Shown here: positions 1-33,605 of the stretch, piece after piece
Layout: each line of letters opens with the position of its first letter
Numbering within the stretch: position 1 is the stretch's first letter
From: Chitinophagales bacterium
GTDB lineage: Bacteria > Bacteroidota > Bacteroidia > Chitinophagales > CAIODY01
Length of the DNA stretch: 33,605 nt
Direction of reading: 5' to 3'
NCBI GenBank assembly: GCA_947449695.1
Contig: CANFST010000035.1
Coordinates: 1 to 33,605, forward strand
Notes under the pieces: generated by a model
The model's database searches: none
What the model saw: the letters and a program-made list of their open reading frames with translations, nothing else
What the model was told of the DNA's origin: nothing
Position numbers and translations under genes: made by a program

Positions 1-161
1 AAAAGAGCTATTTCATTTTGTTGTTGTTCGATAATGGCTATTAGGTTTTGGCTGGTGTTATCGTGTTTTAAAATAATAATTTGTTCAGCAGCTACTGTGC
101 CTCTTACTTCTAAAGCATATTGTGGTGTGGTGGTGCGTATGCCTACGTTGGTAGTTGCAAT
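1..161 (-). CDS. Partial fibre/adhesin-like frame running off the left edge, start unclear
   Basis: Read leftwards on the minus strand, positions 161 to 1 are open in a frame different from gldE and give a peptide beginning IATTNVGIRTTTPQYALEVR. The pattern NVGIxTTxPxYALxVxG is a familiar signature of Bacteroidota secreted or tail-fibre-like proteins, where it precedes a repetitive or coiled stalk. The visible continuation is Gln/Glu-rich (IIEQQQNEIAL), which fits a helical stalk. The frame is closed by a TAA at 162-164, so the motif begins only five codons after a stop, and no ATG is visible. Either the gene starts at a non-ATG codon inside the end of gldE, or this is a frameshifted or truncated fragment. 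The stop of gldE (143-145) lies inside this frame. The motif is clear; the gene model is not. Confidence 0.4.
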   Translation of the reverse strand, partial: MATTNVGIRTTTPQYALEVRGTVAAEQIIILKHDNTSQNLIAIIEQQQNEIAL

Positions 162-1498
162 TTAGCCATTGGGCTTATTTCCACTTTCACTTTTGCAATT
201 CGCATTTTATTCATTTGCTGCACAGTCAGCTTAAATTGTTTGTATTGTGCAAATTCATTCAGGTGCGGTATTTTACCAAATAATTCTAAAAACAAACCTG
301 CCAGTGTATCGCTTTCACCTTTCACTTCATCAAAGGTTTCGGTAGGAATAGTCAAAACTCGGCAAACATCATTCATCAGCATCTTTCCTTCAAACACAAA
401 AGTGTTGTCATTTATTTTCTGGTAATTAAATTCTTCGCCTTCATCAAATTCATCTTTGATATCGCCAATAATCTCTTCTAAAATATCTTCCAATGTTACC
501 AGCCCGGTTGTTGCGCCATATTCATCTACCACAATAGCCAGGTGGCTTCTAAGCGATTTGAACTCTTTCAGTAAATCATCAATTTTTTTATTTTCGGGCA
601 CAAAAAATGGTGGTCGAATCAATTCGTGCCAATTAAAGTTTTCATCTTTATCTGAATGCAGCAATAAATCTTTAGTAAATAAAATTCCTTTAATCGAATC
701 AATATCTTCCTGATAAATGGGTATCCGGCTGTAACCAACTTCATTCACAAATCGTAATAACTCTTTAAAGTTAATGGTATAATCAGCCGCCACAATATCT
801 GGTCGGGCTTTCATAATTTGTTTGGCAGAGATGGTTCCAAATTTAGCGATACCTTTTAGTATGCTCATTTCCTGCTTGGATGTTTTATCGTGCAACGCCA
901 GATCTATCGCATGATTCAGTTCATCAGTATCTATTTCAGTTTGTTTTTTGCTCAGCAATTTTGTTTCGATAATATTCGTAAACGAAATTAAAATATAGCT
1001 CAATGGCGAAAATATTTTTGCCAGCAATTTCAATGGTAATACCATGAACAAACACACTCTTACATTCCGTTGCGATGCATATACTTTTGGTAATACTTCG
1101 CCAAACAGCACCAGAACAAAGGTTACAGCTACTATCTCAATAAAAAATTTCAGAACTACCGATTGAATATTGTAAGAGTTGATGATGGCATAAGTGCAAA
1201 CCACAATGCCAATATTCACAAAGCTATTCGCAATTAAAATAGTGGCTAATAATTTCCGGGGCTGCTCTAACAATACAATTATTGCATTGGCAGATGATTT
1301 ATACTTTTTTCGCAGCAGCGATAACTCTTTTGTTGTTAAAGAAAAGAACGCTACTTCGGCACCAGCCACTAATGCACTGAAAATGAGTAAGAAAAAAACA
1401 ATGGCATAAAAAATTAAAACCGAACTGCCAGCAGTGCTGGCCTGCAAAAGCAAAGTGCTTAATAAATGTATATTTCCCGACGGAGGTTGCGTATCCAA
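143..1498 (-). CDS. gldE: Gliding-motility-associated membrane protein GldE (CNNM/CBS/CorC family)
   Basis: This 451-residue protein has the order of the HlyC/CorC (TlyC) family. An N-terminal CNNM (DUF21) membrane domain occupies about residues 25-190 with several hydrophobic segments. A CBS pair follows at roughly 205-330 (ISAKQIMKARPDIV, then the region around VDEYGATTGLVTLEDILEEI). A C-terminal CorC_HlyC domain lies near 345-440. The family fits ion transport. In Bacteroidota the gldE branch sits beside ssb and is linked to gliding and T9SS function, and the ssb-gldE order is kept here. The usual downstream gldD is not visible; an unrelated fibre-like frame follows. The start is TTG at 1498. 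A TAA closes the frame 18 nt upstream and no ATG is near, and MDTQPP resembles the MDPxP start of family members. A terminator lies between ssb and this gene, so it may need its own promoter or read-through. Confidence 0.88.
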   Translation of the reverse strand: MDTQPPSGNIHLLSTLLLQASTAGSSVLIFYAIVFFLLIFSALVAGAEVAFFSLTTKELSLLRKKYKSSANAIIVLLEQPRKLLATILIANSFVNIGIVVCTYAIINSYNIQSVVLKFFIEIVAVTFVLVLFGEVLPKVYASQRNVRVCLFMVLPLKLLAKIFSPLSYILISFTNIIETKLLSKKQTEIDTDELNHAIDLALHDKTSKQEMSILKGIAKFGTISAKQIMKARPDIVAADYTINFKELLRFVNEVGYSRIPIYQEDIDSIKGILFTKDLLLHSDKDENFNWHELIRPPFFVPENKKIDDLLKEFKSLRSHLAIVVDEYGATTGLVTLEDILEEIIGDIKDEFDEGEEFNYQKINDNTFVFEGKMLMNDVCRVLTIPTETFDEVKGESDTLAGLFLELFGKIPHLNEFAQYKQFKLTVQQMNKMRIAKVKVEISPMAKLQLPT

Positions 1499-1514
1499 AA
1501 TGTAGTGGTTTCGT

Positions 1515-1555
1515 TAAACAAAAAGAGTTGAACAATTTTTACATCGTTCAACTCT
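1515..1555 (-). terminator. Intrinsic terminator after ssb
   Basis: A perfect 10-bp inverted repeat pairs 1524-1533 with 1546-1555 around a 12-nt loop. Read on the minus strand, the stem AGAGTTGAAC / GTTCAACTCT is followed at once by TTTTTGTTT, the U-tract of a Rho-independent terminator. On the plus strand there is no U-tract, so it acts on minus-strand transcripts. It lies in the 84-nt gap between ssb and gldE and should reduce transcription from ssb into gldE. Confidence 0.8.
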
Positions 1556-1582
1556 CACAAAGTTAAAAATATTTTTCAACAA

Positions 1583-2035
1583 TTAAAATGGTAAATCATC
1601 TGCTGGTCCATCATTACTCATCATGCTTTCAGCTGGTGCAGATGAAGATGTTGAAGATTGATTGTTGTTTTGATAACCACCACCTGCATTGCTTGCGCCA
1701 TCTTTGCCGCCCAACATTTGCATATTGTCAACACGGATTTCAGTGATGTATTTTTTCTGACTGGTTTCTTTATCATCCCAACTACGGGTTTGAATTTTTC
1801 CTTCTAAATAAACTGGAGCACCTTTACGCAAATATTTTTGAGCAATGTCAGCCAATGTCCCCCAAATAACAATGTTATGCCATTCAGTTCTTTCTTGTTT
1901 GTTGCCCATTTTATCTTTGAAAACTTCGCTGGTAGCTAATGAAAAATTGCACACCATACCACCGCCTTCAAATGAACGCATTTCAGGGTCTTTGCCCAAA
2001 TGCCCGATTAGGATTACTTTGTTTACGCCTCTCAT
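1583..2035 (-). CDS. ssb: Single-stranded DNA-binding protein
   Basis: This is a 150-residue SSB that coats single-stranded DNA during replication, recombination and repair and recruits partners through its C-terminal tip. The N-terminal OB fold covers about residues 4-105, starting with [20 protein letters not shown] and including the typical [22 protein letters not shown] stretch. A low-complexity Gly/Asn/Ser linker of about 35 residues follows. The protein ends in the acidic-hydrophobic tip PADDLPF, which is the conserved partner-binding motif. The length is normal for bacterial SSB. The ATG at 2033-2035 is well supported by family starts. Its neighbour gldE is the standard Bacteroidota partner. 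The upstream gene is an FN3 protein rather than the mutY often found there. A promoter-like element sits in the 73-nt upstream gap. Confidence 0.97.
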
Positions 2036-2076
2036 GATTATATAATTTTTAGTTTGTTACGAATTTAATTGGATAA

Positions 2077-2107
2077 CGAAAATAATAGCAAATTTTCAAA
2101 ATGCAAA
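2077..2107 (-). promoter_or_regulatory. Putative Bacteroidota-type promoter of ssb
   Basis: On the minus strand a TTTG (2104-2107) is followed, after exactly 19 nt, by TATTTTCG (2077-2084). This matches the Bacteroidota -33/-7 consensus TTTG-N19-TAnnTTTG with one mismatch. It begins just after the stop of the upstream FN3 gene and lies about 41 nt before the ssb ATG. It would allow ssb to be transcribed independently of the long operon upstream. Confidence 0.5.
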
Positions 2108-2108
2108 A

Positions 2109-4100
2109 CTATTTTACCAAATGCCATTCGTTTGATGCTTGGCTTTCAGCATTTTTATTAGCGGCAATGATAGAATAAAACACCACTTCATCATTACTCA
2201 ATTTCGAATCGGTAAAAGTGAAAACAGTGCTTTTTACGCTGCCGATTTGTTCAGGTTTTTTGCCCGGTGTACGACGATAGATTTTGAATTCTGTAGCATT
2301 TTTAGCAATACATTCCCAAGATAATTTCACTGTATTATTTTCAAATGTTCCTTGCAAGTTGAACGGCGAAGCTAAGTTCAGATTCTCTTTTTTAACTTCG
2401 ACTATATTTGTTTTGCCATTTTTTTCATTCCCGTTATTTAAGAAAACTAATTGATACTGATAAGCAACATTTTGCTCAACAGTTGAATCGATAAAGCTTT
2501 TAGTTGTTAGGCTTAATACAGATTTATTAATTTTAACAAATGTTTTTTCATCTGATTTTTTGCGCAACAAGTCCATTCCAAAAACTCCATTTACCGATGA
2601 ATTAAAATTCCAACTCAACAAAAATCCTTTATCAATATTTGTTGCTGACAAAATTGTCATTGGCATTTGCAAATTCTTATTGCCATGAATTGCCTGAGTA
2701 ATAGCAGGTTTGCAGGCATCGCCCAAAATGTGACCATTAGTTTCTTGTTTGATGACATAACTATATGTAGCACCAGCAATCATATTTTTATCGTCATCCA
2801 AATAACTTTGAAGTGCTTCATTTTTGAAAGAAACGAAATCGCCCAACTGTTTAAACTCACCATCAATTCCTTCGCAACGATACACATAAAAGCCACGAAT
2901 GTTTTCGCCATTAGGAATCCAATACAACTGAACGCCTTTATCAGTGGGCTTTGCAAGCACTCTTAACGGAGGCAACGGTTTTTGTTTGCCGCTGCAAATT
3001 GCAAAAACTTTGTTAGTTGAAATTGTGCTTCTGCCCAATCTGTCAACCACTTTCAATGTATAAAAATAGCGTTGACCTGTTGCAATCGTTTTATCTATAT
3101 ATTGATTTTCCGTAGGAGAAACCGACATAATTTTCTGAAAGGGTTTTTCATAATCAATACCACGATAAATTTCAACAGCATCTAATTCTGTTGCATTAGG
3201 AATTTGCCAGGAAATTTTAATCGCTTCCAAACTATCCATAGTCATGGCTTTCAAGTCAGTTGGCAAATCGGCATCTTTTGCTAAAAGATTTGTCGACAAA
3301 ACTGTATCGGAGTGGATATTGTAATTGCCATAATTATTTGATGGAGAAATGCAATACCGATACATCGTTCCTTTATTCATCTTTTCATCTGTAAAAGCAT
3401 AAAAAATAGTGTCTTTCTTTTCATAAATATTTTTTGCAACAGCGTATTCATTCATTGTCCCTTTTTCTCCTTCACTTCTGAAAACCTTGAAATGATGAGG
3501 CTTTCTGTCTCTTACTGTTTTCCAGATGATAGTCGCTGCAATTCCATCTGTTGTTTGTTTCACATATTTTGGTTTGCGATAAGTCATCATTTCTGGATAA
3601 GCAACTTCGTTAGTTGTTAAACTTTCAATCACTCTTCCATTATCATCGACCAAAGAAATTTTGTAAACATATTTTGTGTTTTTGTTCGCTGTTTCATCTA
3701 ACAACAAAACTCCAAAACCAGCAGCTACATAATTAAAAGCTAAATGATGCTTTAGTGAATCCCAGCTTTTTGTGTGTTCAAATTTTAACCATGCATTTAA
3801 CAATTCAGGTTGCTGAACATCAACATTATAAGGCATTACAGCATTATTTGCTTTCTCAATAAATTCAGTTGATGTAGATGGTGTGGAGTAAGAAATTATT
3901 TTTTGAAAATTATTTTGCCCTGCCACCGAACGCTCCACAACATAAGCTGTAGCTCCTTTGTACGGATTTTTTTTATTTGCCGAATGCAATGTGTTTAGTA
4001 AATAGATCCCTTTTTCGCTGCCATAAGCATTTTTCTTTTGTGCAAAAGAAAATGAACTGATGAAACTGAAAAGCACTATGAATCCTATTTTTTTTATCAT
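2109..4100 (-). CDS. Exported fibronectin type III-like repeat protein (663 aa)
   Basis: The protein begins with a signal peptide (MIKKIGFIVLFSFISSFSFA, cut before QKK). The rest is a series of about six fibronectin type III-like domains of roughly 90 residues. Recurrent motifs are KISWQIPNATELDAVEIYRG, VQLYWIPNGENIRGFYVYRC, FLLSWNFNSSVNGVFGMDLL and VKLSWECIAKNATEFKIYRR, each followed by an F/Y-xY-x-L/V-type edge strand. FN3 arrays bind proteins or polysaccharides or act as spacers. No T9SS C-terminal sorting domain is visible; the protein ends in NEWHLVK. It starts 36 nt after the TANFOR-like giant with no terminator between them, so the two are probably cotranscribed and may act as partners in the envelope. 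The exact function is unknown. Confidence 0.8.
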   Translation of the reverse strand: MIKKIGFIVLFSFISSFSFAQKKNAYGSEKGIYLLNTLHSANKKNPYKGATAYVVERSVAGQNNFQKIISYSTPSTSTEFIEKANNAVMPYNVDVQQPELLNAWLKFEHTKSWDSLKHHLAFNYVAAGFGVLLLDETANKNTKYVYKISLVDDNGRVIESLTTNEVAYPEMMTYRKPKYVKQTTDGIAATIIWKTVRDRKPHHFKVFRSEGEKGTMNEYAVAKNIYEKKDTIFYAFTDEKMNKGTMYRYCISPSNNYGNYNIHSDTVLSTNLLAKDADLPTDLKAMTMDSLEAIKISWQIPNATELDAVEIYRGIDYEKPFQKIMSVSPTENQYIDKTIATGQRYFYTLKVVDRLGRSTISTNKVFAICSGKQKPLPPLRVLAKPTDKGVQLYWIPNGENIRGFYVYRCEGIDGEFKQLGDFVSFKNEALQSYLDDDKNMIAGATYSYVIKQETNGHILGDACKPAITQAIHGNKNLQMPMTILSATNIDKGFLLSWNFNSSVNGVFGMDLLRKKSDEKTFVKINKSVLSLTTKSFIDSTVEQNVAYQYQLVFLNNGNEKNGKTNIVEVKKENLNLASPFNLQGTFENNTVKLSWECIAKNATEFKIYRRTPGKKPEQIGSVKSTVFTFTDSKLSNDEVVFYSIIAANKNAESQASNEWHLVK

Positions 4101-4136
4101 AACCTATGTTTTATTTTTTTGAATTAGGAAATCTGT

Positions 4137-7100
4137 TTAATGAAAATGCAAATCTTTAAATTCTAATTTCACTCCATCACCTTTTTTGTAAGTAGCTGCT
4201 AATCTGATATCCATGCCCTTATTCCAGGAAGTGGTTTCACAAAACCAACCATCGCAATCACTATCACACAAACCCCCACCCACATAAGCAGAGCCTTGTA
4301 AATCTAAAAATACTTCACCTTGCATGGTGATGTTTGCATTCATAATTGCGCTCTTGGCATCGCTCATCATTTGAACTGGATTGATAGATGGTGATGGAAT
4401 ATTCAAATCAATATGTCCGTAAACACCAGCCCCACCAGTAGCTGACAAATCAGCACCACAACAAGCTATACCAATGCTTGCACCTGCACCTGCATGTATA
4501 TACACATAGGCTTGTCCACCTAAATCGTAACTAATTTTCGGATAATCCAAACTGATTCCTGTGTAAGAGTTTAAATGAATGGCATGCTCCAAAGTGCAAT
4601 GCACAATTGGGTCTAAATTGATATTGATTTGCGGAATAATCGGCACAGGCACTGCAGCTTCGGTGCAGAACAATGCACCTGTGTAGCTTCCTTTAGGGAA
4701 TGGGTCTGGCAAAACATTTTTATAGAAATATTGCGCCAACACATTTTGTATGTTGCCGCTAATCGTTCCTTTCCCAACGAAAAAACCACATTTACCACTG
4801 TTGACAGGAGAGTTTTGAATGTTAGTTGCAATTGCACTTCCAAACACATACCAATCGCCACCACCAAATTTCAAATCAACGTCGCTTGATAAATGGCAAT
4901 TACTTAAATCTTGTTCGATGTGCAAATTTCCGATTAAAGCTTTTTGCCCAAAGTCATAAGTGATGCTTCCAGAGCCTAATCCATCAACAGCCACATTCTT
5001 CACTCCCACTTTTTGATTGTCTGCTACCAAATCACCTTTCACAGTAAAGTTCATGTGCTTTTTCGCATCTGCAATTCCATCTAATCCAAATAAATCACCT
5101 TCAAAAGCAAAGTTGTTCCACTCAGTATTATTGCTCATAGTGTGCATGGAGCCGGTAATTTTTTCTAAACCTGAAGTTCCTCCACTGTAAACAAATTTTT
5201 GATTGGTGTTATCAACTGCAATAGTTGTTACTGCATTTGTTTTGGTTAGCGTAACTTCAAAAGCATAATTCACCGAAGAATTTTGGTCTTTAATTTTTCC
5301 ATGCAACACTAAATTATTGTTTTGAAATTCCTGATTAGACGAATTGAAATTCACAATCACTCCTTTGGTGTTTAAGCTTAAACCGCTGAATGGAGCATCA
5401 TTTGGCATCAATTTCAATTTCCCGTTGACAGCTTCATATCGCATTGTGAATGCATCAGTAAGTTCACTCATTTTCGGGATTTGCAAATCCAATTTTCCTC
5501 TGAAATTTATTGAACCAGTGGTAGCAAATGCCATTGCAGGATGAAATTTAGAAACGCTGTTTACTGTTACCCAAGGAGTAGTTTCGCTTAGCATAATTAC
5601 ATTTTCATCATCGCTTCCACGACTGTAAAGCGAAACATTTTTCAAATTGATGACATCATTGGAAGCTAAGCCAGGTAGGCCATTCAACGACGCAAGCACA
5701 TCTCCTTTTAACGGTAGCATCGAAAGTGACCAAGCACCATTTGTACCATAACCAACATCAAAACCAAATGAAACCGATGTATTGTTTTTATCTAAATTGA
5801 GAGGAATGTTACCGCCTAATTTTATTTTTTCGACATCATAAGTTCCATAAATAAATCGACTATAATCAATCAAAACATTTGTGGCTGGAACAGTTAAAGC
5901 CCCAGCAACAATGCTGCCTGTAGCATTTAATCCGTTAGAAGTTAATGTCCAGTCTTTCACTGCAAATTTCCATTTATCCATTGGGATAGTAAGGCTGCTA
6001 CCTGATGCACCATGTGTTTCATTTTTATCAATATCAATATTTCCAACATTCACATTGATGTCAGGTGAAGCTAATTGTGGAATGTTGGTGTGCAACATCG
6101 TGTTCAAATGCAAGCCGTCTTTATCAAATGTTGAACCTGCAACTTTTGCTTCACCAGCATATTTGTTGTGCAATAAATACCAAACATTTTTATAGTCCCA
6201 AGTACTTACTTTAAATGAACTGGTTAAAGAAGTTGGTGTTGTTCCATCGCTGTTGTATAAGTCCAAAAATTCAGCTACATCATAACCCAAAGTTTTTCCA
6301 TTATAGTTGGAGGTACTTATATACATTGAGTTTGCAGCATCCTTCACCGAAAAACCTTTTTTGAAATTTGCTCCGTCTATAAACAATGGGGACTGAATTT
6401 TCCCGGAATTATCACTCAATTTTTTTACAAACGCACCAAATGCAGAGTAAGAAAATCCACCATAACTATTGAACACTTTTATGTTTTTAGATTGTGTTGT
6501 ACTCCAGAAGTCATTCTTCGGAACAGCCAACGGAAGCCCATTGGCAGCTTTTTTTGAGGAAGCAACTATCTCAATATTTTCAAAATCGAAGTTGTTGTTT
6601 TTTATAGCATCGCTTGATGTAACCAACACACTTGGTATCGAAAAATAGTTATTCGCATTATTCACCAGCATACTTCCGCTAATGAAAATTTTACCAGTGT
6701 TTGGCCCAATTCCGAAAGTAATATTTTTTACTTCAATTGGGAAGCCAAGCAAAGATGATATATCCATCATGTCAAATCTTGAAACAGTTAATTTAATTTT
6801 TGCACCTTGATATGAACTCATATTCACAACTTTGGTGGAGCCAAAATAATTTTTCATTGTAGTTGGTGGAATGGCAACAATATTGTGTGTGCCATCGGCT
6901 GGAACGCCCATTAATTCGGCATCGCCATTAATATCTGTATAAGCAACGGGAACAGTAAATGGTAAATCTTCCACATAAATTTTCACATTCACAGCTGGCT
7001 GACCTTTATCTGTAACATGACACAAAACTTTTTTACAAGGTTTCAATTCGAAATTAAAAATGTTTGTGTACTTAGCATCATCATCAATACTCACAATTTT

Positions 7101-10100
7101 TGATTCGAAGCAACTGCCTGAAGTTTGTGATTCCAACTTCACTAAAAAAGTTTTTGCTGATGAAGCAAACTCTAATTTCGCTCTATGTACTGCATGTTTA
7201 GTCCCGTTGTTATCATTTTCCCATACAGTTTCATCAATTGAAGTTACTTGCTGTGAACCATTGATAATAGTAGCTTTTACAGGAATGTTATTCGCCACAT
7301 AGTCACTGCCAGGCGAATGAGCTTTGATAATGATGTGGTGCTGTCGATGTTTTAATTTGAAAGTAATTTTTGGTTGGTCGCCAAAGAAATTAATGTCTTG
7401 ATAAACTGTGAGAGGCTCGTATGTATCATTGTCATCAGGATAAGCTGTGAATTTTACCCCTTTGGCATAAGGCGCACTCATGGTGAGTGTTTGAGAAACC
7501 GGAAACAACGTTGGTACAAACATGTCCCCAACTTTTATTGAACCAAATGTTTCGTTGGTTTCACTCCAGCTAAAATCATCACCAACAACTACTTTTGCAT
7601 GAATAAAATTTCCGTCATCTGCATCTACTACTTTTCCTAAAACTGTTGCAGGCAACTCCATGAATATTTTACTTAACGCAGCTTTTTCACCACGTTTTAT
7701 TTTTGCGCCACCATTTACAAAAACCCCAGTTGGTGTAAATCCATTCTTACTAAAGAAAACTAATTTTCTTCCTGATTTTGTTTTGTCATTTGTATTCACA
7801 TTAAACTGAAACTTACCATTCATGCCAGTTTGCATCGAAGCTTCAGGCGTTGCACCATACTTTGAACAAATTGTTCCTTTAAACCATGCACCCGAAAAAC
7901 CATTGTTACCAAAAGTTGATTCGTTGACGGCAGCTTCAGGAATATCGTACACTTCAACCATTACACCTTGCAATGGATTAGTGCTGTAATTACTGTTTGG
8001 ATAAACAGCGCCCATTATAACTGGGGTTTGCGCCCAGGTATAAACAGATGTTGTTAGAGTAGTTTGATGTAAATCTTTTTGAGCGTTATATTCCTTGATG
8101 AATTGTGTGCTGTTCCAAAAAGTTTTTTGTTCGTTTTCATTATCATTAATAGCCGAAAATGCATTGATAATTTCGCTACTGTAATTGTCAAAACTTTGCT
8201 CAGTTGATTCAGTAAAATAATAATAACGGTCTTGTGCATTTTGCAAATCATTCAACACAACATGCTTAAATAAGAACTTTCCACCGCTTGTAGTCGTGGC
8301 TTCATCAATCACTTGATAAGTCAATCCATCAACGATTTCTTTTTTTGAAAGCCCGAATAATTTATTTTCGTTAATCGGAAAACCATCAGGCAATTTTTTA
8401 GGATTCACACACAAATAAACTCGTTCACCAGATTTTTTAATAGGGTTTAAAATTCCCCCAACATCATTTATTCCTAAATCGGTATTCACTGCTTTTAATC
8501 CATCCACTTGCACATTTGCTTCACGAACATTAGCTAACATGTCGCCCAAATCGTAGTTGTATCCCGGCTCTACGAGCAAATCATTATCAGGGCTATAATA
8601 ATATGGGCTTTGTACTTTGATTCGTAACACATAATATTCCTTTCCGCTTACAGGTTTTGCATTTCCATTTTTATCATAAAAATTGCCAGTTGAATTTTGA
8701 TATTGATTTACGCCGTTTTCACCCAATTGATAAAAAGTAGTGTTGCCAGTATTTAATGAAAATTGACCATCACCATCTGTAGTGCCAGCCGCAAAATCAT
8801 TGCTGTTGCCGTTTATAGGATATACAATGCCATCAGCATCGTTTTTAATTACCCATTGTCCAACTAATTTTATTGGCATATTCGCCAGTGGTTTTGCATT
8901 AGTCATGTTGGGTGAACCATCATCATTTGCAAAAACTCTTTTCAATTTTCCACTCACTGCTAACGACATTTGATAGGGAGCTAAATCCATTTCCTGCTCA
9001 ACATAATTTCCCATATTGATGTCAAACTGAAAATCTTGAAAGCAATCATTAAACGGGCAACTATTCCAAGAGAATTTGGTTGGTTGATACGCTACATTTT
9101 TTCCGTCAGTTGGTTTTGCATAGATGTAATAATTATCGCCTGCGCTCATTTCATCAGCTGGATATATGTTTTGAATTAAATCGTTAAAAGTCACACTACT
9201 ATTCATTTTGGCAGTTTTCTTAGCATAAACCAAATACTGACGTTTGTCAATAGTAATCAAAGAAGTTTTTCCATCGCTGCTGCACTCATTATCAGGTGCA
9301 CCAGAAGATTTTTTATATTTCAAAACATACACATCCACATCATAATTGTATGCACCTTGAATAGGAGTTATCTTTCCTGTGTAATAATTCTTTTGCTCAG
9401 CAAAATTTTTCAAATTCACTTTTAATGAATAATTTTTTGCTTGCTGATACACATTGGCATCGTCTTTCAAAATTTTTCCTTGAATAAAAAAAACTGTTCC
9501 GCCTGAATAATAATAAGGACTCCCATATTTCACCCATAAACCAGTTGCATAAGCCAAATGATGAGATTTTCCATCGGTTGCTTGTGCTGCGCCTAAAGAA
9601 AAAGTATCTAAAATTTTTGATTGAAATGAAGAAGGAATATCAAAATGAAAATTGCCAGCATCATCAGTTTTTGTGTGGGCAATTATTGCACCGCAATTAC
9701 TTGTTTGTGGATATTTCGGGTCGGGCTTGGTAGATAAAAGTGGAATAGATGAATTGCCCAATGAAGCCAAACTATCTACCATTGCATACACATATTTCCC
9801 TTTACTATCTTTACTTACAGCACGTTTCACTTTATATACTTCGCAGATTGAATACACTTCAACTAACTTAATAGAAGCATTTTTTAAAGGATAATTTTCA
9901 GGGCGATTATTATCATCTGTTGATGAATTTCCAAAACCAAATTTCTTGTTTCCTACTTTTTTCTTCTCTACAAAAAAATAATTTGCCTTGCCTGAAATGC
10001 TTGAATTTCCAGTATTAGTTTGAATATCTGATTTTGAAATTTGTGAAGAATCTTTCCCTGAAGATTTATAATCAAACGTGCAAACTTCACTCACCCCATC

Positions 10101-10913
10101 ATTTTTAAAATACACTTTATCATTCGGGTCAGTTGCCTTCACCCTCCATGCATATTTTTTTCCAGCCCTCAATTCAGGGTCAATTGCATTGTATAAATAA
10201 GTGGGTGAATTGATAGTTTTTTCAAAATAAGGAATCGTGTTTGTCGCAAAAGCATCATTAGGATTTTGTCCTTCATACAATTCTAACACAGTCAATGTAA
10301 ATTGAGTATTGATAGGAGCTCCAGGGCTATTCACCCAACTAAAAATTAGTGATTGCGGATTTTGTCCGTTCACAGCTCTATCACACATTGGCGCAATTAG
10401 TCGTGGAGGATTTACATCGGAAACGTGAATCGGGGCAGAACACTGCTCACTTCCAATTGGCTGACGAGTTAAGTAATCATAAGCCTGAAAACAAATTTTG
10501 TAATTACCTTCTGGTATTCCGTTTGTTCGAATTATAGTTTGCGTTGAAACACCAGCAACATCCACATAATCCCAATCAAAATAATCCCTCAAATCATCAC
10601 CAGTCATACGTTTCGGAATATTCGCTTGTAATTCAAAAGGTTTAGAGGGATAGTAATTATCTTTTGTCTTGATGCTTACGCCATTGTCGCCAATTACGCT
10701 TCCCTGAAAATAAATTTGAAAGTTGGTGCCAGCATTGCCCAACGCTGTAACAGTTATCACCGCTCTATTTTCGTAAATTAAATAGTCGGTAATTTTTGTA
10801 GAATAAGGTGGCACAATAACCGTGTTGACGGTAACACGATTGGGTGTTTGTGCTTTGATAAAAATTAAAAACGAAAAAAACAGAACTGCTGTGAATAGTA
10901 GAATTCTTTTCAT
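4137..10913 (-). CDS. Giant TANFOR-like secreted/envelope protein (2258 aa)
   Basis: A signal peptide covers about residues 1-21 (ending FLIFIKAQ). The mature N-terminus, VNTVIVPPYSTKITDYL, resembles the TANFOR domain named after Tannerella forsythia, and the module runs to about residue 170. FN3/Ig-like and carboxypeptidase-regulatory-like beta-sandwich repeats follow, for example PLQGVMVEVYDIPE near 970, GKVVDADDGNFIHAKV near 1090 and GQPAVNVKIYVEDLP near 1300. From about 1400 to 2100 the sequence becomes a long run of short alternating beta-strands rich in Gly, Asn and Leu. The C-terminus has Cys pairs (CDSDCDGWFC) and ends KLEFKDLHFH, with no T9SS type A or type B domain. It follows the sigma/anti-sigma/sensor genes by 53 nt and precedes the FN3 protein by 36 nt. 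Its role is unknown; a structural surface or periplasmic protein is the likeliest reading. Confidence 0.78.
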   Translation of the reverse strand: MKRILLFTAVLFFSFLIFIKAQTPNRVTVNTVIVPPYSTKITDYLIYENRAVITVTALGNAGTNFQIYFQGSVIGDNGVSIKTKDNYYPSKPFELQANIPKRMTGDDLRDYFDWDYVDVAGVSTQTIIRTNGIPEGNYKICFQAYDYLTRQPIGSEQCSAPIHVSDVNPPRLIAPMCDRAVNGQNPQSLIFSWVNSPGAPINTQFTLTVLELYEGQNPNDAFATNTIPYFEKTINSPTYLYNAIDPELRAGKKYAWRVKATDPNDKVYFKNDGVSEVCTFDYKSSGKDSSQISKSDIQTNTGNSSISGKANYFFVEKKKVGNKKFGFGNSSTDDNNRPENYPLKNASIKLVEVYSICEVYKVKRAVSKDSKGKYVYAMVDSLASLGNSSIPLLSTKPDPKYPQTSNCGAIIAHTKTDDAGNFHFDIPSSFQSKILDTFSLGAAQATDGKSHHLAYATGLWVKYGSPYYYSGGTVFFIQGKILKDDANVYQQAKNYSLKVNLKNFAEQKNYYTGKITPIQGAYNYDVDVYVLKYKKSSGAPDNECSSDGKTSLITIDKRQYLVYAKKTAKMNSSVTFNDLIQNIYPADEMSAGDNYYIYAKPTDGKNVAYQPTKFSWNSCPFNDCFQDFQFDINMGNYVEQEMDLAPYQMSLAVSGKLKRVFANDDGSPNMTNAKPLANMPIKLVGQWVIKNDADGIVYPINGNSNDFAAGTTDGDGQFSLNTGNTTFYQLGENGVNQYQNSTGNFYDKNGNAKPVSGKEYYVLRIKVQSPYYYSPDNDLLVEPGYNYDLGDMLANVREANVQVDGLKAVNTDLGINDVGGILNPIKKSGERVYLCVNPKKLPDGFPINENKLFGLSKKEIVDGLTYQVIDEATTTSGGKFLFKHVVLNDLQNAQDRYYYFTESTEQSFDNYSSEIINAFSAINDNENEQKTFWNSTQFIKEYNAQKDLHQTTLTTSVYTWAQTPVIMGAVYPNSNYSTNPLQGVMVEVYDIPEAAVNESTFGNNGFSGAWFKGTICSKYGATPEASMQTGMNGKFQFNVNTNDKTKSGRKLVFFSKNGFTPTGVFVNGGAKIKRGEKAALSKIFMELPATVLGKVVDADDGNFIHAKVVVGDDFSWSETNETFGSIKVGDMFVPTLFPVSQTLTMSAPYAKGVKFTAYPDDNDTYEPLTVYQDINFFGDQPKITFKLKHRQHHIIIKAHSPGSDYVANNIPVKATIINGSQQVTSIDETVWENDNNGTKHAVHRAKLEFASSAKTFLVKLESQTSGSCFESKIVSIDDDAKYTNIFNFELKPCKKVLCHVTDKGQPAVNVKIYVEDLPFTVPVAYTDINGDAELMGVPADGTHNIVAIPPTTMKNYFGSTKVVNMSSYQGAKIKLTVSRFDMMDISSLLGFPIEVKNITFGIGPNTGKIFISGSMLVNNANNYFSIPSVLVTSSDAIKNNNFDFENIEIVASSKKAANGLPLAVPKNDFWSTTQSKNIKVFNSYGGFSYSAFGAFVKKLSDNSGKIQSPLFIDGANFKKGFSVKDAANSMYISTSNYNGKTLGYDVAEFLDLYNSDGTTPTSLTSSFKVSTWDYKNVWYLLHNKYAGEAKVAGSTFDKDGLHLNTMLHTNIPQLASPDINVNVGNIDIDKNETHGASGSSLTIPMDKWKFAVKDWTLTSNGLNATGSIVAGALTVPATNVLIDYSRFIYGTYDVEKIKLGGNIPLNLDKNNTSVSFGFDVGYGTNGAWSLSMLPLKGDVLASLNGLPGLASNDVINLKNVSLYSRGSDDENVIMLSETTPWVTVNSVSKFHPAMAFATTGSINFRGKLDLQIPKMSELTDAFTMRYEAVNGKLKLMPNDAPFSGLSLNTKGVIVNFNSSNQEFQNNNLVLHGKIKDQNSSVNYAFEVTLTKTNAVTTIAVDNTNQKFVYSGGTSGLEKITGSMHTMSNNTEWNNFAFEGDLFGLDGIADAKKHMNFTVKGDLVADNQKVGVKNVAVDGLGSGSITYDFGQKALIGNLHIEQDLSNCHLSSDVDLKFGGGDWYVFGSAIATNIQNSPVNSGKCGFFVGKGTISGNIQNVLAQYFYKNVLPDPFPKGSYTGALFCTEAAVPVPIIPQININLDPIVHCTLEHAIHLNSYTGISLDYPKISYDLGGQAYVYIHAGAGASIGIACCGADLSATGGAGVYGHIDLNIPSPSINPVQMMSDAKSAIMNANITMQGEVFLDLQGSAYVGGGLCDSDCDGWFCETTSWNKGMDIRLAATYKKGDGVKLEFKDLHFH

Positions 10914-10966
10914 GATGAAAAAATTTTCACCAAAATAAGAATATTAGTCTACAAAAGAAACGATAA

Positions 10967-11431
10967 TTATTCCCCCTTTTGAAGTTCTTTCAATCGTTGC
11001 ACTAATAAAAGCGTCCATTGTCTTTCTGCTCGGTAGAGCTTTACAATTTTTCGGTTGGAAATTATTTTTTTGAACTCAATAAAATATTTTTTCTTCAAAT
11101 CCAATTCGTGTTGTTCCATCACAAAACTTTCTGAAATTGCTTTTTCAATTTCAGCTTCAGTCATGTTATCGTAATTCTTTTTGGTGTCGTGCAACAAATC
11201 TTTTTTGTCTTGTCTGGTTGCTTCTAGCTCTTTTCGATATTGATTGTAAACAGGCCAAAATGCTTGCGATTCGGCAGGTGTTAAGTCCATTTTCTTGGTA
11301 ATGAAAGCAACTTTTTCCGCTTCCAATTTTTCTTTTACGCTGCTGTTTAATTCACCATCTTGGGCAAAAGAAATTTTGCAAAACGAAAAAATCGTTGCAA
11401 TTAAAATCAGTATGTAGTTCTTAATCTTCAA
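10967..11431 (-). CDS. Spy/LTXXQ-like periplasmic helical protein, likely envelope-stress sensor
   Basis: This 154-residue protein has a signal peptide (MKIKNYILILIATIFSFCKI, then SFAQ). The mature part is almost entirely helical and charged, with MDLTPAESQAFWPVYNQYRK near residues 48-67, a variant of the LTxxQ motif of the Spy/CpxP family. In Bacteroidota such proteins next to ECF sigma genes are often annotated as sensors of ECF-type sigma factors. The family binds or senses misfolded envelope proteins. The start is TTG at 11431; no ATG allows the signal peptide to be kept. The gap to the upstream repeat-containing membrane protein is only 14 nt. Position third in a sigma/anti-sigma cassette supports a regulatory role. 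The sensing ligand cannot be read from the sequence. Confidence 0.75.
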   Translation of the reverse strand: MKIKNYILILIATIFSFCKISFAQDGELNSSVKEKLEAEKVAFITKKMDLTPAESQAFWPVYNQYRKELEATRQDKKDLLHDTKKNYDNMTEAEIEKAISESFVMEQHELDLKKKYFIEFKKIISNRKIVKLYRAERQWTLLLVQRLKELQKGE

Positions 11432-11445
11432 TGTTGTTTTCTTAA

Positions 11446-12345
11446 TTAAATCGCATCATTCAAAGTTGATTCATCTACTTCATTTTCCAAATATTCTTTC
11501 AACTCTTTTTTCTCTGACTCTTTTTTGTTGTCAATTTGCGGAATCACTTTTTTTGTTGTAGATGCTTTTGCAACAGGATTTTCCATCAATTGCAAATCTT
11601 CCACTTCTTCCGCATGATTTTGCAAATATGCGTTAATATCTTGAGCTGTTAAAGCCTGTTCAGTATTCTGATTCGGTTGATTGAAAAATATTGCAACCCC
11701 AATCAACAAAGCTGCAACCGAAGCTGCTGCTGCAAATTTGAAAGTAGCTTTGCTGAACAATGAAACTACTTTTCCTTTTTCCGATTGTTTTACTTTAGCT
11801 AAAATCTCTTCAACGTTGTTTTCAAAGTAATTTTCGGGAACGCTGAACATATTGATTTTGCTCACTTCTGAAGCTTCTTCCTCTATGCCAATCAATTTGG
11901 TTTGCGCCAAAATCTTATCCGCTAAATTGTCGAAATAGTTTTCAGGTACATTAAAAGCATTTACTTTACTGAATTCCAACGCTTTCTCTTCTTCGCTGAC
12001 TAATTTGGTTTGTGCCAAAATTTCATCAGCTAATGTTTCAAAATAATTTTCTGGAACGCTGAAACTATTGATTTTACTATAATCTAAAACAGGCTCATCA
12101 AACTTCGTCTGCGGTAAATTTGGAGCAAATTCCTTGAAATAATTTTCAGGTGAATTAAAATGATTCAACTTACTGAAAGGCAAAATGTTTTCAGTTTCCA
12201 AAGCCGATTTTGCTTTTTGCAAATGCAAATCAACTTGACTTTCAAAGTAACCTTGCGGCACTTGAAAACCATTGCGGTTGCCAATTGCAGCCACAATGGG
12301 TGAAATTTCGTTTATTTCTTTCAATATGGAATCACTCGTGTTCAT
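11446..12345 (-). CDS. Single-pass membrane protein with five VPENYFE repeats, probable anti-sigma factor
   Basis: This 299-residue protein has no signal peptide and one hydrophobic helix at about residues 203-221 (FKFAAAASVAALLIGVAIFF). The N-terminal 200 residues should therefore be cytoplasmic and the last 75 or so periplasmic. The cytoplasmic part holds five repeats of the pattern N-x-F-x-VPENYFE-x-L-A-D-x-I-L-A-x-T-K, with the Tyr at residues 33, 69, 101, 137 and 173. No zinc-binding HxxxCxxC anti-sigma motif is present. Single copies of an F-x-VPxxYFE motif are known in Bacteroidota proteins encoded after ECF sigma genes. It lies 49 nt after the sigma gene and 14 nt before the Spy-like gene, which makes it the natural candidate for sequestering the sigma factor. 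The periplasmic tail is acidic (NHAEEVEDLQL, ENEVDESTL). Confidence 0.7.
   Translation of the reverse strand: MNTSDSILKEINEISPIVAAIGNRNGFQVPQGYFESQVDLHLQKAKSALETENILPFSKLNHFNSPENYFKEFAPNLPQTKFDEPVLDYSKINSFSVPENYFETLADEILAQTKLVSEEEKALEFSKVNAFNVPENYFDNLADKILAQTKLIGIEEEASEVSKINMFSVPENYFENNVEEILAKVKQSEKGKVVSLFSKATFKFAAAASVAALLIGVAIFFNQPNQNTEQALTAQDINAYLQNHAEEVEDLQLMENPVAKASTTKKVIPQIDNKKESEKKELKEYLENEVDESTLNDAI
11788..12267 (-). repeat. Five in-frame VPENYFE repeats (about 108 nt period)
   Basis: Five tandem units encode FQVPQGYFE, FNSPENYFK, FSVPENYFE, FNVPENYFD and FSVPENYFE. They are spaced 36, 32, 36 and 36 residues apart. Units 3 and 4 are the most alike, sharing the downstream ILAQTKL block, which points to recent duplication within the gene. 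Confidence 0.85.
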
Positions 12346-12394
12346 TTCTTCTTTATCTATTCTACTTGCTATGACTTTTTTTTATGGTTTTCGT

Positions 12395-12937
12395 TTAATC
12401 ATTTTCTTTTACAAACAGTTCTATTTTTTTCACTGCATGGTGATAACTGGCTTTCAATGCTCCTTCGCTAGTACCTAACACTTTGCTCATTTCTTCGTAA
12501 GGCATTTCATCATAGTAACGTAAATTGAAAACTAATTTTTGTTTTTCGGGCAAAGTCAAAATGGCTTTCTGCAATTTCATTTCCATCTGATTGCCATCAA
12601 AATACTTATCACTGCTCAATTTATTGGCTAAATGATTTTCCATATCATCCAATGAATAAGAAAATTTCTTTTGTTTGTTGGCCAAAAAAGTGAGGCATTC
12701 ATTTGTACCAATTCGATACAACCAAGTGTACAACTGACTTTCTTCTCTAAAGTTTTCCAAGCCTTTCCATGCTTTGATGAAAGCATTTTGCAAAACATCA
12801 TTCGCATCATCATGGTCTAAAACCATACGACGGATGTGATAATAAAGTCGTTGCTGATATTTTACAACCAACGCCTTGAAAGCCATATCGCGGCTTGCAG
12901 GAATTTTATATTGCAATAAAATTTCTTCGTCGGTCAT
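12395..12937 (-). CDS. ECF RNA polymerase sigma factor
   Basis: This 180-residue protein is a sigma-70 family factor of the ECF group and directs RNA polymerase to an alternative set of promoters. Region 2 spans about residues 20-90, with the core-binding and -10-recognition segment around DHDDANDVLQNAFIKAWKGL and the Trp-rich YTWLYRIGTNECL. Region 4 spans about 125-175 (LPEKQKLVFNLRYYDEMPYE, then the helix-turn-helix LGTSEGALKASYHHAVKKI). Regions 1.1 and 3 are absent, as expected. The ATG at 12935-12937 lies 11 nt after the transketolase stop, and the probable anti-sigma gene follows by 49 nt. The regulon cannot be stated. The neighbouring Spy-like, TANFOR and FN3 genes are the obvious candidates for autoregulated targets, or else the assembly problem it senses. 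Confidence 0.95.
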   Translation of the reverse strand: MTDEEILLQYKIPASRDMAFKALVVKYQQRLYYHIRRMVLDHDDANDVLQNAFIKAWKGLENFREESQLYTWLYRIGTNECLTFLANKQKKFSYSLDDMENHLANKLSSDKYFDGNQMEMKLQKAILTLPEKQKLVFNLRYYDEMPYEEMSKVLGTSEGALKASYHHAVKKIELFVKEND

Positions 12938-12948
12938 TTAGGTTTAGG

Positions 12949-13905
12949 TTAGTTCTTTCTTGCAATCACTTTCAATGCTGCGCTAACAATTTGCGGTGTA
13001 TCCAAACCATATTTCTGCATCAATTCTTCAGGTGTTCCGCTTTCGCCAAATGAATCATTTACTGCAATCATTTCCATAGGAGCAGGATTGTTTAAAGCTA
13101 AAACCTGCGCTACTGCATCACCCAAACCGCCATTGCGCTGATGTTCTTCCGCTGTAACCAAACATTTTGTTTTTGCAACGGATTTTAAGACCGCCTCTTC
13201 GTCAAAAGGTTTAATGGTGTGCATGTTGATGATTTCAACGCTAACATTTTGTTCGGCTAAAATCTTTCCAGCTTCAATCGCTTTCCATACCAAATGTCCG
13301 CAAGCAATGATGGTTACATCAGTGCCTTCACATAAAATTTGTGCTTTACCGATTTCAAATTTTTGTGTAGTGAAGTTGGCACATTTAGGTCTGCCAAATC
13401 TTAAATAAACTGGTCCATGATATTCAGCAATTGCAAGCGTTGCAGCTTTAGTTTGATTGTAGTCGGCAGGAACAATTACCGTCATGTTGGGTAGCATACG
13501 CATTAAACCAATGTCTTCTAGAATCTGGTGTGTTGCGCCATCTTCACCCAACGTAAGCCCAGCATGGCTTGCACAGATTTTTACATTTTTATCTGAATAA
13601 GCAATAGATTGACGAATTTGGTCGTAAACCCTGCCAGTACTGAAATTGGCGAATGTGCCTGTGAAAGGAATTTTGCCGCCTATAGTCAAACCAGCAGCAA
13701 CGCCCATCATATTCGCTTCTGCAATGCCGCATTGCACAAAGCGTTCAGGAAAATCTTTAATAAAAGCATTCATTTTTAATGAACCTGCCAAATCAGCGGT
13801 AAGTGCCACTACATTAGGATTTATTTTGCCTAATTCGTGTAAGCCATCGCCAAATCCTCCACGGGTTTCACGTTCGTCTATTTTTTGAATATCGGTAACT
13901 TTCAT
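12949..13905 (-). CDS. Transketolase C-terminal subunit (split transketolase)
   Basis: This 318-residue protein matches the C-terminal half of transketolase: the pyrimidine-binding domain (about residues 10-170) and the C-terminal domain (about 190-310). Transketolase moves two-carbon ketol units between sugar phosphates in the pentose phosphate pathway using thiamine diphosphate. The Glu of GIAEANMM (E63) is the residue that activates the ThDP aminopyrimidine. Other conserved pieces are [34 protein letters not shown] and the active-site-side RFGRP. The N-terminal ThDP-diphosphate subunit is normally encoded just upstream in organisms with split enzymes, but here the upstream side is a 384-nt intergenic stretch and a divergent gene. 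The partner must lie elsewhere. The sigma gene follows after 11 nt, so this gene heads the long minus-strand run. Confidence 0.92.
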
Positions 13906-14289
13906 TTTTAAAAATTGAACTGCGAAAGTAGAAATTAAATTTTCGCAAATGGAAAAAGAAAACTAACAAGTTGTGAAAAGAGTAAATAAGTACACAAATT
14001 TTTTAAGGGAAATCAAATTTTTTTTTGATTTGGTGCTTTCAAGGACTGTTTTACGTCTAATAGAATGTTTGAGCCGGTTTTGTTTTTTCGATTGTATATT
14101 AAACATTCCATTGTTGGGAAAAATAATTTTAAGTTAAGAATCATTCCAAATTCAATACCTACATTTATAAGCAGATTTTTGATTGAATAATTTAAGCCGA
14201 AAACTCTATTGGTAATTATATTTTATTTAACTAATTTACTACCAGTTTTTTCTTAAGCTGAAATTAAACATAAAATTTAAAAAGAAATT
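13906..14289. other. 384-nt divergent intergenic region
   Basis: This AT-rich stretch separates the divergent transketolase and PKD-giant genes and must hold both promoters. A transketolase -7-like box lies at 13922-13930. An A/T-only-loop inverted repeat pairs 14010-14017 with 14024-14031 (AAATCAAA / TTTGATTT); it is too weak for a terminator and could be an operator or chance. I found no convincing TAnnTTTG box for the plus-strand gene and no small ORF with recognisable features. Confidence 0.5.
13922..13949 (-). promoter_or_regulatory. Possible promoter of the transketolase-sigma operon
   Basis: On the minus strand, TACTTTCG followed by C (13923-13930, C at 13922) resembles the -7 element TAnnTTTG with one mismatch and lies about 18 nt from the ATG. 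A TTTG at 13946-13949 is the nearest -33-like box, but the spacer is only 15 nt, shorter than the usual 19 or so. Position is good, spacing is poor. Confidence 0.35.
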
Positions 14290-17200
14290 ATGCGCAAAAT
14301 ATACTACTACCTCATTGGCTTGTTTTTACTTTTTAATACCGCATCCAAAGCGCAGGCTATTCATGCATGTTTTAGTGCAGGCGGTGGACAAACATTTCCT
14401 GTAACGCAATGCGGTGGATTTGTTTTACCCCTAACTAATTGTTCGACTGGTACTTATGATTCAGCAGTTTGGAAATTGCAAATAAGTAGTAATTATAATT
14501 GCACAGGCCCTTGGGGAATCACTTTTGTTACCACAAAGGGTGGAGCACAAGCAACTGCTGGAACTGGATATTCGTTAAGTGTAGATGGTTCTTATAAGGT
14601 TTGTTTATTGATTTATAATAGAACTACTGGTCAAGTTGATTCAAGCTGCCAATGTATTGCAGTCGTTTATCCGTTTCCAATTCCTAATTTTTCAGTATCC
14701 GATTCATTTCATTGTGGAGGATTGACAACTACTTTTACGCCACAAATTCAATCGGGTACAACCCCTTATGGTCCCATCACTTGGTATTTTGGAGATAATT
14801 TAACTCAGACTACTAACACTGTATCAAATGTAACACATACTTATGCTTGTAAAAATTCTAATCCACCATGCTATTCAGTGACCATATCAGTAACTGATGC
14901 TCATGGTTGTTCTAAAGTAGTAACTAAGCCATGTTTAGTAAATGTGCCATGTAAACCATCGGCTACAGTGTCTGTAACGGGTGGCAGTGCTTGCTCAACT
15001 CCAACATCAATAACCTTTCATGCAACCCCATCAGGATTATATGGGCATGGAATTTATTCTTGGTGGTTTCCACCAGGAAGTACTCCTCCATTTACCCCAA
15101 CCTTTGGTCCATCAAGTTCAGTAGGCAATGTAACGCAACCTTTTTCAACTTATGGTTGCAAAAATGTAATTCTTGCAATTAAAGATTCAGCAACTGGTTG
15201 CAGCGATACAGCTAATGTTAACAATGCGGTTTGTATTCAAGGAATTACTGTAACAAGTTTATCTTCTAATTTAAACCATGTATGTTGTAGTCAGCCTTTT
15301 GCGATTACTTTTAATGCAAGTTCAAATCCGGTTTCAACCCCTCCGTGCGCAATTGTTGGAACCCTTGTGGCTACTCCGGTTGGAGGTGGCGCCACGATTG
15401 TATTAGGGCAAATTTCTTCCACCTCACCAAAGACTGTTTCATTGCCTTGTACATCCTCTGCGGCGGTAACCTATAATATCTGTTTTCAAAATAGCACAGT
15501 AACTAATCTATGTAATAATTGCACACTGAATTACACTGGCTGTTTGCAGGTTACAGTTAATCCATCCCCAACTGCTCAAATTAATTTAACACCACCAACA
15601 TTAGCCAGTTATTGTTCGAAAGGGCACCAATTTTGTTTTAATGCCAGTACCCCAAGTAATAATTTGCCAGGTTGTTCATATGCTTGGTATCTTGGAAGTA
15701 CCTCAAATACTGCATTGAGCAATACATCAACATTTTGTTACACATTCCCCAATTTTGGCACTTATAAAATTTATTTAAAGGTATGTCAAAGTGCTTTAAA
15801 TGGTGGATGTTGTGCATTGGATTCAATTGTTGTTTCACAAAATCCACCAACTGGTAGTTTTATAGTTTCCAATACTCGTGGTTGTGATACTTTGTGTGCT
15901 AAATTTACCGTATCCCCAAGCACCGATTCATTATATATTTATAATTTTGGTGATGGCACAATTGTAACATCGAATCAGGATACAATGCATCATTGTTTTC
16001 ATAGTAATTTGGATACTTGTTATACTGTTACTATTATCCATATTGCCCATTCTTTGGGTGGATTTGTTTGCGTTGATACATTAAGACAAAAGGGAATTAT
16101 AAAAATTGGGCATAAAATGATTCCAAGTATTACCATGAGTCCGCCAATACAATGTTTGGTGCATAAACAAGCTTGTGTTTACGTTTATCCAAATAATCCA
16201 GGATTAATTCCACCAACAGGTGCATCGAATAGTACTTGTTTATCAAAAGCTTGTCATTGGTATTTCACAAAACCTTTTGACCCTAATCCTATTGTTCAAA
16301 GTTATGTGTGTGATAGCCCGAAAGTGTGTTTTGACGATACTGGACATTTTGATGCACATTATGTGATTATTAATAATACTTGTCCTGATACAGTTGTGGT
16401 TCATAATGCAGTAGTAATTAATGGTGTTTTAGGTGATTTTAAAGATTCATTGCATTGTGCTTCAAATGGAACTTTAACAAATTTTTGTGTTACAATTAAG
16501 TCGAATATAAAAGTATTTCCAACCCCAACTAATCCTCATGATTCAACTCATATTAAATTTATAGTAAATAATAATACTTGCGGAAGCCCTACTATTTATA
16601 ATTTTGCTGTTGCTCCAAATGGACCACCACCAATATTTAATCATTGTTTTTGCACTGCCGGTAGTTACACTATCACTATGATTACAAAAAATTCTGCAAC
16701 GGGCTGTCCTCCTGACACAACCATTAAAACTATTACTGTTGCTTCTTATCATGCTGTAATGAATTTAAGTCCAATTTCGACCAATCCAATTGGATGCTTT
16801 GTTTACCCTTATGGATTTTGTTTTACTTCTATTGGTTCTTCACCAGCTTTACCTGATAAAATCACATGGTCATTTGGCGATGGTAAAACTTTAAATAATG
16901 CGACTGCCCCTTGTCATACTTATGATTCATGTGGCACATATATTGTAAAATTAAGATTAGCCGATAATTCAGGTACTTGCAGCGATTCGACTCAATTAAC
17001 CGTTGCTCTGCATGATATTTACCCAAATATAACAGCTTCATTGGTATCACCTTGTAGCAACTGTTATGTATTCCATAATAGCACTGTTTTCTGTGGTGGA
17101 ACACCAGGAACTACTACTATTCATTTTTATAATATTGTTGGAGGGGCTACTATCCCTGATATTGTAATTCATGGTGCTTGGACAAGTTATACATTTTGTA

Positions 17201-20200
17201 GCCCTGCTGTAGTTAATTCAGCTTTAGCAACAATAACAGATAGTTTAGGATGTATAAAAACATTTAATGTTGGTCTGCCGGGAATTGTAGGCATTGTGCC
17301 ATGTTTAGCAGGTGTAACTGATACAGTAATATGTGTAGGCGCTACATTAAATATGAGTGATTGTGTAACAGGTTATTATGTTTATAACAGAGCATGGACA
17401 TTTTCTACAGGGGCTTGTAATCCAAATGGCACGCCTGTTTCTACCACATCTACTTATAGCCATACTTTTACAAGTAATGGGTATTATTATGTCAATTTAC
17501 ACCAAAGTAATCCATTTGGATGTTCGAGTGATACTTGTGTAAGAATTCATGTGCAAAATCCTATTGCTGCTTTTAAGAGCAGAGATACAATTCCATGTCC
17601 TGGTAGTTTCGATACTCTTATTAATAAATCAACTGGTGCATACAATACTTTAATTGTCACAATGAGTGCACCATCGATTAATTTTTATCAAACATTCACA
17701 TACAATAGAGTTATCGGTGTATCAAATATTCCAGATACAGTTCTCCTTCCATTAGGGTTTCCTGCTGATTATAATATTTGTTGGAAGGTAATTAGTTCAA
17801 CAGGATGTTCTGATTCTGTTTGTAGAAATTTACATGTGGCAGGACCAGTTGGTCATTTAAATTGCAGTAATGTTTATGTTTGTGTTGGCGATTCTGTTTG
17901 TTGCACATTAACAACCAATTCGATTGGAAATCCTTTTGTTAGGTTTTCTGATGGTACTTATGAATACTTAAGCTATAATTCATCTGGCATTTATAATTTC
18001 TGCCATCGATATACATTCCCAGGCCATCAATTGGTACAATCATTTATAGATGATGGTGCAGGATGCAGTTACCCTTTATTTGACACAGTAAATGTGGATG
18101 GTCCTATTGTGAATTTTTCATGGGCACCCTATAAAAAAGATTTTTGTGGTTCAGCGAATGTAGGAATGTTAGATTCATCAATTGCTTCTTTATATCCAAT
18201 AGATACTTCAAAATATAAGTGGATTATTTTTAATTCAAATGGTAGTGTTTTTGCAACTTACTCACACAGAAATCCTGTTATAAATATTTCAACACCTGGT
18301 TCTTATTCAATTATGGAAATAGTGAAAAGTACTTTTGGTTGCTCGGACACACTGCGAAAATCATTCATCAATGTTTATCCTTATCCAATTGCTCAGTTTA
18401 ATGCAAATCCAGATACAATTTGTATAAATCAATGTGTTAATTACCTAAACACTTCTATAAATCAAGATAGTGTTGGGGGATATAAATGGTTGCTTAATTA
18501 TCCTTCGGCCTCTGTTTATAGCACGGCAACTAATTATCAATATTGCTATGCAACCACTGGTTCTTTTCAATCGGTATTAATTGATAGTAGTGTACATGGT
18601 TGTATTGATACAAGTAGTATTCAAACAATAATTGTTTTGCCAAGCCTAACTGCTGGTTTTACACAAAGCGATGATACAATTTGTGCGTTAAGTGGGAATG
18701 TATTTTTCCATAGTACATCAATTCCAAATTCAGGTATAACATGGCAATGGAATTTTGGCGATGGTTCTACTATTTTAGGACCTGGCAATTTTCCAAATCC
18801 TTCTCATTTTTTCAATATGCAACCTGGGTCAAAAGACACATGCTTTGCAGTTAAATTAATAATCAGAAATTCATCAGGTTGTATTGATAGTTCAGTGCAT
18901 TATGTTTGTTTGTCCAACGTGCCAACTGCCGGGTTGATAGTTTCTAATAAAATTGGTTGCAGTCCATTAGTCACTTCATTTACTGATAACAGCATTTCAT
19001 TAGAACCAATTGCTTCTTATGTAATTGATTTTGGAGATGGTTCTCCACTTTACAATTCTTCTACAGCTCCTTCTGCATATGTGCATAGTTATATTAATAT
19101 AAGTCATACTAATACAGCTACTTATGTTGCTACTTATACTATCACTTCATTGTTTGGTTGTAAAAGCAGTTTGACTGATACATTTATAGTTTATCCAGTT
19201 CCATCAGTTTCGTTTATTCAAGACAATGATTCACTTTGTGGAAATGCAGTGGTGGTAAATTTTAGTAGTACCTCAACACCAAATTCGGGAGTTAATTTTA
19301 CCTGGAATTGGGGTGATGCCACAGCAAATACTTCTGGTAATTTCCCATCTACTGCACATGTATTTCATTTACCAGGAGGATTGGGAACAGCTTGTTATCC
19401 AACTCAATTAACTATTACAAGTCCGCATGGATGTCTTGATTCATTCAATCATACCATTTGTATTTCATCTGTTCCTATAGCGCATTTAACAATAGGGCCT
19501 AATGCCAGCTGCAATCCATTATCTACAACGTTTACAGATTCAAGTAATTCATTGGTACCAATTGGTAATTTCCTAATTGATTTTGGCGATGCATCAGCTA
19601 ACTTCAATTCACCAACTGCTCCAAATGGAGTAACGCATGCCTATTCTAACTTGAGCCACTCTGTTTCAGCAAAATATGTTGCTAATTATACTATCACTAC
19701 TCAATTTGGTTGTTCGCAAACTATAAAAGATACTTTTAGTGTATATCCAATTCCGGTAGCATGCTTAATTGCAACAGATTCAGTGTGTCCGCAAGTAAGT
19801 ACACCAATTGGTTGTGTTGCGCAAGCTGGGTTGCAATATCATTGGTATCATCCGATTGGATCAAATATTTTTAGTCCAAATGATACCACTGCAAATCCGA
19901 ATGTAGCTCCAGCAGTATCAACTACTTATAGTTTAGCAGTTAAGAATCAATGGGGATGTGTTGATACGGACTCTGTTTATATTTTTGTAAAAGGCTTATT
20001 GATTCCTTATGCCGGCAGAGATACTAATATTTGTGCTGGTGGCGTAGTTCATTTGTTTGCACAAGGAGGATTAAGTTATGTATGGCAACAATTAAGCGAT
20101 TGGTCAATTGTGAGTGATAGCGCAAGTTTCCATATTGCACCTAAAGTTTCAAATACCTATGAAGTAACAATCAGTGGTGATTGTAATACTGATTCAGTTA

Positions 20201-20766
20201 AAGTGCATGTAAATGTTTTCCCAACTCCATCTGTCACTATTAATCCTACAGAGGCAACTATTATAGCCGGACAAAAATATAACGTTACAGCAGTGCCTTC
20301 TGGTTTAGGTTTATTGCAATGGCATCCTGATTATAATATTAATTGCGATACCTGCAGAAGCGTAATTATGTCGCCAGATATCAATACAACTTATACTGTT
20401 GTTTTAACAGATGTTTATGGTTGTATAGATTCTACCGAAATCACTATTTATGTTTTATGTGATAAACAAAATTCTATTTATGTGCCTAATGCTTTCGAAC
20501 CAAGCGTTGGCGCATCAAGTCGTAACGCATATTTTTATGTGCAAGGAACAGGTGTGAAAGAATTAACTTATTTAAGGGTATTTAATAGATGGGGAGCTGA
20601 AGTATTTAATGCAGAACATGTTCCAATTAATAAGCCAGAAGCAGGTTGGGATGGTACTTTCAATGGATCTCCTGTAGGCATTGATGTTTATATGTACCAA
20701 ATGCAAGTAGAATGCAGCAATGGTAATTTGTTTCCAATTTCAGGGAATGTTACTATTATTAAATAA
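14290..20766 (+). CDS. Giant Cys-rich PKD-domain surface protein with type B T9SS sorting domain (2158 aa)
   Basis: A signal peptide covers about residues 1-22 (MRKIYYYLIGLFLLFNTASK, then AQA). The body is a long array of PKD and PKD-like Ig domains. FGDG-type signatures are seen near residue 165 (WYFGDN), 555 (YNFGDG), 860 (WSFGDG), 1485 (WNFGDG), 1580 (IDFGDG), 1675 (WNWGDA) and 1765 (IDFGDA). The protein is rich in Cys, about 14 in the first 235 residues, often in GCS/GC-D contexts at domain ends. The last 100 residues (from about 2060) form the gliding-motility-associated CHU_C domain: VPNAFEP, then LRVFNRWGAEVF, then GWDGTFNGSPVGIDVYMYQM. This is the type B T9SS signal, so the protein should be exported by T9SS and attached to or released from the surface. 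The usual PNxDGxND loop is altered. Likely roles are adhesion, gliding or matrix; no catalytic domain is visible. The gene stands alone, with ATG at 14290. Confidence 0.88.
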   Translation: MRKIYYYLIGLFLLFNTASKAQAIHACFSAGGGQTFPVTQCGGFVLPLTNCSTGTYDSAVWKLQISSNYNCTGPWGITFVTTKGGAQATAGTGYSLSVDGSYKVCLLIYNRTTGQVDSSCQCIAVVYPFPIPNFSVSDSFHCGGLTTTFTPQIQSGTTPYGPITWYFGDNLTQTTNTVSNVTHTYACKNSNPPCYSVTISVTDAHGCSKVVTKPCLVNVPCKPSATVSVTGGSACSTPTSITFHATPSGLYGHGIYSWWFPPGSTPPFTPTFGPSSSVGNVTQPFSTYGCKNVILAIKDSATGCSDTANVNNAVCIQGITVTSLSSNLNHVCCSQPFAITFNASSNPVSTPPCAIVGTLVATPVGGGATIVLGQISSTSPKTVSLPCTSSAAVTYNICFQNSTVTNLCNNCTLNYTGCLQVTVNPSPTAQINLTPPTLASYCSKGHQFCFNASTPSNNLPGCSYAWYLGSTSNTALSNTSTFCYTFPNFGTYKIYLKVCQSALNGGCCALDSIVVSQNPPTGSFIVSNTRGCDTLCAKFTVSPSTDSLYIYNFGDGTIVTSNQDTMHHCFHSNLDTCYTVTIIHIAHSLGGFVCVDTLRQKGIIKIGHKMIPSITMSPPIQCLVHKQACVYVYPNNPGLIPPTGASNSTCLSKACHWYFTKPFDPNPIVQSYVCDSPKVCFDDTGHFDAHYVIINNTCPDTVVVHNAVVINGVLGDFKDSLHCASNGTLTNFCVTIKSNIKVFPTPTNPHDSTHIKFIVNNNTCGSPTIYNFAVAPNGPPPIFNHCFCTAGSYTITMITKNSATGCPPDTTIKTITVASYHAVMNLSPISTNPIGCFVYPYGFCFTSIGSSPALPDKITWSFGDGKTLNNATAPCHTYDSCGTYIVKLRLADNSGTCSDSTQLTVALHDIYPNITASLVSPCSNCYVFHNSTVFCGGTPGTTTIHFYNIVGGATIPDIVIHGAWTSYTFCSPAVVNSALATITDSLGCIKTFNVGLPGIVGIVPCLAGVTDTVICVGATLNMSDCVTGYYVYNRAWTFSTGACNPNGTPVSTTSTYSHTFTSNGYYYVNLHQSNPFGCSSDTCVRIHVQNPIAAFKSRDTIPCPGSFDTLINKSTGAYNTLIVTMSAPSINFYQTFTYNRVIGVSNIPDTVLLPLGFPADYNICWKVISSTGCSDSVCRNLHVAGPVGHLNCSNVYVCVGDSVCCTLTTNSIGNPFVRFSDGTYEYLSYNSSGIYNFCHRYTFPGHQLVQSFIDDGAGCSYPLFDTVNVDGPIVNFSWAPYKKDFCGSANVGMLDSSIASLYPIDTSKYKWIIFNSNGSVFATYSHRNPVINISTPGSYSIMEIVKSTFGCSDTLRKSFINVYPYPIAQFNANPDTICINQCVNYLNTSINQDSVGGYKWLLNYPSASVYSTATNYQYCYATTGSFQSVLIDSSVHGCIDTSSIQTIIVLPSLTAGFTQSDDTICALSGNVFFHSTSIPNSGITWQWNFGDGSTILGPGNFPNPSHFFNMQPGSKDTCFAVKLIIRNSSGCIDSSVHYVCLSNVPTAGLIVSNKIGCSPLVTSFTDNSISLEPIASYVIDFGDGSPLYNSSTAPSAYVHSYINISHTNTATYVATYTITSLFGCKSSLTDTFIVYPVPSVSFIQDNDSLCGNAVVVNFSSTSTPNSGVNFTWNWGDATANTSGNFPSTAHVFHLPGGLGTACYPTQLTITSPHGCLDSFNHTICISSVPIAHLTIGPNASCNPLSTTFTDSSNSLVPIGNFLIDFGDASANFNSPTAPNGVTHAYSNLSHSVSAKYVANYTITTQFGCSQTIKDTFSVYPIPVACLIATDSVCPQVSTPIGCVAQAGLQYHWYHPIGSNIFSPNDTTANPNVAPAVSTTYSLAVKNQWGCVDTDSVYIFVKGLLIPYAGRDTNICAGGVVHLFAQGGLSYVWQQLSDWSIVSDSASFHIAPKVSNTYEVTISGDCNTDSVKVHVNVFPTPSVTINPTEATIIAGQKYNVTAVPSGLGLLQWHPDYNINCDTCRSVIMSPDINTTYTVVLTDVYGCIDSTEITIYVLCDKQNSIYVPNAFEPSVGASSRNAYFYVQGTGVKELTYLRVFNRWGAEVFNAEHVPINKPEAGWDGTFNGSPVGIDVYMYQMQVECSNGNLFPISGNVTIIK
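18646..19755 (+). repeat. Two tandem copies of a 185-residue double-PKD unit
   Basis: Residues 1453-1637 and 1638-1822 of the giant align end to end with an offset of about 185. Each copy has an F-x-Q-x-D-D/N-D-x-x-C opening, an S-x-P-N-S-G / W-N-x-G-D core, a C-x-S/x-S-VP junction, an S-N/x-C-x-P-L-x-x-x-F-T-D second domain with I-D-F-G-D, and a VYPxP end. The boundary falls at about 19200. This is a two-domain duplication inside the PKD array. Confidence 0.75.
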
Positions 20767-20790
20767 CGTTTGATTCTCGATTTTCATTAG

Positions 20791-20826
20791 ACACTTCCCA
20801 TATCTAATTATTGGGAAGTGTTTATA
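20791..20826 (+). terminator. Hairpin terminator after the PKD giant
   Basis: A perfect 10-bp inverted repeat pairs ACACTTCCCA (20791-20800) with TGGGAAGTGT (20812-20821) around an 11-nt loop. It starts 25 nt past the stop of the plus-strand giant and is followed by a short T-rich stretch (TTATACT). It also lies just beyond the stop of the convergent methyltransferase gene, but that side lacks a U-tract. Confidence 0.7.
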
Positions 20827-20850
20827 CTATTGATTTAAACGATCTGATTA

Positions 20851-22203
20851 TTACTTCAAAATCCTCCCATTCATAGGATAATAATTGTTGAGGCGATTTG
20901 GCAAAACCTTTGCCCATCCTAAGTTTTGGTTTTGATATTGCATCAATGTCCAGCCAGTTTTATCGAAGCTAAAATCTTTGATGTCTTCCTTTTTCAAATA
21001 TTGAATAGCTTGTTCGTAGCTTAATTCTGCTTTTTGAATGGAATCAGAAAGCATGGTACTTAAAGCCAGTTCATGGTCAGGAATTAAATCTTTGTGTGTC
21101 AATTGACCAACGCATATCCCACTTTTAATCACATTCAATTGGCTGCTGATAAATTCCATTTCATCAATTAATGATTTTGGTTGTGCAATGATGAATTCGT
21201 TTTTTGGTTGAAACTCATATTTGTCAGCATCTTTCAGCCAGTTGTTCAAAATGGCTTTATTGATGGAAGATGTTTTTTGTTTTGATTTTTTCAATCGTGG
21301 TTTTTCGAAAGCATCGTTTTGCTTTCGCATAGCGCAACAAAAAAATCCTTCGCCTTGCAGCAAATGCGGATAAAATCTGAAACCTTTTGCTTTGTATTTT
21401 TTTGATTCTGTCGAAACAATATTCCATTCTGTAGGGACATTGAAAGAAATATTTTCAGCTTGCAATTCGTCTATCATCCAGTCAGCAATCGCTTCGTTTT
21501 CACTTTCCGAAAAACTGCAAGTACTGTAAATTAAAACACCATTCGGTTTCAAACATTTCCAAACATCGGCTAAAATCCTTTGCTGACGCTGACTACAAAG
21601 ATTTACTAAATTGTCATTCCATTCATTTAAATATTCTGGCTCTTTGCGAAACAAACCACTTCCGCTGCATGGTGCATCAATTACCAAAACATCAAAGTAA
21701 TTTTCTAAACGCTCAAAATGCTTAGGGTCATTATTGGTTACCAATACATTTTCACTTCCCCATTTCGTAATATTTTCTTTTAAAATCGTAGCTCGGTTTT
21801 TTATCACTTCATTTGAAACCAGCAATGAATTTTCATTGAGCAATGATGCAATTAATGTTGACTTACCACCCGGAGCAGCACATAAATCAAGCACTTTGAG
21901 CGATTGTAATAAGTCAACACTTTGTTTCAAAACAAATTCTAAAAACATACTGCTGGCTTCTTGCACATAATAACAGCCAGCATGAAATAATGGGTCGTAA
22001 GTAAATGATGGTCGTTCTTTCAAATAAAATCCATTTTCGTACCAAGCAATTTTTTTTTCGTTTTCAAACTCAGAAATTTTCTTTTTAGGATTTAATCGGA
22101 TAGAAGTATTGGGCGATTGTTGATGTGCTTGCAAAAATGCAATTTCATCAAAGCCTTGTTGTAAGCGAAGTTCAGCCAATAATGATTCTGGTACTTTATT
22201 CAT
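20851..22203 (-). CDS. rsmF: RsmF-like 16S rRNA cytosine-5 methyltransferase (NOL1/NOP2/Sun family)
   Basis: This 450-residue SAM-dependent methyltransferase has the Sun-family motifs: SAM-binding DLCAAPGGKST at residues 106-116, motif IV DAPCSGSG with C179, and motif VI STCSFSESENE with the nucleophile C229. Family members methylate C5 of cytosine in RNA, and RsmF acts on 16S rRNA. The N-terminal part (IRLNPKK) and a C-terminal extension of about 180 residues with a PUA-like tail (ending GWAKVLPNRLNNYYPMNGRI) fit the RsmF/YebU type better than RsmB, which carries a NusB domain. The ATG overlaps the stop of the upstream EamA gene as ATGA, so the two are translationally coupled. The exact target base is inferred from the family only. 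Confidence 0.88.
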   Translation of the reverse strand: MNKVPESLLAELRLQQGFDEIAFLQAHQQSPNTSIRLNPKKKISEFENEKKIAWYENGFYLKERPSFTYDPLFHAGCYYVQEASSMFLEFVLKQSVDLLQSLKVLDLCAAPGGKSTLIASLLNENSLLVSNEVIKNRATILKENITKWGSENVLVTNNDPKHFERLENYFDVLVIDAPCSGSGLFRKEPEYLNEWNDNLVNLCSQRQQRILADVWKCLKPNGVLIYSTCSFSESENEAIADWMIDELQAENISFNVPTEWNIVSTESKKYKAKGFRFYPHLLQGEGFFCCAMRKQNDAFEKPRLKKSKQKTSSINKAILNNWLKDADKYEFQPKNEFIIAQPKSLIDEMEFISSQLNVIKSGICVGQLTHKDLIPDHELALSTMLSDSIQKAELSYEQAIQYLKKEDIKDFSFDKTGWTLMQYQNQNLGWAKVLPNRLNNYYPMNGRILK

Positions 22204-23057
22204 CGTTTCAAAATAACAATTAAAATTCCTATTAACACAACCATCCCACCAATGATTTGTGAAGTAGTTAAAAATTCATTTAGAACAGGAATAGCGAATA
22301 AGGAAGTAAGTATGGCCTGACTTAATAACATCACTGAACCAATTGCAGATTGAATATGACCAAGCGCATAGTTAATGGTTAACCACCCAGCAACATGGGT
22401 GATTAATCCCAATCCGATTAGCGGAAGCCAAGACTCTTGCGGCACGGCTAATGAAGTATGCAAAAATAAAGAACTGATAAAAAGAGTAACGGTGCAGCTT
22501 AATGTTGCAAAAGTCATGAAGGTAAGCGTATCTGTTTTTTGTCTTGATTTACCAGTTGCTAAAATGTAACAAGCATAGAAAAAACTTGCAATCAGCGCAA
22601 AGCCATTTCCCAAGCCTATTTCAAGGTGATTTACTTTTTCCCAGCCAATGGCTAAAATCATTCCGGCAATGGAAATGAATGTGCCCAACCAGAAATATTT
22701 ATTGAGTTTTTGTTTGAAAAAAATGGTGGTTCCTAATGCTACCCATACTGGAGCAAAGTTGGCTAAAGCAGTGCTGAAGCCTGCTGAAGAAAGTAGAATG
22801 GATTGATTCCAGAAAGTTAAATCCATGCCGAAGAAAAATCCGCCTAGGCAAATGAGCCAGAGATTTTCTTTAGTTGGAAATTTATTTTTACTGATTAACC
22901 AGATTGGAAACAGTACTATTAATGCAATCAAAACTCTATAAAATGCTGATGTGATGCCGGGTACATGAGCAAGTTTTACAAAAATAGCTGACCAGCTAAT
23001 GCAAATTGCACCAACAAAAAGTAAGAGATAGGCATAGCGTTTTGGATTTGTTTGCAA
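22200..23057 (-). CDS. EamA/DMT-family transporter
   Basis: This 285-residue protein has about ten hydrophobic segments and the two-fold repeat of the EamA (DUF6) drug/metabolite transporter family. The first half includes WSAIFVKLAHVPGITSAFYR and the loop FFFGMDLTFWNQSILLSSAG; the second includes GLITHVAGWLTINYALGHIQ and ends with the Lys/Arg-tipped last helix. Family members export amino acids or other small metabolites across the inner membrane; the substrate cannot be told. The start is TTG at 23057. The frame is closed 6 nt further upstream and no ATG exists before the first transmembrane segment. It begins 1 nt after the DUF3820 stop and overlaps rsmF by 4 nt, making a compact operon. 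Confidence 0.88.
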   Translation of the reverse strand: MQTNPKRYAYLLLFVGAICISWSAIFVKLAHVPGITSAFYRVLIALIVLFPIWLISKNKFPTKENLWLICLGGFFFGMDLTFWNQSILLSSAGFSTALANFAPVWVALGTTIFFKQKLNKYFWLGTFISIAGMILAIGWEKVNHLEIGLGNGFALIASFFYACYILATGKSRQKTDTLTFMTFATLSCTVTLFISSLFLHTSLAVPQESWLPLIGLGLITHVAGWLTINYALGHIQSAIGSVMLLSQAILTSLFAIPVLNEFLTTSQIIGGMVVLIGILIVILKR

Positions 23058-23058
23058 A

Positions 23059-23283
23059 TTATTTCAATCGTTTTAATTGATGAATAATTTCTTCCAGTCC
23101 GTTAAGTTTTATTTCATAAAGCGTTTCGAGTTGCATTCCAAGCTTGCCTTTCGGGAAACCATCTTTTCGTTTGAACCATTCTAAATAGGAAACAGGTAAA
23201 TCAGCAATCATTCTGCCTTTGTATTTTCCAAATGGCATTGGTGTTTTGATGAGTGACAATAATATTTCGTGATTGGGTTCCAA
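23059..23283 (-). CDS. DUF3820 family small protein
   Basis: This 74-residue protein carries the DUF3820 signature MPFGKYKGRMIADLPVSYLE at residues 16-35, followed by WFKRKDGFPKGKLGMQLETL and a helical C-terminus. The family is widespread in Bacteroidota and gammaproteobacteria and has been called a putative quorum-sensing-regulated virulence factor. Its biochemical function is not established. The start taken is TTG at 23283, because a TGA closes the frame directly upstream. An internal ATG at residue 16 would remove residues that are usually conserved in the family. It heads the DUF3820-EamA-rsmF operon with a 1-nt gap downstream. Confidence 0.8.
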   Translation of the reverse strand: MEPNHEILLSLIKTPMPFGKYKGRMIADLPVSYLEWFKRKDGFPKGKLGMQLETLYEIKLNGLEEIIHQLKRLK

Positions 23284-23354
23284 TCATACAAAGCTAATAT
23301 ACCTTTTCTCTAACCAAAATTATTATTTTGATTTCACTAAAAAACAGCTAAAAT

Positions 23355-24299
23355 TTATCTGATAAACAAACTGTTGATTGATTTATTTTCTACTGCATTT
23401 CTGATAGCAGTTGCAAACAAAGGTGCAACTTGCAGTCTCTTTATTTTATCACTTTTTCTTGAATAAGGAATGGTATCGCAAACAACTAATTCAGTTAGCA
23501 CGGAATTTTCAACACGTTCAATTGCCTGACCAGAAAGCACAGGATGTGTGCAAACTGCACGTACACTTTTTGCTCCCTTCTCCATTAATAATTTTGCGGC
23601 ACTAGTCAATGTTCCTGCTGTGTCAATAATATCATCTACCAAAATTACATCTTTACCTGTTACGTCACCAATTACAGTCATAGCTGCCACTTCATTAGCA
23701 CGTTTGCGTTGTTTGTCGCAAATAACCATTTCGCCATTAAAGTGCTTTGCATAACCTCTTGCACGATTTGTACTTCCCACATCAGGTGAAGCGAAACAGA
23801 TATTATCATCAATTCCTAATGCTTTTAAATAAGGGATGAAAACATAAGATGAATCTAAATGGTCCATCGGAATATCAAAGAAACCTTGAATTTGCGGTGC
23901 ATGCAAATCCATTGTCATCACTCGGTTAGCACCCGAAGCAACAATTAAGTTAGCAACCAACTTTGCGCCAAGAGAAACTCTCGGTCTGTCTTTTCTGTCC
24001 TGACGAGCAAAACCAAAATAAGGAATTACAGCGGTGATATACTTAGCTGATGCACGTTTTGCGGCATCAATCACTAGCAATAATTCCATCAGATTTTCAG
24101 CAGGCATATTGGTACTTGCTACTACGAAAACATAATCGCCACGAACTGATTCCTGAATTTCAGGTTGGATTTCTCCATCGCTGAATTTCTGAATGTTGAT
24201 TTTTGCTAAAGGCAATTCCAATTCACGAACAATATCGTTACTAATATATTGTGAATTTGTAGCCGAAAATATTTTTACCGACGATGCTGGGGTAATCAT
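23355..24299 (-). CDS. prs: Ribose-phosphate pyrophosphokinase (PRPP synthetase)
   Basis: This 314-residue enzyme makes 5-phosphoribosyl-1-diphosphate from ribose 5-phosphate and ATP, feeding nucleotide, His and NAD synthesis in the cytoplasm. Class I signatures are present: KFSDGEIQPEIQESVRGDYV near residues 38-57, the flexible-loop ARQDRKDRPRVSLGAKL at 98-114, DLHAPQIQGFFDIPMDHL at 131-148 with the metal-binding His133, and the ribose-5-phosphate/PRPP loop VDDIIDTAGT at 221-230. The length is standard. The ATG is at 24297-24299. The transaldolase gene lies 31 nt upstream on the same strand, giving a small sugar-phosphate unit. Confidence 0.97.
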   Translation of the reverse strand: MITPASSVKIFSATNSQYISNDIVRELELPLAKINIQKFSDGEIQPEIQESVRGDYVFVVASTNMPAENLMELLLVIDAAKRASAKYITAVIPYFGFARQDRKDRPRVSLGAKLVANLIVASGANRVMTMDLHAPQIQGFFDIPMDHLDSSYVFIPYLKALGIDDNICFASPDVGSTNRARGYAKHFNGEMVICDKQRKRANEVAAMTVIGDVTGKDVILVDDIIDTAGTLTSAAKLLMEKGAKSVRAVCTHPVLSGQAIERVENSVLTELVVCDTIPYSRKSDKIKRLQVAPLFATAIRNAVENKSINSLFIR

Positions 24300-24330
24300 T
24301 TTTTATAAAAAATTGAGTAGTGAAAATTGA

Positions 24331-24996
24331 TTATTTTTTTGCTTCCGCTGCTTTTGCATGATCAGCTAAAAATTGCGCCAAGCCAATATCAGTCAAAGGA
24401 TGTTTCAATAAACCCATAATCGCTGAAAGAGGCGCAGTTACTACATGTGCACCTGATTGAGCACATTTCACAATATGCAAAGAACTGCGAATAGAAGCAG
24501 CTAAAATTTGCGTATCAAATTGATAAATGGAATAGATTTGATTGATTTCCTGAATCAATTGTACACCGTCCCAATTACTATCATCTACTCTGCCAATGAA
24601 TGGCGAGAGGTATGTTGCGCCTGCTTTTGCAGCCAATATAGCTTGCCCGGCACTAAATACTAAAGTGCAATTTGTTTTGATGCCTTGAGATGAAAAATAT
24701 TTTATGGCTTTAATACCATCTTTAATCATCGGAACTTTTACCACGATATGCTCATTCAATTTTGCTAACGCTTTTCCTTCTTTAATAATGCCTTCATAAT
24801 CGGTTGCAATCACTTCGGCACTCACAGGTCCGTGAACCAATTTACAGATTTTTACATAGTGCGCATTCACTGCTTCTTCGCCGCTGATGCCCTCTTTCGC
24901 CATTAAAGATGGATTGGTTGTAACACCGTCTAAAATGCCTAAATCGTGGGCTTCTCTTATTTGGTCAAGATTGGCAGTGTCAATGAAAAATTTCAT
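24331..24996 (-). CDS. tal: Transaldolase (TalC/FSA-like, small class)
   Basis: This 221-residue TIM-barrel aldolase belongs to the TalC/fructose-6-phosphate aldolase class. The Schiff-base Lys is K87 (VVKVP), and the N-terminal FIDTAN and DGVTTNPSL are typical. Two residues point to transaldolase rather than fructose-6-phosphate aldolase activity: Glu61 in SAEVIATD, where E. coli FSA has Gln, and Phe133 in SPFIGRVDD, where FSA has Tyr. Transaldolase moves a dihydroxyacetone unit between sugar phosphates in the non-oxidative pentose phosphate pathway. The length is normal for the class. The ATG is at 24994-24996. prs follows by 31 nt, and the SRP RNA gene lies upstream on the same strand. Confidence 0.92.
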   Translation of the reverse strand: MKFFIDTANLDQIREAHDLGILDGVTTNPSLMAKEGISGEEAVNAHYVKICKLVHGPVSAEVIATDYEGIIKEGKALAKLNEHIVVKVPMIKDGIKAIKYFSSQGIKTNCTLVFSAGQAILAAKAGATYLSPFIGRVDDSNWDGVQLIQEINQIYSIYQFDTQILAASIRSSLHIVKCAQSGAHVVTAPLSAIMGLLKHPLTDIGLAQFLADHAKAAEAKK

Positions 24997-25119
24997 GATA
25001 AATTAATTTTGAGGATTAAAATTTGTGGAATTTATAATGAGCAAAGAAACGGAGAGAAAATTGTTTCGATGAATTTATTTGTACAACTATGTTGATAAAA
25101 TTATTCGGAAAGAATTGAA

Positions 25120-25137
25120 GAGAGCTAAATAAAAAAT
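25120..25137 (-). terminator. T-rich terminator tail of the SRP RNA
   Basis: Directly after the closing stem of the SRP RNA, the minus strand reads ATTTTTTATTTAGC. The terminal stem of the RNA followed by this U-tract forms a natural Rho-independent terminator. Confidence 0.65.
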
Positions 25138-25230
25138 GGCAAGTTACCTATATCGCACCGCTCAACCGCCTACCCTTGCTGCCTTCCGACCCTGGGGGAG
25201 TAAGCAGGAGCTGGTCGTATAGGACTTGCC
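25138..25230 (-). ncRNA. ffs: Signal recognition particle RNA (bacterial 4.5S type)
   Basis: The minus strand carries the nearly invariant SRP RNA apical region, CAGGGTCGGAAGGCAGCAAG, which includes the GGAA tetraloop and the asymmetric loop bound by Ffh. The ends pair as GGCAAGT / ACTTGCC, with further pairing of CCTATACG with CG-A-TATAGG, giving one long hairpin of about 93 nt. With Ffh and FtsY this RNA targets inner-membrane proteins to the translocon. A perfect -7 promoter box lies just upstream and a U-tract follows. The ends are set by the terminal pairing and could be off by a few bases. Confidence 0.92.
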
Positions 25231-25234
25231 GCTG

Positions 25235-25242
25235 CAAATGTA
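25235..25242 (-). promoter_or_regulatory. -7 promoter box of the SRP RNA
   Basis: On the minus strand TACATTTG followed by C is a perfect match to the Bacteroidota -7 element TAnnTTTG. It ends 5 nt before the first paired base of the SRP RNA, exactly where transcription should begin. No good TTTG is found at the expected -33 distance. Confidence 0.65.
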
Positions 25243-25304
25243 ATTCAGCAAAATCAAAAAAAAGTGTTTCATGGAAATTTTATTTCTGAGAAGTTATTTT
25301 TTAT

Positions 25305-25312
25305 TAAATTTG
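25305..25312 (+). promoter_or_regulatory. -7 promoter box of the SprB-repeat giant
   Basis: On the plus strand TAAATTTG is a perfect match to TAnnTTTG. It lies 24 nt before the TTG start of the giant, which predicts a leader of about 20 nt. The -33 position holds only ATTT/TTTC rather than TTTG. Confidence 0.5.
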
Positions 25313-25336
25313 AGCAACCGAAAAATTTAATTTTAT

Positions 25337-28300
25337 TTGAATCACTCCCTGAGAATATACCTCACTCTTTTTCTCTTATTGTTTTTTAAAACATATGGAT
25401 GGTCTAATCAGTTTGAAGAGCCTGATATGAATTCATTAAAACATAGGGCTTGTAATTTTTCAAACACAGGATTTATCGAAAACAGAGGCCAATTGACAGA
25501 TGAAAATGGAAATGTTGCTAAATCGGTATTGGCATATTGCCGAAAAAATAATTTACAAATTTTTGTCACTGAAAATGGGTTTACATTCGTTTTTCATCAA
25601 TTAAAAAACGGGGCCGACTCCTTGATAAAGGTAGAGGAGATTTTTTTAGATGCCAATTTAAATAGAGGCAATATTGATTGGATAGAAACAAAAAATAGTG
25701 CTCATCTCAATTATTATAACCCAAATTACAAGAATGGAATTCTTGATTTATTTGAGTATAAAAAAATCCGAATTCGAAATATTTATAATGGAATTGATTT
25801 GATTTTAGAACTTTCTGATACCACTTTCAAATATAGTTTTAACATAGCAGCAAATATTGATGAAAAGCAAATCAGGATGGAATGGAAAGGGTCGGAGGTT
25901 GCTTTGAATAAGGTTTCTAATTGTTTGAAGGCCTCAACCAGATTTGGCGATTTAGTCGAAAAAAAATTAATCGGGTGGCAACAGAATGTTTTTTTGGCAG
26001 TTAATTTTTTATCGAACGAAAAAAATATTATTTCCTACAATATCCCTAATCGGAACCTATCTAAACCTGTAACCATTGATCCATTGGTAGTTTGGACAAC
26101 TATGTTTGGTGGTGTTAATACGGATTGCGCTACTGCAGTTGCAATTGATTCAACAAATAATTTTTATGTAACTGGTTATACAGCATCTTTCTTTTTCCCT
26201 TTACAAAACGCTGGAACTTACTTCAGCAGTCTATTGCAAGGTGGGGCAGATATTTTTATTAGTCATTTCGATGCAAATCTTCATTTGAAATGGTGTACAT
26301 TTTATGGTGGTAGTATGGATGATGCAGCTAATGGAATCAAAACTGATAGACAAGGAAATGTTTTCATAACAGGATTTACTAAATCGCAAAATTTTCCTAC
26401 TCAATTTCAACCTGGTACTTATTCACAAGTTAATTTAAATCAATCTTTAGTTGCAGGAAGTTCTGATGCTCTTTTGTTAAAATTTAATAATTCAGGAAGT
26501 AGAATTTTCTCTACTTTTTTAGGAGGTACTGCTAACGATATAGGTCATGATTTGGTTATTAATAGTAGCGGTAATGTGTATTTGATTGGGAGAACTTTGT
26601 CTAATAATTTCCCAACACAAAATTATAGTGGTGGTTTTTTTCAAAGCAGTTTGAATGGAAATCAAGATGCATTTGTAGCAGAATTTTCAAATAATGGTGC
26701 TTTGAATTGGTCAAGTTATTTTGGAGGAAATGGTTTAGAAGAGGGTAATTCAATTTCAATTGATAATGCAAATAATATTTTTATTGCAGGCGGAACTACT
26801 GATTCTACATTATTTCCATTGTTTAATAATGGAAGCTTTTTCCAAAATCATACTGATTCAATGGAAGCATTTGTTGCTAAATTTTCCAACAATAATATTT
26901 TGCAATGGAGTACATTTTATGGCGGAACTACTGATGATGTAGCGATGGCAACTGCAATTGATAACAATGGTAATATTTTTATTGCAGGCAATACTTTCTC
27001 GGGTAATTTCCCAACTTATGCTTCCGGTAATTTAGCTTTTCGCGATTCTGTTTTAAATAAATCAACCATTGGCTTTTTTAGTGATGTGTTTTTGCTGAAA
27101 TTTTCAAATAGTGGAAATAGGCTCTGGTCAACACTTTTAGGCGGAAGTGATAATGATGCCATACAATCATTGGTTCATTACATGGGTTATTTTGATGATT
27201 ATATAAACGATGCTTTAGTTACAGATAATTGCGGCAATGTAACTTTTTCATTCACTACAAGTTCTGGTAATTTAGATTTGAAACAAGAGGGCTGTAGTGG
27301 TTATTTTGATAATAATTTAAGTGGACAAACTGATGCTGCTATTGCCCGATTTTCAAATCGAAGTGAATTGAAATGGCTCACTTATTATGGAGGAGGTGCA
27401 GATGAAACTGGTATGGCAATGGTATTAGATGGGCAGAGCAATATTTTATCAGCAATGAATACGGATAATAGTTTTGGTTATTATTATCAATCTCAATTTC
27501 CAAATGCTTACATACAAGTTTCGTCTTATTTATCTTCTGTCAATCAGGATTTTATTTTAAATAAGTTTCAACCAGTTCAGTTTGATGCAAATATTACATA
27601 CTCTAAATGTTCATCGGGATGCACTGGCAGCGCACAAGCAATTGTAAATGCAAGTTGCCCGTTAAGTTCATTTCAATATATCTGGAGCAATGGTGTGTCA
27701 TCATCAGCTGTTACTAATTTATGCACTGGCAACTATTCAGTAATTATTACTGATACTGCTTTCAGTTGTGTTTCAGATACTTTGAAATTTAATTTGCATC
27801 ATGGATTTCAAGCCTATCCTCAATTTTCTAATCAGATTTGTTCTCATCTTTGCAATGGTACTGCCACTGTTCAACTGCCAGGCATTAGTAGTTTTACAAC
27901 CACGTGGTACACACCTGATTCTATTATTTATTTCACTAATCCTGTTTCAAATTTATGTGCAGGCAACGATACAGTGATTGTAAATGTACCTGGCTGCGGA
28001 AGCGATACATCAATTTTTAAAATTGGTATTTATCCACCTTTAGGAATTTATTTAAATGCATTATATCCAAATGATTTATCTCCATGTCCGTTTGCTTGCA
28101 ATGGCTTGGTACAAGTAGTTTTAATAGGAGGGCAGCAACCACCTTATTGCTCATGGAGTAATGGTATTACAGGCACTTCTGATTCTTTTTTGTGTGCAAC
28201 ACATTCTTATACAGTGACTGCTACTGATTCAGTTTGTTATACCAGTAGTTTGCAAGTACAAATGCCAAATCCTTATGTAGAGTCCTTTAAAGTTCAGGTT

Positions 28301-31300
28301 AACCAAAGCTCTGCTTGTTTGCCGGTTAATTCAGCAACAATAACACCTAAATATTTCGGTAAACCAACCAAATATTTATGGAGCAATGGCGATACTACAG
28401 CCACTGTCAATAATTTAGCACCAGGAAATTATACTTGCATCATCTCAGACTCTTGTGTAAGTGATACTGCTCATATTACTTTAGTGCATGTAACGCCAAG
28501 GCATTTAACCGTTCATATTTTACAATCTCAGTATTCGTGTAATTGCACCAATATTATTAAGTGTGCCTTTGATACAGCTGGTTATCAGCCCTACACATAT
28601 TATTGGTTTAATATTAGTAAACATGATACTACTATAACTCAATTGCCGATTTTAGATAGTTTGTGCAGAGGTGATAGTATTATATTGTTGATAAAAGATT
28701 TATGTGGTGATTCCGCTTTTGCAAGTTACGTAATTGATAGTGGAGGATTTCAGATTCATATCAATTATACAAATTCGTGTTTTAATTCTTGTACTTATAA
28801 AGCATCTGTAACCAATAGTCCAATTCCTCATTATACCGGCACACCTCCTTACACCTATATTTGGAGTAATGGTCTAACTGGAGTAGTTGATACTAATTTG
28901 TGTCCGAATACTATGTACTACGTAATTGGTTATGATAATTGTGGTAGAAGAGATTCTCAATCAGTAACAATTCACCCTGTTAATACGCCTCTTTCAGTAA
29001 GTATAAGTGGGACACCTGCTTGTTATGGTTTATGCAATGGTACTGGTATCGTTCATGTGAATAGTGGATTGCCTCCTTATCGATACAGATGGAGTACTGG
29101 TCAAACTACCAATTATATTAGTGGATTATGTGCTGGTCAAACTTATTGGTGTGTAATTAAAGATACTTGTGGTGATTCAATTAAGAAGAAAATTATTATT
29201 TCTTTACCTCCTCCACCTACCTTGGTTACAACTACCTCTCCTGCCTGTCCTTCCCTTTGTAATGCAACCATCGCAGCTTTACCATCAGGCTTAGGTCCTT
29301 TTACTTTTTTATGGAATACAGGAGCTACCACCTCTTCTATCACCAATGCATGTCAAGGCATAACTTATACTTGCAAAGTATATGACCAATGTAACGATTC
29401 TACATCTCAATCAGCAACCGCTTCAGTAGCTGGTGCAATGACTTTGGCATTCATTACATCGGGCAGTTGTTCACATTATTGTACTGGCTTTGTTAGTGCA
29501 AATATTAGTGGCGGACTTCCGCCTTATAATTTTCATTGGAGCAATGGAGCAACAGGCAATACTTTATTTAGTGCTTGTGCTAATAAAAAATATCGTTGTA
29601 CAGTTACTGATTTTTGTGGTGATACAATTACCGATTCGGTAATTGTTCCCGTGTTGCCGAATAATTTTCAATTAAATTTTCAAACTACCGCAAGTTGTCA
29701 TTCAACTTGTACCGGAAAGATAAAGGCCGTGGTTAGCGGCGGTTATCCACCTTATAATTACTTGTGGAATAATAATTTAACTACTGCCAATATAAATAAT
29801 GTTTGTGATTCGATTTATTACACTTGCAGAATTATTGATAATTGCGCCGATACTTTGTTTGATTCAGTTTTTGTGCCGGCTCGAGCAATATTTAAGGATA
29901 GCTTTCTGATTACAAATGCTCAATGTGGTTTTAATTGCAGTGCATCAGCTAAAACAATTGTATATGGTGGAGTAGTACCATATTTTTATCATTGGGATAA
30001 TGGTTCAACTGCTCAAACAAGAAGTAGCCTTTGCGCTGATTCAACTTATTTTTGTGTTATTACAGATGGTTGTGGAAGCGATACTGCTTGGCTTAGAATG
30101 CCTCATGTGACTGCTAGTCCTTTATTTGCAATGCCTATTTTAGGAAATCCAGTTTGCTCTAATACTTGTAATGGTTCTGCCAACATTGCTATTAATGGCG
30201 GTGTAGTACCATATTATTTTATTTGGAGTAATGGCAATAATACTACCTATGCTAATAATTTATGCGGTGGAACTACTTATGCTTGTAATGTAACCGATGC
30301 CTGTAATCAGCAATATAGCGTAAGCTTCGTGATGCCAGCTTATGGACAACTCAACGCTTCGGTGCAAGTATTATCAACCACTTGCGATAACAGCTGCCAT
30401 GATAAAGCAATCATTATCGCATCAGGGGGTAAGTTGCCCTATCAATATAAATGGAATACTGGCGATACAACTTTTTTAGATACAATTATTTGTCCTAGTA
30501 AAAATTATTGTAAAGTAACGGATGGATGTAATAGCATTGATTCAGTAAGTTTTATTATTCGCAAAGTAATTAAACTCCAAAATTTTATTGATTCAATCGT
30601 ACCCACTTGTCCGCTTTTATGCAATGGCAGTGCTGTAATAAATACTGTTGGTGGATTAATGCCTTATCGCTATTTGTGGCAATCGGGAGATACTTTTAAT
30701 TATATCAAAAATATATGCGGAGGCAATTATTTGTGTGTAATAAAGGATAATTGTCATCATGTAGATTCTTTGCAAGTAAATATTCCATTTACAAAATCTT
30801 TGCAATCAGATTCTATTAAAACAACGGCAACTTGTGTCGGCAATTGCTCAGGCAAAATTAATTTGCATATTTCAGGCGGTAGTAAACCATATCATTATGT
30901 TTGGAATACAGGCGATACAATTAGTCATCTTTCATCACTATGCCCTGGTATTTATACTATATTGATTACAAATCCAAGTTGTTCATCTGATTCATTATAT
31001 GATACAATTCAACTTGTTTCTTCTTTGCAAACTACCACTCAAATTATGGCGGCTCCAAAATGCTATAGTGCTTGCAATGCAGTAGCATTAACCACTCCAG
31101 TTGGAATTAATCCACCATATTCTTTTATTTGGAATACAAATACTACCCAAAATAATTCTCTCGATAGTCAGTTGTGTGCTGGTATTAATTTTGTGAAAAT
31201 TACTGACCAACATGGTTGCATTGTTTATGATACAATTTCTATTGTGCAACCAAAGCAGCTTTTAGCAGACACTATTTTTACACCAGCACATTGTTTCAAT

Positions 31301-31999
31301 TCTGATGGAGCTATTATTGCGCATGCAAAAGGTGGAACAAAGCCTTATCATTATGTTTGGAGTAACAATATTTTTATTGATACTATCAAAAATATTCCTT
31401 CAGGCAATTATAATTTAATCATAACTGATAGCAATGGCTGTGTATTAAATTCAAACTTTACTTTAAATTCAACATCAGCTCATATATATGTGTCGCATGA
31501 TACGATAGTGCATATTGGCAGCATTGTCAATCTATTTGCCTATGGTGCTCAAAAATATTTTTGGCATCCTAACAATTTTTTGAATTGTGATACTTGTGCC
31601 AATGTGATTTGGAATGGCAATGCTCCTCAGACCTATTGTGTTATAGGAACAGATAAATATGGTTGCATTGATTCAGCATGCTTAACAATTGACATTTATA
31701 ATGTTTGCGGTGATTTAGCTGATATTAAAATGGCAAATGCTTTTTCCCCGAATACCGATGGTAAAAATGATTTATATAAACCAATAGTCGAAATGCCTGA
31801 TTGTTATAGTGATATTTTATTTCGGATTTATAATCGTTGGGGTGAGCAATTATTTGAATCTACCGATTTCAACAGCGCTTGGGATGGCACTTTCAAAGGT
31901 AGGTTAATGCCCATTGAAACGTATGTATGGTACTTAAAAGTAAAAAATTATCTAGGTGAAGAAAAAATGATGAAAGGGGATGTTATTTTGATAAGATAA
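25337..31999 (+). CDS. Giant SBBP/SprB-repeat surface protein with type B T9SS sorting domain (2220 aa)
   Basis: The N-terminus is a signal peptide (MNHSLRIYLTLFLLLFFKTY, then GWS). Residues about 40-245 resemble DUF7948 (TGFIENRGQLTDENGNVAKS, DPLVVW at the end). Seven SBBP-type beta-propeller repeats follow (248-752), each with W-x-T-x-x-GG and an N-x-F/Y-x-x-G turn. Seventeen SprB-like repeats of about 76 residues fill 753-2049, with PYxYxWSNG cores and many conserved Cys. The C-terminal 90 residues are a canonical CHU_C domain (NAFSPNTDGKNDLY, then FRIYNRWGEQLFES, then AWDGTFKGRLMPIETYVWYL). It should be exported by T9SS; SprB itself is the mobile gliding adhesin of Flavobacterium, so an adhesin or motility role is plausible but not shown. 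The start is TTG at 25337; a TAA closes the frame 9 nt upstream and the next Met would lose the signal peptide. Confidence 0.88.
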   Translation: MNHSLRIYLTLFLLLFFKTYGWSNQFEEPDMNSLKHRACNFSNTGFIENRGQLTDENGNVAKSVLAYCRKNNLQIFVTENGFTFVFHQLKNGADSLIKVEEIFLDANLNRGNIDWIETKNSAHLNYYNPNYKNGILDLFEYKKIRIRNIYNGIDLILELSDTTFKYSFNIAANIDEKQIRMEWKGSEVALNKVSNCLKASTRFGDLVEKKLIGWQQNVFLAVNFLSNEKNIISYNIPNRNLSKPVTIDPLVVWTTMFGGVNTDCATAVAIDSTNNFYVTGYTASFFFPLQNAGTYFSSLLQGGADIFISHFDANLHLKWCTFYGGSMDDAANGIKTDRQGNVFITGFTKSQNFPTQFQPGTYSQVNLNQSLVAGSSDALLLKFNNSGSRIFSTFLGGTANDIGHDLVINSSGNVYLIGRTLSNNFPTQNYSGGFFQSSLNGNQDAFVAEFSNNGALNWSSYFGGNGLEEGNSISIDNANNIFIAGGTTDSTLFPLFNNGSFFQNHTDSMEAFVAKFSNNNILQWSTFYGGTTDDVAMATAIDNNGNIFIAGNTFSGNFPTYASGNLAFRDSVLNKSTIGFFSDVFLLKFSNSGNRLWSTLLGGSDNDAIQSLVHYMGYFDDYINDALVTDNCGNVTFSFTTSSGNLDLKQEGCSGYFDNNLSGQTDAAIARFSNRSELKWLTYYGGGADETGMAMVLDGQSNILSAMNTDNSFGYYYQSQFPNAYIQVSSYLSSVNQDFILNKFQPVQFDANITYSKCSSGCTGSAQAIVNASCPLSSFQYIWSNGVSSSAVTNLCTGNYSVIITDTAFSCVSDTLKFNLHHGFQAYPQFSNQICSHLCNGTATVQLPGISSFTTTWYTPDSIIYFTNPVSNLCAGNDTVIVNVPGCGSDTSIFKIGIYPPLGIYLNALYPNDLSPCPFACNGLVQVVLIGGQQPPYCSWSNGITGTSDSFLCATHSYTVTATDSVCYTSSLQVQMPNPYVESFKVQVNQSSACLPVNSATITPKYFGKPTKYLWSNGDTTATVNNLAPGNYTCIISDSCVSDTAHITLVHVTPRHLTVHILQSQYSCNCTNIIKCAFDTAGYQPYTYYWFNISKHDTTITQLPILDSLCRGDSIILLIKDLCGDSAFASYVIDSGGFQIHINYTNSCFNSCTYKASVTNSPIPHYTGTPPYTYIWSNGLTGVVDTNLCPNTMYYVIGYDNCGRRDSQSVTIHPVNTPLSVSISGTPACYGLCNGTGIVHVNSGLPPYRYRWSTGQTTNYISGLCAGQTYWCVIKDTCGDSIKKKIIISLPPPPTLVTTTSPACPSLCNATIAALPSGLGPFTFLWNTGATTSSITNACQGITYTCKVYDQCNDSTSQSATASVAGAMTLAFITSGSCSHYCTGFVSANISGGLPPYNFHWSNGATGNTLFSACANKKYRCTVTDFCGDTITDSVIVPVLPNNFQLNFQTTASCHSTCTGKIKAVVSGGYPPYNYLWNNNLTTANINNVCDSIYYTCRIIDNCADTLFDSVFVPARAIFKDSFLITNAQCGFNCSASAKTIVYGGVVPYFYHWDNGSTAQTRSSLCADSTYFCVITDGCGSDTAWLRMPHVTASPLFAMPILGNPVCSNTCNGSANIAINGGVVPYYFIWSNGNNTTYANNLCGGTTYACNVTDACNQQYSVSFVMPAYGQLNASVQVLSTTCDNSCHDKAIIIASGGKLPYQYKWNTGDTTFLDTIICPSKNYCKVTDGCNSIDSVSFIIRKVIKLQNFIDSIVPTCPLLCNGSAVINTVGGLMPYRYLWQSGDTFNYIKNICGGNYLCVIKDNCHHVDSLQVNIPFTKSLQSDSIKTTATCVGNCSGKINLHISGGSKPYHYVWNTGDTISHLSSLCPGIYTILITNPSCSSDSLYDTIQLVSSLQTTTQIMAAPKCYSACNAVALTTPVGINPPYSFIWNTNTTQNNSLDSQLCAGINFVKITDQHGCIVYDTISIVQPKQLLADTIFTPAHCFNSDGAIIAHAKGGTKPYHYVWSNNIFIDTIKNIPSGNYNLIITDSNGCVLNSNFTLNSTSAHIYVSHDTIVHIGSIVNLFAYGAQKYFWHPNNFLNCDTCANVIWNGNAPQTYCVIGTDKYGCIDSACLTIDIYNVCGDLADIKMANAFSPNTDGKNDLYKPIVEMPDCYSDILFRIYNRWGEQLFESTDFNSAWDGTFKGRLMPIETYVWYLKVKNYLGEEKMMKGDVILIR
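26080..27592 (+). repeat. Seven SBBP-type repeats within the SprB-repeat giant
   Basis: Each unit of about 65-70 residues carries a W/F-S/C-T-x-x-GG motif (TMFGGVNTD, TFYGGSMDD, TFLGGTAND, SYFGGNGLE, TFYGGTTDD, TLLGGSDND, TYYGGGADE), followed by a D-N-x-G-N-x-F-I-x-G strand. The sixth unit has an insertion (MGYFDDYIND). Such units are expected to fold as blades of a beta-propeller. Confidence 0.8.
27593..31483 (+). repeat. Seventeen tandem Cys-rich SprB-like repeats
   Basis: Seventeen units averaging 76 residues (about 229 nt) run without interruption. The typical pattern is C-x-x-x-C-N/T-G, GG-x-x-PY-x-Y-x-W-S-N-G, L-C-x-G, Y-x-C-x-V-x-D-x-C. Units 1-6 are more divergent and units 7-15 most regular. 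Unit 17 has lost most of the Cys and is closest to a standard SprB repeat. Confidence 0.85.
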
Positions 32000-32011
32000 T
32001 TTTTTTGTACC

Positions 32012-33463
32012 TTAAATCGCTACACATAAATTTTTCACTTCCATGAAAAATTCCAACGCATGCATGCCACCTTCACGGCCAACACCGCTTTGTTTCATGC
32101 CACCGAATGGAGTTCGTAAATCACGAACGAGCCAACAGTTCACCCAAATAATTCCGCTTTCCACTTTTGCTGCGATGCGATGTGCTTTTGAAATATTTTC
32201 TGTCCAGATGGTCGCTGCTAAACCATATTCAGTTGCGTTAGCTAATTGCAATGCTTCTTCTTCGGTTTCAAAAGGTTGAATGGTAACTACAGGTCCGAAA
32301 ATTTCTTCTTGATTAGTTTTACAATTTTGCGTCAATCCTTCAATAACAGTAGGTTCTATAAACCAACCTTCTGCACATTCCCCTTCACCTTTTATTGCTT
32401 CACCACCACATAAAACATTGCCACCTTCTTGTTTGGCTAATTCAATACAACTCAATATTTTTTCAAAATGTGGTTTAGAAACTATTGCACCTAATCGTGA
32501 ATCATCATTTTTCGGATTGCCAACTTTTAGTTTTTTTACTTCTTCTACAAATCTTGTTTTGAATTTTTCGTAGATAGATTTTTCAACCAAAATTCTGCTA
32601 CCACACAAACAAATCTGACCTTGATTTTCGAAGGAAGAACGTAAAGTGGTCTTCAGCATTTTTTCAAAATCGCAATCTGCAAAAATGATGTTTGGATTTT
32701 TTCCACCTAATTCCAGACTCATTTTTTTGAATTTAGGCGCCACCTCTGCCGCTATCACAGCGCCTGTTTTTGTGCCACCTGTGAAAGAAATAGCTTTCAC
32801 ATTTTTATGCTTCACAATGTTCATGCCTGCACTATGACCCAAGCCATGAACGATATTTAAAACGCCTTTTGGCAAACCAGCTTCAATGCAAATTTGTGAT
32901 AAAAGAAAAGCTGTCATGGGTGTAACCTCACTTGGTTTTGCCACCACACAATTGCCTGTGACTAAAGCTGGTGCTATCTTCCAGGTAAATAAGTACAATG
33001 GTAAATTCCATGGCGAAATACAACCTACCACACCCAAAGGCTGATGAACAGTGTAGTTGAAGTGTTTGCCATCCATCGGAAAACTTTCATCATGAAAATT
33101 TAAAATGGCGTTGGCATAAAATCTGAAATTATCAGAAGCTCTTGGAATATCAACTCGTGTGGCTAACCAAACGGGTTTGCCATTATCAGTACTTTCGGCT
33201 TCTGCCAAAGCTGTTTTGTTGGCATCAATCAGGTTAGCGATTTTGTGTAAAATATTGCTACGTTCTACTCTGCTCAAATTGCTCCAAGCTGGAAAAGCCG
33301 CCTCTGCAGCCTGCACAGCAGCATTCACATCGGCTTCATCCGAATCTGGAATTTGCGAATACACTTTACCTATAGCAGGATTATAATTATCTAACCACTT
33401 ATTATTTTGTGGTTTTACTAATTCGCCGTTGATGTAGTTGAGTATGGTAGAAGAAAGATTCAT
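32012..33463 (-). CDS. Aldehyde dehydrogenase, ALDH8/2-aminomuconate semialdehyde dehydrogenase type
   Basis: This is a full-length 483-residue NAD-dependent aldehyde dehydrogenase. Catalytic residues are N153 (PWNLP), E251 (SLELGGKNP) and the nucleophile C285 (QGQICLCG). The segment VNCWLVRDLRTPFGG at 441-455, with R447 and R450, is typical of ALDH8 and of 2-amino/2-hydroxymuconate semialdehyde dehydrogenases, where an Arg in this region binds the substrate carboxylate. The likely reaction is oxidation of 2-aminomuconate 6-semialdehyde in the kynurenine (tryptophan) degradation pathway, or of a related muconate semialdehyde. No other pathway gene lies inside the window to confirm this. It converges with the SprB-repeat giant across a gap of only 12 nt. 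The ATG is at 33461-33463. An imperfect TTTG/TATTTTTA promoter lies upstream. Confidence 0.88.
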   Translation of the reverse strand: MNLSSTILNYINGELVKPQNNKWLDNYNPAIGKVYSQIPDSDEADVNAAVQAAEAAFPAWSNLSRVERSNILHKIANLIDANKTALAEAESTDNGKPVWLATRVDIPRASDNFRFYANAILNFHDESFPMDGKHFNYTVHQPLGVVGCISPWNLPLYLFTWKIAPALVTGNCVVAKPSEVTPMTAFLLSQICIEAGLPKGVLNIVHGLGHSAGMNIVKHKNVKAISFTGGTKTGAVIAAEVAPKFKKMSLELGGKNPNIIFADCDFEKMLKTTLRSSFENQGQICLCGSRILVEKSIYEKFKTRFVEEVKKLKVGNPKNDDSRLGAIVSKPHFEKILSCIELAKQEGGNVLCGGEAIKGEGECAEGWFIEPTVIEGLTQNCKTNQEEIFGPVVTIQPFETEEEALQLANATEYGLAATIWTENISKAHRIAAKVESGIIWVNCWLVRDLRTPFGGMKQSGVGREGGMHALEFFMEVKNLCVAI

Positions 33464-33584
33464 TTTTGAAAATTGAGCCGTAAAAATACCTCTTTCTATC
33501 CATAATTATCAAAAGTGAAATTGAAGAAGTATTTTAGCGGCGAAATAATTTTTCAAACATTCATTTAATCAATCAATTTATAAA
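33464..33584. promoter_or_regulatory. Divergent promoter region between the aldehyde dehydrogenase and the right-edge gene
   Basis: On the minus strand a TTTG is followed, after 21 nt, by TATTTTTA about 20 nt before the dehydrogenase ATG, an imperfect -33/-7 pair. On the plus strand TATTTTAG near 33531 is a weaker -7-like box for the right-edge ATG. Both are one mismatch from consensus. Confidence 0.3.
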
Positions 33585-33605
33585 ATGAGTTCAATTAAAT
33601 CTATC
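33585..33605 (+). CDS. Possible start of a divergent gene, cut by the right edge
   Basis: An ATG at 33585 opens a frame (MSSIKSI) that runs off the window. It is preceded by an AT-rich leader of the kind seen before other genes here. Seven codons are too few to identify the product. Its divergent position beside the dehydrogenase makes a functional link possible. Confidence 0.35.

Follow-up and report, generated by a model that had tools for sequence, protein, structure and literature searches.

An ECF sigma operon and a TANFOR-type giant with its FN3 partner as two putative units joined by insertion in a Chitinophagales genome

Closest described systems and layout of the gene run

Genes for an ECF sigma factor, a membrane anti-sigma factor and a periplasmic sensor form one operon in the Cnr system (CnrH, CnrY and CnrX of Cupriavidus metallidurans), and a three-gene unit of the same logic lies in the DNA analyzed here, encoding an ECF sigma factor, a partner with one transmembrane segment (TM) and a candidate periplasmic sensor. 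A membrane-held ECF sigma factor, proposed for this unit, and a periplasmic modulator are features shared also with the RpoE-RseA-RseB system. The CnrH-CnrY contact is cited in PMC7406223, where coevolution work indicates that a class I anti-sigma domain is encoded nearby for only 6% of the ECF sigma factors of Bacteroidetes, the control of the remaining ones being left open. TANFOR proteins, and the association of FN3 neighbours with them, are already known (PMC7073777).

The window, i.e. the whole stretch of 33,605 nt analyzed, makes up the entire contig C35 in a draft genome (G000) of 3.14 Mb and 99.4% completeness. Five open reading frames, whose coordinates were rechecked, follow one another on the minus strand with gaps of 49, 14, 53 and 36 nt (Table 1). 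A scan of the window sequence located no terminator-like site in any intergenic gap of the run, terminator-like sites being found overall at chance level (10 found vs. 8.7 expected). Both the layout and the lack of terminators had been reported by the initial annotation, which interpreted the five genes as a single module. The list of genes given there missed tktC, which ends 11 nt upstream of the sigma factor start on the same strand; the co-directional run thus exceeds five genes, and is not specific to them. The spacer between tktC and the sigma gene measures 11 nt in the window (12938-12948), about 176 nt in the sister genome G001 and 84 nt in the sister genome G002 (comparison with loci L008 and L009), and a sigma promoter residing within the spacer therefore cannot be conserved.

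The first three genes make up a real, conserved operon for a sigma factor, a one-TM protein and a periplasmic protein, to which the genes encoding the giant and the FN3 protein do not appear to belong. As judged from sequence comparisons, the five genes appear to be two unrelated conserved units in contact, not one machine. They are called unit 1 and unit 2 below.

Table 1. Features of the gene run and of the insertion boundaries (window coordinates).
Feature	Position	Strand	Basis or remarks
Transketolase C-terminal half (tktC)	12949-13905	-	conserved upstream neighbour of the trio in the family of the host and much of the order
ECF sigma factor, 180 aa, first gene of unit 1	12395-12937	-	Pfam Sigma70_r2 and Sigma70_r4_2
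Candidate anti-sigma factor, 299 aa, unit 1	11446-12345	-	five VPxxYF motifs, one TM, acidic tail
Spy/LTXXQ-like exported protein, 154 aa, candidate periplasmic sensor, unit 1	10967-11431	-	relatives, weak LTXXQ
Upstream insertion boundary	10914-10966	-	homology to sisters stops at Spy stop codon (DNA alignment)
Giant exported protein, 2258 aa, unit 2, inserted	4137-10913	-	TANFOR-type N-terminus, all-beta C-terminal 900 residues
Exported FN3-repeat protein, 663 aa, partner of the giant, unit 2, inserted	2109-4100	-	FN3 by family profile
Downstream insertion boundary	2036-2108	-	homology to the Spy-ssb spacer of the sisters restarts at FN3 stop codon

The ECF sigma, VPxxYF and Spy-like trio

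The first gene encodes an ECF sigma factor, as annotated: its product matches Sigma70_r2 at 3e-16 and Sigma70_r4_2 at 1e-14 in Pfam, and features the sigma2 and sigma4 domains only, the composition which distinguishes ECF factors. The product of the second gene had been described as a repeat-containing membrane protein, and five P-x-x-Y-F motifs and a single TM are indeed present. The motifs are found at residues 30, 66, 98, 134 and 170, every copy being N-terminal to the TM (approximately residues 204-220). The segment preceding the TM is rich in lysine, which fits an N-in topology. Under this predicted topology, the protein exhibits what is expected of an anti-sigma factor, i.e. a cytoplasmic segment followed by one TM, encoded beside an ECF gene. 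In 29 relatives, the N-terminal parts contain 68 copies of the pattern P-x-[NDGEKSA]-[YF]-F, vs. 0.5 in shuffled sequences; a looser VPxxYF-type motif was detected in 39 of 41 proteins (0-7 copies), invariably N-terminal to the TM. Copy number varies strongly from family to family, six or seven copies being found at loci L074, L083, L205 and L208, one in others. The 29 members scanned match no Pfam family, and none of them matches a class I anti-sigma domain (ASDI/zinc-finger) in Pfam. Gene order and the arrangement of the motifs before the TM were both seen in 41 loci, gene order alone in 23 class-wide loci. We infer that the VPxxYF motifs of this candidate anti-sigma factor may bind the sigma factor.

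The third protein had been regarded as a sensor of the Spy type. The assignment is weak: LTXXQ similarity was detected in 5 of 24 relatives (best value 2e-4), and the window protein itself gave no match. A PDB sequence search returned no usable match for the Spy-like family, which is marked by a conserved FWPxYN motif. Relatives of the Spy-like gene are present in 169 of the 198 genomes of the order. The trio is found in the same gene order at 41 of 43 loci examined within the order (open reading frames being chosen automatically) and at all 23 loci fetched class-wide, and the profile of the one-TM protein has matches in 35 of the 36 other listed genomes of the class. In the neighbourhoods of the order, the genes downstream of the trio vary, and are often on the opposite strand. 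Unit 1 is best regarded as a core operon, found across the class, with a putative role in envelope stress.

Topology and gene order suggest how the trio may work. The cytoplasmic motifs of the VPxxYF protein most likely tether the ECF sigma factor to the inner membrane, and the C-terminal tail of this protein most likely receives a signal on the state of the periplasm from the Spy-like protein. Unit 1 can be further distinguished from the systems mentioned above. CnrY has two short sigma-binding helices, the partner in unit 1 a repeated VPxxYF motif (0-7 copies); no metal-resistance genes follow unit 1, unlike in Cnr, and its sensor has only weak LTXXQ similarity. In contrast to RpoE-RseA-RseB, unit 1 has no recognised class I anti-sigma domain, and its sensor no match to the RseB family. 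The three-part sigma logic is a known one, of the Cnr type, on which the VPxxYF partner protein is a new variation. No prior description of the trio was found in the open literature (subscription papers not covered). In light of the 6% figure for class I domains (PMC7406223), the VPxxYF protein could plausibly be the kind of anti-sigma factor that has been missing for Bacteroidota.

An insertion between the trio and ssb

In the sister genomes, the order tktC, sigma, anti-sigma, Spy-like, ssb, gldE is found with 58-97% protein identity (90% and 61% for the anti-sigma protein in G001 and G002, respectively), and neither a giant nor an FN3 gene intervenes. Whole-genome searches of G001 and G002, which are drafts 96% and 83% complete, detected no giant. 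In two further genomes of the family of the host (G004 and G005) the trio is followed by another gene, and no giant or FN3 neighbour was seen at the other trio loci examined in the order. An ssb promoter-like site, TTTG-N19-TATTTTCG, is retained directly behind the FN3 gene of the window, and a site of the same TTTG-N19-TAnnTTTG type lies in the Spy-ssb spacer of G001. Both sisters carry an A/T-rich hairpin after the Spy-like gene, which is missing in the window. The inserted pair and the host have the same G+C content, so that composition does not point to recent transfer; in the short stretches inspected at both junctions, mobile-element repeats were not observed. Judging from the DNA alignments (boundaries in Table 1), the giant and FN3 genes appear to be a clean, lineage-specific insertion, flanked by the stop codon of the Spy-like gene and the promoter-like site of ssb. 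The best explanation overall, which we hold to be quite probable, is that two independent units met via insertion, and that monitoring of the giant is not what the sigma switch evolved for.

This explanation is compatible with a later regulatory capture, the pair having been inserted by chance and being now read through from the tktC/sigma operon, to be raised with envelope stress in this host. From the sequence, read-through would be the most credible remaining link between the sigma factor and the giant, and we consider it possible, if on the doubtful side. The 53-nt gap before the giant has no strong promoter, and the post-Spy hairpins of both sisters are gone; short gaps and a lost hairpin make co-transcription in the lineage of the host possible. 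What speaks against it is a weak TTTC-N19-TATTTTGG site ahead of the giant, a site as good being present in 108 of 300 shuffles.

Alternatively, the pair could be ancestral in the lineage of the host, and have been lost in the sisters and other members of the family. The presence of giants in another genus of the same family (G003) would agree with this, but the trio occurs with no such pair in G001, G002, G004 and G005, and likewise at the other trio loci examined in the order. The pair would have to have been lost independently several times, and we deem an ancestral origin unlikely.

The giant, the FN3 protein and the barrel loci

Searched singly in Pfam and NCBIfam, the giant, FN3 and Spy-like proteins match little. 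The annotation of the giant as a TANFOR protein is moderately sustained by a domain-level match to TIGR02542 (E 1e-10), the score of which, 41.8 bits, is below the curated cut-off of 67. Similarly, the FN3 protein alone has no Pfam FN3 match, and its assignment holds at the level of the family, the profile of which matches titin and RPTP FN3 chains with E values down to 5e-36. Both proteins have signal-like N-terminal sequences and, in agreement with the annotation, both lack a T9SS sorting domain of type A or B (Pfam, NCBIfam). The plus strand of the window encodes two other giants, at 14290-20766 a PKD protein, in which the CHU_C sorting domain is marginal, and at 25337-31999 a protein with SBBP/SprB repeats, in which the T9SS type B sorting domain is clear.

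TANFOR-type giants were found in 20 of the 198 genomes of the order. In the other carriers the Spy gene resides on a different contig or at least 45 kb away (17 of 19 with both positions listed), and in none of the other giant neighbourhoods examined does the trio flank the giant. Giants are associated instead with FN3 genes and with a gene encoding a barrel protein of about 570 residues. Complete sets of the three genes number 18 in the order sample, and of 20 further barrel loci 15 have a giant. When one genome per species was scanned, 78 loci with a barrel were obtained, 74 of them with a giant and 57 with both giant and FN3, many of the loci without a full set being short contigs. ECF matches were obtained at a few barrel loci (L148, L176, L192 and L193), with no Spy or anti-sigma match there.

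The barrel protein belongs to no Pfam or NCBIfam family, and a PDB sequence search gave nothing usable. As is typical of outer-membrane barrels, its last residue is mostly aromatic, and its model features about 24 strands (pLDDT 83.5), with MtrB as best structural match (Z 19.3, rmsd 5.6, 446 residues aligned), followed by porins and ushers. The predicted large-barrel fold is shared with MtrB, the porin sheath of the Mtr complex, and with the FimD/PapC ushers (FimD, Z 15.6). Unlike these, the barrel of the set has no identified MtrA-type or pilus partner, identity being about 10%. The family (loci L118-L195, 78 in all) is widespread in Bacteroidota, and found also in MAGs labelled Ignavibacteria, Chlorobiota, Gemmatimonadetes and Armatimonadetes; the carriers from the last two phyla are MAGs by label, and their contigs may be misbinned.

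The closest relatives of the window giant and of the window FN3 protein are common to both, residing at L148, L184, L186, L170 and L174, all of which are barrel-giant-FN3 loci, and are closer to the window pair than the two paralogous sets of the host itself. Giant and FN3 genes were hence probably inherited as a pair. The C-terminal half of the giant is homologous to giants of barrel-giant-FN3 loci, and conservation of the last 900 residues extends to at least 10 giants of other genomes. The AF2 model of the C-terminal part is all-beta (pLDDT 78, pTM 0.54). By VIA-align, the last 310 residues or so align to barrels (MtrB, Z 12.4, with many ties near 11), and the Foldseek matches of the C-terminal model, among them LptD, ApoB and ushers, all had low TM-scores of about 0.1. 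With caution, a barrel-like sheet may be assumed for the modelled last 310 residues, which we do not take as a match to any family.

The window pair features the TANFOR-type giant and the FN3 partner of the set, and no adjacent gene for a barrel of about 570 aa. Two barrels only are encoded in the host genome, on contigs C1 and C2, each beside another giant. The complete set on C1 (L014, 3-13177) is one gene away from another PKD giant, which is 55% identical to the PKD protein of the window. Co-occurrence and predicted fold suggest that giant and FN3 protein probably reach the envelope by Sec, and probably assemble at the outer membrane with the large beta-barrel as a surface structure. In the window the pair would have been gained without a barrel of its own, and may use the barrel of either of the other host sets, rely on the barrel-like C-terminus of the giant, or be non-functional.

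The giant could also be read as a polymorphic toxin of the TANFOR class (PMC7073777), with the toxin in the C-terminus and immunity downstream. It resembles such toxins in its N-terminal TANFOR-type region, signal-like N-terminus and FN3 neighbour, and in the presence of T9SS in the genome, SprA being encoded by the host; according to PMC7073777, the neighbourhoods of TANFOR genes are enriched in FN3 proteins and substrates of T9SS. No toxin family was matched in the giant (Pfam, NCBIfam), and its C-terminus is all-beta and conserved, unlike that of a polymorphic toxin, which has a variable tip. Downstream are the exported FN3 gene, ssb and gldE, none of which is immunity-like, and the set found in relatives includes an outer-membrane barrel, which has no mention in the sections of PMC7073777 covered here. 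We consider the toxin reading highly unlikely. The giant at L053 (G167, 6874-12495), found with a barrel and without FN3, has a divergent C-terminal end that could be a toxin tip, with no match to a Pfam toxin family. No mention of a conserved barrel as a TANFOR partner was found in these sections or in other open literature, nor was a prior description of the barrel set (subscription papers not covered). The linkage of barrel, giant and FN3 genes suggests that many TANFOR giants are envelope structures with a dedicated barrel, and not merely toxin carriers.

The circuit originally proposed, in which the sigma factor senses how the giant folds or assembles and adjusts the five-gene operon in return, could draw on the common strand and the short, terminator-free gaps, yet the trio is found class-wide without the giant, giants occur without the trio, and the giant/FN3 insertion is lineage-specific, which makes it a very improbable reading. 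The sisters, which continue from the trio to ssb and gldE and have no giant genome-wide, do not bear it out, and the search for the same five-gene order in relatives, indicated as a check, revealed that these genes are rarely neighbours, trio and giant loci being separate.

An operon-like layout in a single genome can thus be a lineage-specific juxtaposition. The VPxxYF protein lies between the ECF gene and the periplasmic gene at every class-wide locus examined, which makes the question of ECF control directly testable. More tentatively, and as a conjunction that we would not expect to hold in full, the VPxxYF proteins may be a class-wide anti-sigma family of Bacteroidota which binds ECF factors via tandem VPxxYF motifs, possibly several sigmas per protein, and fills the gap left by class I domains, and the barrel-giant-FN3 sets an undescribed envelope system, found across Bacteroidota and neighbouring phyla, in which an MtrB-like large barrel would sheathe or translocate a giant with its FN3 partner.

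Follow-up and report, generated by a model that had tools for sequence, protein, structure and literature searches.

According to the consulted part of a coevolution study (PMC7406223), class I anti-sigma domains adjoin only 6% of the ECF sigma factors of Bacteroidetes versus 32% across phyla, and other anti-sigma classes may dominate in this group. One of the closest described systems is the cirY-cirZ-spy operon of Phocaeicola vulgatus. As stated in the consulted sections of its report (PMC13114119, Gut Microbes 2026), the deletion of cirZ raises cirY, spy and neighbouring genes, the operon is up more than 100-fold in colitis, and the species has a second sigma/anti-sigma/spy locus. In the CnrH/CnrY/CnrX system of Cupriavidus metallidurans (class II), a sigma factor, a short membrane anti-sigma factor and a periplasmic sensor are combined, and the helices of CnrY wrap the closed sigma factor, as described in the available passages of PMC7406223 and PMC4598750. 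The Dma/Reo anti-sigma factors of Bacteroides belong to a single-TM type specific to Bacteroidota and encoded beside an ECF sigma factor, and Dma is presented in the accessible text of PMC13088901 as having a disordered tether and a C-terminal beta-barrel. Further leads, from sources consulted in part, were SigW-1/BT1816 of B. thetaiotaomicron and PG1660/PG1659 of P. gingivalis. Literature searches on multi-copy anti-sigma factors and on Flavobacterium/Spy retrieved nothing relevant among the entries listed, and no mention of motif strings such as VPENYF was found in the literature searched.

The window, that is, the whole stretch of 33,605 nucleotides from a Chitinophagales bacterium analyzed here, contains an operon with the order described for cirY-cirZ-spy in the consulted sections, likewise in a Bacteroidota host: an ECF sigma factor gene, a gene for a single-TM repeat protein and a Spy-like gene. 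The ECF sigma factor, P0002 (180 aa, 12395..12937, minus strand), matched Sigma70_r2 (3.3e-16) and Sigma70_r4_2 (1.3e-14), and is the predicted target of the repeat-bearing membrane protein P0001 (ORF of 299 aa, 11446..12345, minus strand), itself a predicted anti-sigma factor. The third gene codes for P0003, a secreted Spy-like protein of 154 aa with a TTG start (10967..11431, minus strand). P0003 has a hydrophobic, signal-like N-terminus and a Spy-like LTPxEA segment, which by eye is conserved. It gave no Pfam hit with E up to 1, the Spy/CpxP profiles LTXXQ and Metal_resist included, the hits of PF13801 in the same genome exclude P0003, and a profile search of the PDB yielded nothing of use, its best match having an E value of 0.16. 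The TTG start is common to the window and the two genus orthologues L002 and L003, and could hold the translation of the Spy-like gene low.

The initial annotation had read P0001 as a probable anti-sigma protein. Its place in an operon with a sigma factor gene and the predicted docking both support this reading, and we consider it likely that P0001 crosses the inner membrane once and serves as anti-sigma factor to the ECF sigma factor encoded directly upstream, with its repeated units docking on the sigma linker.

The conservation of the operon was analyzed with the repeat protein as the sole query. Matches to the repeat protein were detected in five of the six genomes of the same family, in 198 of 298 genomes of the same order (E up to 0.001) and in 149 of 198 genomes of a Bacteroidales sample (E up to 0.01), the weak matches of the latter probably including spurious ones. 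In the scan of named genomes the best 80 of 100 confirmed loci were used, and these span Mucilaginibacter, Pedobacter, Sphingobacterium, Flavobacteriaceae, Chitinophagales and Bacteroidales. A sigma factor gene was found directly upstream and on the same strand in 80/80, 31/32, 59/60 and 27/29 loci of four sets. The sets are not fully independent, since L113-L172 extend the coverage of genomes of which a part is already in L001-L032, and some of these loci recur among those of the named genomes. The remaining four loci (0, 1, 1 and 2 per set) had no callable repeat protein, so that the sigma factor was upstream in all 197 callable loci. The Spy-like gene followed the repeat gene in 76, 31, 58 and 26 loci of these sets.

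The C-terminal half of a transketolase is encoded 11 nt upstream of the sigma gene (12949..13905, minus strand), and four Bacteroidales loci (L224, L232, L234 and L236) likewise have a transketolase-like gene immediately ahead of the sigma gene. The transketolases of L224 and L234 are 65% and 70% identical to that of the window, and the L224 sigma factor is 49% identical to P0002. The one-unit proteins of Bacteroidales are therefore probably orthologues by position, and the arrangement suggests an ancient link between the stress operon and the transketolase gene. Like P. vulgatus, according to the consulted sections of its report, the Bacteroidales genomes G450, G496 and G497 carry two such operons each (L224-L229), seen as two paralogous sigma/short membrane protein/Spy-like loci, the second of which has a divergent unit; the second protein of G450 starts with a segment that resembles a unit but has no Pro.

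P0001 carries five units, each formed by F-x-[VS]-P-[EQ]-x-Y-F and a helix, all of them N-terminal of its single TM helix. The cores, all on the minus strand, begin at residues 27, 63, 95, 131 and 167: FQVPQGYF in unit 1 (aa 27-34, 12244..12267), FNSPENYF in unit 2 (aa 63-70, 12136..12159), FSVPENYF in unit 3 (aa 95-102, 12040..12063), FNVPENYF in unit 4 (aa 131-138, 11932..11955) and FSVPENYF in the membrane-proximal unit 5 (aa 167-174, 11824..11847). The tyrosines thus stand exactly where the initial annotation had placed them (residues 33, 69, 101, 137 and 173), and its five copies of VPENYFE are exact in units 3 and 5 but read VPENYFD in unit 4, VPQGYFE in unit 1 and SPENYFK in unit 2. The profile scores of units 1 to 5 were 21.1, 16.1, 36.3, 35.1 and 32.5 bits, unit 2 being the weakest and having no normal helix. 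Among 20,000 shuffles of P0001 a loose form of the motif occurred in two copies 6 times and never in three copies, and the strict form F.[VS]P[EQ].YF appeared as a single copy in 2 shuffles. At the DNA level the gene contains direct repeats of 65 and 53 nt. Across 515 regex-called units of the relatives the consensus was F-x-V-P-[ED]-[NG]-Y-F-[ED]-x-L-x-x-x-I-x-x-[RK]-[IV], with the Y of the core kept in 502 and the F in 506 units, frequencies that are biased since the regex limits the letters allowed at the core. Outside this selection, Leu was found at position +11 in 347 units and Ile at +15 and +19 in 356 and 260, respectively, a spacing that puts these hydrophobic residues on one helix face.

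No anti-sigma family of Pfam matched P0001 with E up to 1, the antisigma model of NCBIfam gave 12.7 bits against a cut-off of 100, and none of six diverse relatives exceeded the cut-offs of Pfam or NCBIfam. A phmmer search of the PDB with E up to 5 returned no match, CnrY included, though with sequences so short and divergent a distant relation may escape detection. As had been claimed, no known zinc anti-sigma motif is present: HxxxCxxC is absent because there is no Cys anywhere in the protein. P0001 would share the membrane anti-sigma role with RseA and RsiW (class I), but differs from the class I and ZAS proteins (RseA, RsiW, ChrR) in having neither a class I or ZAS domain hit nor any Cys. 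In contrast to Dma, no more than 77 residues follow its TM helix, and in the orthologue L033 this part is modelled as helices or coil with no strands.

The topology of the protein, as read from its sequence, places the units in the cytoplasm. The TM helix, located at about aa 204-222 (11680..11736, minus strand) by the Kyte-Doolittle maximum and a charge count, is N-in by the positive-inside rule, and is followed by a periplasmic tail, aa 223-299 (11449..11679, minus strand), with a conserved C-terminal EYLENEVDEST segment. Among 161 relatives, 514 of the 515 units called by the regex lie ahead of the TM helix, and 154 proteins are richer in K+R before this helix than after it, with 5 ties. 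The sole unit called after the helix, at residue 229 of L041, seems to have matched by chance within the tail. The position of the units and the charge bias together bear out the earlier proposal that the repeats are cytoplasmic.

Structure prediction of the repeat protein with its neighbouring sigma factor, which the initial annotation had proposed as a check, placed a unit on the sigma factor in two relatives. Single-chain AlphaFold models were obtained with the sigma and repeat genes in one frame and the stops read through, a linker that favours proximity; the two models, L111 and L033, also share related alignment rows. The model of the one-unit L111 (30 rows) reached a pLDDT of 82.1 and a pTM of 0.69, with the blocks of residues 221-250 that cover the unit at 92, 94 and 86. 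That of the five-unit L033, a 90% orthologue of the window protein (54 rows), had a pLDDT of 69.9 and a pTM of only 0.45; the core of its unit 4, the counterpart of unit 4 of P0001, starts in a block of pLDDT 56 and runs on into blocks of 85 and 82, the other units lying at 45-80. The contacts were read from DSSP bridges only. Only two residues per model are assigned as strand or bridge and should therefore pair with each other: in L111, Phe120 of the sigma factor and Phe224 of the unit; in L033, Phe113 of the sigma factor and Phe328 of unit 4. Since the bridges fall at equal sigma and unit motif positions, the docking register is the same in both, and one unit is predicted to dock on the sigma2-sigma4 linker in the one-unit and the five-unit relative alike. 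The corresponding site in P0002 would be aa 102-116, including Phe113 (12590..12634, minus strand).

The modelled sigma factor was closed, like anti-sigma-bound SigW, CnrH and RpoE and unlike the RNA-polymerase-bound state. It superimposed on SigW bound to RsiW (Z 17.7, rmsd 2.7, 158 aligned) and on CnrH bound to CnrY in 4cxf (Z 15.3, rmsd 2.6, 154 aligned), whereas whole RNA-polymerase-bound ECF sigma factors were matched only at an rmsd of about 27. The system is like CnrH/CnrY in the shape predicted for its sigma factor, but the predicted docking of P0001 is centred on the linker. P0001 has no detectable sequence relation to CnrY, and the consulted parts of the reports do not present CnrY as an array of repeats.

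Another reading would give the units a different partner, for example the membrane surface, a protease adaptor or other units, while the sigma factor is held by the N-terminal segment or by the juxtamembrane helix. The N-terminal segment (aa 1-26 of P0001) is indeed conserved in the family and is modelled in L033 as a helix, with intermediate confidence, but several forms with one or two units have a short version of it or none, whereas the unit is common to all, and in both models it is a unit that lies on the sigma factor; this reading is improbable.

Conservation of the sigma linker is consistent with docking of the units at this site. Of 159 partner sigma factors, 148 have Phe at position 113 and the others Y, I, V or M. 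Some Bacteroidales sigma factors (L224) count against it, having no linker Phe though a unit protein follows. Covariation was analyzed by windows suggested by the model, an approach that was informative for the last unit and not clearly so for the first. For the core of the membrane-proximal unit (-1 to 4), covariation is strongest with residues 102-116 of the sigma factor, which rank first of 165 windows, and L103, L107, Y112, G115 and F113 are among the ten sigma residues that covary most with it; the helix of this unit covaries instead with the sigma N-terminus. For the first unit the same window ranks 56 of 165, the top one being 112-126. Over all position pairs, the top sigma-unit value was 0.18, and none exceeded the permuted maxima, which reached 0.19. 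The linker-by-core block supplied 3 of the top 30 pairs for the last unit and 5 for the first, numbers reached in 8 and 0, respectively, of 200 permutations that ignore relatedness.

A role of the units in serving several sigma paralogues was also considered and rejected: the nine other ECF matches in the same genome, one of them truncated, are at most 31% identical to P0002, and the linker motif was seen in none of them.

The comparison of repeat number among orthologues, also proposed initially, revealed from one to nine units, mostly one in Bacteroidales. In 161 distinct proteins, selected because they contain a unit and a TM helix and have a sigma gene next to their own, the number of units was 1 (26 proteins), 2 (18), 3 (62), 4 (14), 5 (9), 6 (25), 7 (2), 8 (4) and 9 (1), as counted by regex plus profile, so that degenerate units may be missed; L004, for instance, had four by the first profile and three in the tree count. 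A quickly built tree of 159 sigma factors, many of whose branches are weak, requires at least 39 changes of unit number, or 17 when the numbers are binned as 1, 2-3 and 4+. Mucilaginibacter has four to eight units and Pedobacter constantly three. The Mucilaginibacter locus L057 (3004-4113) has eight; its units 3 and 4 share 98% identity over 93 nt, and to judge from the nucleotide sequence an internal unit has recently been duplicated in frame.

In the window, units 3 and 4 are also the most similar pair, as had been noted initially (over 31 aa/93 nt they share 71% of the amino acids and 72% of the nucleotides), but the recent copy-number change deduced from it did not hold. Five units are present in each of the three members of the genus, and the pair is 81% identical (aa) in L003, a 61%-identical orthologue. 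These values of 71% and 81% approach or exceed the orthologous identities of 77% and 71%; the pair is thus old or partly homogenised rather than the product of a fresh change.

These frequent changes could also mean that only one or two units bind the sigma factor and that the rest are either spacers or neutral remnants left behind by tandem duplication. Most Bacteroidales manage with one unit (25 of 27 proteins), unit 2 of P0001 is degenerate and the core of unit 1 has 2 amino-acid changes relative to the 90% orthologue L033. Nevertheless, the cores of units 2-5 show 9 synonymous and 0 amino-acid codon changes in this same comparison, and the core Y and F are retained in nearly all of the called units, within the limits of the regex, so we regard neutrality of the additional units as unlikely.

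In the reading that we favour, each cytoplasmic unit would dock on the conserved sigma2-sigma4 linker as a short linear motif, and the docked unit would help to keep the sigma factor closed and away from RNA polymerase. Since the model has one unit per sigma factor, the remaining units may be spare or competing sites, which would either raise the local concentration and favour rebinding or hold several sigma factors per anchor. The second option, in its full form, is a sponge that takes one sigma factor per unit, with the copy number fixing how many are stored per anchor and, through this, the threshold for activation. Units 3-5 score almost alike (32-36 bits), the remaining units are free in the model and the copy number is variable, all as expected for such a sponge; on the other side, the units of an array differ (the first and last from the internal ones in Mucilaginibacter arrays such as L057, and the weak unit 2 in the window), and a spacing of about 30 aa may leave too little room for neighbouring units to be occupied at once. 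This is possible, but we hold it to be doubtful. The equivalence of docking sites proposed in the initial annotation was retained in part: predicted structures, linker conservation and covariation point to near-equivalent sites, but the units are unequal in score (16.1-36.3 bits). The periplasmic tail and the secreted Spy-like partner would probably sense envelope stress and release the sigma factor, either by proteolysis or by a conformational change.

The family of P0001, absent from Pfam and NCBIfam by name, is present in most of the sampled genomes of two Bacteroidota orders, and is a candidate for filling part of the anti-sigma gap of the phylum. The five units of the window protein contrast with the single unit of most Bacteroidales homologues; CirZ, likened to these by operon layout alone, may by analogy be a one-unit member, as we infer. 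The natural series of one to nine units in corresponding operons offers a direct measure of the effect of multivalency on a genetic switch. It is conceivable, though we would not expect it, that this is an undescribed phylum-wide anti-sigma family in which an array of 1-9 motifs, through in-frame gain and loss, tunes sigma storage or the sharpness of the switch. If so, the array would give a transcription switch a threshold that can evolve and be adjusted step by step.

Additionally, the window encodes a GldE gliding-motility protein (143-1498, minus strand; NCBIfam TIGR03520, 7.4e-152), whose gene is adjoined by that of a single-strand binding protein at 1583-2035. Three very large ORFs were also observed around the region, at 4137-10913 (minus strand, 2258 aa), 14290-20766 (plus strand, 2158 aa) and 25337-31999 (plus strand, 2220 aa), and the C-terminal end of the second resembles, by eye, a type IX secretion C-terminal domain.
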